DNA of 43,573 nt from a virus: positions 1-43,573 of the IMG/VR virus record IMGVR_UViG_3300046457_000390; one strand, 5' to 3'. A model generated the notes under the pieces. It saw only the letters and a list, made by a program, of their open reading frames with translations, was not told the DNA's origin and did not search any database. Within the stretch, counting starts at the first letter, position 1. Each line of letters starts with the position of its first letter. Below, piece by piece: positions 1 to 43,573 of this stretch. Made by a program: the position numbers and the translations under genes.

Positions 1-372
1 ATGGACGACAACAAAGTAATACACGCCTTCCCGGTGTCGGATCTGCCGGAGAACCTGGTGGCGATCGAGTCACGCCCGGCCGGCGTGCCGCTCCACTGCG
101 CGCACAACAAGGTAACGCTGAACGAGCATGACCGCGTGGTGAACTGCACCGACTGCGGCGCGACGCTGGAGGCGTTCAACTTCCTGTTGTCGAATGCGCG
201 CACGCTCCAGATGGCGTGGCGCAACCATGCGGAAGCGGCCCGTCGCGTGGCGGAGCTGAACCAGTCGATCGCTGTGCTGGCGAAGGAGGAAAAGCGCCTG
301 CGCGCCCAGGTGCGGCGCCTGAAAGACAAGCCGGGGGTTGTGCTCGACGTCCGCGGGAAGCCGGAAAACTAA
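1..372 (+). CDS. Small zinc-binding/coiled-coil phage protein
   Basis: A 123-residue protein. Residues 33-53 hold a possible zinc site (CAHNK then CTDCG), and residues 75-110 form a charged helix rich in Glu, Lys and Arg that is likely coiled coil. I do not recognise a characterised family. Paired cysteines with a helical tail are common in small phage accessory proteins that bind nucleic acid or host factors, but no function is proven. The first base of the window is the A of its ATG, so no ribosome-binding site is visible and an upstream start cannot be excluded. The next gene lies about 140 bases downstream, behind a structured spacer. Confidence 0.6.
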   Translation: MDDNKVIHAFPVSDLPENLVAIESRPAGVPLHCAHNKVTLNEHDRVVNCTDCGATLEAFNFLLSNARTLQMAWRNHAEAARRVAELNQSIAVLAKEEKRLRAQVRRLKDKPGVVLDVRGKPEN

Positions 373-515
373 CTGTTGAGCGTGCTGTGACTACCGTCAA
401 AATCCTGTCGTGGGATAGGTCTCCATGCCCTGTGCATGCTCAATGGGTATAGGACTCAGAGACCTAAGATGGAAGTACGCCCAGCCACTGAGGCGGGCAC
501 TTTCAGGAGAGTCCC
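373..515 (+). other. Structured intergenic spacer with nested inverted repeats
   Basis: This 143-base gap contains a perfect 8-bp inverted repeat, TAGGTCTC at 416-423 and GAGACCTA at 459-466. It encloses a second repeat, CATGC at 424-428 and GCATG at 434-438. In RNA this would fold into a branched or elongated stem just upstream of the gene at 516. A weak promoter-like pair (TTGAGC at 376-381 and CAAAAT at 398-403, 16-bp spacer) precedes it. The likely role is a leader structure or regulatory RNA; there is no U-tract to make it an ordinary terminator. Confidence 0.4.
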
Positions 516-920
516 ATGAATGCACCGTTGAATGCGATGACCTTCCAACCTGTCGCCACCAGCCAGCTGCCGCTCTTTCCCGCCAAACTGGAGTTGGCAC
601 CTGAAGGATGGCGATTTCACGTTGAGAAGGCGGCTCAGGGCAATATCGCGTTGGTCGAGGGGCGGGCGATCTGCTCCGACTGCGGCGGGATGATCCCCGA
701 CGACCCGGACGCCCATACCGTGCAGCACGCTTTCACCTGCCCGACCATGCACGCGCGCCGGATGCTGAGCGAAGAACCCGTCCTGCGCGCACGCTTCACC
801 GCCTCGCCCCCGCACTGGACTACGCTGGTCAGCCCGCTGCCGGTGTACACCGTCGACATCGACGCGATCCACGGGCGCCTTGCGGCAGCTACTGACGACC
901 GCACCGGCACCAAGGGCTGA
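516..920 (+). CDS. Hypothetical phage protein with CSDCGG motif
   Basis: A 134-residue protein. The start is set by an AGGAGA ribosome-binding site about 6 bases upstream. Residues 54-58 read CSDCG, followed by HTVQHAFTC about 20 residues later, so one zinc ion could be held by Cys/His ligands. The N-terminus is Pro/Leu-rich and probably flexible, and the last 20 residues are polar. No catalytic motif or membrane segment is seen and I do not recognise the family. It sits in a short rightward run with the membrane protein at 966 and the small genes that lead to SSB, so an early accessory role is the most that can be inferred. Confidence 0.6.
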   Translation: MNAPLNAMTFQPVATSQLPLFPAKLELAPEGWRFHVEKAAQGNIALVEGRAICSDCGGMIPDDPDAHTVQHAFTCPTMHARRMLSEEPVLRARFTASPPHWTTLVSPLPVYTVDIDAIHGRLAAATDDRTGTKG

Positions 921-965
921 ACCGGGACACCGGCCAGCGCCCGTCACCACCAAAGGAGGTTGAGC

Positions 966-1340
966 ATGAAGATGACCGAAAACAAGTTGCTGCAACCGGC
1001 GCAGACGCCAGCCTCCGATCTGCCGCGCGTCCGCAGCCAGGTGCCATGGAGCGCCGTGATCACATGCTGCGCCCTGGTCGGCCTGATCGCCCTTGTACTG
1101 TTGGGGCCTATCTGGTGGCATCAGGCCGACGCGCTCTTTATGGACGCCCTCGGCGTGGCGGCCTTCGCGGTGCGCCTCGCCATGTCCCATGGCGTGATGT
1201 CCCTGCGGAGACGGCTGCGTCTGTCCGCCGGCTTGATCGCCGGCTTTCTGGGACTGGCGTATCTCCTGCTCGGCATCCCACCCCAAGGCGTCGCCCTGGT
1301 GCTGTTCCTGATCGTGTCTGGTCAGTCCATCCACTTCTAA
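966..1340 (+). CDS. Small integral membrane protein
   Basis: A 124-residue protein with about three hydrophobic segments: residues 27-48 (ITCCALVGLIALVLLGPIWW), about 56-72, and two close helices between 88 and 120. The ATG at 966 is preferred over an in-frame TTG at 960 because a very strong AAAGGAGG site ends 6 bases before it. It should insert in the inner membrane. A holin or superinfection-exclusion protein would fit the size, but no endolysin or spanin genes are nearby, so I do not assign either. It lies in the rightward cluster upstream of SSB. Confidence 0.65.
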   Translation: MKMTENKLLQPAQTPASDLPRVRSQVPWSAVITCCALVGLIALVLLGPIWWHQADALFMDALGVAAFAVRLAMSHGVMSLRRRLRLSAGLIAGFLGLAYLLLGIPPQGVALVLFLIVSGQSIHF

Positions 1341-1352
1341 CGCGAGGGACGT

Positions 1353-1553
1353 ATGAATGCTGCTCAACCTGAAAGCAAGACGGTCCACCTGGAGACGGTG
1401 GCCAAACTGGTCGCCCTGGCGAACTGCATGCGCGAGGTGATCGACGCCGCCACGCTCCTGATAGAAGAGGGCCAGGAGGAAGACGCCAGGCGCATCCTCG
1501 ACGCGGGGCTGAAACGGTGGCGCCGACCGCCGGGTGGATGGGCCGGACCATGA
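1353..1553 (+). CDS. Small helical phage protein
   Basis: A 66-residue protein predicted to be mostly helical (residues 10-50 rich in Ala, Leu, Glu). It has no cysteine cluster or membrane segment. A GAGGGAC ribosome-binding site precedes the ATG. Its stop codon overlaps the ATG of the next gene (ATGA at 1550-1553), which implies translational coupling to the helix-turn-helix protein. The family is not recognised. The repeated hydrophobic spacing could support a dimer, perhaps with its coupled neighbour, but that is only inference. Confidence 0.55.
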   Translation: MNAAQPESKTVHLETVAKLVALANCMREVIDAATLLIEEGQEEDARRILDAGLKRWRRPPGGWAGP

Positions 1554-1891
1554 CCTTACCTGACACCGACACCCTGCCGCACCCCGACACGCTGCGGCTA
1601 TTCACGGACCCCAACTACCGGCCGCCGTCGCCCGACGACGTGCGGGCCGTATGCAACCTGCTCGGGTATGGCCAGAAGCATGGCGCGAAGCGCATCGCCG
1701 GCGTCACGGGGATGAAGAACCGCCGGACAGTGCGCCGCTGGGTCGCCGCCGATACGGCGAATACCCAGGCGGAGATCGACTATGCCGCCTGGCGGCTGCT
1801 CCTGCTCGAGGCGGCACTGGTTGCGCCCCCGAAGCCCCGGCGGCGGCCCGCTCCCCTCTTGAGGCCGACTAAGGTAGCTAGGTCCAAGTGA
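1550..1891 (+). CDS. Helix-turn-helix DNA-binding protein
   Basis: A 113-residue protein if the coupled ATG at 1550 is used; an in-frame ATG at 1517 would add 11 residues inside the preceding gene. Residues about 25-65 ([31 protein letters not shown]) look like an XRE-type helix-turn-helix with a conserved recognition-helix TVRRWV. The C-terminus is a basic, Pro/Arg-rich tail. Such proteins in phages are usually transcriptional regulators. It lies directly upstream of SSB, with a TATAAT-like element at 1894-1899 just after its stop, so a local regulatory role is plausible. The target is unknown. Confidence 0.6.
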
Positions 1892-1893
1892 CC

Positions 1894-1960
1894 TATAATG
1901 GACTCAGCAGCAAGGACGACGGAATCCGGCCTGGCGGTCCCAGGACATTTCAAGCAGGAG
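1894..1960 (+). promoter_or_regulatory. Probable promoter/leader of ssb
   Basis: A perfect TATAAT lies at 1894-1899, 70 bases upstream of the SSB start. No convincing -35 is visible at the usual distance (AAGGTA at 1871-1876), so it may need an activator. AGGAG at 1956-1960 is the SSB ribosome-binding site. Confidence 0.4.
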
Positions 1961-1968
1961 TGAAAATT

Positions 1969-2451
1969 ATGGCATCCGTAAACAAGGTCATCATCGTCGG
2001 CAACCTCGGCCGCGACCCGGAAATCCGCTACATGCCGAGCGGCGACGCGATCGCCAACATCGCCGTGGCAACCTCGTACAAATCGAAGGACCGCAACTCG
2101 GGCGAGCAGAAAGAGCTGACCGAATGGCACCGTATCTCCTTCTTTGGCCGCCTGGCTGAAATCGTCAACCAGTACCTGAAAAAAGGTTCATCGGTCTACG
2201 TCGAGGGCCGCCTGCAGACCCGCAAGTACACCGACAAGGACGGCATCGAGCGCTACGCTACCGACATCATCGCTGAAAACATGCAGATGCTGGGCGGGCG
2301 CGCTGGCGGGCCTGACGTTGGCGGAGACGCTGGCTACGACGCACCGCCGAGCCGCCCGGCACCACGCCAGGCTCCGCCGGCACCGGCAGCCCGTCCGCAG
2401 CCGAAACCGGCGTCGAACTTCTCGGATATGGATGATGATATCCCGTTCTAG
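1969..2451 (+). CDS. ssb: Single-stranded DNA-binding protein
   Basis: A 160-residue SSB of the bacterial/phage type. Residues 1-110 form the OB fold, beginning [18 protein letters not shown], with the conserved [13 protein letters not shown] strand and the [16 protein letters not shown] segment. A Pro/Ala-rich linker follows and the chain ends in the acidic tip MDDDIPF, which in this family recruits replication and repair enzymes. The ATG at 1969 follows AGGAG by 8 bases; upstream in-frame codons are not needed. It would coat single-stranded DNA during phage replication and recombination, together with the exonuclease module at 12379-13609 and the O/P-like proteins at 20217-21894. Confidence 0.95.
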
Positions 2452-2454
2452 GAC

Positions 2455-2469
2455 TTGTCAATGTGACAA
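2455..2469. promoter_or_regulatory. Perfect inverted repeat after ssb
   Basis: TTGTCA-ATG-TGACAA is a perfect 6-bp inverted repeat four bases after the SSB stop and 75 bases before the next ATG. The right half (ATGTGACAA) resembles half of the operators at 14490 and 15421. It may be an operator for the gene at 2544. It lacks a U-tract, so it is not a terminator. Confidence 0.3.
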
Positions 2470-2543
2470 CTATCCTAGCGGCAGTGATGGCCTGTGATAT
2501 GCGGTTTGCAGGCCGCTTTCTTAAACCTTGACGGAGGACGTAT

Positions 2544-2828
2544 ATGAATATGTCGGACCTTGCTGCAATAGTGCCTGAGCCACATCCAGTAGCGGCCGTA
2601 ATCGACAATGACTCGTCGCTCGTCTGGTACATCGGGCGGTGGCTGCCTGCCGACCAGCTGTGCGAAGTCGTGGCGAAAGCGACCACCGGGGAGAGGGCGA
2701 CCTTCCGGCGGGTCGACGGCCTCGATCCCGGCGAACAAGGCTACATGGTGTACGACGCTACCGATCTCGTTGAAACGGCCCTGGTGCGTACAGGTCCCTT
2801 CCTCGGTGCCTTCCGGCGCGCAGGCTGA
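2544..2828 (+). CDS. Hypothetical phage protein
   Basis: A 94-residue acidic soluble protein preceded by a good GGAGGACGTAT ribosome-binding region. It contains WYIGRWLPADQL near residue 28 and a YMVYDATDL segment near residue 67. No known motif is recognised. It is the last gene of the rightward left-end cluster and converges with the long leftward accessory operon that ends at 2840, leaving only 11 bases between the two stops. No hairpin terminator fits in that gap. Confidence 0.6.
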   Translation: MNMSDLAAIVPEPHPVAAVIDNDSSLVWYIGRWLPADQLCEVVAKATTGERATFRRVDGLDPGEQGYMVYDATDLVETALVRTGPFLGAFRRAG

Positions 2829-2839
2829 GCACTTCCGGT

Positions 2840-3133
2840 CTACGGCCTCATCTTCCCGTTCGCGCGCGACAGGTGGAAATACTCCATCGCGGCGCGCGCC
2901 GCTTCCCTTCGCGTCATCCCCGGCGGGTCCTCCTGGTCGCCACCATGGCAGGAACATAACCGCCGCTGGTGGCCTACGGAGCCGATCGCACTGCGTAGCC
3001 CGCACTCGATGTGAATCGCTTGGCCCGACCTGTTGACCTCTGCGTCGCCCATCCGTAGTTCGTCTTCGGTGACAGCTTCATCGCACCACTGGCATAACAG
3101 GCTTGCGCCTGCGTCGCTTGCGCTTTGCGTCAT
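2840..3133 (-). CDS. Small zinc-finger-like phage protein
   Basis: A 97-residue protein with Cys/His pairs typical of a zinc-binding fold: CQWC near residue 14, HIEC near 41, then CSC-HGG near 61, followed by PPGMTRREAARAAMEYF. This conserved phage family has no known activity, so a nucleic acid or protein binding role is inferred. The ATG at 3133 is well supported by GGAGGAATTACGTC. The start codon sits inside an 18-bp sequence repeated at the portal gene start (see findings). It is the last gene of the leftward operon and overlaps its upstream neighbour by 56 bases. Confidence 0.75.
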   Translation of the reverse strand: MTQSASDAGASLLCQWCDEAVTEDELRMGDAEVNRSGQAIHIECGLRSAIGSVGHQRRLCSCHGGDQEDPPGMTRREAARAAMEYFHLSRANGKMRP

Positions 3134-3341
3134 GACGTAATTCCTCCTTCTCTGGCTGCGCTTCGTGCTCCTGCGGTTGAACCTCCGTGACGAGTGGATA
3201 GCCAGGTGCTGGCGTCACCAGGGTGCCACACAGCGCACACACAAGCGCGGCACCGCGCTCGAGGGTAGTCGTCATCCTGCAGGCCTTGCACAGCACTCCG
3301 ACCTGTCCGCCGAGCAGAGCGAACACTTTGGCAAACGGCAT
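3078..3341 (-). CDS. Zinc-ribbon protein with basic tail
   Basis: An 87-residue protein starting MPFAKVFALLGGQVGVLC. CKAC (about residue 18) and CALC (about 38) give a four-cysteine zinc ribbon, and the C-terminus ends in a strongly basic KRKRRRRK stretch that could bind nucleic acid. The ATG at 3341 overlaps the stop of the upstream gene (3343), and its own end overlaps the next gene by 56 bases. That is long for this genome but acceptable because both frames look coding. Function unknown. Confidence 0.6.
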   Translation of the reverse strand: MPFAKVFALLGGQVGVLCKACRMTTTLERGAALVCALCGTLVTPAPGYPLVTEVQPQEHEAQPEKEELRHDAKRKRRRRKPVMPVVR

Positions 3342-3342
3342 G

Positions 3343-3567
3343 TCATCCGATCCCGCGTTCCGCGCGCCACGCCAGGCAGGCCGACAGCGGCCCGAGCACG
3401 AACCCCGCCTCCAGGGACTCGGCCAGCCGGCTATCGGCAATCCACTTGTCGCTATCCTGTGCGTGCTTGGCCCATGCCTCCGTGAGCGCAACGAAGTCAT
3501 CGACCGGGATCGCTCCAACGATGATCTTGCAGCCGTGCGCACTTTCCACCCAGTAGCCCTGGCTCAC
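3343..3567 (-). CDS. Hypothetical phage protein
   Basis: A 74-residue soluble protein. The middle (VDDFVALTEAWAKHAQDSD) is predicted helical, and a second helix near the C-terminus contains LGPLSACLAWR. No motif assigns a function. It overlaps the upstream gene by ATGA (3564-3567), showing it is translated as part of the leftward operon. The reading frame is uninterrupted and GC-rich at third positions like its neighbours. Confidence 0.55.
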   Translation of the reverse strand: MSQGYWVESAHGCKIIVGAIPVDDFVALTEAWAKHAQDSDKWIADSRLAESLEAGFVLGPLSACLAWRAERGIG

Positions 3568-3794
3568 GACTTGTCCACCAGTGCCTCGAAGCGGTCGGAC
3601 AGGCTCCCGAGATAGCTGTTCAGGGCGATGGTGTCCTGGAAGTGTGCGCGCAGCTTGGTGAGCAGCTCGTCGCGCGAGATCCCGGTGGACAACCCGACGA
3701 CCGACAGCATGAAGAAGTCGGCGGTATCGTCGTAGGTCATCGTGCCGGCCTTGAGCTTGCCGAACAGCTCATCGAGCTTGCTGTCGCGGTTCAT
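3564..3794 (-). CDS. Small helical phage protein
   Basis: A 76-residue protein, largely helical (MNRDSKLDELFGKLKAG, then DDTADFFMLSVVGLSTG). It contains the pattern ISRDELLTKLRAHFQ, typical of small phage regulators or structural helpers, but no family is recognised. It is tied on both sides by 4-base stop/start overlaps, so its place in the leftward operon is firm even though its function is not. Confidence 0.55.
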   Translation of the reverse strand: MNRDSKLDELFGKLKAGTMTYDDTADFFMLSVVGLSTGISRDELLTKLRAHFQDTIALNSYLGSLSDRFEALVDKS

Positions 3795-4276
3795 TCCGGC
3801 GTGCCCGCGCGTTGAGGTGCGTGGTAGAGGGCGAGCGCGTCGGCGGTTTCCTGGGTGTCCTTGCGCACCAGGTCGACCCAGGCCGACACCGCCGGCTCAC
3901 GCACGATACCGTGATCGTTCAGGCACACCGCAGCATCGGCAGCGGCGCGGGCCGCGCTTGCCCACTCCGCCAGGTCGTGCCAGGAGTGCAGCATCAGCGG
4001 GTCGGGCTGGCCCTTGAGGGCGTTCGCGGTGTTGGTGAGGATTTTCCCCAGCCGTTCGCGGAGTTCGTAGTCCTCGTCCAGCTCCTCCCCCAGCTTGATG
4101 ATCTTAGCCTCCTGCTCGGCGCGGTGCTCGTTAGCCAGGCGCAGGCCGTGGGCCAGGGTGTCCCGCTCGATCTTGACGCGGGCCAGCTCGCCGCGTAACT
4201 GCGTCATCAGGCGCTTCGCCTGGCTCATGTCGATGGGCAGGTCAGCGCTGGTGCCGTCCTCGGTCGGGTTATCCAT
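3791..4276 (-). CDS. Coiled-coil phage protein
   Basis: A 161-residue protein. Residues 18-80 carry heptad-like charge and Leu spacing (LMTQLRGELARVKIERD ... KLGEELDEDYEL), giving a likely coiled coil. It is followed by the segment NALKGQPDPLMLHSWHDLAEWA, which recurs in many small phage proteins of unknown role. There is no membrane segment or cysteine cluster. It overlaps the downstream start by 4 bases and the upstream gene by 8. A scaffold-like or partner-binding role is only a guess. Confidence 0.6.
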   Translation of the reverse strand: MDNPTEDGTSADLPIDMSQAKRLMTQLRGELARVKIERDTLAHGLRLANEHRAEQEAKIIKLGEELDEDYELRERLGKILTNTANALKGQPDPLMLHSWHDLAEWASAARAAADAAVCLNDHGIVREPAVSAWVDLVRKDTQETADALALYHAPQRAGTPE

Positions 4277-4496
4277 GCTGCTCGTCCTCAGTCGCCTTTT
4301 TTTTGGCCCTACTGGTGAGCGCTACGATCACGCTTCCGATCGCCGCGCGCAGCATGTCCGGGTCAGGTTCGGCCTTGTCATCAGCCTGGATTTCACGCAG
4401 GTACGCGACGATCATTTCGTCGCCGTCCAGATAATCGCTGACCTTGAATTCCGGCAGCGCATTGATTTTGTCCATATCGAATTTTGGTTGGTTCAT
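4269..4496 (-). CDS. Antitoxin-like (HI1420-type) truncated protein
   Basis: A 75-residue protein starting MNQPKFDMDKINAL. The segment FKVSDYLDGDEMIVAYLREI...PDMLRAAIGSVIVAL resembles the N-terminal half of the probable addiction-module antidote family (HI1420-like), which reads roughly DPAEYLxxxExIAAYLxxAL...AALGDIARA. The usual C-terminal helix-turn-helix is absent; the chain ends in a charged KKKATEDEQ tail. GGAG lies 8 bases before the ATG at 4496, so that start is preferred over the GTG at 4502. No toxin gene is next to it. It is either a decayed or repurposed antidote, or an unrelated look-alike. Confidence 0.5.
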   Translation of the reverse strand: MNQPKFDMDKINALPEFKVSDYLDGDEMIVAYLREIQADDKAEPDPDMLRAAIGSVIVALTSRAKKKATEDEQHG

Positions 4497-4509
4497 ATCC
4501 ACGTCTCCA

Positions 4510-4728
4510 CTATGCAGGGGTCATCGTTAGGTTGGCGGCCGAGGTTGTATAGGCCACCGGGAAGTTGGCACGCACGGATTCCAGGGTGGGACCGTAGCAT
4601 GCTCTGGAGGTCGGGGCGTGCGTGCCATCGTTGTAGGCGTGGTGCAGGCGCGCGACAAACCCCTGCGGGTAGTCGCGCGGGCGCTCGTACACCGTCCACA
4701 GGCCGAGCAGAACCGCCGGCGCGCTCAA
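4510..4728 (-). CDS. Small hypothetical protein with TTG start
   Basis: A 72-residue protein beginning at TTG 4728, whose last bases overlap the stop of the preceding gene (TTGA). The core WTVYERPRDYPQGFVARLHHAY looks like a compact conserved domain and is clearly protein-like, unlike the same frame further upstream. No ATG lies between the upstream stop and this core; a GTG nine codons further in would remove the N-terminal hydrophobic patch. The start is therefore uncertain and the function unknown. It belongs to the leftward operon. Confidence 0.5.
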   Translation of the reverse strand: MSAPAVLLGLWTVYERPRDYPQGFVARLHHAYNDGTHAPTSRACYGPTLESVRANFPVAYTTSAANLTMTPA

Positions 4729-5117
4729 TGGACCGGGCCGTTCGGCGGTGGCGTGAACATGCCGCCAGCGGGCTGCGAGGGATCTGCGTCGGTCATCCCC
4801 TCCTTTTCCATCCAATCGCGCGCCTCGGCCTCGTTTTTGAAATGCTTGGTGACAAGCGACTGTTCGATCGCTTCCCCAAACACCTTGCGCAGCACTTCCT
4901 TTGCCTGGTCCTCGTCCTTGAGGTACATGGTCAGCACGGAGCGCAGCGCGAGCAGGTGGGCGAAGACGAAGTCGTAGGCGTCCAGACCCTGTTTCCCGCA
5001 CATGGCGATGCCCTGCAAATATAGGCCGGTCAGCGACCCTGCCAGTTGCGCGATCCTTTGCTTGCGCGCGGCGTCCGCGGGGCTGGCGGGCGGAGTGGAC
5101 ATATCGTAGTCGTTCAC
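4725..5117 (-). CDS. Hypothetical phage protein
   Basis: A 130-residue, mostly helical soluble protein. After a short polar N-terminus, residues 20-95 contain long amphipathic helices (AHLLALRSVLTMYLKDED, KEVLRKVFGEAIEQSL). The C-terminus is Gly/Pro-rich (GGMFTPPPNGP). It is linked by 4-base overlaps to both neighbours. I do not recognise the family; it may be distantly related in layout to the three small helical paralogues that follow upstream, but it lacks their LFG signature. Confidence 0.6.
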   Translation of the reverse strand: MNDYDMSTPPASPADAARKQRIAQLAGSLTGLYLQGIAMCGKQGLDAYDFVFAHLLALRSVLTMYLKDEDQAKEVLRKVFGEAIEQSLVTKHFKNEAEARDWMEKEGMTDADPSQPAGGMFTPPPNGPVH

Positions 5118-5392
5118 TGCAGTCTCCCTTTGTCGATCTCGTTGTCGAATACGCTCTCGATTCCGGCACCGCGCAGGAACACCGAAATAACGTACTGCGC
5201 CGCCTCTTGCTCGGTTTTGCCGTCCTTCACTTCCAGTTCGATGACGCGCTTGGCGAACAATCCAAACAGGCTCAGGACCAGTGGCCGCGACATTTGCCGT
5301 TTCGCAGCGACCTCACTAATCGCGTCGAGCAACTCCTTCCCGACAATGGCCGTTTCGCGGACACTGCGCATACCTGGTTCATCGTCATTCAT
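5114..5392 (-). CDS. LFG-family paralogue 1 (unknown function)
   Basis: A 92-residue helical protein. Its core SRPLVLSLFGLFAKRVIELEV...QYVISVFLRGAG matches two other proteins of this operon (5901-6209 and 6211-6495) in the order LFG, a hydrophobic/FDIE-like strand, then a second helix ending in G(L/A)G. The ATG at 5392 overlaps the stop of the gene at 5389 (ATGA). No catalytic residues or cysteines are conserved, so a binding or multimer role is more likely than an enzyme. The family was not recognised from known domains. Confidence 0.6.
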   Translation of the reverse strand: MNDDEPGMRSVRETAIVGKELLDAISEVAAKRQMSRPLVLSLFGLFAKRVIELEVKDGKTEQEAAQYVISVFLRGAGIESVFDNEIDKGRLQ

Positions 5393-5904
5393 GCAGGTCT
5401 TCCATCCTCGTCTAGTATTATCGGCTCGCCATCCATCATATTGAACGCGAGTGCCATTTGTCCATCCAGCTCCCCGGCCAGGTCGCCGAGGAAGCACAGG
5501 CGGCCACCTGGTGGCGCCTCGAGCACGGCGTCGATCACCTTCTCGCGCAGCGGGGTCTTGCCGACTCTGAGCTCGCGGATAACCGGCAGCGGCGTGATCG
5601 CCGGGTAATCGTCCATGCAGGCGGGCAGGCGCATCATTGCCTGAAACGCGCCGAGGCCGACTGGGGAAAACCAGATGCCGCTCAGTTCCTTGATGAAGGT
5701 GCGGTCCTTGACCTTGCTGCGGTCGAGCGCGCCGCCGGACCAGCAGGCCAGCACGCGGCGCGCGCGGGGGCCGCGCGAGGCCGTGACCTCGAACACGCAG
5801 AACGCTGGCACCACGCCGTCGGGGTCCGGCACCAGCGTGCGCTCGTGCCTGGGGTCGCAGCGGGCGCCGACGATCAGGCGCGATACGATCATGCCATCGG
5901 TCAT
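5389..5904 (-). CDS. Hypothetical phage protein inserted between LFG paralogues
   Basis: A 171-residue soluble protein. The N-terminal part has the strand-rich pattern MIVSRLIVGARCDPRHERT and FCVFEVTASRG; later come CWSGGALDRSKVKDRTF and PLPVIRELRVGKTPLREK. It is not recognised. It separates two copies of the LFG family, with 4-base overlaps on both sides, so transcription and translation are shared. A mixed alpha/beta fold is likely. No membrane segment or metal motif is seen. Confidence 0.6.
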   Translation of the reverse strand: MTDGMIVSRLIVGARCDPRHERTLVPDPDGVVPAFCVFEVTASRGPRARRVLACWSGGALDRSKVKDRTFIKELSGIWFSPVGLGAFQAMMRLPACMDDYPAITPLPVIRELRVGKTPLREKVIDAVLEAPPGGRLCFLGDLAGELDGQMALAFNMMDGEPIILDEDGRPA

Positions 5905-6209
5905 TGCAACGGCCCCCCGTGGCGGGCCGCGTGCTCGTTGGCACCCGCCCCATCGCCAGGGTTACTCTCAAAGGCGACGGTTGGCATCCCCAGACCCTGC
6001 ATGAATTGGGTTGCGCGTTCCACGGTCGCTATGTTGCGGCGCCGGCCTTCAGCTATGTCGAACTGGACGCACTGTGCGGCGAACACACCAAACAGGCGCA
6101 TGACTTCACCACGATTCAGGCCCAACTCTGTCCCAACCTGCGCCACCCGCGCCAGGAACTGCGCGCCAAGGTCCACCATTTCTTCCGTACTACGCCTTGT
6201 TTCGTTCAT
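5901..6209 (-). CDS. LFG-family paralogue 2 (unknown function)
   Basis: A 102-residue helical protein with the shared core RGEVMRLFGVFAAQCVQFDIAEG...RATQFMQGLGM. It aligns with the proteins at 5114-5392 and 6211-6495. Compared with them it has a longer polar C-terminal tail (about 20 residues, Gly/Asn/His-rich). It overlaps the downstream gene by 4 bases and follows paralogue 3 directly, so two copies are adjacent and the third is one gene away. Function unknown. Confidence 0.6.
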   Translation of the reverse strand: MNETRRSTEEMVDLGAQFLARVAQVGTELGLNRGEVMRLFGVFAAQCVQFDIAEGRRRNIATVERATQFMQGLGMPTVAFESNPGDGAGANEHAARHGGPLQ

Positions 6210-6210
6210 G

Positions 6211-6495
6211 CTAATGCCTTGCTTCGTTGTCGATCACCTCGACGTCTACTTCGAGGTTATGGTTACTGGCGCCCAGCCCATCCAGGAAGCCGCTTATATA
6301 GTGATTCGCTCGCGTGTTCGCGTCATGTCCGCTCTCGATGTCGAACGCGAGCATTCCCTGCACAATATGGCCGAACAGCTCGACGGCCCGTCCGAACGGG
6401 ATGCGCGACTGTTGCGCGTGCCAGGCGACGCACTTGCAGAAGTCGGCCTCGTCCTCGGTGACTGTTGCGATCACGGTTGGTACTTGAATACCCAT
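6211..6495 (-). CDS. LFG-family paralogue 3 (unknown function)
   Basis: A 94-residue protein starting at ATG 6495, with AAGGTGGGG as ribosome-binding site. The core FGRAVELFGHIVQGMLAFDIESG...NHYISGFLDGLGA is the clearest version of the family: LFG, then FDIE, then YIxxFLxGLGA. CKC near residue 20 is unique to this copy. The preceding in-frame codons to 6756 are shadow sequence of the membrane protein. Function unknown; repeated duplication suggests a dosage or multi-partner role. Confidence 0.6.
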   Translation of the reverse strand: MGIQVPTVIATVTEDEADFCKCVAWHAQQSRIPFGRAVELFGHIVQGMLAFDIESGHDANTRANHYISGFLDGLGASNHNLEVDVEVIDNEARH

Positions 6496-6496
6496 G

Positions 6497-6973
6497 TTAT
6501 CCCCACCTTCCTTTTTTCGCCAGCCGGTATGGCGGCACCCGCCAGCTCGCGCATAGCAGTAGCGAGCCGGCGCTGAATGCGAACGGCCACCAGCGACGGT
6601 CGCCCAGCGCGTGCAGCAAGGTACAGGCGTTCCAGATCCCGAAGCCCCATTGTAAGTACCACCAGACGAGCGGATTCCCGAACGGCATCGGGCTGGTGCG
6701 CGGCAGCGGCGTATGGTCTTCGCCGATCGAGCGCGCGACCTCCGCCAGCAGGTCATCGGCGCAGTGCAGCAGCTCGTTCGCGTGACCTCTGTCGCGCAGG
6801 CGCAGCAAGATACAACGGCGCCGGTCCGTGAGCCGCCTTGCCTCCCCGGTGAGGCGGGCGGCTTCGGCCAGCAGCAGCCGGACCCGGACCTCCGCGTGTT
6901 GTTCCGGCGTCAGTTCGGCCGGGTCGAGCACCACCAGGTAAGCGCCGTCGACGACAGGTTCAGGCTTTGTCAT
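6497..6973 (-). CDS. Membrane protein with N-terminal coiled coil
   Basis: A 158-residue protein. Residues 20-85 form a charged helical region (LTPEQHAEVRVRLLLAEAARL...), followed by two hydrophobic segments, about 101-122 (PLVWWYLQWGFGIWNACTLL) and 127-145 (RWWPFAFSAGSLLLCASW), and a basic tail KKGRWG. It should be an inner membrane hairpin with a cytoplasmic helical domain. ATG 6973 is preferred over ATG 6982 because the TGAGG site sits 9 bases before it. Its role is unknown; membrane accessory genes in phages often affect superinfection or lysis timing. Confidence 0.6.
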   Translation of the reverse strand: MTKPEPVVDGAYLVVLDPAELTPEQHAEVRVRLLLAEAARLTGEARRLTDRRRCILLRLRDRGHANELLHCADDLLAEVARSIGEDHTPLPRTSPMPFGNPLVWWYLQWGFGIWNACTLLHALGDRRWWPFAFSAGSLLLCASWRVPPYRLAKKGRWG

Positions 6974-6984
6974 GGGATGCATCC

Positions 6985-7329
6985 TCAATGGCGCCGGACC
7001 GGCATGACGCTGACGGTTGGGGGCCACCCGCCGTCGTCCTTCACGCTCTTGAATACCCCTTCCGGCAGGGACATCACCAGGGCACAGCGCCCGAGCATTG
7101 CCCGGTGGATGTCCTCGCTGCTCAAGGCAGGATCGGCGCGCTTGACCCCCAGGTCCAGGCCGCGCACGGCCAGTAGCCCGGCGTCCACGAAGGCTTGCCA
7201 CGGCAGCTCGGGATGCCTGGCCCAGGCGTTATACATGGACTGCAGCACCTCGGAAGTGATGGCGCCCATCGCCTCCACCATCTTGATCGCTTCGGGTGTC
7301 GGCTCGCCGTCCATGTCTTTCACTTGCAT
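6985..7329 (-). CDS. Hypothetical phage protein
   Basis: A 114-residue soluble protein. It starts at ATG 7329 (MQVKDMDGEPTPEAIK) ten bases after the stop of the large gene upstream, with GAAAGGGTC as ribosome-binding site. The N-terminal half is helical (EAMGAITSEVLQSMYNAW), and the C-terminal part contains SSEDIHRAMLGRCALVMSLPEG. No known family was recognised. It lies in the leftward accessory operon. Confidence 0.55.
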   Translation of the reverse strand: MQVKDMDGEPTPEAIKMVEAMGAITSEVLQSMYNAWARHPELPWQAFVDAGLLAVRGLDLGVKRADPALSSEDIHRAMLGRCALVMSLPEGVFKSVKDDGGWPPTVSVMPVRRH

Positions 7330-7339
7330 GATGACCCTT

Positions 7340-8653
7340 TCAGGCAACGAGTGCCGGCGCTGGTTCGGTGCGCCCGGCCAGCAGGCCGGTGACAACGCGG
7401 CGGATGTCGGTCAGGCAGCCGTGGACGGGTGTGTACTTGTCGTCCTCGATCGCGCGCCGGACCTGGCCGTCGAGCTTGTGGCTGATGAACTTGGTCAGTA
7501 CCAGCACACGGTCGCAATTTTTCACCGAATCAACACGCGTTACGTTGTCGATACAGGTGAAGTCCACATTCGGGAACTCGCGCGCCAGATCCGTTGCGTA
7601 GGTGCTGCGGTTGCCGACAATGCCGATGCGCATTTCCTTTTTCTTGGGTCTCGGCGCGGGCGCAGGGGACTGTTCGACCGGCACCGCTTCCACGACCACT
7701 GGCGCCGCCGGCAGCGCGGGTGCAGCCACGGGCGACGGCGCGTTCAGAGCCTCCACGATCAACTCGGAGATGACCGGGCGCAAGCGATCTACCAACATGC
7801 CGAGCATGCTGCTGACTGCGGCCGCCCATACGCCTTCGCCCGGCCCGACTGGCTCCGGCGCCGCCGCGCTCGGGGCGGGCGCCGCAACGACCTCGGTCGC
7901 CGGTGCCGGTGTTGCCGCCGGGGCTGGCAGCGCCCGCGGCGCTGCTGCTTTGTCCAGGACGTTCCGTGCGTGGCGCTCGGCCTCGGCCATGACACCGTGC
8001 TCCAGCTCGGCCGTGCGGCGCTGCTGCTTCAAATCCTCGAAAGCGTCCCTCAGGGCCGGGATCAGGGTCGAGAAGCTGGCCACCTTGATGTGGCGGATCT
8101 GACGCTCGGCCGGCAGCAGACGCTGGGCGAAAGCAACATCTTCCGAACTCAAGCCTGTCAGGTGCGCGCGTTCCGGGTATTTCTGCAACGGATACATGCG
8201 GTCGATCTCTGCGGCGATCACCAGCCACTCGCTGCGGTCCCAGGTAACGGTGGCGAACGGGCTGGCGGCGGGTTCGGGTTTCGCGCGCTGCTCGCGCGCC
8301 ACGGGCAACGGACGCCCTTGGCCGTCGAGCTTGAGGGGGCTGGGCGGACCGGAGGGTGGTGGTGCTCGGCGGACCCGGGCCTCGTCTTCCTGAACATTCA
8401 TACTCGCAGGGCGCTTGTCCCGCAAGCGCGCGAACGCCTTCAGGAGGTTCTTGCGTGGGTCCGTCAGGGCAACCATGTGCCGCGGGCGCCGCATCTGGGC
8501 GGCGGCGTTGTTCAGGTGGCGCAGGCAAAGACCGCCCAGGTCCGGCGAATCCATGTAGTGCTGCTCTGGATTGTCTTCATGCAGCAGATTGGCCAGTTCT
8601 TCCCATTCCTCATCGTCCCAGCGGACGGAATGCGATCCAAGATGTTGCGCCAT
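7340..8653 (-). CDS. Large accessory protein with DUF2325-like C-terminus
   Basis: A 437-residue protein, the biggest in the leftward accessory operon. GGGAGG 6 bases upstream fixes ATG 8653. Residues 1-85 (WDDEEWEELANLL) and 130-215 look globular and helical; residues 235-345 are an Ala/Pro-rich linker. The last about 85 residues (MRIGIVGNRSTYATDLAREFP ... CDRVLVLTKFISHKLDGQVRRA) resemble the DUF2325 fold: a Rossmann-like start, then a D/hydrophobic strand and an ISHK segment where DUF2325 proteins have a conserved (V/I)SH. The biochemical role of DUF2325 is not established. It may be a sensor or nucleotide-binding effector, by inference. Confidence 0.6.
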   Translation of the reverse strand: MAQHLGSHSVRWDDEEWEELANLLHEDNPEQHYMDSPDLGGLCLRHLNNAAAQMRRPRHMVALTDPRKNLLKAFARLRDKRPASMNVQEDEARVRRAPPPSGPPSPLKLDGQGRPLPVAREQRAKPEPAASPFATVTWDRSEWLVIAAEIDRMYPLQKYPERAHLTGLSSEDVAFAQRLLPAERQIRHIKVASFSTLIPALRDAFEDLKQQRRTAELEHGVMAEAERHARNVLDKAAAPRALPAPAATPAPATEVVAAPAPSAAAPEPVGPGEGVWAAAVSSMLGMLVDRLRPVISELIVEALNAPSPVAAPALPAAPVVVEAVPVEQSPAPAPRPKKKEMRIGIVGNRSTYATDLAREFPNVDFTCIDNVTRVDSVKNCDRVLVLTKFISHKLDGQVRRAIEDDKYTPVHGCLTDIRRVVTGLLAGRTEPAPALVA

Positions 8654-8700
8654 AGTGATCCTCCCAGAAGTTATGGCAAAGCGAGTTAAATAAAGGGTGC

Positions 8701-9087
8701 TCAACCTTTGTTGTCGCTTACTTCACATGCACGCGCTAAGGCGCGTTTGATAGCTTCACTGGTGAGTCGGTGCGACTCGGCATATTCCAGCACGGCGATC
8801 GACCGGATGCGTTCATGGCCTGCCGCCGCTTCGGCCCAGCTTGGATAGCGGTCGATGACCTCGCAGCCTTCACCCGACAGGATTGCCGTCTCGAACAGGA
8901 GCGGGTCGCCATTAGCCGAAAATCGGTGGTCCAGACCAAGGAATACCGTCGACACCCTATATGCGCCGTCGCCATACTCGTCCCTGGCGACGCGGGTGTC
9001 ATTCATTCCCATCCATATCGCCCACTCGACCAAGTTGAAACAGGGAAGAGCGAGGTGATCGGCAGTCAGGGTGTAATAATGCGTCAT
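8701..9087 (-). CDS. Conserved phage/bacterial hypothetical protein
   Basis: A 128-residue protein of a family common in phages and prophages. Its marks are LVEWAIWM near residue 19, RVSTVFLGLDHRFSANG near 44, LLFETAIL near 63 and a YPSWAEAAAGHER segment near 81. No activity is known for the family. The ATG at 9087 shares its A with the TAA stop of the zinc-ribbon gene upstream (TAATG), showing coupling. It is part of a run with the YkgJ-like protein and two zinc-ribbon proteins, a set that often travels together in phages. Confidence 0.75.
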   Translation of the reverse strand: MTHYYTLTADHLALPCFNLVEWAIWMGMNDTRVARDEYGDGAYRVSTVFLGLDHRFSANGDPLLFETAILSGEGCEVIDRYPSWAEAAAGHERIRSIAVLEYAESHRLTSEAIKRALARACEVSDNKG

Positions 9088-9224
9088 TACGCGCTCTCGC
9101 TGGATTGATGGAACGCTTTGCAAAAGCCGCAATAAAGAAACTTCAGGTCGCAGGGATGCCAAGAAGTGCGCCCACAGGTATGGCAAAGAATTGCGCGGCC
9201 ATTTTCGACAATCGCATAACTCAT
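9087..9224 (-). CDS. 45-residue zinc-ribbon mini-protein
   Basis: A short gene encoding 45 residues, MSYAIVENGRAILCHTCGRT followed by a WHPCDLKFLYCGFC segment. CHTC and CGFC provide four zinc ligands, and the whole chain is little more than one ribbon. It is supported by exact overlaps on both sides: its ATG overlaps the TGA of the YkgJ-like gene (ATGA) and its TAA overlaps the next ATG (TAATG). Similar mini-proteins are widespread in phages and have no assigned role; binding to nucleic acid or host proteins is inferred. Confidence 0.8.
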   Translation of the reverse strand: MSYAIVENGRAILCHTCGRTSWHPCDLKFLYCGFCKAFHQSSESA

Positions 9225-9829
9225 TTCGCAAGTCCTTGCGGGAAGAATTCGCGGATGTCAGCCAACCGCACCTGCAGGGGCTTCCCGAAGGCCGCGATAT
9301 AGCTAATGTCGAAACCCATGGTGTCGAGACGCGGCACCTGGATAGTTTCACCGGGGATGACCTGGCAGAGGGTATTGTCGCGGTCCATGTGGACATGCAG
9401 GCGGCAGGCGACCGGGCGGTGCTCGTAGATACCGCACTTGCTATCCACAAGAAAGGCGCACGGCACCCCATCATAGTGGCTCCGCTGGTCAGAGCCGTCA
9501 AACCACTCCGTCGGCACGGACAAAGCTGCGCCTGTCTCGGCTGCGATTACTTCGGCCTCCTGCTCGCTCAGCAGGGTAGCCATGTGGCAGCAGTTGCTGC
9601 AGCCGCGCGAACACGGAACCAAGTCGCGCGCCGCCGTTCCGAGCTCGCCGGCCATCTGGCGTACCATCTGCACCTTGCCGGCCAGGTGCGGCATCTGCCT
9701 GGCCATCGCCCCGAACAACTGGACGCGCTTCATGTCGAGACGACCAATGATCTTGTCCGAAACACGTTGCGCGTGCTCGAGCAGCGCCGGATCGCTTTCG
9801 CGCTGGCGGATTTTGGCGAGGTCGGTCAT
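9221..9829 (-). CDS. YkgJ-family cysteine-cluster protein
   Basis: A 202-residue protein of the YkgJ/putative zinc- or iron-chelating family. The diagnostic cluster is PCSRGCSNCCH near residue 72, followed by PCAFLVDSKCGIYEHRPVACR near residue 123, with Cys residues spaced to bind metal or an Fe-S centre. The N-terminal 70 residues are helical and lack cysteine. The family is proposed to chelate metal, but its reaction is unknown. It is tied by 4-base overlaps to genes on both sides in the leftward operon. Confidence 0.85.
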   Translation of the reverse strand: MTDLAKIRQRESDPALLEHAQRVSDKIIGRLDMKRVQLFGAMARQMPHLAGKVQMVRQMAGELGTAARDLVPCSRGCSNCCHMATLLSEQEAEVIAAETGAALSVPTEWFDGSDQRSHYDGVPCAFLVDSKCGIYEHRPVACRLHVHMDRDNTLCQVIPGETIQVPRLDTMGFDISYIAAFGKPLQVRLADIREFFPQGLAK

Positions 9830-10113
9830 GTTGGCCTTTTTCCCATCCGCTTCACAAACCGCACCGCCGCAAGCATCTCGGTCAGCTCCTCCATCGTTCG
9901 CTGGTCGAACTCTGAAAAGTCATAGGCGGTCAGGCGCTGCGGAATCAGATCGGCACCGAATCGCAGCGGGATCGCGCAGTGCAGGCAGATCGTAAGGTCG
10001 CCAGCCAGCGGCGGGTCGACATTATCGGCTGCATTAGCCGCCGATGCTGCTGTCAGCTCGGCCCTGCAGACAGGACAGGGGTGGGCTGCCGTGCGATGGA
10101 TTGGATTGCTCAC
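9826..10113 (-). CDS. Zinc-ribbon phage protein
   Basis: A 95-residue protein with CPVC near residue 13 and CLHC near residue 43, separated by the pattern PPLAGDLTI. This arrangement is common in small phage and bacterial zinc ribbons (CPxC...GDxxxCxxC). The C-terminal half is helical (FDQRTMEELTEMLAAVR). It starts with GTG at 10113; the ribosome-binding site is weak. Function unknown; DNA- or protein-binding is inferred from the metal fold. It follows the H-NS-like gene in the operon. Confidence 0.75.
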   Translation of the reverse strand: MSNPIHRTAAHPCPVCRAELTAASAANAADNVDPPLAGDLTICLHCAIPLRFGADLIPQRLTAYDFSEFDQRTMEELTEMLAAVRFVKRMGKRPT

Positions 10114-10136
10114 GCTTTTTTACCAGGTGGTGGCAA

Positions 10137-10562
10137 TCAGTGGTGCTGCTGAGCGCTGGTCGCGTCTTGCTGTTCCTTGAACCATCTTGGCATACGGCCT
10201 CGGCCATTCCAGATTTTTCCGTTCGGGCCGGTATGACGAATGTTGGACGGCGCCTGCGGTTTGCGGGTAATAGGCGCTTTGGGAGATTTCTGGGCACCGC
10301 GGGCCCCGCTCAGCCCTGCAAAGACTGCGGCAGGATCCAGCCCGGCATCCGCAATAATCTTCTGGATTTGCTCACGCGCAGCGCGCAGTTCTTGCTCCTC
10401 GGCTGCTTTGATATCGCGCTCGACATGCGAGATCGCAACTTTGCATTTCATTTCGAGCGTAGCTGAGTCTTCTCTGAACTTTCGTTCAAGTGCTTTCAGG
10501 TCGGCTTGAAGTTGGTTGCGCAAGTCTTCAATCTTTTCGCGGCGTTCCAGATTCGTTGTCAT
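10137..10562 (-). CDS. H-NS-like nucleoid protein
   Basis: A 141-residue protein with two clear parts. Residues 1-70 are a charged coiled coil (LERREKIEDLRNQLQADLK ... HVERDIKAAEEQELR). The C-terminus ends HTGPNGKIWNGRGRMPRWF, the hallmark of the H-NS DNA-binding domain of betaproteobacteria (W-x-GRGRxPRW, where the GRGR loop enters the minor groove of AT-rich DNA). H-NS proteins multimerise and silence AT-rich genes. AGGAA precedes the ATG. It is the first gene left of the AT-rich origin region, which could be both its promoter and its target. No other plausible assignment fits the C-terminal motif. Confidence 0.8.
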   Translation of the reverse strand: MTTNLERREKIEDLRNQLQADLKALERKFREDSATLEMKCKVAISHVERDIKAAEEQELRAAREQIQKIIADAGLDPAAVFAGLSGARGAQKSPKAPITRKPQAPSNIRHTGPNGKIWNGRGRMPRWFKEQQDATSAQQHH

Positions 10563-11284
10563 CTACATTTCCTGTGAATTATTGGCGCTCGTTCATCTTT
10601 CGACCAATGTGATTCTAACAGGCAGTTTTGAGCAATCGCAATCCTTTAGTTAAAAAAAATTTACGACCACTGTTGTTGAACACCGATTGGAAATGTCCTG
10701 CGCATAACTTGCATTATGTCAAATAGTTACTTCTGGCGAACCAAGGACGGGCCGAAACACCTTTTTTTTTAGGAAGGTAGGTCAATAAGCCGACGTCTGG
10801 AATTCACAAATAGAATAACAGGGTGCTGCCTAAAAGTAACGTGCTTGTGCGGTGCAGAAAGCTTGTCAGGATCACCAATGTGACGCTTTTGCATTGGTTG
10901 TTACTGAACAGGATCATTGTGGAATTATGCACTAAAAATGACCCACGCTTTTTAGGCGCTGTTACATGCCATCTGTCACTAAAAGTAGCTAATACTTGCT
11001 TCGGATACCTAAAACTCCCCGTATTCATGCGTATGCAAGGCCCATGGATTTAACAATCACCCCGTTTGCTTATATGCCGGGAAAGTTTGATGGGCGTTAG
11101 AAATTGAACGGGACGCTAAGGGGTTAAAGGTGGTTAAAAGCGGTTAACGCTGTGGATAGCTTCTGCAACTCTTTGATTACAAACCATTTTCCCGGCTGTG
11201 CTCGGTGTCGAATTTAGCGAAGGCGGTGTCAATATCAGCAAAAGCGTGTTCGTTTTTAGTGCCGCCGTGTGTCGTTTTTAGTTC
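10563..11284. other. AT-rich non-coding region, probable replication origin
   Basis: About 720 bases without a convincing gene and much richer in A+T than the rest. It holds repeated CTAAAA-core motifs at 10829-10843, 10930-10947, 10946-10966 (inverted), 10977-10992 and 11007-11020. Two longer copies, GTGTTCGTTTTTAG (11246-11259) and GTGTGTCGTTTTTAG (11267-11281), have a third copy at 11320-11334 inside the initiator gene. GGTTAA occurs at 11122, 11132 and 11142, exactly 10 bp apart. TGTGGATAG (11151-11159) is one base from a DnaA box. A T9 run lies at 10762. Next to a TrfA-like gene this is the layout of an iteron-type plasmid origin. Confidence 0.65.
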
Positions 11285-11334
11285 TTAACCGGGCTGCGGT
11301 GGGTCGCCTTGACCGTCTTGTGTGTCGTTTTTAG
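11246..11334. repeat. Iteron-like direct repeats
   Basis: Three direct copies of GTGTnnnCGTTTTTAG-type sequence lie at 11246-11259, 11267-11281 and 11320-11334; the last two are identical over 15 bases. On the minus strand they read CTAAAAACGACAC. The third copy encodes the AKNDTQ segment near the end of the initiator. Degenerate CTAAAA relatives continue to the left. They are likely binding sites for the initiator protein. Confidence 0.6.
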
Positions 11335-12310
11335 CAGGTCGCGTTACCCGCGCCAGCTTGGTGCCCTTGCGCGCTCCTGGCACGAGCGTGCCCGTTTCCA
11401 GCACGCCAACCCTCACCAGCTCGTCCAGGTAGCGCTGTATGGTCCGCACCTCTTCGCGTGGGCTGAGTTCCAGACCCACATACTGCGCCAGGCTGCTGAC
11501 GAGCACATCGTTCGGCTTGCGGTGGCTGGAGAAATAGCACTGCAGGCGGCGGGCGCCGGGGGATAACTCCTTCCGCGCTTCAAAATCCATGTGCGTCAGA
11601 TAGGCCTCGGCAAACAGCATCACCATCTTCTTGTTGAGCGTGACTTCCCATTGCAGATTACCCTGCGGGATATTGTCGATATCCGGGCCGGCATTGGTAA
11701 AAATCGGATCGCCGTCGATCAGGGACATCATGACGCCGGTGATCTTGTCGTCCGGCGTCAGCAGTTTCAGTGCCTCGCGGCGCTCGAATTCCATCAGTTC
11801 CGCGTACAAGCGGTGCAGGACTTCCGGTGCAGCGCCCTCCTCCCGCGCCCGTTCGCACGCCAGCGCCTTTGTCAGGCGCGCGGAAAACACGGTAATGACG
11901 CCGCCTTTCATGCGCTGGATGGACCGGTATATGTCGTTGTAATAAACCCGCGACTGGTGCCGCCCGGTCAGCCTGCAGATTTGGGCGTTGCTCAATTTAA
12001 TTGTCAGGCAGTCGATCGGCATCCGGCGCGCCGCATGGACCAGTGCCAGGAACACGTCTTCGTCCAGGCTACGCAATTCCTCGCCGGTATAGGTGACTTT
12101 GCCGTTGCCGAGCACGTACAGGCTTTCGTTGTCGAATAGGCGGCGCGGCTTGCGGGTGGAGCCGCAGCGGAACAGCGCGCAGCGCGCCAGCTCGTTGGCG
12201 ATGGCCCTGCGCTCGTCCGGCCAGAATGACAGCTGAACCGGCGTGTACTTGCGCATAAAGGCAGCGGCGGTGCGCTGCACGAGCGTGTCGGTTGTGGACT
12301 GCTTGATCAT
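11285..12310 (-). CDS. TrfA-like plasmid replication initiator
   Basis: A 341-residue protein resembling the TrfA/IncP-type initiators. It shows VQLSFWPDERRAIANELARCALF near residue 25, VTYTGEELRSLDEDVFLALVHAA near 70, a winged-helix segment, and ARRLQCYFSSHRKPNDVLVSSL near 265, matching the family order: FWP-ALF, YTGEEL, second winged helix with SH. Such proteins bind iterons, open the origin and load host helicase. ATG 12310 is chosen, but its ribosome-binding site is weak; in-frame GTG 12358 or TTG 12370 are alternatives. The gene ends at the iteron-like region, with one repeat inside the coding sequence, suggesting autoregulation or copy control. Confidence 0.8.
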   Translation of the reverse strand: MIKQSTTDTLVQRTAAAFMRKYTPVQLSFWPDERRAIANELARCALFRCGSTRKPRRLFDNESLYVLGNGKVTYTGEELRSLDEDVFLALVHAARRMPIDCLTIKLSNAQICRLTGRHQSRVYYNDIYRSIQRMKGGVITVFSARLTKALACERAREEGAAPEVLHRLYAELMEFERREALKLLTPDDKITGVMMSLIDGDPIFTNAGPDIDNIPQGNLQWEVTLNKKMVMLFAEAYLTHMDFEARKELSPGARRLQCYFSSHRKPNDVLVSSLAQYVGLELSPREEVRTIQRYLDELVRVGVLETGTLVPGARKGTKLARVTRPAKNDTQDGQGDPPQPG

Positions 12311-12378
12311 GCGGTGGCTTTTCTGACGGAAAACCCTACGATGATAGCCGGAATCCACCCGGCGGGACAATCACCGTA

Positions 12379-13119
12379 TTATGCCGCGGGCATCATGTTG
12401 TGCTGGCGGTAGATTCGTGCAACCAGCTCGTCCAGGTGGCGCCGGGCCGCTTCCACCTTGGTGACGATCTTGGACTCCAGCTCCATATCGCGCTGGTAGC
12501 GCACCACCGTCACCCGCAACGCCTCGTCAATATCGTCCATGTAATGCAGATCGGCCTGCTCGAAACGGACCAGTTCATCCGGCGTGTTGACGAGGCAGTA
12601 GGCCACGTCCCATTCTGGCACGTCCCACAGTTTCATGTAGCCGCGGCATTGCCACTCATAGAGTTTGTCGGCCCCGGCCTCGGCGGTGGCGGGAAACGTC
12701 GTTTTCGACCAGGACGATTTAATGTCGATTCCCTTCACCCCAGGAACGATAATGTCGCACTCACCCGTAATATGCTCGTCCGACAGGCGCACGGTATTCT
12801 TGCGGTGGTCGGTGAAGAACACGCTGTTATAAAGCTCGATCGCCTGGTCTTCCACGATCAGGCCCTTGTCCATGTATTTCGTGGAAACCGTCTCGTGATA
12901 GTTATAGACGAATTCCTTGGCCAGGGTTTCGAGGAAGGTTTTTGCGCCGGCCGACAGGCTTTTATCTTTCGCCGCCTGGAGCACGGCCTTTTCCTCGTCG
13001 GTGCGCGATTTTTTCTTCTGGATCGCGGCGATTTCCTCGGTCACGTGCTGCTCGTCGATCGACAGCGGATCAGTCATGATGAGGCCGAGCGACGAGCAGC
13101 GGAAACGGAAGTCATTCAT
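12379..13119 (-). CDS. YqaJ/lambda-exonuclease-like recombinase nuclease
   Basis: A 246-residue protein with the PD-(D/E)XK nuclease pattern: VEDQAIELY near residue 90 (the early Glu), GECDIIVPG near 120, IDIKSSWS near 131 (D-x-K), and YEWQCRGYMKLW near 153 with the conserved Gln. This order is that of YqaJ-like/alkaline exonucleases that degrade one strand from duplex ends for single-strand annealing. AGAGGA precedes ATG 13119, which overlaps the upstream stop by 8 bases. It acts with the conserved protein upstream and with SSB in phage recombination and end repair. Confidence 0.8.
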   Translation of the reverse strand: MNDFRFRCSSLGLIMTDPLSIDEQHVTEEIAAIQKKKSRTDEEKAVLQAAKDKSLSAGAKTFLETLAKEFVYNYHETVSTKYMDKGLIVEDQAIELYNSVFFTDHRKNTVRLSDEHITGECDIIVPGVKGIDIKSSWSKTTFPATAEAGADKLYEWQCRGYMKLWDVPEWDVAYCLVNTPDELVRFEQADLHYMDDIDEALRVTVVRYQRDMELESKIVTKVEAARRHLDELVARIYRQHNMMPAA

Positions 13120-13609
13120 GGGTCGGCGTCCTCTCAAAATCGGCCAGCTGCTCCAGCTGGGCCTCGGTCAGCGCGAAGCTGGCGCGCAGCTTCGCTACCG
13201 TGTAGCTGCCCGCCTTGATCTGTTCGAGCGCGCGCGCCAGGCGGTCGGCCCCGATGCCCTTCTTGGCCTCCGCCGGCACTGCCGGGCGGATCCGCAAGCA
13301 TTCCACCAGGTCGCCGCCGAGCCGCGCCGTGCTGCCGAACAGGGTGATGCGCTTGCCGGCCCATTCCTCGATGTAAGGACCGTACAGGCGCTGGATCGTC
13401 TTGCTGTTGGTTGCGTTCAGGATCATGGGCTTCTGGCCCTCCAGGTGCATGACGATGTGTTCTTCCTTCTTGCCGCCCGTGACCGTGACTTCCTCACGCC
13501 CCACGCGGGCGATCGTCACCACCAGGTCGTTCCCGTTCGGAAGGGCGTAGGCGCCGATGTAGCGCGGGTCCGCCAGCGCCTTCCAGTGCGTCAGCTTTTC
13601 CTCGCTCAC
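13112..13609 (-). CDS. Recombination-associated conserved phage protein
   Basis: A 165-residue protein starting at GTG 13609, overlapping the previous stop (GTGA). Marks are HWKALADPRYIGAYALPNG near residue 8, KKEEHIVMHLEGQKPMILN near 47, NSKTIQRLYGPYIEEWAGKRI near 68 and a C-terminal helix. This family recurs beside phage exonucleases and is probably single-stranded DNA-binding or an exonuclease partner with a beta-rich N-terminal fold; its reaction is not settled. Its position directly upstream of the nuclease supports a shared recombination role. Confidence 0.7.
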   Translation of the reverse strand: MSEEKLTHWKALADPRYIGAYALPNGNDLVVTIARVGREEVTVTGGKKEEHIVMHLEGQKPMILNATNSKTIQRLYGPYIEEWAGKRITLFGSTARLGGDLVECLRIRPAVPAEAKKGIGADRLARALEQIKAGSYTVAKLRASFALTEAQLEQLADFERTPTHE

Positions 13610-14085
13610 GGTGCGACCTCCCGGATGCGGCGCGCCAGTTCGGCGCCCACCCATGCCGCCCGGTCGGCCTGCTCGGCTTCCAGGTAGTGGATCGAGGCCT
13701 TGCACATGGCCCACAGGATCGCCGCGCTCGGCGTCGGGAAATCGCTCACGCTGGCGTAGACGGGCGCGCCGGTTCGCGCCATCACCACCACCGCGCCGGG
13801 CGTCTGCAGGGTTGACAGGCCGCAGCGCGTCACCAGCTCGCCGGCGCTGGACCAGCAGCGGCGCCAACGCGGCAGGTAGGTTCGCGCCAGGCGCGCGGCG
13901 AGGCCGGTGTCGCCGGCGCGCGATCCCCATAGCCAGAAGTTCGGCACCAGGACGCGGGGTGCTTCCACGTTCTTCCAGTGCAGCAGGCGCGCGAGCGTCG
14001 ATTCGTCCTCCAGCACGCCCTCCAGGTAGTAGGCTTCGGTGGGAGTGAGCGGCGCGGGTCCGCCCGCAACAGGGGTTGTTTGCAT
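13606..14085 (-). CDS. Hypothetical phage protein
   Basis: A 159-residue soluble protein starting at ATG 14085 (MQTTPVAGGPAPLTPTEAYY). It has helices around LARTYLPRWRRCW and a C-terminal helix with RAAWVGAELARRIREV. No known motif is seen. It belongs to the leftward recombination/replication operon, overlapping the next gene by GTGA. Upstream in-frame sequence to 14160 is unlikely to be translated since the small gene at 14120 occupies it. Confidence 0.6.
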   Translation of the reverse strand: MQTTPVAGGPAPLTPTEAYYLEGVLEDESTLARLLHWKNVEAPRVLVPNFWLWGSRAGDTGLAARLARTYLPRWRRCWSSAGELVTRCGLSTLQTPGAVVVMARTGAPVYASVSDFPTPSAAILWAMCKASIHYLEAEQADRAAWVGAELARRIREVAP

Positions 14086-14119
14086 GAATGCTCTCGGGTT
14101 GGTGGCCTGGCGGCCGGCG

Positions 14120-14299
14120 TCAGAGGCGGGCTTTGCGGATCGCGGAGTCCAGCTCCGCAACGAGGATTTCGGTGCCGATGTCGGAGCCGTAATTTTTCAT
14201 CCAGGCCTGCAGGTCCATGCGGGCCTTGATTGCCGCATCGAGCAGGGCGTGGATCACCAGTTCGGGATCCGGTCGGGGCGGTTTGGTTGGGGTTGTCAT
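14120..14299 (-). CDS. Small acidic/helical phage protein
   Basis: A 59-residue protein, MTTPTKPPRPDPELVIHALL and onward, with two predicted helices. It overlaps the stop of the gene upstream (ATGA at 14296-14299), which sets the start. No family is recognised. It is the second gene of the leftward early operon behind the operator at 14490, so it should be expressed early. Confidence 0.6.
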   Translation of the reverse strand: MTTPTKPPRPDPELVIHALLDAAIKARMDLQAWMKNYGSDIGTEILVAELDSAIRKARL

Positions 14300-14442
14300 T
14301 GCGGCGCCTTCAGGGGGAGTGCGTCGCTGGCGTCCGGCTGGGGCGCGGCTGCCGCCTGCAGGAGCAGGTATTGCTGGAAGCTCATCAACCCGTACAGGGA
14401 GCTGGTGACGTAATCGCGGAATTCCTGCTTTGATGCGTACAT
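14296..14442 (-). CDS. 48-residue first gene of the leftward operon
   Basis: A short gene, MYASKQEFRDYVTSSLYGLM followed by a helix and an Ala/Pro-rich tail. CCGGGGGAA precedes ATG 14442, and its TGA overlaps the next ATG. It is the first gene after the left operator/promoter and therefore in the place where lambda-like phages keep early regulators such as N-type antiterminators. It has no Arg-rich region, so I do not assign that role. Confidence 0.6.
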   Translation of the reverse strand: MYASKQEFRDYVTSSLYGLMSFQQYLLLQAAAAPQPDASDALPLKAPQ

Positions 14443-14471
14443 AGCGTTCCCCCGGCCAGACAGACACGACT

Positions 14472-14521
14472 ACACGAATGTGTCCGATAGTCACGTATGT
14501 GACATTGCCAGGTCAAGAACG
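14472..14521 (-). promoter_or_regulatory. Left early promoter with two repressor operators
   Basis: Reading leftward, TTGACC (-35, at 14510-14515) is followed 18 bases later by GACTAT (-10). A strong palindrome GTCACGTATGTGAC occupies 14490-14503 inside the spacer, and a weaker copy (TACACGAATGTGTC) lies at 14472-14485. The same strong/weak pair recurs at 15389-15434 and 24054-24088. Binding of the CI-like protein here would block the leftward early operon. Confidence 0.6.
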
Positions 14522-14593
14522 GGAATGTTGGGGCAGCGTGTTGCGCCGCCGCCGCACTCAAAATCAATCTGTAATCGGAGAACTTCCGCTGTG

Positions 14594-14642
14594 GTAGGAC
14601 TCGTCCTACAAGTATTGACGGATGCGATTCCAAGGGTCAATA
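14594..14642. promoter_or_regulatory. Palindrome and possible rightward promoter
   Basis: GTAGGAC-TC-GTCCTAC (14594-14609) is a perfect 7-bp inverted repeat. Next to it, TTGACG at 14615-14620 with AATATT at 14639-14644 (18-bp spacer) makes a plausible rightward promoter, itself flanked by the inverted pair TATTGAC/GTCAATA (14613-14619, 14636-14642). It would drive the small gene at 14684. The palindrome differs from the CI-type operators. Confidence 0.35.
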
Positions 14643-14683
14643 TTGTCCCTATTCACCACGCACTATTTCCGGGCCAACCCAGG

Positions 14684-14881
14684 ATGACCATGATTACCGT
14701 GACCCCATCGCATTGTGCTTTACATGCGGCTGATCTTGGCAGCCAGGTGGCGGCAGCAGTGGCCCAGATCGCACCGGAGGCGCGGCACATGCTGCTGGCC
14801 CTCGCGCACGAAATGGGCATCCGGTATCCGAACCGGGAAACAAAAAAGCCGCAGCGAATGCTGCGGCTGGTGAGCAACTAA
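14684..14881 (+). CDS. Small helical protein convergent with the repressor
   Basis: A 65-residue protein from ATG 14684 (a second ATG is two codons later). The segment AADLGSQVAAAVAQIAPEAR then MLLALAHEMGIRYPNRE is strongly helical and looks coding, with a basic tail. A rightward promoter-like sequence lies 40-70 bases upstream. Its 3' end carries the leftward repressor terminator hairpin, so the two transcripts are convergent. The ribosome-binding site (CAGG) is weak. It could be an anti-repressor or switch protein by position, but no homologous family is recognised. Confidence 0.45.
   Translation: MTMITVTPSHCALHAADLGSQVAAAVAQIAPEARHMLLALAHEMGIRYPNRETKKPQRMLRLVSN
14838..14867 (-). terminator. 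Rho-independent terminator of the repressor transcript
   Basis: On the minus strand, GCCGCAGC-ATTC-GCTGCGGC forms an 8-bp GC-rich stem with a 4-base loop, followed by TTTTTTGTTT. It lies 30 bases after the repressor stop and would end leftward transcription before the early left operon. Confidence 0.85.
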
Positions 14882-14897
14882 ATGCCCCGGGAGGCGG

Positions 14898-15326
14898 CTA
14901 TGCGCGGCGTAGCGCCGGCTGTTCCTTCCGGCCCGCAACGGCGAACGCGCTCTCGATGAGGCCGCGGGCAAGCGAGTCGGCGTCGCGCCACAGTGACAGC
15001 CACCCCATGGCCATGTCGACCTCGTCCTGGGGAAACTCCGCGAAGAGGTCGGCAGTCGGCAGCGCCTCCTGCTCCACCGGATCGTCGTGGGCGCCCTCGC
15101 CCGTCGCCAGCCAGTGCGGATTGACCTGGAGCGCGCGCGCCACCTCCGTGATCTTGCGAATCGTCTCGTTGCGCTCGGTTTCGGTATTGGCGATCACGCT
15201 ATACGTAACGCCAGCAAGTTCGGCAACTTCCCCCAGCGTAAGCCGCAGCCGTTTGCGCGCCCACTTGCACCGTTCGGCTAGTGCTTTTTTAGCCTTTGCG
15301 ACCTCTTCAATAGATTTGGCAACCAT
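14898..15326 (-). CDS. CI-like XRE-family repressor
   Basis: A 142-residue DNA-binding protein. Residues 20-80 form a Cro/CI-type helix-turn-helix: KWARKRLRLTLGEVAELAGV, then SVIANTETERNETIRKITEVARALQV, ending with NPHWLATGEG, a phrase typical of phage repressors. The C-terminal about 55 residues are acidic and helical; there is no LexA-type peptidase (no Ala-Gly cleavage site or Ser/Lys dyad), so induction is not by RecA self-cleavage. AGGAAA before ATG 15326 sets the start. Two operator pairs flank its region, consistent with control of both early promoters and of itself. Confidence 0.8.
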   Translation of the reverse strand: MVAKSIEEVAKAKKALAERCKWARKRLRLTLGEVAELAGVTYSVIANTETERNETIRKITEVARALQVNPHWLATGEGAHDDPVEQEALPTADLFAEFPQDEVDMAMGWLSLWRDADSLARGLIESAFAVAGRKEQPALRRA

Positions 15327-15388
15327 GGTCTTTCCTAAAAAACATCGATCAACGTGTCGTGGATTATAGACCGCAAGGAAAATATTTT

Positions 15389-15437
15389 CCGACATTTGTG
15401 ACTAGTTCTTGCAAACAAGTATCACGTATGTGACTAT
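15389..15437 (+). promoter_or_regulatory. Right early promoter with two repressor operators
   Basis: TTGCAA at 15409-15414 and GACTAT at 15432-15437 are 17 bases apart. ATCACGTATGTGAC (15421-15434) overlaps the spacer and -10, mirroring the left promoter. A weaker site, CCGACATTTGTGAC, lies at 15389-15402, 32 bases away centre to centre, and could act on the repressor promoter. It drives the rightward genes from 15539. Confidence 0.6.
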
Positions 15438-15538
15438 TGATGACTAGAAACGACCATCCAGCACTCGCCTCCCGCCAGATGGCCGTCATGCCGCCGCGTC
15501 CATGGTGGCATCCACGCACACTGCTCGGTGGGGTTGTC

Positions 15539-15922
15539 ATGCGCAAGAATGTCATCACGGTCGGCCGGCTCAAGGCGCTGCAGCGCGTCGAGCAATACAT
15601 TGCCGATCACCCGCACTGCACTGCGCCCCAGATCGGCGCCGCCCTGTCGATCAAGAAAACCACTCTCAACGGCTACACGCTCGACCTGCGCCGCATGAAG
15701 CGCATCAGCAGGATCGTGCCCAGCCAGGTCAACGTCCACGGCTCCCTACCGGACACCTACCAGGTCATGCCGGACCTCGATCCGCTGTCCGCCGACCGCC
15801 CGGTGATCCTCCCGCGCCGGCCAGAGAGCGCGTTACGCCCCGACCCCGTAAAACGCATGGACCTGGTGGCGGCACTGTTCGGCCCGGCTGGCGGGACAAA
15901 AGGGAAGAGGATTACGTCATGA
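15539..15922 (+). CDS. Winged-helix regulatory protein
   Basis: A 127-residue protein, first gene of the right early operon. Residues 8-60 form a winged helix: GRLKALQRVEQYIADHPH, then TAPQIGAALSIKKTTLNGYT, then LRRMKRISRIV, which is the MarR/ArsR-like arrangement. The C-terminal half is a Pro/Arg-rich extension. ATG 15539 follows GGTGGGG; earlier in-frame ATGs from 15437 would put the start within the promoter, so they are less likely. In position it corresponds to a Cro-like regulator. Its stop overlaps the HNH gene (ATGA). Confidence 0.65.
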   Translation: MRKNVITVGRLKALQRVEQYIADHPHCTAPQIGAALSIKKTTLNGYTLDLRRMKRISRIVPSQVNVHGSLPDTYQVMPDLDPLSADRPVILPRRPESALRPDPVKRMDLVAALFGPAGGTKGKRITS

Positions 15923-16590
15923 CAAAAAAAGCAGGCCGAAAGCCGGCGGCGCCACGCCAGGACTGGACCCCCGAGCGGGATCAGGCGGTCCGCGACCGCT
16001 ACCCGCATGAGCCGTCCGCCACGCTGGCCGCAAGCCTGGGCGTGACGCTCGATGCCCTGTACACCCAGGCGCGGCGCCTCGGCGTGAAAAAGACGCAGGC
16101 GTATCTCGACAGCCCTTCGTCCGGTCGCCTGAACGGGCAGCAGGGTACGGCGACGCGGTTCCAGCCAGGGTGTACCCCGTGGTCCAAAGGGCTCAAGGGG
16201 CTGCGCCACAGCAGCGCGAACTGGTTCCAGCCCGGCCACCGCCCGGCAAACTACATGCAAGTGGGCAGCACCAGGATGCAGGCCGGCTATCGCTGGGTCA
16301 AGGTGCAAGACGGCTGCTGGCCCGACGCATGGAAGCCGGAGCATCACCTCGTCTGGGAGCAGGCCAACGGGCCGGTCCCGGCGGGGCATGTGCTGTGCTT
16401 CCGCGACAAGAACCGCCTGAACATCACCCTCGACAACCTGGAATTGCTCACGCGGCAGGAGTGGTTGAGCCGCATCACGCTACATAATTACCCGCTGGAA
16501 CTGGTGCGGCTGATGCAAACGCGCGGACTGCTGACCAGGGCGATCAACAGGCGGGCCAAGAGTGGCCCCGAAGCCGGAACTACGTCATGA
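15919..16590 (+). CDS. HNH endonuclease (copy A)
   Basis: A 223-residue protein. The N-terminal 70 residues hold a helix-turn-helix-like segment (ATLAASLGVTLDALYTQARRLG), followed by repeated FQPG motifs. The HNH core is EHHLVWEQANGPVPAGHVL near residue 141, then NRLNITLDNLELLT, giving the expected His...Asn/Asp-Asn-Leu order of the HNH_3 type. The last part (LHNYPLELVRLMQTRG) is a C-terminal helix. HNH enzymes nick or cut DNA and in phages act as homing enzymes or assist packaging. The ATG at 15919 overlaps the previous stop and sits in a TACGTCATGAC sequence also seen at 16587, 29003 and 3133. It is duplicated in the next gene. Confidence 0.85.
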   Translation: MTKKAGRKPAAPRQDWTPERDQAVRDRYPHEPSATLAASLGVTLDALYTQARRLGVKKTQAYLDSPSSGRLNGQQGTATRFQPGCTPWSKGLKGLRHSSANWFQPGHRPANYMQVGSTRMQAGYRWVKVQDGCWPDAWKPEHHLVWEQANGPVPAGHVLCFRDKNRLNITLDNLELLTRQEWLSRITLHNYPLELVRLMQTRGLLTRAINRRAKSGPEAGTTS

Positions 16591-17252
16591 CAAAATCGAG
16601 GGGAATTCAGGGACCGCGCGCGGTCTGGACCGACGAACAGCTCGCCATGTTGCGGGATTTCTATCCGCGCTTCCGGGCGGAGGATGTGGCATTCATGATC
16701 GGCCACTCGCTGGGCCAGGTGCACACCAAGGCGAGAAGCCTCGGCCTGGAGAAAACCGCCGGGTTCATGGAGAGCAGCGCGTCCGGGCGGCTGGACGGAG
16801 AACGCGGCAGCCGCACCCGCTTCCAGAAAGGCCACGCCGCGCCGAGTGGCGCCGGCAAGGCCCTCGCCGCCGCAGGAGTTGCGACGCGGTTCAAGCCTGG
16901 CCAATCGGCGCACAACGCCATGCCGATCGGCAGCTACCGCGTGTCGTCCGATGGCTACCTGCAGCGCAAGGTCAGCAACGCCAGTGGCAGCAACGACAAG
17001 CGCTGGCGCAGCGTACATGAACTGGTCTGGATCGAGCTGAACGGCCCGGTGCCGGACAAACACATCGTCATCTTCAAGCCCGGCATGAGAACGACCGTGC
17101 TCGAGGAGATCACGATCGACCGGGTGGAGTGCATCAGCCTGGTCGAAAACATGCGGCGCAACACGCTGCACAACTACCCGCCAGCGATCGTGCAAGTAAC
17201 GCTATTGCGCGCTCGGCTGGTTCGTCAAATCAACAAGAGGAGCACCGGATGA
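16587..17252 (+). CDS. HNH-type protein (copy B, probably degenerate)
   Basis: A 221-residue paralogue of copy A with the same plan: N-terminal helix-turn-helix-like segment (DVAFMIGHSLGQVHTKARSLGL), RFQKG and RFKPG repeats, and VHELVWIELNGPVPDKHIV near residue 143. Where copy A has the DNL of the HNH core, copy B reads TIDRVECISL, so the conserved Asn is lost and nuclease activity is doubtful. The C-terminal LHNYPPAIVQVTLLRARLV helix is kept. It overlaps copy A by ATGA. It may keep a DNA-binding role, inferred from the retained first half. Confidence 0.75.
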   Translation: MTKSRGIQGPRAVWTDEQLAMLRDFYPRFRAEDVAFMIGHSLGQVHTKARSLGLEKTAGFMESSASGRLDGERGSRTRFQKGHAAPSGAGKALAAAGVATRFKPGQSAHNAMPIGSYRVSSDGYLQRKVSNASGSNDKRWRSVHELVWIELNGPVPDKHIVIFKPGMRTTVLEEITIDRVECISLVENMRRNTLHNYPPAIVQVTLLRARLVRQINKRSTG

Positions 17253-17659
17253 GCACCGGAAAAAACAACATCGAGGGGCTGCGCGAACACCTGTTCGACG
17301 CACTGGCAAAGCTGAAGGACGGCAAAATCGACGTGGCCACCGCGCGGGCCGTGTCCGACATCGGCCAGACCATCATCAACACCGCCCGGGTGGAGATCGA
17401 CTACGCCAAGGCGACCAAGACCGACGTCAGTACCGGCTTCATCCCGCGCCGGATCGACGCACTGCCGGCAGCCGAGAAACCGGCCGCGCCGGCGCAGCTC
17501 GCGGACAAAAGCCAGCCGGAACCGGACCAGGAAGCAAAACCGGCGCAGCAGGAGGGCCAGCCGACGCCGTTCGTCGGGAACATCCAGCGCTTCACGGCGG
17601 AGGACACCACGTTGCCGCCCGGCGTCGTTGGTGTCCTCCGCCACCGTATGGCGGACTGA
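17249..17659 (+). CDS. Conserved phage early protein
   Basis: A 136-residue protein. The N-terminal GLREHLFDALAKLKDGKIDVATARA, then VSDIGQTIINTARVEIDYAKAT, is a conserved helical phage family with no assigned activity. The C-terminus is Pro/Ala/Gln-rich and flexible. GAGGAGCACC upstream supports ATG 17249, which overlaps the HNH stop by ATGA. Its fixed place in phage early regions next to the HNH and DUF1367 genes suggests a role in DNA metabolism, without direct evidence. Confidence 0.75.
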   Translation: MSTGKNNIEGLREHLFDALAKLKDGKIDVATARAVSDIGQTIINTARVEIDYAKATKTDVSTGFIPRRIDALPAAEKPAAPAQLADKSQPEPDQEAKPAQQEGQPTPFVGNIQRFTAEDTTLPPGVVGVLRHRMAD

Positions 17660-17669
17660 CACGGCCGCC

Positions 17670-18134
17670 ATGCCCGCCCTCTACCTGGTCAAGTCCTCCG
17701 CCGCCGCGCTGGTCCCACTGGACCAGCCGACGATCGACTACATCGACCGCTGCCCGGAGGGGGCGGGGCTGCTGGCGTCCGTGAAGCAGTACAACTGCCC
17801 CGCTTTCCACCGCAAGATGTTCGCGTTGCTCCAGCACGCTTACGACGTGTGGGAGCCGCGCGACGTGCGCTACCGCGGCGAGCCGGTGCGCAAGAACTTC
17901 GAGGCTTTCCGCCGTGATCTGACCATCATGGCGGGCTTTGGCGACGTCTACGTGGACCTCGACGGGCGCCTGCGCCTAGTCGCACAGAGTCTCGACTTTT
18001 CCCGCATGAACCAGACCCAGCGCGAGGCGCTGTTCAGCGCCCTCGTGGACGTGGTGCTCACGCGGATCCTGACGAACTACACGCGCGCCGACCTGGATAA
18101 CGTGCTCGCGCAAACACTGGCATTTACTCGATGA
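17670..18134 (+). CDS. DUF1367-family phage protein
   Basis: A 154-residue protein of the DUF1367 type (phage early region, sometimes grouped with Nin proteins). Typical features are CPAFHRKMFALLQHAYDVW near residue 51 and NFEAFRRDLTIMAGFGDVYV near 82, then SLDFSRMNQTQREALFSALV with a basic helix. ATG 17670 starts right after the upstream gene; an earlier in-frame ATG at 17628 lies within that gene. The role of DUF1367 is not known; in lambdoid phages related genes sit in recombination/replication regions, as here. Confidence 0.8.
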   Translation: MPALYLVKSSAAALVPLDQPTIDYIDRCPEGAGLLASVKQYNCPAFHRKMFALLQHAYDVWEPRDVRYRGEPVRKNFEAFRRDLTIMAGFGDVYVDLDGRLRLVAQSLDFSRMNQTQREALFSALVDVVLTRILTNYTRADLDNVLAQTLAFTR

Positions 18135-19228
18135 ATGATTCCCTACTCCAGGGCGGTTTCGACTCGCTGGAAGAAATGTTTGCGCTCGTTGCCGAGGTCA
18201 ACGTCACCACGACGGCCAGGATGAAGGCGTTCGACCGCTGGAAGAGTGCGGACGGCACCAAAACCGGCCTCCTGAAGCTGCTCAAAAAGCAGAACGAACC
18301 TGTAGCCCCAGCCGCCGCCCAACCGGCGACCAAGGCGACCGGCCGCGACCCCTTCCGCATCACCTCCCGCACCGCCATCAGTTTCAGCGGCGGCCGCACC
18401 TCCGCCTACCTAGTGTGGCGCGTGCTGCAGTCCAACGGCGGAAAGCTCCCGCCAAACGTGGTTGTTCTGTTCGCCAACACCGGCAAGGAACGCGAAGAGA
18501 CGCTGCGCTTCGTCCGCGACTGCGCCGTGGCGTGGGGCATCGAGATCGTCTGGGTCGAGTACCGTGACAACCCGGACGGCTACGAGCGGGTGTCGTACGA
18601 CACTGCCAGCCGGGACGGGGAACCCTTCGAGGCCTTGATCCGTAAGCGCCGATACCTGCCGAACCCGGTGACGCGCTTCTGCACCAGCGAACTGAAAATC
18701 AGGACGATGCACAAGTACCTGCGCAGCCTGGGATGGCATGACGATGACGACGGGTGGGATCAGTTGATCGGCATCCGCGCCGACGAGCCGAGGCGCGTGG
18801 CCAAAATCCGCGCCCGCGGCACCAGTTCGGAAACCAGCAAGGAAATCATGTGCCTGCCCTTGGCCGAGGCCGGGATCACCAAGCACGACGTCGGCGCGTT
18901 CTGGCGTGCACAGCCCTTCGATCTCGAGCTGGCGAACATCAAGGGGACCACGCCGTGGGGCAACTGCGACCTGTGTTACCTGAAGGGGCCACGCCAGGTG
19001 ATGTCGATGATCCGCCTGGAGCCGCAGCGCGCGGTCTGGTGGGCGAAGCAGGAGCAGTGGGCATCCGACAACATCGACGGCCCGGCCAAAGGCGACGGCT
19101 GGCGGTTCCGTAACGACCGCCCGGGCTACCAGCGAATGCTCGACTACGCGACGAGCCAAGGCGAAATGCACACGGACGACATCGCCGTTTCCGCCGATGA
19201 GGCGATGTCATGCTTCTGCGGGGACTGA
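18131..19228 (+). CDS. PAPS-reductase-like ATP-pyrophosphatase
   Basis: A 365-residue protein. After a 75-residue N-terminal extension comes the PP-loop, TAISFSGGRTSAYLVWRVL, then VVVLFANTGKEREETLRFV, then LPNPVTRFCTSELKIRTMH, and a C-terminal CDLCYLKGPRQV plus CFC near the end. This is the phosphoadenosine-phosphosulfate reductase/adenylyl-sulfate family fold: SGGxTS binds ATP and the cysteines could carry sulfur or metal. In phages such proteins are thought to modify nucleic acid or support sulfur transfer, not sulfate assimilation; a DndC-like phosphorothioation role is possible but unproven. It overlaps the preceding stop by ATGA. Confidence 0.85.
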   Translation: MNDSLLQGGFDSLEEMFALVAEVNVTTTARMKAFDRWKSADGTKTGLLKLLKKQNEPVAPAAAQPATKATGRDPFRITSRTAISFSGGRTSAYLVWRVLQSNGGKLPPNVVVLFANTGKEREETLRFVRDCAVAWGIEIVWVEYRDNPDGYERVSYDTASRDGEPFEALIRKRRYLPNPVTRFCTSELKIRTMHKYLRSLGWHDDDDGWDQLIGIRADEPRRVAKIRARGTSSETSKEIMCLPLAEAGITKHDVGAFWRAQPFDLELANIKGTTPWGNCDLCYLKGPRQVMSMIRLEPQRAVWWAKQEQWASDNIDGPAKGDGWRFRNDRPGYQRMLDYATSQGEMHTDDIAVSADEAMSCFCGD

Positions 19229-19230
19229 CC

Positions 19231-19704
19231 ATGAAACGCACACCCATGAAGCCCGGCAGGAAACCCCTGCAGCGAGCCGTCCCGATGCGGGCCAGCACGA
19301 CGCCACTCAACCGCGCCGGCACTGCGACGCTGCGCGCCAGGAACCGCGAGACGACCCTGCGAAAGCAGCCGCTGAAGGCGCGCGGCCCGACGATGACGCC
19401 GATCCGGCGCGCCGCCCGCGGCGAGGAATGCACGCTACGGTTCCCGGGCATCTGCAACCGCGACCCGGCGACGTCGGTATGGTGCCATTCCAACCGCTAC
19501 GAGCATGGCAAAGGACTCGGGTTGAAATCAAACGACGAGCACGGGTGCGTGGGGTGCAGTGCTTGCCACGCTTTCTACGACGGCGGCTATGCGAACGTCG
19601 CCGGCTGGACCCGCGCTGCAGTCGAGGCGAGGTTCGACCAGGCCGAGGCCTTGAGCCGCCCGATCCTGCGCGCCAAGGGCGCGCTCGGCCCCGTGGGGGA
19701 GTGA
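19231..19704 (+). CDS. DUF1364/YbcO-type nuclease
   Basis: A 157-residue protein. A basic N-terminal half (MKRTPMKPGRKPLQR and further Arg/Lys) leads into the DUF1364 domain: IRRAARGEECTLRFPGICN, then TSVWCHSNRYEHGKGLGLK, then CVGCSACHAFYDGG. E. coli YbcO, a structure-specific endonuclease of the lambdoid nin/recombination region, has the same RKAARGREC ... ACSACHDEID arrangement. The CxxCxxCH site should bind a metal and process branched DNA. ATG 19231 is taken because GGGGA precedes it and the neighbour ends at 19228. Confidence 0.85.
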   Translation: MKRTPMKPGRKPLQRAVPMRASTTPLNRAGTATLRARNRETTLRKQPLKARGPTMTPIRRAARGEECTLRFPGICNRDPATSVWCHSNRYEHGKGLGLKSNDEHGCVGCSACHAFYDGGYANVAGWTRAAVEARFDQAEALSRPILRAKGALGPVGE

Positions 19705-19705
19705 C

Positions 19706-20152
19706 ATGGGCCGCACCCTGCACCTGCTGCGCAAGCCAGAACCCGGCGCCCCCGACCTCGCCGCGATCAGGCGTGAAAAGGTGGGGCGGAAGGACGCCGA
19801 GGATCTGGAGCTGCGCGCCTACCTGTGCCTGGACGCCGCCAAGCGCTCGCGCTGCCCGATGGAGGCCTATCACTACCTGGCCACCGTCATCACCATGGCG
19901 GCCTACATCGGCCGGCGCTGCGGGATACCCGAGCTGGAGGGCGACGCCATCGAGGCGGGGCTCGCACTGAACCGCGCAGGCCTGCGCCCGACGCGCCTGC
20001 TGGACCTGACAACAGGTGAATACAAGTCGATCCGGCCAGTGCTGCGCCGCTACTTCGCGGTCCTGCCGGACCTGGAATTGGGCGTGCTGGACGACGCGCG
20101 CCGGCTGGCCGAGGCATTCCAGAAGGCGACCCAGACAGGCAAGCCCATATAA
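19706..20152 (+). CDS. Hypothetical phage early protein
   Basis: A 148-residue soluble protein. It has helices with DLELRAYLCLDAAKRSR near residue 32 and EGDAIEAGLALNRAGLRPTR near 78. Only one base separates it from the stop of the YbcO-type gene, so it is cotranscribed with the nin-like genes. A Cys-containing but not metal-like pattern is present (RSRCPMEAYHYL). No family is recognised; in several phages a similar small gene lies between the nuclease and the replication O gene. Confidence 0.6.
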   Translation: MGRTLHLLRKPEPGAPDLAAIRREKVGRKDAEDLELRAYLCLDAAKRSRCPMEAYHYLATVITMAAYIGRRCGIPELEGDAIEAGLALNRAGLRPTRLLDLTTGEYKSIRPVLRRYFAVLPDLELGVLDDARRLAEAFQKATQTGKPI

Positions 20153-20216
20153 ACAAGAGCGGTCGGTCCGGCAGCGGGCCAGCCTGAACCCCAAGAGACT
20201 ACCGAAGCTGAACGAC

Positions 20217-21188
20217 ATGAGCCGTTACCGAAAAATCGAAGTGCGGACCTGGTCCGACGACTCCTTCAAGGCCCTGACCCCGCTCCCACCCTGCGGCCAG
20301 GCGCTGTGGTTCTTTTTGCTGACCGGGCCGCACACTGGACCGATCCCCGGCCTGTACCGCGCCGGGCGCGCCGCCATGGCGGAGGAACTGAATTGGGACC
20401 TCGATGACTTCGACAAGGCGTTCAAGGAGTTGGTCGACCTGAGCATGGTCGTGGCCGAGTTCGGGTCCAAGTTGATTTGGCTGCCGAACGCGATCAAGCA
20501 TAACAAGCCGGAAAGCCCGAACGTGGTCCGGCACTGGCGCGTCGAGCTCGATCTGCTGCCGGAGTGCCCGTTGAAGCGCCGCGCACTGGACGAAATGCGC
20601 GCCGTGCTGATGGAAATCGGCCCCGCCTACGTGACGGCTTTCGATGAGGTGACTGGCGCGAAGGCTTTCCAGAAGCCTTCCGCGAAGCCTTTCCCTGAAG
20701 CCTTTCAGGAACCGTCTGGCGAATCAGGAACAGGAGCAGAAACAGAAGCAGCAGCAGAAGCAGGACAGAGCCCCGCACGCGCGCCCACGGACAGCGGCCT
20801 GCAGGCGGCGCGCACTGGAACCCAGCAGGCAACGCCGGCGGAGCTGTCCATTGCCATGCGCAAGCTGGGCGTCATGGCGCAGCCGGCCAATCCAATGCTG
20901 ATCGAGCTGGCCAGCCAGGGCGTGACCACCGACACCGTGCAAGCCGCGTGCGAAGTGGCCAAGGAGGCGCTTGGCCCGCACCAGCGGATCCCGCCGGCCT
21001 ACGTGATCAACATCATCCGGCGCTGGGCTGCGGAGGCCCGCGCGATCGACGTCGGAGGCGCCCAGCCGCCGAAGCGGGCATCACCAGGCGCGGGCAATGC
21101 GCGCGACACCTCGCGCATGGCGGCGGCGGCATCCATCGGACTCGGGAGCACGCATGGACGTGAGCACACGATCATCGACATCAACTGA
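20217..21188 (+). CDS. Replication protein O-like (replisome organiser)
   Basis: A 323-residue protein. It begins YRKIEVRTWSDDSFKALTP and contains LWFFLLTGPHTGPIPGLYRAG and a winged-helix stretch (EELNWDLDDFDKAFKELVDL, IWLPNAIKHNKPESPNV), the organisation of phage replisome organisers. A long Gln/Ala-rich linker (residues 150-220) is followed by a C-terminal DnaT/O-like domain (LSIAMRKLGVMAQPANP, VQAACEVAKEALGP, YVINIIRRW). It should bind the lytic origin and recruit the P-like protein and helicase. The coding sequence overlaps the next gene by 35 bases. Confidence 0.75.
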   Translation: MSRYRKIEVRTWSDDSFKALTPLPPCGQALWFFLLTGPHTGPIPGLYRAGRAAMAEELNWDLDDFDKAFKELVDLSMVVAEFGSKLIWLPNAIKHNKPESPNVVRHWRVELDLLPECPLKRRALDEMRAVLMEIGPAYVTAFDEVTGAKAFQKPSAKPFPEAFQEPSGESGTGAETEAAAEAGQSPARAPTDSGLQAARTGTQQATPAELSIAMRKLGVMAQPANPMLIELASQGVTTDTVQAACEVAKEALGPHQRIPPAYVINIIRRWAAEARAIDVGGAQPPKRASPGAGNARDTSRMAAAASIGLGSTHGREHTIIDIN

Positions 21189-21894
21189 CGCCGGCATCGA
21201 CTGGCTATTCGCGGAGCTGCACGGCATGTTCGGCAACAAGGTCCTTGACGCCTACCGCAGTGGGCATGTCGAGGGCGGCGTCGATACCGGCATCGAGAAC
21301 ATGAAACGCACCTGGCTGGAGCGGATCAGGGCGAACGGGATCACGCGCGGGCAACTGCGGCGCGGCCTGACGGCGTGCGAGCGGCTACGGTTCCCGCCCA
21401 CCTGGGGGGAATTCCTCGCCCTGTGCCAGCCCGAACCGGATCCGGTTGCGGCCTACCAGGAAGCGGTGGCGGGCCTTGAGGCGCGCGACCGGGGTGAAAT
21501 CGGGGAGTGGTCCCACCCGGCGGTCTATTGGGCGGCGTCCGGCCTGCGCCGGGAGCTGCAGCAGGAGGCCTACGGCTCCGTGCGCGAGCGCTGGCTGGCT
21601 GCCTTCAAACGCCAGATGGCGCGCGGGGCATGGGACCCGATACCGGAAGCGCATGTCGCCCTGCCGGCACCCGGGCAGGCCTTCACCTCGCGCGAGGCGG
21701 CTGCGAAGGCGCTGCGCGAGCTGGGCGCATCCGGCATCCTGCGTGCCCATGTTCCGCTGGGGCAGGGGCTGCGCTGGGTGGACAAGGTGCTGGCGCGCGC
21801 CGCCGCAGGCGATCCGACGCTGCCGGCCGCGTCGTTGCGTCTTGCGCGCGAGGCCAGGCCCGACGACGACGGCACCGACCCGCCCCAGGTGTAG
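21154..21894 (+). CDS. Replication protein P-like (helicase loader)
   Basis: A 246-residue protein. Residues 12-95 carry the P-like signature: WLFAELHGMFGNKVLDAYRSG, ENMKRTWLERIRANGITRGQ, CERLRFPPTWGEFLALCQPE. In lambda and relatives P binds the host DnaB helicase and delivers it to the O-bound origin. The C-terminal half is more variable and helical. ATG 21154 lies within the end of the O-like gene, so the pair is translated together. Confidence 0.85.
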   Translation: MDVSTRSSTSTDAGIDWLFAELHGMFGNKVLDAYRSGHVEGGVDTGIENMKRTWLERIRANGITRGQLRRGLTACERLRFPPTWGEFLALCQPEPDPVAAYQEAVAGLEARDRGEIGEWSHPAVYWAASGLRRELQQEAYGSVRERWLAAFKRQMARGAWDPIPEAHVALPAPGQAFTSREAAAKALRELGASGILRAHVPLGQGLRWVDKVLARAAAGDPTLPAASLRLAREARPDDDGTDPPQV

Positions 21895-21935
21895 GCGCCG
21901 ACAACGAGATATTCATGAAGGACAGGAGGAACGAC

Positions 21936-22112
21936 ATGCTGGGACTATTCAAAATGCCATGGACGCGGCGCCGGGAAGCAGCCGCTGTCGCCGCGCGCCG
22001 GGCCGAGATCGCGCAGCAGCTGGAGGACCGCCGCGCGATCGCACGGGAGAAGCTCGCGCGCATCAACGCTGCGAAGGCGGGCCAGGCACGCGCACGGGAT
22101 GGGCAGGCGTGA
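21936..22112 (+). CDS. Small basic helical protein
   Basis: A 58-residue protein (MLGLFKMPWTRRREAAA onward), almost entirely a charged Ala/Arg/Glu helix. AGGAGG six bases upstream makes ATG 21936 preferable to ATG 21915. Its stop overlaps the GTG of the DUF1064 gene (GTGA). The helix could be a coiled coil that partners with the adjacent nuclease; no family is recognised. Confidence 0.6.
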   Translation: MLGLFKMPWTRRREAAAVAARRAEIAQQLEDRRAIAREKLARINAAKAGQARARDGQA

Positions 22113-22504
22113 TCTTCCGGCCCGTACGCCGCAAATACGGCAACGTCCGCGTCACGCACCAGGGCGAGACATACGACTCGATCGCGGAGTACGAACGCTA
22201 CCTGGTGCTGCTGCAGATGGAGCGCGACGGCGCGATTCGGGAGCTGACGCGCCAGGCCTCGTTTGTGCTCGCGCCCAAGGTGCGCATCAACGGCAAGACA
22301 AAAAGGGCGCTGATCTACCGGGCGGATTTCAGCTACCTGGACACGGCGACGGGGGAGCGGATCATCGAGGATGTGAAGGGGGCGCCGCTGACGGCGGTCT
22401 ACAAGATCAAGCGGCACCTGATGATGAGTCTGTACGGGATCACGATACTGGAGACGCGGCGGCCGCCGGCGCGGGTGTCGACGCGCCGAACGGCAAAGGA
22501 GTGA
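22109..22504 (+). CDS. DUF1064-family nuclease
   Basis: A 131-residue protein starting at GTG 22109. It matches the DUF1064 phage family: IFRPVRRKYGNVRV, YDSIAEYERYLVLLQMERDGAI, RADFSYLDTATGERIIEDVKG, then YKIKRHLMMSLYGITI. The E...D-x-F...EDVKG order is a PD-(D/E)XK-type active site, so it is probably a Holliday-junction or branched-DNA nuclease. It is the last gene of the right early operon; two bases beyond its stop the leftward gene 22507 ends, so transcripts converge here. Confidence 0.85.
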   Translation: MIFRPVRRKYGNVRVTHQGETYDSIAEYERYLVLLQMERDGAIRELTRQASFVLAPKVRINGKTKRALIYRADFSYLDTATGERIIEDVKGAPLTAVYKIKRHLMMSLYGITILETRRPPARVSTRRTAKE

Positions 22505-22506
22505 GC

Positions 22507-22932
22507 TTACGGTAAATGATACGGGTTTCCAGTGAGGCCGAAACCCAGTCGCACACCGATCAGGGCTGCCCAGATGACCATCGTCTGGCTCGCGCACTGG
22601 TGGATGTAAGCGCATTCACCGGCGAGGTCCATGTTGGCGCTCCAGTCGGCCATGACGATGATGCCGCCCGCGTCCAGCTCCAGTACATACTCGACCCGAT
22701 CAGGCTCTGAACCCTCGGCAGCCAGCTCAATCCGACCAAGCCGGCATACATGCCCGGTACGCCGATTGCGACATTCCTTGATGATCTCGGGGCCGTTTTC
22801 CATGAAGCTGGCAAAATCCGCTGCGCCCCGCTGAAAACCCACCGCCAGATCCCACATTTCGTCCGGCGTCAGGCCAAGCGGCAAGGGCACATCGCTGGGA
22901 GGCTGGAGGGGAGGGTTAACGTTCGTAGTCAT
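22507..22932 (-). CDS. Hypothetical accessory protein
   Basis: A 141-residue protein starting at ATG 22932 with GGAGA upstream. The N-terminus is Pro-rich; CRNRRTGHVCRLGRIEL near residue 54 is followed by a beta-rich EYVLELDAGGIIVMADWSA stretch and a C-terminal hydrophobic helix (TMVIWAALIGVRLGFGL) that might be membrane-associated. No known function. It is the last gene of a three-gene leftward island, behind a hairpin at 22976-22998, so its expression may be reduced by attenuation. Confidence 0.55.
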   Translation of the reverse strand: MTTNVNPPLQPPSDVPLPLGLTPDEMWDLAVGFQRGAADFASFMENGPEIIKECRNRRTGHVCRLGRIELAAEGSEPDRVEYVLELDAGGIIVMADWSANMDLAGECAYIHQCASQTMVIWAALIGVRLGFGLTGNPYHLP

Positions 22933-22975
22933 GATCTGTTCTCCATATGCCGCGCCGGGATGGTCGGCTTCTAAT

Positions 22976-22998
22976 GGCAAAGCCCGCTCAGGGCGGGC
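22976..22998 (-). terminator. Weak terminator/attenuator hairpin
   Basis: On the minus strand, GCCCGC-CCTGA-GCGGGC is followed by TTTGCC. It lies between the stop of the gene at 23045 and the start of the gene at 22932. The U-tract is short, so partial termination is likely. Confidence 0.5.
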
Positions 22999-23044
22999 AT
23001 GGTGCAACAGGCGACCAATATTGCTGGTTCAGAGCGGGGTGGTG

Positions 23045-23689
23045 TTAGACGCTGTTGCGCTGGCGGACGCACGCAGAGTGCAAGTCGCTCAGCCAATCGA
23101 GCACGCTCGATTCCAGCTTGATGTCTTCCTTGGCGGCGGACTCGCGGATTGCAGCGGCCATCGCCTCCAGTTCCACTTGCGTGGTCTCCGCCGTGATCGT
23201 ACCGACGCCATCCAGTACGACCTCGCCCGTATCCTCGTCCGTGTGCATGGACGACTCCATCCATCCGCCGACGGTATAGACCTGCACATGCTCGTCAGCC
23301 GGGAAAAACGTCTCTGCTGCATTTGCCAGTTCTTCCTCGGCTGCGGTCGCGTCGCCTGTCAGCCTGCCGATCCAATTGTTGCCGTCCCATTGCGATTCAA
23401 ACCCGTCGATCATGCGCTCGACCAGCTTCTGTAGTTCCTCCGACTCCAGGAACGCGGCGAGCGCGCTGCCCCTAGCGTACGGCGTGACCGGAACACGGCG
23501 CACGAGGCCATGATATACGCGCATCGGGGTCCCACCGTTACCGACCTCGCCGCTGAAATCCGCCTCGACGGTCTCGCACTCCAGATCGACCTCGATATAA
23601 GCAGGTTGCGGGGTGATCTCGCGCGGGTAGCGGGAGTAGACGGGGGTCAGCGTCTTGCGCAGGTCGTCAAGGTCGTTCACGATTTTCAT
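23045..23689 (-). CDS. Hypothetical accessory protein
   Basis: A 214-residue acidic protein. It starts MKIVNDLDDLRKTLTPVYSR and contains ECETVEADFSGEVGNGGTPM near residue 38 and EELQKLVERMIDGFESQWDG near 84. The C-terminal helix ends DLHSACVRQR. No domain is recognised; the highly acidic charge could suggest a DNA mimic (anti-restriction type), but there is no supporting motif. It lies downstream of a perfect 8-bp hairpin at 23711-23732 in its leader. Confidence 0.55.
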   Translation of the reverse strand: MKIVNDLDDLRKTLTPVYSRYPREITPQPAYIEVDLECETVEADFSGEVGNGGTPMRVYHGLVRRVPVTPYARGSALAAFLESEELQKLVERMIDGFESQWDGNNWIGRLTGDATAAEEELANAAETFFPADEHVQVYTVGGWMESSMHTDEDTGEVVLDGVGTITAETTQVELEAMAAAIRESAAKEDIKLESSVLDWLSDLHSACVRQRNSV

Positions 23690-23710
23690 GGTCTTTGTCC
23701 CTTTCAGTGA

Positions 23711-23732
23711 GCGCCCACCGGATAGTGGGCGC
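23711..23732 (-). other. Perfect hairpin in leader of the gene at 23689
   Basis: GCGCCCAC-CGGATA-GTGGGCGC is a perfect 8-bp stem with a 6-base loop, 10 bases after the stop of the gene at 23742 and 22 bases before the next ATG. There is no U-tract, so it is probably a stabilising or regulatory mRNA structure. Confidence 0.5.
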
Positions 23733-23741
23733 GGGTTGGTG

Positions 23742-23963
23742 TTACTCGAAAGCGTCGCCCTCATCGTAGTTGTCGGGGTCTACCTCGCCCTTTACCACTT
23801 CGCCACCGAAGCTATAGTCGAGCACCGGCGAGTCCGTATTTGCCCCATAGGTCAAGCCCTGCATCACTTCCAGCACCTTGTCGGATGCTTCGGAAGCCGG
23901 CTCCGTTGCATCGGCCGGGACCATCACAGCAAGAGTTACACCAACCAAGACAAGTCGTTTCAC
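23742..23963 (-). CDS. Small exported/periplasmic protein
   Basis: A 73-residue protein with a signal-peptide-like N-terminus: MKRLVLVGVTLAVMVPADAT, that is, a basic start, a hydrophobic core, and a possible cleavage after ADA. The mature part (about 53 residues) is acidic with no cysteine. Such morons may coat the cell or alter phage sensitivity, but there is no family match. It is the first gene of the leftward island and shares the intergenic palindrome at 24012 with the divergent gene at 24120. Confidence 0.55.
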   Translation of the reverse strand: MKRLVLVGVTLAVMVPADATEPASEASDKVLEVMQGLTYGANTDSPVLDYSFGGEVVKGEVDPDNYDEGDAFE

Positions 23964-24011
23964 GATTTTTTCTCCCGTATTTGCCGCGCCCCTGCGCGTC
24001 TATGCGTTTAA

Positions 24012-24027
24012 TTATATGCGCATATAA
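24012..24027. promoter_or_regulatory. Perfect 16-bp palindrome in divergent intergenic region
   Basis: TTATATGCGCATATAA is a perfect palindrome in an AT-rich stretch between the leftward gene 23963 and the rightward gene 24120. It is followed by CTAGCG. A related but imperfect sequence (CTATATACACACCTATCTAGCG) occurs at 26780-26801 in the other divergent gap. It is probably a regulator binding site. Confidence 0.45.
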
Positions 24028-24053
24028 CTAGCGTCAGTTGGCGCAGATCAGAA

Positions 24054-24091
24054 CTCCCGTACGTGATGCCGAATGTCACATAAGTGATACT
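24054..24091 (+). promoter_or_regulatory. Third pair of CI-type operators
   Basis: GTCACATAAGTGAT (24075-24088) closely matches the strong operators at 14490 and 15421. A weaker site, CTCCCGTACGTGAT, lies at 24054-24067, 21 bp away. GATACT at 24086-24091 could be the -10 of the gene at 24120. The repressor would thus also silence this gene. Confidence 0.55.
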
Positions 24092-24119
24092 GTGCATTCC
24101 TGCCCGGAGGAATCATTCC

Positions 24120-24665
24120 ATGTTTTCTGATCGCTACATCAGTGCACTGCAATCCTCGGACCTGCGCGACGACCCGCACCATACGTCGACGGAAGCGCTT
24201 TTCGCGGCAGCCATCGCCAGCAAGACCGGTGCCGGCCTGGGGGCATTGCTGTCGCGCGTGAAGTTCGCGGACGGGACCCCACGCCAGGCATTCGAGGCCG
24301 GATCGCACAACCTGGTGCAGCTGCTGAAGCTGTGGACGGGCTGCGTGACGCAGAAGGGCACAGAGCGCAAGTGGCTCCCGGCCCGAACCGAATGGGATGC
24401 CCAGGCCCAGCATGCGTTGTTCCGCCGCGTCGCCATGGGGTCGCTGGCGTACTGGCTCGATAGTCACTGCGGCGAGTGCCGTGGAGCTGGCCAGCAGCCC
24501 AACCGCCGACTGTGCCCCATCTGCAAGGGTAGCGGGCGGGCCGCGATTGCGCCGACCGCGCCGCGCCTGGAGCGCGAGCTCATTGCCGACATGGTGAGCG
24601 AACTGGAGGGGATGGTGCTGGCGCACAACACCCGTGCGGCACGATTCCTGCGGCGCCAGGCTTGA
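24120..24665 (+). CDS. Zinc-motif protein, Q-like candidate
   Basis: A 181-residue protein. Residues 10-110 are helical (TEALFAAAIASKTGAGLGALL, HNLVQLLKLWTGCV). At about residue 119 there is SHCGECRGAGQQPN followed by CPICKGSGR, a CxxCxG...CxxCxGxG zinc site, then a C-terminal helix. Phage antiterminator Q proteins (82/21 type) carry a similar zinc site, and its location at the end of the early genes, ahead of the late region and behind an operator, fits a late regulator. GGAGGAA precedes ATG 24120. A Q role is inferred and not proven. Confidence 0.6.
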   Translation: MFSDRYISALQSSDLRDDPHHTSTEALFAAAIASKTGAGLGALLSRVKFADGTPRQAFEAGSHNLVQLLKLWTGCVTQKGTERKWLPARTEWDAQAQHALFRRVAMGSLAYWLDSHCGECRGAGQQPNRRLCPICKGSGRAAIAPTAPRLERELIADMVSELEGMVLAHNTRAARFLRRQA

Positions 24666-24866
24666 CCAGACTGGTCACTGAGCACAGACCATATACGCGG
24701 ATGAGTTGCCACCCGCGCAAACACTGACGTATCATTACGGAAATCAACCGTTTCCCAGCCCGCGCCGCCAGCAAGCGGAACGGGCGCCAGAACAGCGGCG
24801 CCCCACAGTCTTTTCCCCAGCGTACTTCCCGCTCGCGCGGGTCCGGTCGGGAAAACAGTCCTCCTG

Positions 24867-25073
24867 CTACTCCCCGCTGATCGGCCGGCGCACGCCCTTC
24901 GCATCCGCTTCCTTGACCAGCCGCACCGCCTCGCGCAGACCCGCGCTCAACTCGCCGTTGCCCAAGGTGGTCGCGTACTCGATGGTGTCGGCATCCAGGT
25001 AGACATTCTTCCGCGTGCCGCCACTGAGCACGGGCGGTCGTCCGTCGGGGTTGTTGCTCTTGGTCGCATTCAT
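24867..25073 (-). CDS. Ribbon-helix-helix-like protein
   Basis: A 68-residue protein: GRPPVLSGGTRKNVYLDADT, then IEYATTLGNGELSAGLREAV. The strand RKNVYLD followed by two short helices with the GNGELSAGLR turn is the ribbon-helix-helix pattern of small DNA-binding proteins. Its ATG overlaps the preceding stop (ATGA, 25070-25073). It would form dimers that bind short palindromes; its target is unknown. The 200 bases between 24665 and 24867 carry no clear gene, and the two genes' transcripts converge across it. Confidence 0.65.
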   Translation of the reverse strand: MNATKSNNPDGRPPVLSGGTRKNVYLDADTIEYATTLGNGELSAGLREAVRLVKEADAKGVRRPISGE

Positions 25074-25555
25074 GCCGCCACCTGCGCCCTGGAGTACTTC
25101 GCGTGGTCCGGCTGCAGGCTGACCCAATCTTCCGGCGAGCGTTCGGACACCCACATGCGCGGCTTGATACCCTTCGGGGCACGCCAGCGTTCGATGATGC
25201 TGCCGCCGTTCGGACCCCGATAGACCTCCACCTGCCACGTACTGTCGACGCGCTTCAGTACCGGCTCGGCGTTGAAGTCGTAGAGCTGGGCCATTGCAAT
25301 GTCTTCGATGGTGAACGGCAGGTCGCGGCTTCCCCGCGTCGGGTAATGCCGCCACGTGGTCGGCTCGGTTCCCGAATTGGCAACCACCACGATAAGGTAA
25401 GTCGCTCCCGCCACGTAATCCCACCCTACCTGAACAACCACGGTAGGCGTGATCCTGATTTCGCCGTCCGTTTCCTCGCTGATGTCGGACACGAACGTGC
25501 CGACGACGCCCTGCTTCGCAAGGCGGTTGAGAACCTGCCGGGTCTTGCTAGTCAT
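25070..25555 (-). CDS. Hypothetical accessory protein
   Basis: A 161-residue protein rich in beta strands: TPTVVVQVGWDYVAGATYLIV near residue 37, TWQVEVYRGPNGGSIIERW near 105. No catalytic or membrane motif is clear. It overlaps the ribbon-helix-helix gene by ATGA and follows a hairpin at 25610-25626. The strand pattern suggests a compact beta domain; function unknown. Confidence 0.55.
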   Translation of the reverse strand: MTSKTRQVLNRLAKQGVVGTFVSDISEETDGEIRITPTVVVQVGWDYVAGATYLIVVVANSGTEPTTWRHYPTRGSRDLPFTIEDIAMAQLYDFNAEPVLKRVDSTWQVEVYRGPNGGSIIERWRAPKGIKPRMWVSERSPEDWVSLQPDHAKYSRAQVAA

Positions 25556-25609
25556 GATCCGCTCCTGTACAAACTGAGACCGCGCCGGATGCGCGACCCT
25601 CTCAGTACC

Positions 25610-25626
25610 AAAGCCCGCTCGTGGCG
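25610..25626 (-). terminator. Weak attenuator hairpin
   Basis: On the minus strand CCCGC-CACGA-GCGGG is followed by CTTTGG. It sits between the stop of the gene at 25658 and ATG 25555 and closely resembles the hairpin at 22976-22998. The U-tract is short, so read-through is expected. Confidence 0.45.
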
Positions 25627-25657
25627 GGGATCTGGCAATCTGACTACGGGCGTTCGG

Positions 25658-26161
25658 TCAGTCGGCTTTCAAGTGGCCACCCTCCTTGACCCACCTGCCG
25701 ATGGCGTCCTGCGCGTCACGCGTGTACTTCATCATCCCGTCCGGCATGCCTTCGTCCTGATCGCGCCCACCGTAGTGCGCAATGAGGGCGTCGGACAGTT
25801 CATCCTCGCAGAAGCCGCCGTACTCGTTGGCGTCAACGTGGTCGTCAAGGTCGCTGAAACTGGTGACGGTCGGCGGCACGCGCCCGCTGGCGATGTCCTC
25901 CAGCACCTCCCGTTTCATACGCGCGATGGTGAACTCAAGGACGGGCACCTGCGGCGTCTCATCCGGCACGCGCTGGTTCCAGAACCGGGCGTAGTACGAG
26001 GATATGCGCTCACTTGGGCCGCGCGCCCGGTGGCCGTTGTCCCTGATGAACTGCTCAGTCGCGGGGCCATAAGCCTCAAACTCCTGCTCCGCTTCGACCG
26101 TGTATGTTTTGGCCGGATACTTCCCGCGCCGGTCGCTGACCTGAATGGTGAATCGAGTCAT
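25658..26161 (-). CDS. Hypothetical accessory protein
   Basis: A 167-residue protein. The N-terminus (MTRFTIQVSDRRGKYPAKTY) begins a beta-rich region; the middle reads FEAYGPATEQFIRDNGHRAR, and the C-terminal half is acidic with DDHVDANEYGGFCEDELSDA. No family is recognised. It is cotranscribed leftward with the RadC-family gene upstream. Confidence 0.5.
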   Translation of the reverse strand: MTRFTIQVSDRRGKYPAKTYTVEAEQEFEAYGPATEQFIRDNGHRARGPSERISSYYARFWNQRVPDETPQVPVLEFTIARMKREVLEDIASGRVPPTVTSFSDLDDHVDANEYGGFCEDELSDALIAHYGGRDQDEGMPDGMMKYTRDAQDAIGRWVKEGGHLKAD

Positions 26162-26212
26162 AGGTGTCTTTCTATTAGTGGAAGGCCGACCAAAGCGGGT
26201 GGCGCGCCTGAA

Positions 26213-26710
26213 TCAAAGTTTTCCGTGCTCCGCGAACGAATACACATCGGCACCTGCGACGATGAAGTGGTCCAGCACACGGACCTCGAACAGATCAAGC
26301 GTCTTCACAAGCACCTGCGTGATCTTCAAGTCCGCCTCGCTCGGTTCCGCTACGCCAGACGGATGATTATGGGCGAGCAGGACGCCGCGAGCATTATAGG
26401 CCAGCGCTTCCTTGACTACCTCCCGCGGGTGCACGCTCGTGTGTGTCAGCGTGCCACGGAAAAGCTCTTTCGACTCCAGCAGCCGGTTCTTCGCGTCGAG
26501 GAACAGCACGACGAAGCCTTCGTATTCCTGTCCGGCCAGCGACAGACGCAAGTAGTCCTCGACCACGGCAGGGGAAAACAGGTGCGCGCCCGGTTCCTTC
26601 AGGCGCTTGAGCAGCACCGCCAGCGCATGCTGCACCAGCGTATCGTCATCCGGCAGCCCGTACATTACACGCTGCTCTTCCACGCGCCAATCAAATTTCC
26701 CGGTCCTCAT
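26213..26710 (-). CDS. radC: RadC-family JAMM-domain protein
   Basis: A 165-residue protein with the RadC core: VVLFLDAKNRLLESKELFRG, TLTHTSVHPREVVKEALAYN, then GVLLAHNHPSG at about residue 117 (the metal-binding HxH of the JAMM motif) and VRVLDHFIVAG. Full-length RadC has an N-terminal helix-hairpin-helix part; here the first 55 residues differ and are shorter, as in many plasmid and phage copies. Its biochemical role is unsettled; antirestriction islands often carry it. GGGGGATG is near ATG 26710. It is divergent from the terminase gene. Confidence 0.9.
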   Translation of the reverse strand: MRTGKFDWRVEEQRVMYGLPDDDTLVQHALAVLLKRLKEPGAHLFSPAVVEDYLRLSLAGQEYEGFVVLFLDAKNRLLESKELFRGTLTHTSVHPREVVKEALAYNARGVLLAHNHPSGVAEPSEADLKITQVLVKTLDLFEVRVLDHFIVAGADVYSFAEHGKL

Positions 26711-26779
26711 TGCATCCCCCGTCAAGTGATCCACTGGTGCCGCCAGCTCGGCAGGTGCTGCTGCATCCCATGACTTCAA

Positions 26780-26812
26780 CTATATACACACCTATCTAGC
26801 GACTATTGATGA
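26780..26812. promoter_or_regulatory. Divergent RadC/terminase control region
   Basis: The 145-base gap holds an AT-rich stretch CTATATACACACC (26780-26792), then CTATCTAGCG and GACTATTGATGA (26801-26812). The last 12 bases are identical to 15432-15443 downstream of the right early promoter. It probably contains the late promoter for the terminase/structural genes and a leftward promoter for RadC. Confidence 0.4.
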
Positions 26813-26855
26813 TCCTCAGTCGGGATGAGAGTGACCGAACAGTACGAGGCAGCAC

Positions 26856-27473
26856 ATGACAGAGACGAAGCGCAAGCAGGTCGATTGGGACCTGATCGAG
26901 CCGGATTGGCGGGCGAACGTCAAGTCCAAGCAGCAGTTGTCGCAGGAATACGGCGTGTCGCGTGCTGCCATGGACAAGCATTTCGGCAAGCTGGGGATCG
27001 TGCGCGACCTGGGCGAGAAGATACGCGCCAAGGCGGACGCGCTGGTTACACAGGCGGTGGTTACACGCCCGGTTACAGCCCAAACGACTGTAACCGAGCA
27101 GGAGATCATCGAAGGCAATGCGGTCCTGCAGGCCACGATCATCCAGTCGCAGCGCAAAGACATTTCCCGCTCGCGCCGACTCACCATGTCGCTGCTGGAC
27201 GAGCTGGAACACCAGACCGAGCACACCGAGCTGTATCGCCAGCTTGGTGAACTCCTCGCCGCTCCCGACGAACGTGGCCAGGACAAGCGCCTCGACCTGT
27301 TCATGAAGGCCATGTCGCTGCCCTCACGCACGACGACCATGAAGCAACTGGCCGACTCGCTGAAAGTGCTGATCGCCCTGGAGCGCGAGGCGTTCGGGAT
27401 CGACGCACGCCAGGAAGAAGGCAACGCCGGCATTGACGACGTGATCAGGCGCGTGAGGGACCGCGTTGGCTGA
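26856..27473 (+). CDS. Terminase small subunit
   Basis: A 205-residue protein. Residues 8-55 carry a DNA-binding segment (WDLIEPDWRANVKSKQQLSQ, EYGVSRAAMDKHFGKLGI). The rest is helical with a coiled-coil stretch and a C-terminal DDVIRRVRDRVG helix. It recognises the packaging site and feeds DNA to the large subunit, which starts inside its 3' end. It is the first late gene after the divergent RadC control region. Confidence 0.8.
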   Translation: MTETKRKQVDWDLIEPDWRANVKSKQQLSQEYGVSRAAMDKHFGKLGIVRDLGEKIRAKADALVTQAVVTRPVTAQTTVTEQEIIEGNAVLQATIIQSQRKDISRSRRLTMSLLDELEHQTEHTELYRQLGELLAAPDERGQDKRLDLFMKAMSLPSRTTTMKQLADSLKVLIALEREAFGIDARQEEGNAGIDDVIRRVRDRVG

Positions 27474-28983
27474 CCAGGTAGAACTCGACCGCACGTTGGC
27501 TGCCTTGATGGCCGACGTCGCACTGCACTGCGAAACCTGCATGTACGTGCTCGATAAGAACGGTCGTCTCGTTCCGCTGCGCTTCAACCGGGCGCAACGT
27601 CACATCCATGCGCAGATCGAGGACCAGCTACAGCGGACAGGAAAAGTTCGCGTGCTCATCCTTAAAGGAAGGCAGCAAGGAGCCAGCACTTATATTGGCG
27701 CACGGTTCTACTGCAAGTCGAGCACGACGCCGGGCCGTAGCGCATTTATCGTCGCCCACGAACAGAAAGCGACGGACAACCTTTTTCGGATGGTGAAGCG
27801 CTACCACGAACACAACCCGTTCGCGCCCAGCACTTCGGCCACCAATGCGAAGGAGCTGGTGTTCGGGAAGCTGGACGGCGGTTACAAGCTGGCCACGGCC
27901 GGCAGCAAAGACGTTGGCCGCTCCAACACTGCCCAGCTCTTACATAGTTCGGAGTTCGGCTTCTGGGACAACGCCGAGCTTCACCTGGCGGGCCTCGGTA
28001 ACACGATCTCCGACAATCCAGGTACCGAGATCGTCATCGAATCGACCGCCAACGGCCTTGGCAACAAGTTCCACGCGATGTGGCAGGACGCCGAGGCAGG
28101 CATTGGCGAGTACATCGCCATTTTTGTGCCCTGGTTCTGGCAGGACGAATACAGGTCGACCGTCAAACCAGGTTTCATCCTGTCCGCCGCCGACCAGCTC
28201 TACATGGACACGTACCAGCTGGACCTCTCGCAGATGGCGTGGAGGGCCAACAAGGTCCAGACCTACGGGCAGGGTTTTGAATGGTTGTTCGACCAGGAAT
28301 ACCCTGCGACGCCAAGCCTCGCGTTCCGCAGCGCGACCACGGACCCGCTGATTTCGCCCACCGCAGTGATGGCTGCCGTGAATGCGGACTACCGCGAGCG
28401 TAGCGGCGCCTTCGTCATTGGCTGCGATCCGGCCGAATACGGCGACGACCGCACGGCAGTCGTTTTCCGGCATGGCCGCACGGCCTACCGGATTGAGTAC
28501 CACTCCAAAAAGGGGCCGATGCAGGTCGCTGGCCTGCTGGCGGAGTACTGGCGCGAGTACCAGCCGGACGCCCTTTTCGTGGACAAGATTGGCATTGGAT
28601 CGGGCATCGTTGACCGCCTCAGGGAGCTCAATATCCCGGTCATTGGCGTGAACAGCGCCGTGCGGGCTGCCGACCCCGAACGCTACGCTAATAAACGCGC
28701 AGAGTGCTGGTTCAGGATGAAAGAGTGGATCGAGGACAGCCCGAACAGGCTGCCGAACGATGCAGCCCTGATCGCGGACCTGTCCGCGCCCAGCTACAAG
28801 TACAGCTCCAACGGCTCCAGGCTGGTGGAATCGAAAGACGACATGCGCAAGCGCCAGGTCAGATCGCCGGACGGTGCCGACGCCCTCGCCATGACCTTCG
28901 CGGAACCCGTCGTCCCGCGTGCCCTGCGCGACGAGCGCGGATCCGGCCCGACCCGCGTTGCCCCGAGCAGCGCCGGCTACTGA
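27466..28983 (+). CDS. Terminase large subunit
   Basis: A 505-residue packaging motor. The ATPase half has RFNRAQRHIHAQIEDQL, the Walker-A-like LKGRQQGASTYIGARF near residue 66, and LLHSSEFGFWDNAELHLAG as Walker B region. The nuclease half has FVIGCDPAEYGDDRTAVVFR near 309, DALFVDKIGIGSGIVDRL near 366 and SPDGADALAMTFAEP near 467, with the conserved acidic residues. TTG 27466 is used: TGAGGGA sits 6 bases upstream and the start overlaps the small-subunit stop. An ATG at 27508 would cut conserved N-terminal residues. It cuts and pumps DNA into the prohead through the portal at 29003. Confidence 0.92.
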   Translation: MADQVELDRTLAALMADVALHCETCMYVLDKNGRLVPLRFNRAQRHIHAQIEDQLQRTGKVRVLILKGRQQGASTYIGARFYCKSSTTPGRSAFIVAHEQKATDNLFRMVKRYHEHNPFAPSTSATNAKELVFGKLDGGYKLATAGSKDVGRSNTAQLLHSSEFGFWDNAELHLAGLGNTISDNPGTEIVIESTANGLGNKFHAMWQDAEAGIGEYIAIFVPWFWQDEYRSTVKPGFILSAADQLYMDTYQLDLSQMAWRANKVQTYGQGFEWLFDQEYPATPSLAFRSATTDPLISPTAVMAAVNADYRERSGAFVIGCDPAEYGDDRTAVVFRHGRTAYRIEYHSKKGPMQVAGLLAEYWREYQPDALFVDKIGIGSGIVDRLRELNIPVIGVNSAVRAADPERYANKRAECWFRMKEWIEDSPNRLPNDAALIADLSAPSYKYSSNGSRLVESKDDMRKRQVRSPDGADALAMTFAEPVVPRALRDERGSGPTRVAPSSAGY

Positions 28984-29002
28984 CCCCTTTCCAGATTACG
29001 TC

Positions 29003-31321
29003 ATGACGCAAACAGATCAGGCACCGCACCACGCGGAGCAGGAATACGTGCAGGCCGCCGCCGAGGGGATGGAGCGCGACGACGCCACCGCCTACACACA
29101 ACTGGACTCCCTCGGGTCCGTCCTGCTGGCGGAGTTCGGCCAGGCGGAAAACGCGCGAAAGGACACCGAGCAGCGGTGGTTGCGCGACCTGCGCCAGTAC
29201 CGCGGCATCTACGACCCGGAAGTGCTCGACCTGATCGGCAAGAACAGGTCGACGGCCTTCGTCCGCGCCACCCGCGTCAAGGTAAAAACCGTCGATGCGC
29301 GCGTGGCCGACTTGCTCTTCCCGAACGGCACGGAGCGCACCTGGACGGCGGACCCGACCCCGGTTCCCTCCATCGACCGCGCGACCAAGGCCCAGGTTGT
29401 CCAGGCCCTGCAGCAGGCCCTGCAACGCCAGCCGAACCCGCAGGAAGTGGATGCGGCCGTCAAGAAGCTGGTGGCGACGGCGGCTAAAGGGATGGTGCAG
29501 GTGATTGACGACCAGCTCTCGGAGGCCGACTACGCGAGCGTTGCGCGCCGCGTGCTGCACTCGGGGCACCTGTACGGCACCGGCGTGCTCAAAGCGCCCC
29601 TGGTGGAGCGCAAGAGCCGGTCGAAATTCGTCATCGAGCACGGCAAATGGACCATGAAGACGGAGTCCTACGTGGTCCCGTTCGTGGATCATGTCCCCCT
29701 CTGGCGGTGGTATCCCGATATGTCGGCCACCTCGCTGGACGAGTGCCGCTATGTGTACGAGCGTCACCTGATGACCCGCGCCAAGCTGTCCAGCCTTGCG
29801 AAAAAGAAGTCGTTCAAGAGCCAGATCATCCGCGACTACATCCTGACCAACCCCAAGGGCGCGCAGACGGCCCGGTACTTCGACAACGAAATCCGCACGA
29901 TTGGCGAGCGTCCAGGCGCGAACCAGAAGGATGACGGCTATTACGAGGTGCTGGAAAGGTGGGGATGGCTCGATGGCGAGATGCTGGCTACCGCCGGCGT
30001 CGAGGTCCCGCAAGAGCGCATGCACGAGACCTTTTTCGGCAACGTGTGGCTCCTGCCCTCGGGCGACGTCATCAAGGTGGCACTCCAGCCGATCAATGGC
30101 GTCACATGGCCCTACCACCTGTACTACGTGGACAAGGACGAGACGAGCATCTTCGGTGACGGCTTCCCGTCCATCATGCGCGACGACCAGGTGATGATCA
30201 ACGCTGCAACCCGCATGGTCCTCGATAACGGCGCCCTCGCCGCTGGCCCGCAGTTCGAGGTCAACATGGCCTTGCTCGGGCCGAACGAGCGCGCGGACGA
30301 CATGCATCCCTTCAAAATTTGGGCGAGGAACGGGCAGGAACCCGCTTCCCCGGCGGTGCGCGTGCTGACCATCCCGAACTCGCTTGAGTACCTGATGCCG
30401 GTGGTCGAAATGTTCAAGCACAACGCCGACGACGTGACCGCAATCCCCAGGTACATGCAGGGCGAAAACGCCACCACCGGCGCGGCTGGCACGGCATCCG
30501 GCATGTCGATGCTGCTCGCCTCGGCCTCCATCGTCATGAAGGATCTGTTGACCGCCTACGACGCGGTGACGCGCACGTTCGTGGAAAGCCTCTACAAGTG
30601 GAACATGCAATTCAACCCTGACAATTCGATCAAGGGTGATTTCAACATCAAGGCGCGCGGCGCGGCCTCGCTCATGGCCAAGGAATTGCGCGCCCAACAG
30701 CTCGACCAGTTCGCCACCACCCTCGCGCCCGAGGATGCGCCGTACATCAAGCGGGAAGAGCTGCTACGCCAGCGTGCCGAGGCGCACGACTTGTCCTCGA
30801 TTATCAAGACGGAGGAAGAGGTCCAGGCGGAACAGAACACCGACCAGGCGAAGCAGGCCGCCGCCATGGCCCAGCAGATGCAGGCGCTCCAGATGGAGAA
30901 CGCCCAGCTGGCAGTCAAGAAGACGGAGGCCGAGGTCGCGCGACTGGCGGCCGATGTCGAGCGCCTCCAGGCGATCGCCACCAAAACCAACGTCGACGCG
31001 GCGTACGCCGGGATGCAGGCTGGTGGCGTCGCTGCCTCCAATGGCGCGGTTGCCACGGCAGGCGATGCGGTGCTGCTCTCGGCTGGCTACATCGACCGCA
31101 CGCCCAAGGATGCGCCGAGCGACGGACCAGCGCCGACTAACGTGCCGATCGCGGCCGGCGCCCAGGCCGCACCAGGTAACGGGATCCCGCCCGGCCAGCC
31201 GATGCAACCGCCGGCGCCGCCGGTTGCCGGCCGCGATCCACAGGGCGGCGTGGTCGGGGCTGGTGTCGGCGAGGCGCACGGCATCGAGACAGCCCGTATG
31301 GACGGAGATCCGCAGGCATGA
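29003..31321 (+). CDS. P22-type portal protein
   Basis: A 772-residue portal, close to the length of P22 gp1-like portals. Typical segments: RWLRDLRQYRGIYDPEVLDL near residue 53, VKTVDARVADLLFPNG near 92, VLHSGHLYGTGVLKAPL near 182, FGDGFPSIMRDDQVMINAA near 383, then IPRYMQGENATTGAAGTASG near 486. A long Gln/Ala coiled coil (residues 600-680) precedes a Gly/Pro-rich tail. It forms the dodecameric portal ring. ATG 29003 lies within the palindromic sequence ATTACGTCATGACGCAAA, shared with the start of the gene at 3133. Confidence 0.9.
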   Translation: MTQTDQAPHHAEQEYVQAAAEGMERDDATAYTQLDSLGSVLLAEFGQAENARKDTEQRWLRDLRQYRGIYDPEVLDLIGKNRSTAFVRATRVKVKTVDARVADLLFPNGTERTWTADPTPVPSIDRATKAQVVQALQQALQRQPNPQEVDAAVKKLVATAAKGMVQVIDDQLSEADYASVARRVLHSGHLYGTGVLKAPLVERKSRSKFVIEHGKWTMKTESYVVPFVDHVPLWRWYPDMSATSLDECRYVYERHLMTRAKLSSLAKKKSFKSQIIRDYILTNPKGAQTARYFDNEIRTIGERPGANQKDDGYYEVLERWGWLDGEMLATAGVEVPQERMHETFFGNVWLLPSGDVIKVALQPINGVTWPYHLYYVDKDETSIFGDGFPSIMRDDQVMINAATRMVLDNGALAAGPQFEVNMALLGPNERADDMHPFKIWARNGQEPASPAVRVLTIPNSLEYLMPVVEMFKHNADDVTAIPRYMQGENATTGAAGTASGMSMLLASASIVMKDLLTAYDAVTRTFVESLYKWNMQFNPDNSIKGDFNIKARGAASLMAKELRAQQLDQFATTLAPEDAPYIKREELLRQRAEAHDLSSIIKTEEEVQAEQNTDQAKQAAAMAQQMQALQMENAQLAVKKTEAEVARLAADVERLQAIATKTNVDAAYAGMQAGGVAASNGAVATAGDAVLLSAGYIDRTPKDAPSDGPAPTNVPIAAGAQAAPGNGIPPGQPMQPPAPPVAGRDPQGGVVGAGVGEAHGIETARMDGDPQA

Positions 31322-31536
31322 GGCGGGTCAGCAACGTGGTGGAGCAACGTAACGGCTGCACCTGGTACTACATAACCCGCTCCATGGGCGGCCAGCGTTA
31401 CGCAATCACCGTCGTCTTGTCCGCCGAGGAAATGAGGAACCGCGATTGCGTGGCCTACCGGCTGAAGGGCGCCCGCGCCTACCTGGCCACGGCGCACAAG
31501 GCGCAAATGCTACAGGACCTGTATGGAGACGGATGA
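31318..31536 (+). CDS. Small late protein
   Basis: A 72-residue beta/alpha protein (TWYYITRSMGGQRYAITVVL) with a helical C-terminus. It overlaps the portal stop (ATGA) and the next gene by 14 bases. Function unknown. Its place between portal and capsid genes suggests a head-related or late regulatory helper. Confidence 0.55.
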   Translation: MRRVSNVVEQRNGCTWYYITRSMGGQRYAITVVLSAEEMRNRDCVAYRLKGARAYLATAHKAQMLQDLYGDG

Positions 31537-32083
31537 CGACGCAGTAATGGCCCAGGCATGGCGCGAACACGGCAACGCCCCGGCAGCACCGGCCACCGCG
31601 CCGAGCCAGGCAAGCGCCGCCGCCACCACCCAGCCGACTGACTACGCAGACGCCTGGAACCGGCACGATACCTACTTGGACGATGCGAGCCGCAAGTGGA
31701 ACCAAGCCAAGGTAGAGCACCCGAACTTGGCCCTGCTTGGCAGCCTCGCGCCGGTGACGGGGGAAATCAGCAGCGTGCTCGAGCTGAACGACGCACATAA
31801 CCGCGGCGACAAAACGGGGATGGCGACTGCAGCGACTGGTCTGATTCCGGGCACCAAGCTAGTCCACGCGGGCGTGAAGGCAATCCGCAGGGGCGAGGCC
31901 ATCCAGCACGCCGCCCGCAACACCCTGTCCGGCGCCGATGCCTACTCAGCCGCGAAGAAGGCCGGGCAGGCGCTGAAGAACGGCGGCGCCGCGAAGGTGG
32001 CGGCCGGTGGCGGTGCGGAGACGGCCAGCACCGCCTCGAACCTTGCCGACTACGCCCACGCCTGGAGACATGATGCGCAATAG
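31523..32083 (+). CDS. Hypothetical late protein, possible injected protein
   Basis: A 186-residue protein. The N-terminus is Ala/Pro/Thr-rich and disordered; residues 45-75 read YADAWNRHDTYLDDASRKWN, followed by a weakly hydrophobic region (MATAATGLIPGTKLVHAGVK) and a Gly/Ala-rich C-terminus. The mix of disorder and a mildly hydrophobic centre resembles virion-delivered proteins, but this is inference. It overlaps neighbours by 14 bases on both sides. Confidence 0.5.
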   Translation: METDDDAVMAQAWREHGNAPAAPATAPSQASAAATTQPTDYADAWNRHDTYLDDASRKWNQAKVEHPNLALLGSLAPVTGEISSVLELNDAHNRGDKTGMATAATGLIPGTKLVHAGVKAIRRGEAIQHAARNTLSGADAYSAAKKAGQALKNGGAAKVAAGGGAETASTASNLADYAHAWRHDAQ

Positions 32084-32318
32084 TGACCAACTCCGCGCCG
32101 CGATCGCCACCGAGGTCCGCGAGCTGCAGCTACTGCGCGCGACCATCCCGATGCGCCAACTCATTGCCCTGATCGACGCCGTGATCGAGTCACACCTAGC
32201 GGATCTGGTCACGGTCATGCCGGAACGCCTCGCGTTCAAACAGGGCGCGATCCGACAACTGCAATGCCTCCGCACTGTCCTCCTCGACGACAACCCTCAC
32301 CAGTCCCCGAAAGCCTGA
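32070..32318 (+). CDS. Small helical late protein
   Basis: An 82-residue, all-helical protein: NSDQLRAAIATEVRELQLLR, then LIDAVIESHLADLVTVMPER. It has two long amphipathic helices, probably an antiparallel pair. It starts at ATG 32070 within the previous gene. No family is recognised. Confidence 0.5.
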   Translation: MMRNSDQLRAAIATEVRELQLLRATIPMRQLIALIDAVIESHLADLVTVMPERLAFKQGAIRQLQCLRTVLLDDNPHQSPKA

Positions 32319-32321
32319 TCC

Positions 32322-32780
32322 ATGTCCTACGTCCCGCAAAACAGCCGCGTCCGGTCCACGTCGAGCACCAAGCGGCGCGACCAGAAAGTGGCCGCCATCA
32401 TCGCCGCACTGCGCGAAGGACCGATGCGGCGCGCCGACATCCGCGAAGCCCTCGACCTGAGTGGATCCGGCGTCAACAAGTACCTCGCACAGCTGTCAGA
32501 GGCGGGCGTGGTGGAAATCGCCCGCCGGATCAACCCGTCCAGCACCTCGCAAGGCACGGCTGTCTTCCGGCTCGTGCGCGACACGGACCGCGTGGACGAC
32601 TACCTGCGTTCGGTAGAGGCTGGCTCCGCGCTGCGGGAGAAGCCGAAGCAGCCACGGGCCGAGCGCCGCCTGCCGGACAATAGCCCGTTCCGCCAAGCAC
32701 CCCTGTTCAGCCGCATCCCGGCGCCGGACCCGGTACTGGCCCACTTCTTCGGCCTGACCCAGGCACGGGCGAGCGCATGA
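32322..32780 (+). CDS. Winged-helix protein next to methyltransferases
   Basis: A 152-residue protein. Residues 18-75 form an ArsR/MarR-like winged helix: QKVAAIIAALREGPMRRADI, REALDLSGSGVNKYLAQLSE, GVVEIARRINPS. It lies directly before the C5-methyltransferase and overlaps it by ATGA (32777-32780), so it may control or couple the methylase pair. It is similar in type to the regulator at 15539 but not closely related in sequence. The C-terminal half is Pro/Arg-rich. Target unknown. Confidence 0.65.
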   Translation: MSYVPQNSRVRSTSSTKRRDQKVAAIIAALREGPMRRADIREALDLSGSGVNKYLAQLSEAGVVEIARRINPSSTSQGTAVFRLVRDTDRVDDYLRSVEAGSALREKPKQPRAERRLPDNSPFRQAPLFSRIPAPDPVLAHFFGLTQARASA

Positions 32781-34882
32781 GTGCCCTCACGTTCGGCAGC
32801 GTATGCAGTGGCATCGAGGCCGCGAGCGTCGCATGGCATCCCCTCGGGTGGCGTGCCGCGTGGCTGGCGGAGATCGAGGCCTTCCCGGCGGCGGTCCTCG
32901 CCCACCACTACCCCGATGTGCCCAACCTGGGCGACATGACCAAGATTGCCGCCATGGTGCGCGCGGGCCAGGTCGCGGCGCCGGATGTGCTGGTGGGTGG
33001 CACGCCCTGCCAGGCTTTTTCGGTCGCGGGCCTGCGCAAGTCGCTCGATGATGCGCGCGGCCAGTTGTCTCTCTCTTTTGTGGATCTCGCCAATGCAATT
33101 GATGCAGCTCGGGCTGTTCGCGGAGACCCCGCCGCCATCGTCGTCTGGGAAAACGTCCCCGGCGTCACCAGCACCAAGGACAACGCCTTCGGGTGCTTTC
33201 TGGGAGCACTTGCCGGCGAAGATGATGCGCTCGTCCCGCCAGGGGGCAAATGGGCGAACGCTGGTTGTGTGCTTGGACCCGAAAGGACGGTCGCATGGCG
33301 GATCACGGACGCCCAATATTTCGGAGTGGCCCAACGCCGCCGCCGTTGTTTCGTTGTCGCAAGTGCTAGAGAGGGGTTCGATCCCACCCAGGTACTTTTT
33401 GAGCTCGAAGGCGTGCAGCGGCATTCTGCGCCGAGCCGAGAAACGCGGCAAGACGCTGCCGCCGGTACTCTACGCAGCACTGGCGGCGGTTGCGACGTCG
33501 ACCACGCCCGCGCTGGACACCTCCAGCCCATCACCAGCGCCCTGACCACCTGTTGCGGAGAGGCGACGAACAACGAGGTCGATTCGCACATGCTGGTGAC
33601 GGTCATGGCGCACGGGCAGGGCGGCACGGAAATCTCCATCGAGCGCTGCCCGACCCTGACCTGCAACCATGAGGCACCGATTGCCGCCTACGCCTTCCAG
33701 CCGCGGATCGCCCGCAACGGGCGCGGCGACATGGGCGATCTCGTCAACGCACTGACCGCCCAAGCGGGAGAAACCGGGAAGGGCGACGCCGCGCCATGTG
33801 TCGCCTACGCCATCCAGGCGGGCGCGCTGCGCGAGAACCCGGCGAGCGGGCCGGACGGCGTAGGGGTGCAGGAAACCATCGCCTATACGCTGGAGGCACG
33901 CGCGGAGGTGCAAGCAGTCGCCTTCTCCTGCAAGGATCACGGCGCGGACGCCAGCGTGGGCATTGCCCCGACCATGCGGGCGATGGGGCACAGCGGCAGC
34001 CACGCGAACGCCGGCGGACAACTGGCGGTCGCCTATGCCAACGCCGGGCACTTCGGCGGCATGTCCCAGGTGACGGTATCAGATCCGCTGCGCGCCAAGG
34101 GCGGTGACACGGGCAACGGCGGGGAAACGCTCGTCGCCATGAGCTTCAAGGCATCGCACTACACGCGCGGCAAGGATGGTGCACCGTCCGAGCTGGCCCC
34201 GCCGCTGTCCGCCGACGCCGACAAGGGCGATCAGGACACGCTGATCCTCGCGCCGACCATCTACACCAGCGACGGCGTGGTGGCCGACCCGATCAGCGCG
34301 AACGAGGGCAAGACCTACACCCATGAGGGGACCTCGTTCCGCCTGCATAACTGCATCGGGGAGCCATTCGTCGCCGCCTTTGCCGAGAACAGCCGCGGCG
34401 AATTGCGCCTGGAGGGCGGCGACGGCAGCCGGACGGGCACCCTGAGCGTTGGCGGCGGCAAGCCGGGGCAGGGCACGCCCACCATCGCGCTGTCCGTGAC
34501 CACGTTCCAGGAACGCGGGCGCACTGCCGGCCGCGCGCTAGAAGTGGGCGGCGACGTCGCCTATGCCTTGACCGCGCCGAGTGGCGGCGGACGGGCACAG
34601 GAACGTAACGTGCAGGTCGGCATGGCCGTGCGCCGCCTGATCCCGCGCGAGTGCGAACGCCTCCAGGCCTTCCCCGACGACTACACGCTGATTACCTACC
34701 GCAACAAGCCGGCGGCGGACGGGCCGCGCTACAAGGCGCTCGGGAATTCCATGTGCGTGAACAACATGCGCTGGATAGGGGAGCGGATCGAGGCGGTGCT
34801 GGCGATGTCGGCACCGGCAGCAGACATCCAAGACCAGCCGCGTGCTGGTCTTGTTCTTTGTGACGAGCTGGCGGTGGCATGA
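32777..34882 (+). CDS. C5-cytosine DNA methyltransferase
   Basis: A 701-residue cytosine methylase. Motif I is FGSVCSGIEAASVAW; motif IV is GGTPCQAFSVAG with the catalytic Cys; motif VI is WENVPGV; motif VIII is QRRRRCFVVAS; motif X is RYKALGNSMCVNNM near the end. The length is far above the usual 330-450 residues because a repetitive target-recognition region (about residues 220-600) is inserted between motifs VIII and IX. It transfers methyl from S-adenosylmethionine to cytosine C5. It overlaps the regulator and the second methylase by ATGA. It is probably a self-protection enzyme against host restriction. Confidence 0.92.
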   Translation: MSALTFGSVCSGIEAASVAWHPLGWRAAWLAEIEAFPAAVLAHHYPDVPNLGDMTKIAAMVRAGQVAAPDVLVGGTPCQAFSVAGLRKSLDDARGQLSLSFVDLANAIDAARAVRGDPAAIVVWENVPGVTSTKDNAFGCFLGALAGEDDALVPPGGKWANAGCVLGPERTVAWRITDAQYFGVAQRRRRCFVVASAREGFDPTQVLFELEGVQRHSAPSRETRQDAAAGTLRSTGGGCDVDHARAGHLQPITSALTTCCGEATNNEVDSHMLVTVMAHGQGGTEISIERCPTLTCNHEAPIAAYAFQPRIARNGRGDMGDLVNALTAQAGETGKGDAAPCVAYAIQAGALRENPASGPDGVGVQETIAYTLEARAEVQAVAFSCKDHGADASVGIAPTMRAMGHSGSHANAGGQLAVAYANAGHFGGMSQVTVSDPLRAKGGDTGNGGETLVAMSFKASHYTRGKDGAPSELAPPLSADADKGDQDTLILAPTIYTSDGVVADPISANEGKTYTHEGTSFRLHNCIGEPFVAAFAENSRGELRLEGGDGSRTGTLSVGGGKPGQGTPTIALSVTTFQERGRTAGRALEVGGDVAYALTAPSGGGRAQERNVQVGMAVRRLIPRECERLQAFPDDYTLITYRNKPAADGPRYKALGNSMCVNNMRWIGERIEAVLAMSAPAADIQDQPRAGLVLCDELAVA

Positions 34883-36141
34883 GCGACCCGCGCACCGACC
34901 TGCCGTACACGCTGCACATGGGCGACTGCATCGAGGTGATGCGCGGCATACCTGACAACAGCGTGGATTCCATCGTCACCGATCCCCCATATGAACTAGG
35001 GTTCATGGGGAAAAGCTGGGATGCAAGCGGCATTGCCTACAGCGTGGCCATGTGGCGCGAGGCGCTGCGGGTGCTGAAACCAGGTGGCCACCTGCTCGCG
35101 TTCTCCGGCTCCCGCACCTACCACCGCATGGCCTGCGCCATCGAAGATGCGGGCTTTGAAATTCGTGACCAGCTCATGTGGGTGTACGGATCAGGCATGC
35201 CCAAGTCGCGCAATGTAGCGAAGTACGACCTGCAGGGCGACGACGCGGCGCGCTGGGAGGGCTGGGGAACTGCCCTGAAACCATCCCATGAGCCCATCGT
35301 CATGGCCCGCAAGGCGCTCGTCGGGACGGTGGCGGCGAACCTGCTCGCCTACAGCACCGGCGCCATCAACATCGACGCCTGCCGAATTAGCGTGACGGAT
35401 CACGCTTATGCGCGCAACTGCTCGGGCGACCGGGGCCACGCCGGTACACGCGGCGCAGACGGCACCGGCGCGACCGACATACGGACAGGTGGCGGCAGTG
35501 CGGCACAAGGCCGCTGGCCCGCCAACCTGATCCACGACGGCAGCGCCGAGGTGGTGGCCATGTTCCCCGCCAACGCGGGCGCCGCCGCCCCGGTCCACAA
35601 GCGCAGCGCCGACAAGTTCCGCAACAGCTACGGCGCCTTCGCCGGCAACATTGACGAAGCCGGCAGCACCTTGCACGGCGACAGCGGCAGCGCGGCGCGG
35701 TTCTTCTACTGCCCCAAGGCGACCCGCATGGACCGCAACGAGGGCTGCGAGGATCTGGAGAAGAAGCCGCTCCTGTGGTCGAGCGGCACCGAGAACCCCG
35801 GCAGCTTCCAGGCCGAGGGCACGGACAAGAGTAGCCAGAACTTCCACCCGACCGTGAAGCCCACGGACCTGATGGCGTACCTGGTGCGCCTCATCACGCC
35901 GCCAGGCGGCACCGTGCTCGATCCCTTCATGGGGTCCGGCTCGACCGGCAAGGCGTGCGTGCGTGAAGGCTTTCACTTCGCCGGCATCGACAAGACGCCG
36001 GAGTACGTCGAGATTTCGCACTGCCGCATCGCCCACGAATACGCGCGCGTGCTCGAGGCGGCGCGGCGGCAGCCGGCGGAGGTGCCGCAGCTTGACCTGT
36101 TCCCCCTACCGACCACCAACCCAGAGCACCCGGCCCGCTGA
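34879..36141 (+). CDS. N6-adenine/N4-cytosine DNA methyltransferase
   Basis: A 420-residue amino-methylase. The catalytic motif IV is SIVTDPPYELGFMG near residue 31, and motif I, VLDPFMGSGSTGKACVREGF, comes after it near residue 348: the order of beta-class enzymes. RVLKPGGHLLAFSG and KPTDLMAYLVRLITPPGG are further family marks. The middle (residues 165-280) is the target-recognition domain. It may methylate adenine N6 or cytosine N4; the DPPY tetrad favours adenine. It is coupled to the C5-methylase by ATGA and followed by a terminator. Confidence 0.9.
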   Translation: MSDPRTDLPYTLHMGDCIEVMRGIPDNSVDSIVTDPPYELGFMGKSWDASGIAYSVAMWREALRVLKPGGHLLAFSGSRTYHRMACAIEDAGFEIRDQLMWVYGSGMPKSRNVAKYDLQGDDAARWEGWGTALKPSHEPIVMARKALVGTVAANLLAYSTGAINIDACRISVTDHAYARNCSGDRGHAGTRGADGTGATDIRTGGGSAAQGRWPANLIHDGSAEVVAMFPANAGAAAPVHKRSADKFRNSYGAFAGNIDEAGSTLHGDSGSAARFFYCPKATRMDRNEGCEDLEKKPLLWSSGTENPGSFQAEGTDKSSQNFHPTVKPTDLMAYLVRLITPPGGTVLDPFMGSGSTGKACVREGFHFAGIDKTPEYVEISHCRIAHEYARVLEAARRQPAEVPQLDLFPLPTTNPEHPAR

Positions 36142-36156
36142 ACGCGGGTTTTCTTT
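36134..36156 (+). terminator. Terminator after methyltransferase cassette
   Basis: CCCGC-TGAAC-GCGGG followed by TTTTCTTT. It begins within the last codons of the methylase gene and separates it from the scaffold/capsid genes. Confidence 0.7.
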
Positions 36157-36192
36157 ACTTACCCGCGTTTCAATCCGACAGGAGCACCGCCA

Positions 36193-37143
36193 ATGAAGGC
36201 AACCAAGCAGGAACACGACAAGCACGCCGCCGACTACGCGGATGAATTCAACCAGCCGGAGAAGGCACCGCGCGAAGTGAGCGAGGACGAGGCCTTCGGC
36301 CTGTCCGAACCCGCCGCCGGTGAAGGCGCGGCGGCGGAAGGCAGTCCCGCCGAGGAAGCGGCAGAGTCGCCAGCCGAGGCAGCCGCCGAGCAGGAAGCCG
36401 CTCCAGGTGGCGAGGAAGCGCCCGGCGAAGCCGCCCCCGAAGGCGAAGCCGCGACCGAACCAGCCGCCGAGGGGGAGGCTGCAGCGTCGCCCGTCGACCA
36501 GGAACAGCGCCTCAAGTCGTGGGAAGGCCGCCTCAAGGCGCGCCAGGCCGAACTCGATGCGCGCGAAGCCGCCATGGGCAGCTCCAGCGTCAACGACGAA
36601 CAGGGTAGCGAGCCGATGGACGAAGAAGGTGCGGGCGGCGAGGGCGGCGAAGAGGGCGACGAGGGCGGCGCTGGCGGGGATGATCCTGCCGCGGTGCTGG
36701 CCGACGACTTCGGGCCGGACTTCGTGGAACAGCTCACCAAGCTGATCAAGCAGGTTGCGGCCGGCTGCGGCGGCGGCGCCGATCCGCGCGTCGACCAGGT
36801 GATCGAGGCCTTGCAAAACGAGCGCCTGAACAACCATTTCAACGCGATCGCCGCCACCCATGCCGATTTCATGGATGTAGTCGAGTCGCCGGAATTCGCG
36901 GCGTGGAAGGGCGAGCAGCCCGACCAGGATCGCCTGCAGCAGGTCATCGACGGCGGCAGCGCGCGCCAGATCATCGACATGCTGAACGGCTTCAAGAACT
37001 CCACCAAGAAGGCGGACAACCCCGACTACCACGGCAACGAGGACGCGCTGGACGCCGCCGAGGGCGTGCGTTCGTCCGCCCTGTCGCTGCCGCAGGAACC
37101 CGCCGCAAGCGACGATTTTGCCAAGGCCTGGAACGAGGCCTGA
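36193..37143 (+). CDS. Probable scaffolding protein
   Basis: A 316-residue, very acidic protein. Residues 30-180 are almost all Glu, Ala, Pro and Gly and should be disordered. A coiled coil (QRLKSWEGRLKARQAELDAR) and a C-terminal helical region (DFVEQLTKLIKQVAAG, FNAIAATHADFMDVVES) follow. Low-complexity acidic proteins with a helical end, located just before the major capsid gene, are typical capsid scaffolds. CAGGAG precedes ATG 36193. The identification rests on composition and position. Confidence 0.7.
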   Translation: MKATKQEHDKHAADYADEFNQPEKAPREVSEDEAFGLSEPAAGEGAAAEGSPAEEAAESPAEAAAEQEAAPGGEEAPGEAAPEGEAATEPAAEGEAAASPVDQEQRLKSWEGRLKARQAELDAREAAMGSSSVNDEQGSEPMDEEGAGGEGGEEGDEGGAGGDDPAAVLADDFGPDFVEQLTKLIKQVAAGCGGGADPRVDQVIEALQNERLNNHFNAIAATHADFMDVVESPEFAAWKGEQPDQDRLQQVIDGGSARQIIDMLNGFKNSTKKADNPDYHGNEDALDAAEGVRSSALSLPQEPAASDDFAKAWNEA

Positions 37144-37150
37144 TGCCTTT

Positions 37151-37225
37151 GGGAAGATAGTGTAGCGGCGCACACCTGGAGATCCAGACCCAGGCAGAAC
37201 GGTTCGACCCCGATCATTCCCGCCA
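37151..37225 (+). tRNA. tRNA-Trp(CCA)-like element, possibly degenerate
   Basis: A 75-base segment fits the tRNA layout: acceptor GGGAAGA; D-arm GTGT/ACAC with GG in the loop; anticodon loop ATCCAGA with T33 and anticodon CCA; T-loop TTCGACC; discriminator G; encoded CCA end. Mismatches weaken it: two in the anticodon stem, one in the T-stem, and the inner two acceptor pairs. It may be a decayed phage tRNA-Trp or a tRNA-like structure. It lies 7 bases after the scaffold stop. Confidence 0.5.
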
Positions 37226-37526
37226 ACCCAATATGTCCCCACCCTCTGCGCCCGGCCCCGTGCCGCCAACGCACGGTGGGGATCTCTCGCAGCACACGCA
37301 CTACCTGCACCGCTGCTGTTCGCGCCTGAACAGACCCAAGCCGATCAACCCCACCGCCACCTCCCGGCCGGGAGCGACACGCCTACGGGCGCCGCCCACC
37401 CGCGCCGGGAACGCTTACGGGAAATCGTCAAGCACGCATCGAAGGACAGGCCTGTGCCCCCGACGAGCGTTCGCTGAATCGCTGACCAACCACCCCACCG
37501 ATTTACCGTTCACTCAAGGATACCCA
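37226..37526 (+). other. Long non-coding leader of the major capsid gene
   Basis: About 300 bases between the tRNA-like element and the capsid ATG. The capsid frame stays open back to 37233, but the encoded peptide is Pro/Arg/His-rich, unlike any capsid N-terminus, and AAGGA sits just before 37527. So this is probably a leader, promoter or decayed tRNA cluster. No sharp promoter or hairpin is clear. Confidence 0.45.
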
Positions 37527-38531
37527 ATGAGCGCTACCAACTACGGCGATATCTCGCCACGCACTGCCGCCTACGCGGAAAAAGAACTCCTGAAGAGGGC
37601 CATCCCCTTCATGGTCCTGGAAAAGTTCGGCCAGTCGAAGGCACTGCCGTCGAACAGCTCGAAAACCATCGTGTTCCGCCGCTACAACGCGCTGGACACC
37701 ACCCCTACCGCGCTGGCGGAAGGCGTGACCCCCGGCGCCCAGCAGATGACCGCGACGGACGTGCCCTGCCTGCTCACGCAGTACGGCGGCCTGATCCAGA
37801 TCAGCGACATCGTGATGGACACCCACGAGGACTCGGTACTCAACGAGGCCATCGAGCTGCTGGGCGAGCAGGCCGCGCAAATGGTCGAGCGCATGCGCTA
37901 CGGCATCCTGCGCGCCGGCACCAACGTGATCTACGCGAACGGCGCGACCCGCAACGCCGTGAACACCCCGATCACGCTGGCGACCCAGCGCAAAGTCACC
38001 AAGGCCTTGAAACGCCAGAACGCCGAGCAGATCACCAAGGTGGTCAAGAGCACCCCGGCGTGGGGCACCGAGGCGGTGGCCAAGTCGTTTATCGGCCTGA
38101 TCCACCCGGACCAGGAATCCGACATCCGCAACATGCTGGGCGCGGATGGCAAATCGGTGTTCGTGCCGGTCGAGAAGTATGGCAGCCTCGTGCCGTACGA
38201 GAACGAAATCGGCAAGGTTGAGGACGTCAGATACTTGTCCTCGACCATCTTCGAGCCGTTCCTGAACTCGGGCGGCGCCAAGGGCCTGATGACCTCCGCC
38301 ACCGGCGGCGCGAACGCGGATGTCTATAGCACCCTTTATATCGCGCAAAATGCCTACGGCATTGTTGCCCTCAAGGGCATGTTCGCGCTCACCCCCATGG
38401 TGGTCAACCCCAAGCCGAGCTCGGCTGATCCGCTGGCGCAGCGTGGTTTTGCCGGCTGGAAAACTCTCCAAAGCGCGGTCGTGCTCAATGACGCATGGAT
38501 GTGCCGCTTGGAAAGTGCAGTGACCGCCTAA
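37527..38531 (+). CDS. Major capsid protein, N4-gp56 family
   Basis: A 334-residue protein. Family marks: YAEKELLKRAIPFMVLEKFG near residue 16, SSKTIVFRRYNALDTTPTAL then AEGVTPGAQQM, LLTQYGGLIQISDIVMDTHE near 86, and a C-terminal NAYGIVALKGMFALTPMVV segment. This is the N4-gp56-type HK97-fold capsid protein that forms the head shell. ATG 37527 follows AAGGATACCCA. It is the main product of the late operon, and the strong hairpin after it may set its transcript level. Confidence 0.92.
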   Translation: MSATNYGDISPRTAAYAEKELLKRAIPFMVLEKFGQSKALPSNSSKTIVFRRYNALDTTPTALAEGVTPGAQQMTATDVPCLLTQYGGLIQISDIVMDTHEDSVLNEAIELLGEQAAQMVERMRYGILRAGTNVIYANGATRNAVNTPITLATQRKVTKALKRQNAEQITKVVKSTPAWGTEAVAKSFIGLIHPDQESDIRNMLGADGKSVFVPVEKYGSLVPYENEIGKVEDVRYLSSTIFEPFLNSGGAKGLMTSATGGANADVYSTLYIAQNAYGIVALKGMFALTPMVVNPKPSSADPLAQRGFAGWKTLQSAVVLNDAWMCRLESAVTA

Positions 38532-38540
38532 ACACCCGGC

Positions 38541-38563
38541 AGGCCCGCCCCGGCGGGCCTTCT
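38541..38563 (+). terminator. Hairpin/attenuator after the capsid gene
   Basis: AGGCCCGC-CCCG-GCGGGCCT (8-bp stem) followed by TTC. The T-tract is weak, so it may be a partial terminator or an mRNA-stabilising hairpin, common after capsid genes. Confidence 0.55.
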
Positions 38564-38586
38564 GACGAACCCATAAGGAAACCACC

Positions 38587-39084
38587 ATGGCAACTCTCCG
38601 CGACATCAATGATGAAACCAGCCGCGAGATCACCGGCTACCGCAACCACACCGCCGGCGTGCTGACGATCAACGCCGCCACCGCCGCCACGTTCAAGTCG
38701 ACCAACGCCTACAGCTATATCTGCGACGGCCTGTTCAAGAGCAAGGCGGCGCTCGCGGCCCAGGCGTTCTCCGCCGGCCACGCCGTGCAGGCGATCGGCC
38801 AGACGCAGTATTACGCGGTCGGCCTGGACGCTGCCGGCAACGTATCGACCTACCAGGGCGCCCCGGCTTCGGCCAGTGCGCAGGCTGCCGCGCTGGCCCA
38901 GGGCCAGCCGGCTACCTCGGTGGTCGGCGCGGTGCCGGATGTGGCGAACGGCGTCACCCCGGTCGCCCTGATCAAGGTCGTGACCACCTCTGCGGCGTTC
39001 ACCCCGAACGTCACCGCGCTGGACGCCGCCGGCATCGCCGTCTCCTACTTCGACGTGGCCGTGCTGCCCTCGGTCGCACCGTAA
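38587..39084 (+). CDS. Probable capsid decoration/structural protein
   Basis: A 165-residue protein rich in Ala, Thr, Gly and Val. It starts MATLRDINDETSREITGYRN, contains FKSTNAYSYICDGLFKSKAA near residue 37 and beta-rich GVTPVALIKVVTTSAAFTPN near 121. Its position directly after the major capsid gene, a good ribosome-binding site and its composition suggest a head decoration protein. There is no clear family match, so the name is tentative. It is followed by a strong terminator. Confidence 0.6.
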   Translation: MATLRDINDETSREITGYRNHTAGVLTINAATAATFKSTNAYSYICDGLFKSKAALAAQAFSAGHAVQAIGQTQYYAVGLDAAGNVSTYQGAPASASAQAAALAQGQPATSVVGAVPDVANGVTPVALIKVVTTSAAFTPNVTALDAAGIAVSYFDVAVLPSVAP

Positions 39085-39105
39085 GCGAGACGCATCCCCC
39101 CTTGA

Positions 39106-39129
39106 AACCCGCTTCGGCGGGTTTTTTTT
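39106..39129 (+). terminator. Strong rho-independent terminator
   Basis: AACCCGC-TTCG-GCGGGTT, a perfect stem with a UUCG tetraloop, followed by TTTTTTTT. It ends the capsid transcript; downstream genes need another promoter or antitermination. Confidence 0.92.
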
Positions 39130-39153
39130 CGACCCTATCCAGTGAGGCACATC

Positions 39154-39510
39154 ATGGCCAAAGCCCAAGATACGAGCATTACCACCATTGACGACGCACC
39201 GAAGGCAGTTGAGTCGGTCGCTGTCGCCCACCTGCAGGCCAACAACGACGGCGACGTGCTGTCCGGCGAACGCGCCGAGCTGACCATCCACCAGGGCAGC
39301 GGCGAGGACGGCCGCGAGCCGGTGTTCATCGGCTTGAACGGAACCGGCTACCAGGTGCCGCGCGATACCCCGGTCAACGTGCCGGTGGAGCTGCTGCACA
39401 TCCTGAATAACGCGGTGCAGACCGTGTACGAAGCCAATGGCAATGGCGCGCGCGCGCGCGACGTCAAGCGCTTCGCGTTCACCTCGCGCCTGGTGGCGAA
39501 GGCCGCGTAA
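39154..39510 (+). CDS. Conserved late structural-region protein
   Basis: A 118-residue protein: SGERAELTIHQGSGEDGREP near residue 43, then FIGLNGTGYQVPRDTPVNVP and VELLHILNNAVQTVYE. The GYQVPRxxPVNVP segment is a conserved phage pattern found near N4-type capsid genes. It is probably a virion or head-assembly protein; its exact role is unknown. ATG 39154 is used in preference to the ATG at 39142 because it lies a better distance from GAGG. Confidence 0.65.
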   Translation: MAKAQDTSITTIDDAPKAVESVAVAHLQANNDGDVLSGERAELTIHQGSGEDGREPVFIGLNGTGYQVPRDTPVNVPVELLHILNNAVQTVYEANGNGARARDVKRFAFTSRLVAKAA

Positions 39511-39512
39511 GC

Positions 39513-40130
39513 ATGGCAAACCTGGCCGAATTCATGCCGTACATACTCCCACTGGTGCCCGGCTGTCCGGCGCCGCTGGCGGAAATGACCCTGCGCGGCG
39601 CGGCGATCGACTTCTGCACCTACGCGCCGGTGGTGCAGCAGGTGCTGGACCCGCTCGACCTGTACGCCGGCCAGGCGCAGTACGACATCGACGTGCCGTA
39701 TGGCGTCAACGTGACGGTGATCCTGGAGGCCTATTACGACGGCCGGCGCATGCAGGTGCTGCGCCAGGACGACGACGTGCGCGAGGGCGGCTTCGCGCCG
39801 TTCGCGCTGCGCCAGGCGGCCGACAACACTTTTACGGTCTACCCGACTCCGCTAATCGATGAAAGCGCAGTAATCATCCTGCGGGTGGCGACCCGCCCGA
39901 CCATGCTGGCCTCAAGCCTGGACGACGTGCTGCTCGCGGACTACGCCTACGAGATCGGCGCCGGCGCCGCCGCGCGCCTGATGCTGATGCCGAACCAGCT
40001 ATTCAGCAACCCACAACTGGCGCCGACCTACCAGACCATCTATGTTCTGAGCCGCACCAACGCGCGGATCCGCGCCGAAAGCGGCTTTGGGCTGAGCGGC
40101 AACCGGGCGCGCCCGCGCCGCTTCATGTGA
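39513..40130 (+). CDS. Head-tail adaptor-like protein
   Basis: A 205-residue protein: FMPYILPLVPGCPAPLAEMT near residue 7, LRGAAIDFCTYAPVVQQVLD near 27, and DDVLLADYAYEIGAGAAARL near 136. The helix-strand-helix order and position after the capsid genes resemble phage adaptor/head-completion proteins that join portal and tail. The name is inferred from layout and general similarity, with no decisive motif. It is followed 7 bases later by a second adaptor-type gene. Confidence 0.6.
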   Translation: MANLAEFMPYILPLVPGCPAPLAEMTLRGAAIDFCTYAPVVQQVLDPLDLYAGQAQYDIDVPYGVNVTVILEAYYDGRRMQVLRQDDDVREGGFAPFALRQAADNTFTVYPTPLIDESAVIILRVATRPTMLASSLDDVLLADYAYEIGAGAAARLMLMPNQLFSNPQLAPTYQTIYVLSRTNARIRAESGFGLSGNRARPRRFM

Positions 40131-40137
40131 GCCGACC

Positions 40138-40794
40138 ATGCCGACCGTGACCGTCGCCACCATCATCACCCGGGCCGCCACCGCCCTGCAGGACACCAGC
40201 AATGTGCGCTGGACCCGCGCCGAGCTGCTGGACTACCTGAACGCGGGCCAGCGCGAAACCGTCATCCGCAAGCCCAGCGCCTACGTGCGCCGGTCGAGCG
40301 TGACGCTTGCGGTGGGCACCGTCCAGGCGCTGCCGCTCGAGGACGACACCGGCACCGTCGACCCCATCGAGCTGATCGAGGTGGTGCGCAACGCCTGCGG
40401 GCGCGCCGTGCGTCTGATCGAGCGCGACCTGATGGACCTGTACAACGCCGACTGGCACAGTGCGCCGCAGACCAAGCTGGTACAGCACTACATGGTCAAC
40501 CCGCTGGACCCGAAACATTTCACGGTGTATCCGCCGAACGACGGCACCGGATGCCTGGAACTGGTGTACAGCGCGACGCCGCCGGCGGTCGCCAGCGAGG
40601 TGGGGACCATCACGCTGGACGACATCTACCAGGATGCGCTGCTCGATTACGTGCTGTACCGGGCCTTTTCCAAGGACGCCGAGTACGCCGCCGATCCGGC
40701 GCGCGCCGCCAGCCGCTACGCCGCCTTCGCCGCGTCCCTGGATGGCAAGACGGTCCATGAACGCGCCGACTCCCCGGCCCGCCAGCGCGCCTGA
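40138..40794 (+). CDS. Phage adaptor protein (DUF6682-like)
   Basis: A 218-residue protein: VATIITRAATALQDTSNVRW near residue 5, TRAELLDYLNAGQRETVIRK, a DPIELIEVVRNACGRAVRLI segment near 79, and LDDIYQDALLDYVLYRAFSK near 161. This order (N-terminal helix-turn-helix-like DYLNxGQRE, central strands, YxDALxDYVLYRA helix) is the phage adaptor family, found beside N4-type capsid genes. It should occupy the neck between portal and tail. Confidence 0.8.
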   Translation: MPTVTVATIITRAATALQDTSNVRWTRAELLDYLNAGQRETVIRKPSAYVRRSSVTLAVGTVQALPLEDDTGTVDPIELIEVVRNACGRAVRLIERDLMDLYNADWHSAPQTKLVQHYMVNPLDPKHFTVYPPNDGTGCLELVYSATPPAVASEVGTITLDDIYQDALLDYVLYRAFSKDAEYAADPARAASRYAAFAASLDGKTVHERADSPARQRA

Positions 40795-40824
40795 TTCCCC
40801 GAACTTTCTACCTGAAGGATTCCC

Positions 40825-41229
40825 ATGGCCCTGCAACTCTCCGTTGCCGTGCGTAACGCGCGGCTCGACGCCATCGAAACCACCGCAGGCGCCTCGCCCA
40901 GGCTGCGCCTGCTGACCGGCGCGCCGCCTGCCGACTGCGCGACCGCGCAAGCCGGCACCCTGCTGTGCGAGATCGCCCTGCCCGCCGACTGGCTGGCCAA
41001 CGCCTCGGCTGGCAGCAAGGTCAAGAGCGGCGCCTGGACCGGCGCCGGCGCCGCCGCCGGCACGGTCGGGCATTTCCGGGTGGTCGACGCGGCCGGCACC
41101 ACCTGCCACCTGCAGGGCACCGTCACGGCCACCGGGGGCGGCGGCGACATGACGCTGGATAACACCGTCCTGGCTCTCAACCAGGCGGTGACGGTCAACA
41201 GTTTCAGCCTGACCGACGCCAACGCCTAA
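40825..41229 (+). CDS. Structural (tail/fibre-region) protein
   Basis: A 134-residue, beta-rich protein: PRLRLLTGAPPADCATAQAG near residue 26, GTLLCEIALPADWLANASAG near 45, and GDMTLDNTVLALNQAVTVNS near 107. This small Gly/Ala/Thr-rich fold is common in phage structural clusters, with the DMTLDN and QxVTVNxFxLT pattern. It is probably a virion protein. AAGGATTCCC precedes ATG 40825. Confidence 0.7.
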   Translation: MALQLSVAVRNARLDAIETTAGASPRLRLLTGAPPADCATAQAGTLLCEIALPADWLANASAGSKVKSGAWTGAGAAAGTVGHFRVVDAAGTTCHLQGTVTATGGGGDMTLDNTVLALNQAVTVNSFSLTDANA

Positions 41230-41240
41230 GCGGCGGCGCC

Positions 41241-41411
41241 ATGACGACCGCCGACTCCGCGATCACGCTGGGCACCGCGACGCTTGCCGCGGACGGGCTG
41301 GCGACGGTGCAGTTCGTGCCGCCGCCGCTCCTGCGCAGCAGTGGGCTGCACACGGTAATGCGCCGCCCGCCTGCCGAGCGGACCATGCGCCGCAACCCGC
41401 GCGCGATCTAG
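41241..41411 (+). CDS. 56-residue late protein
   Basis: A short gene in the 200-base gap between two structural genes: MTTADSAITLGTATLAADGL, a short beta region, then a strongly Arg/Pro-rich tail (MRRPPAERTMRRNPRAI). GGCGGCGCC precedes the ATG, a poor ribosome-binding site, so translation may depend on the gene upstream (stop 41229). Function unknown. Confidence 0.5.
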   Translation: MTTADSAITLGTATLAADGLATVQFVPPPLLRSSGLHTVMRRPPAERTMRRNPRAI

Positions 41412-41435
41412 CGCCCCGAACGAGACAAGGGATTT

Positions 41436-42377
41436 ATGACGATCAAGCACAAGAAAGCCTCGGCGGCCGGGGCGAGCGCCGACCCGGCGAAGGTGGGTGG
41501 CGATGACTGGAACGACGATCACCTGATTGATGCGGGCGGACTCAACCTACCGACCAGTGCGACCGCGCCCGCCGCGCCGGCGTCCGGCATGCAGCTATAC
41601 GCGCAGGACGTGGCTGGCCAGCCCCTGCCAGCGTTCGTAACTGCCAACGGCCGCGCCATCCCGCTGCAACCGTCGCTGGCGCGCGCCAACGTGACGATGT
41701 GGCTACCGCAGTGGAGCAGCCAATCCCCCCTCACGTTCGGCAATCCTTGGACAGTGAGTTCCGGGACGGCCATTTCGACCGGCCCGGACTTTACGGTCAA
41801 ACGGCTGTTTGCGGCGCTGCCCTACATCGGTGCCAACTCGGCGGCCACGGCCGGTTCGCTGGGTCGCGTCAATACGACTGGCCCCGACTGTTCGCGGCCC
41901 TTTAACAACACGTTCTACGGCGGCTTTCGGCTCCTTGCCCGCTTTGGTTGCGCCGATGCCGCCACCGTGGCCGGCGCGCGCCAGTTCGTCGGCCTGACTT
42001 ACACCACGTTCACCGGCGACCCGGTCAGCCAGATCATGCTGATCGGCGTCGGCTGCGACAGCGGCGACACCAACCTGAGCATCTACACCAACGACTTCAG
42101 CGGCACCGCAACCAAGATTCCGCTCAGTGCAAGCTTCCCGGCCCACACCTTGGGCGTCGATGTGTACGACCTGGCCATGTACTGCCCGCGCGACGGCGCC
42201 AGCATCGCCGTGACCGTCACCCGTGTCAACACCGGCGACAGCTTCAACACCAGCTTGACCACCGACCTGCCGCAATCGAACACCGCCCTGTCGTTCACGT
42301 TCCAGCGTGGCAATGGCCCGACCGCCCTCGCCACGCGCCTGGCCATATTCGGCCTCTACATCGAAAAGGAATTCTGA
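41436..42377 (+). CDS. Virion/fibre-like protein
   Basis: A 313-residue protein. The N-terminal KHKKASAAGASADPAKVGGD, then WNDDHLI, is typical of phage fibre or spike N-termini. The rest is a Gly/Thr/Ser-rich, beta-strand-dominated domain (LLARFGCADAATVAG, ALSFTFQRGNGPTALATRLA) that looks like a lectin- or jelly-roll-type receptor-binding head. It is probably a tail or head fibre. ACAAGGGATTT is the ribosome-binding site. Confidence 0.65.
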   Translation: MTIKHKKASAAGASADPAKVGGDDWNDDHLIDAGGLNLPTSATAPAAPASGMQLYAQDVAGQPLPAFVTANGRAIPLQPSLARANVTMWLPQWSSQSPLTFGNPWTVSSGTAISTGPDFTVKRLFAALPYIGANSAATAGSLGRVNTTGPDCSRPFNNTFYGGFRLLARFGCADAATVAGARQFVGLTYTTFTGDPVSQIMLIGVGCDSGDTNLSIYTNDFSGTATKIPLSASFPAHTLGVDVYDLAMYCPRDGASIAVTVTRVNTGDSFNTSLTTDLPQSNTALSFTFQRGNGPTALATRLAIFGLYIEKEF

Positions 42378-42379
42378 CC

Positions 42380-42640
42380 ATGTATGTCATCTACTATCCC
42401 AGCGGACGCCTCTTCAAGGACGGCGTCCTGATCAACCAGGTGGACGGCGATCCCGATTATCTGGAGTACCTGGCCTGGCTCGGCGCCGGCAACGGCCCGA
42501 CGCCGATCCCCGATCCATACACGCCGCCGGTCACGGCCACCATCGCCCGCATCGCGCTCGCCATGGAGCAGCTCGGCATCGTCACGCCTGACGCCAGCCA
42601 AATGGCCAACCAAATCTTCCCGCTGGCCGTGACGCTGTGA
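42380..42640 (+). CDS. Small fibre-associated protein
   Basis: An 86-residue protein: MYVIYYPSGRLFKDGVLINQ, then DPDYLEYLAWLGAGNGPTPI, a conserved pattern in phage genes next to fibres (possibly a fibre chaperone or tail assembly helper). It follows the fibre-like gene with 2 bases between, and its stop overlaps the next GTG. Confidence 0.6.
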   Translation: MYVIYYPSGRLFKDGVLINQVDGDPDYLEYLAWLGAGNGPTPIPDPYTPPVTATIARIALAMEQLGIVTPDASQMANQIFPLAVTL

Positions 42641-43125
42641 CCTTCGCGTTCGACACCGCGGCGTTCGACACCGCGGCGTTCGATGTCCTATCGGGCACCA
42701 ATGCGCAACTGACCATCGTGCTGGGCGCGGCGCAGCTCCAGGCGCTCGCCGGCGCTGCCGAACTGGCCGTCGTGCTGGGCGCGGCGCTGCTCGATGCGGA
42801 TGGCTATGCCTGGCGCACTGCCTTGATGGACGTCGCGCTGGGGCCGGCCACCCTTGCCGCCAGTGCGGAGCGCCGGATCGGCGCCGACGTGCAGAGGGCA
42901 CTGGCGGGCCTGTCCCTGCTCGCCGGCGGCACGTCGACCGTGACGGGGCAGGTGGCGGCGCGCCTCAACCCGCTGTCCTGTGCCGCCGCCGCCTCCAGCC
43001 CGCTCGCAGCGATCCTTGCCGCGCGCCTCGGCCCGCTGCGCACGACCACCAGCCTGCCGCCCAATTCGATGTCCGCCCTGCAAGTGTTGCGGCGGCCGTA
43101 CGTCAACCGCGTGATGCACAAGTAG
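42637..43125 (+). CDS. Structural protein with 15-bp tandem repeat
   Basis: A 162-residue protein starting at GTG 42637 (overlaps the previous stop, GTGA). The first codons repeat as TTCGACACCGCGGCG, giving FDTAAFDTAAFDV. The remainder is Ala/Leu-rich with repeated LGAAxL units (TIVLGAAQLQALAGAAEL, AVVLGAALLDADGYA), suggesting a repetitive beta or helical structural domain. It ends with LQVLRRPYVNRVMHK. It is probably a fibre- or tail-associated protein; no family is recognised. Confidence 0.6.
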   Translation: MTFAFDTAAFDTAAFDVLSGTNAQLTIVLGAAQLQALAGAAELAVVLGAALLDADGYAWRTALMDVALGPATLAASAERRIGADVQRALAGLSLLAGGTSTVTGQVAARLNPLSCAAAASSPLAAILAARLGPLRTTTSLPPNSMSALQVLRRPYVNRVMHK

Positions 43126-43143
43126 CGAACGAAGGAAACCGCG

Positions 43144-43446
43144 ATGCTCCTGGGTAAATTCAACAAACAGCCGGCCGAGCGCGAAGCCTACGCGATCGAG
43201 TACGAGGACGACCTGGCCAAGGGCGACACCATCGCGCCGGCGCCGCTGGTCGAGATCGTGGCGCAGGGAGCCATGCCGGACACCAGCGCGCCGGTGCTGT
43301 TCGCAGTCGACGTCACCGCCACCCGGGTGACGCTGTGGATCGGCGGCGGCACGGTTCGCCAGACCTACAAGGTGACTGTGACCGCCACCACGGTTGCCGG
43401 CCGCATCCTGCAGGACGAATTCATCCTCAAAATCAAGGACTACTGA
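43144..43446 (+). CDS. Phage fibre/Ig-like structural protein
   Basis: A 100-residue beta protein: LGKFNKQPAEREAYAIEYED near residue 3, then VTLWIGGGTVRQTYKVTVTA near 68 and GRILQDEFILKIKD. The pattern (KQPAERExYxIxYxDDLAxGD ... WxxGGTxxxTYKVTVTATT) matches small Ig-like phage structural proteins found in tail or fibre clusters. GAAGGAAACCGCG precedes ATG 43144. Confidence 0.75.
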   Translation: MLLGKFNKQPAEREAYAIEYEDDLAKGDTIAPAPLVEIVAQGAMPDTSAPVLFAVDVTATRVTLWIGGGTVRQTYKVTVTATTVAGRILQDEFILKIKDY

Positions 43447-43447
43447 A

Positions 43448-43573
43448 ATGTTGCTCTTCGTTGATTCCTTCGACCACTACGCCACCGCCGACATCGCCCT
43501 CAAGTGGAGTGCTGTGTCGTCGGCCACCCAGGTGACGATCGCACCTACCGCCGGGGGCCGCGGCGGGGGCGCG
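43448..43573 (+). CDS. Virion protein, 5' part (open at window end)
   Basis: The first 42 residues of a gene that runs off the window: MLLFVDSFDHYATADIALKW, then SAVSSATQVTIAPTAGG. The opening (M-hydrophobic-VDSFDHYxxxDIxxKW) is common in phage structural proteins with a lectin-like (concanavalin-type) fold. It is separated from the preceding stop by two bases. The rest of the gene and the remaining tail/injection genes lie beyond the window. Confidence 0.65.
   Translation, partial: MLLFVDSFDHYATADIALKWSAVSSATQVTIAPTAGGRGGGA

Follow-up and report, generated by a model that had tools for sequence, protein, structure and literature searches.

Gene content of the window

The DNA analyzed here (the window) corresponds to a 43,573-base IMG/VR virus record and is a fragment without closed ends. 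It combines virion genes with plasmid replication genes, i.e., the combination by which phage-plasmids are recognized. Positions 19706-43573 (23.9 kb) are the same, at 99.99% identity (3 bases differ), as the end of a second record (G001; 59 kb); the window and G001 thus represent approx. 78.8 kb of one phage. A collinear relative (G002; 70 kb) shows approx. 70-90% nucleotide identity over the matched stretches, and both window plus G001 and G002 have an uncovered gap after the gene for a giant protein. An open frame of giant size (5,883 aa; G001:1-17652; L089) lies at the contig end of G001, and its product has a relative in the PLxRFG giant protein encoded by a Massilia phage-plasmid. As the window is a metagenomic contig with ends that are not closed, it could in principle be chimeric, or derive from a degenerate plasmid that retains pieces of a phage; we consider this extremely improbable, as the independent contig G002 is collinear with the window across both trfA and phage genes, the overlap with G001 is nearly perfect, and the window has intact genes for terminase, portal and capsid.

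Features of the locus and of the surrounding phage genome are listed in Table 1. The large terminase and the portal protein are 76% and 66% identical, respectively, to their counterparts on the Massilia phage-plasmid. Two DNA methyltransferase genes lie amid the structural genes (32777-36141), with the DNA of the first methyltransferase region approx. 68-73% identical to phages of several host genera, and a PAPS-reductase-like protein is encoded in the early region (18131-19228). When the left part of the window was compared to plasmids by megablast, only a weak ssb match was found.

The O- and P-like lytic replication genes reported in the first-pass annotation were recovered with strong matches to PHROG profiles. 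Tandem repeats of 12-24 bp within the O-like gene (20657-20763) represent a candidate lytic origin; the O gene of phage lambda likewise holds tandem repeats. A different array, with 17/22-bp repeats, is located inside an HTH_36 gene of the Massilia relative (L105:30228-30332). The presence of a CI-like repressor suggests a temperate lifestyle.

The origin is flanked by a gene for an H-NS-like protein, upstream of which we observed a near-palindromic sequence (GCATAACTTGCATTATGTCAAATAGTTA; 10702-10730) that is conserved in G002 and may represent an operator. On its other side lies trfA, preceded upstream by a phage exonuclease gene. G002 has, between trfA and the exonuclease gene, an extra HTH_36-like gene (268 aa; L088:4536-5342, minus strand), which is missing from the window and whose product resembles a second replication protein of plasmid type.

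Table 1. Features of the origin region and of the surrounding phage genome (window coordinates)
Feature	Position	Strand	Basis or remark
H-NS-like protein	10137..10562	-	PF00816, E = 3e-6
A+T-rich flank; dispersed CTAAAA motifs, most of them not conserved	10563..11121	.	Composition; G002 alignment
Inverted iteron copy	10932..10951	-	20 bp identical in G002; alignment and iteron scan
GGTTAA triplet with 10-bp steps; putative DNA unwinding element	11122..11147	+	Starts 11122, 11132, 11142
DnaA-box-like site TGTGGATAG	11151..11159	+	52 bp before first iteron
Six-iteron array, core GTGTGTCGTTTTTAG	11203..11334	+	Starts 11203, 11224, 11245, 11267, 11299, 11320
trfA, TrfA-type plasmid replication initiator (341 aa)	11285..12310	-	Pfam PF07042
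Phage exonuclease (phrog_5715)	12379..13137	-	Common to G432 and G433
CI-like repressor (HTH_3)	14898..15395	-	Domain match
O-like/DnaD-like replication protein	20016..21188	+	phrog_1701, E = 2.7e-14
Lambda P-like helicase loader	21097..21894	+	phrog_109, E = 2.5e-23; PF06992
Small terminase (26856), large terminase (27466), portal/head-tail adaptor (28919)	26856..31321	+	Massilia homologues
Major capsid protein	37233..38531	+	phrog_1357, E = 6e-56

Organization of the origin

The description of an A+T-rich gap with repeated CTAAAA motifs beside trfA proved correct. The GC content over positions 10563-11340 was 44%, as compared to 64% for the whole window, and CTAAAA (on either strand) occurred 9 times in this region against 0.87 expected, a number that was reached in none of 2000 dinucleotide shuffles; the entire window contains 11 copies. 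A second iteron array formed by the CTAAAA copies left of position 11100 was considered and rejected, as this scatter is mostly not conserved. Alignment of G002 with the window showed conservation of the GGTTAA triplet, the DnaA box and the iterons; of the dispersed CTAAAA motifs that lie beyond the GGTTAA repeats as seen from the iterons, the inverted iteron alone was clearly conserved.

The three GGTTAA hexamers and the DnaA-box-like site were likewise found where the first-pass annotation had placed them. No spaced GGTTAA triple occurred in 2000 shuffles, and the DnaA-box-like site, which differs by one base from a perfect box, is the sole DnaA box of the origin. The two identical 15-bp repeats previously noted are indeed present (exact copies of GTGTGTCGTTTTTAG start at 11267 and 11320, and an imperfect one at 11245), but the array comprises six iterons rather than three; three of the six are degenerate and recognizable only through comparison with relatives. 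Spacings of 21, 21, 22, 32 and 21 bp hold the iterons on one helical face, the 32-bp step adding roughly one further turn. The last two iterons sit inside the 3' end of trfA, as is also the case in two further TrfA phage contigs (G031 and G433), and the iteron DNA thus also codes for the tail of TrfA.

The geometry of the array was tested with the six-site array of G031 as the template; G031 shows no protein match to the window other than TrfA. The best site for this template was position 11203, with 64 matches; the maxima in shuffled sequence were 52 (region, 2000 shuffles) and 54 (window, 50 shuffles). The geometry of the origin is not due to chance. Overall, the region shows the layout of an iteron-type origin, with direct repeats in phase, A+T-rich repeats and a DnaA box that adjoin a rep gene, and is, as judged by its sequence elements, a complete plasmid-type origin beside a matching TrfA initiator.

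Identity and phylogeny of the initiator

TrfA is the model initiator of broad-host-range plasmids. The product of the gene at 11285-12310 matched the PF07042 (TrfA) profile with E = 4.4e-17 and 62.5 bits, against a curated cut-off of 22. The profile search that the first-pass annotation had proposed for its TrfA-like initiator hence identified a replication-initiator family, and by this match the product is a TrfA-type initiator. It also matched PHROG family 26900, for which no function is assigned, indicating that phage relatives without a name exist. A search of the PDB sequences with the TrfA profile yielded no match. A structure model built from only four sequences was of low confidence (pLDDT 56); with this model, the best Foldseek matches in the PDB were the iteron initiators RctB, TrfA (9a0w), pi and RepE, the last three of which have solved structures with two winged helices. 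Residues 26-30 (QLSFW) resemble the beta-clamp binding motif known from the TrfA of RK2, and the pattern QL/QM-x-F/L-W is present in most homologues, with the exception of those of G432 and G433.

The TrfA of the window is 84% identical to that of G002 and 65% identical to that of G031, and among plasmid proteins the nearest (45%) is a TrfA encoded by an 89-kb plasmid of Herbaspirillum huttiense. Phylogenetic analysis placed the TrfAs of five phage contigs (the window, G002, G031, G432 and G433) and of two Herbaspirillum replicons in a single clade (support 98/97), outside of which the TrfAs of IncP (pYS1), Burkholderia glumae and pLAsvaD-1 fell. The initiator/iteron pair, for which novelty had been suggested, therefore falls, as a divergent representative, within a TrfA clade known from Herbaspirillum plasmids and is not a wholly new kind, while the iteron sequence is new.

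For the single-stranded DNA-binding protein SSB (window 1888-2451; L117:1203-1637), we observed 89% identity between the window phage and G432, as compared to only about 42-45% for their TrfAs, suggesting recent exchange between phage-plasmids.

A shared frame with differing iterons

All five TrfA phage contigs, some of which are only distantly related, share a spacing of 21-21-21(22)-32 bp over the first four steps as well as the distance of 52 bp between DnaA box and first iteron. The complete spacing of the window recurs in G002 and G031, and G432 and G433 share the first four steps. The iterons themselves differ, i.e., GTGTGTCGTTTTTAG in the window and G002, GGTGGATCGTTTTGAG in G031, GGTGTGTCGATTCATG in G432 and GTGGGTCAGTTTCACC in G433. 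A scan of 2.9 million viral contigs for the GGTTAA/DnaA motif only, without a protein query, yielded four matches, three of which (G031, G432 and G433) also carry TrfA; G432 and G433 were found through this DNA motif alone. The fourth match (L109) is a repeat array without TrfA and was rejected as a chance match. A scan of the viral contigs with the single TrfA sequence gave no match, while an alignment-based TrfA query found G002 and G031. The plasmid pLAsvaD-1 carries a triple TTTAACC and a DnaA box near trfA. The cumulative GC skew of G031 gave no informative signal.

We see an even chance that these phages form a guild of phage-plasmids whose hosts are probably Oxalobacteraceae, and in which a common frame (GGTTAA triplet, DnaA box, 52 bp, 21-21-21-32) would move between otherwise unrelated phages and initiator and iterons would have co-diversified into separate compatibility groups. 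A fixed frame with iteron sequences that differ between phages is also what incompatibility-driven divergence would give if TrfA and the iterons served mainly for incompatibility or superinfection exclusion against other TrfA plasmids and phages, and not as a maintenance replicon. We regard such a function as very unlikely, since an intact initiator with a full origin, including unwinding repeats, a DnaA box and six phased iterons, exceeds what a decoy would need. With five contigs, a fixed frame and four iteron words, initiator-iteron specificity and incompatibility could be tested by comparing natural origins, and the GGTTAA/DnaA motif provides a simple DNA handle for finding further phages of this type.

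Maintenance, partition and host

Consistent with the earlier report of no visible integrase, neither a tyrosine nor a serine recombinase was found in the window and G001 (approx. 78.8 kb together) or in the 70 kb of G002. Integration of the phage into the chromosome, with trfA and its origin as passengers or used in lytic growth only, would be compatible with the presence of a tyrosine recombinase in about half (15/30) of the terminase relatives; moreover, both IMG records of the window phage are incomplete, so that an integrase could sit in the missing stretch. However, in several relatives and on the Massilia plasmid the recombinase gene is located near ParB/ParA, which fits a role in plasmid dimer resolution, and the window phage has separate O/P lytic genes. 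Together with the absence of an integrase from the sequence recovered, these observations make chromosomal integration unlikely. A plasmid-type origin with a matching TrfA suggests that the window phage is most likely kept as a plasmid.

ParA/ParB were not found in the recovered sequence of window plus G001 or of G002, both of which are incomplete. Among 28 terminase relatives, 8 encode a ParA-type ATPase and 6 encode ParB, and three of the five TrfA phages (G031, G432 and G433) carry ParA/ParB. G031 is 111.6 kb long with 127-base identical ends and encodes ParA, two ParB-like proteins and one tyrosine recombinase; G432 and G433 have capsid or terminase genes alongside ParA/ParB. The morphogenesis module of the window phage is also present on an 87,120-bp circular plasmid of Massilia violaceinigra (NZ_CP024609.1). 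The circular Massilia relative and the ParA/ParB of relatives make the phage-plasmid reading strong by kinship.

No host genome with the window prophage was found. Among 399 genomes of the order to which Herbaspirillum belongs, TrfA was detected only in Herbaspirillum RV1423, and the terminase, for which the search had no positive control, in none. As the Massilia and Herbaspirillum relatives both belong to the Oxalobacteraceae, this family probably includes the host of the window phage.

Proposed model of replication

We conclude that the locus very probably serves as plasmid replicon for a temperate phage-plasmid, the host of which probably belongs to the Oxalobacteraceae; the phage has lambda O/P-like lytic genes in addition to its TrfA/iteron origin. 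The proposal of a phage-plasmid with two replication systems is supported by profile matches, conserved synteny and a relative from the same phage family that exists as a closed circular plasmid. In the plasmid RK2, TrfA bound to the iterons acts with DnaA to open A+T-rich repeats, and TrfA recruits the clamp (PMC4081077, PMC4980987). By analogy with RK2, the origin described here should fire from the GGTTAA repeats. During lysogeny, TrfA would bind the six iterons in helical phase while host DnaA would occupy the box 52 bp from the first iteron, and the two proteins would jointly open the GGTTAA triplet. This would be followed by loading of the host helicase and by theta replication, which would maintain the phage genome as a low-copy circle. 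Upon induction, relief of the CI-like repressor would allow the O/P-like genes to drive lytic replication, probably starting from the repeats inside the O-like gene.

Comparison with known systems

The terminase, portal, capsid and further structural genes of the Massilia violaceinigra plasmid are collinear with those of the window and mostly 44-76% identical; unlike the recovered window phage, this plasmid carries ParA/ParB, a KfrA-like protein and two recombinases, and it has no TrfA. G031, with TrfA, a window-type origin and ParA/ParB, has a portal protein 63% identical to that of Acinetobacter phage-plasmids of approx. 107-114 kb; by their size and gene content, the large Acinetobacter and Enterobacteriaceae phage-plasmids linked through G031 are SSU5-like. 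Among 50,697 records of an annotated phage collection, none gave a convincing TrfA match, and no description of a TrfA phage-plasmid replicon was found in the literature searched, one key survey of phage-plasmid groups lying outside this search. A TrfA plasmid of Burkholderia glumae was rejected as a precedent, as its first 50 kb have no annotated phage structural genes.

RK2 and other IncP-1 plasmids resemble the window in the TrfA family and in the cooperation of iterons, DnaA boxes and A+T-rich repeats (PMC4081077, PMC4980987). RK2 has, however, four 13-mers with the consensus TAAACnTTnTTTT (PMC4081077) and four DnaA boxes, as compared to three GGTTAA repeats and one DnaA box in the window. 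The TrfA of IncP (pYS1) is approx. 25% identical to that of the window, in which the linker that separates the two conserved TrfA regions is longer than in IncP-1 TrfA. Given these differences in 13-mers and DnaA boxes and the separate clade of IncP TrfA, the replicon of the window is not IncP-1.

The closest likeness is to the H. huttiense plasmid (NZ_CP103873.1) and the Herbaspirillum RV1423 contig, the TrfAs of which are 45-48% identical to that of the window. In both, the GGTTAA/DnaA element adjoins trfA, in the same order as in the window (3' end of trfA, iterons, DnaA box, GGTTAA repeats). The H. huttiense plasmid differs in having conjugative-type plasmid genes and no annotated phage structural genes. 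Its iteron core, AGTCATTTTGAGT, occurs in both orientations with other spacing and differs from that of the window; Herbaspirillum plasmid iterons carry a TTTTGAG core. As compared to these systems, what is new is the occurrence in a phage, the sequence of the iterons and the combination of a rigid frame with variable iterons.
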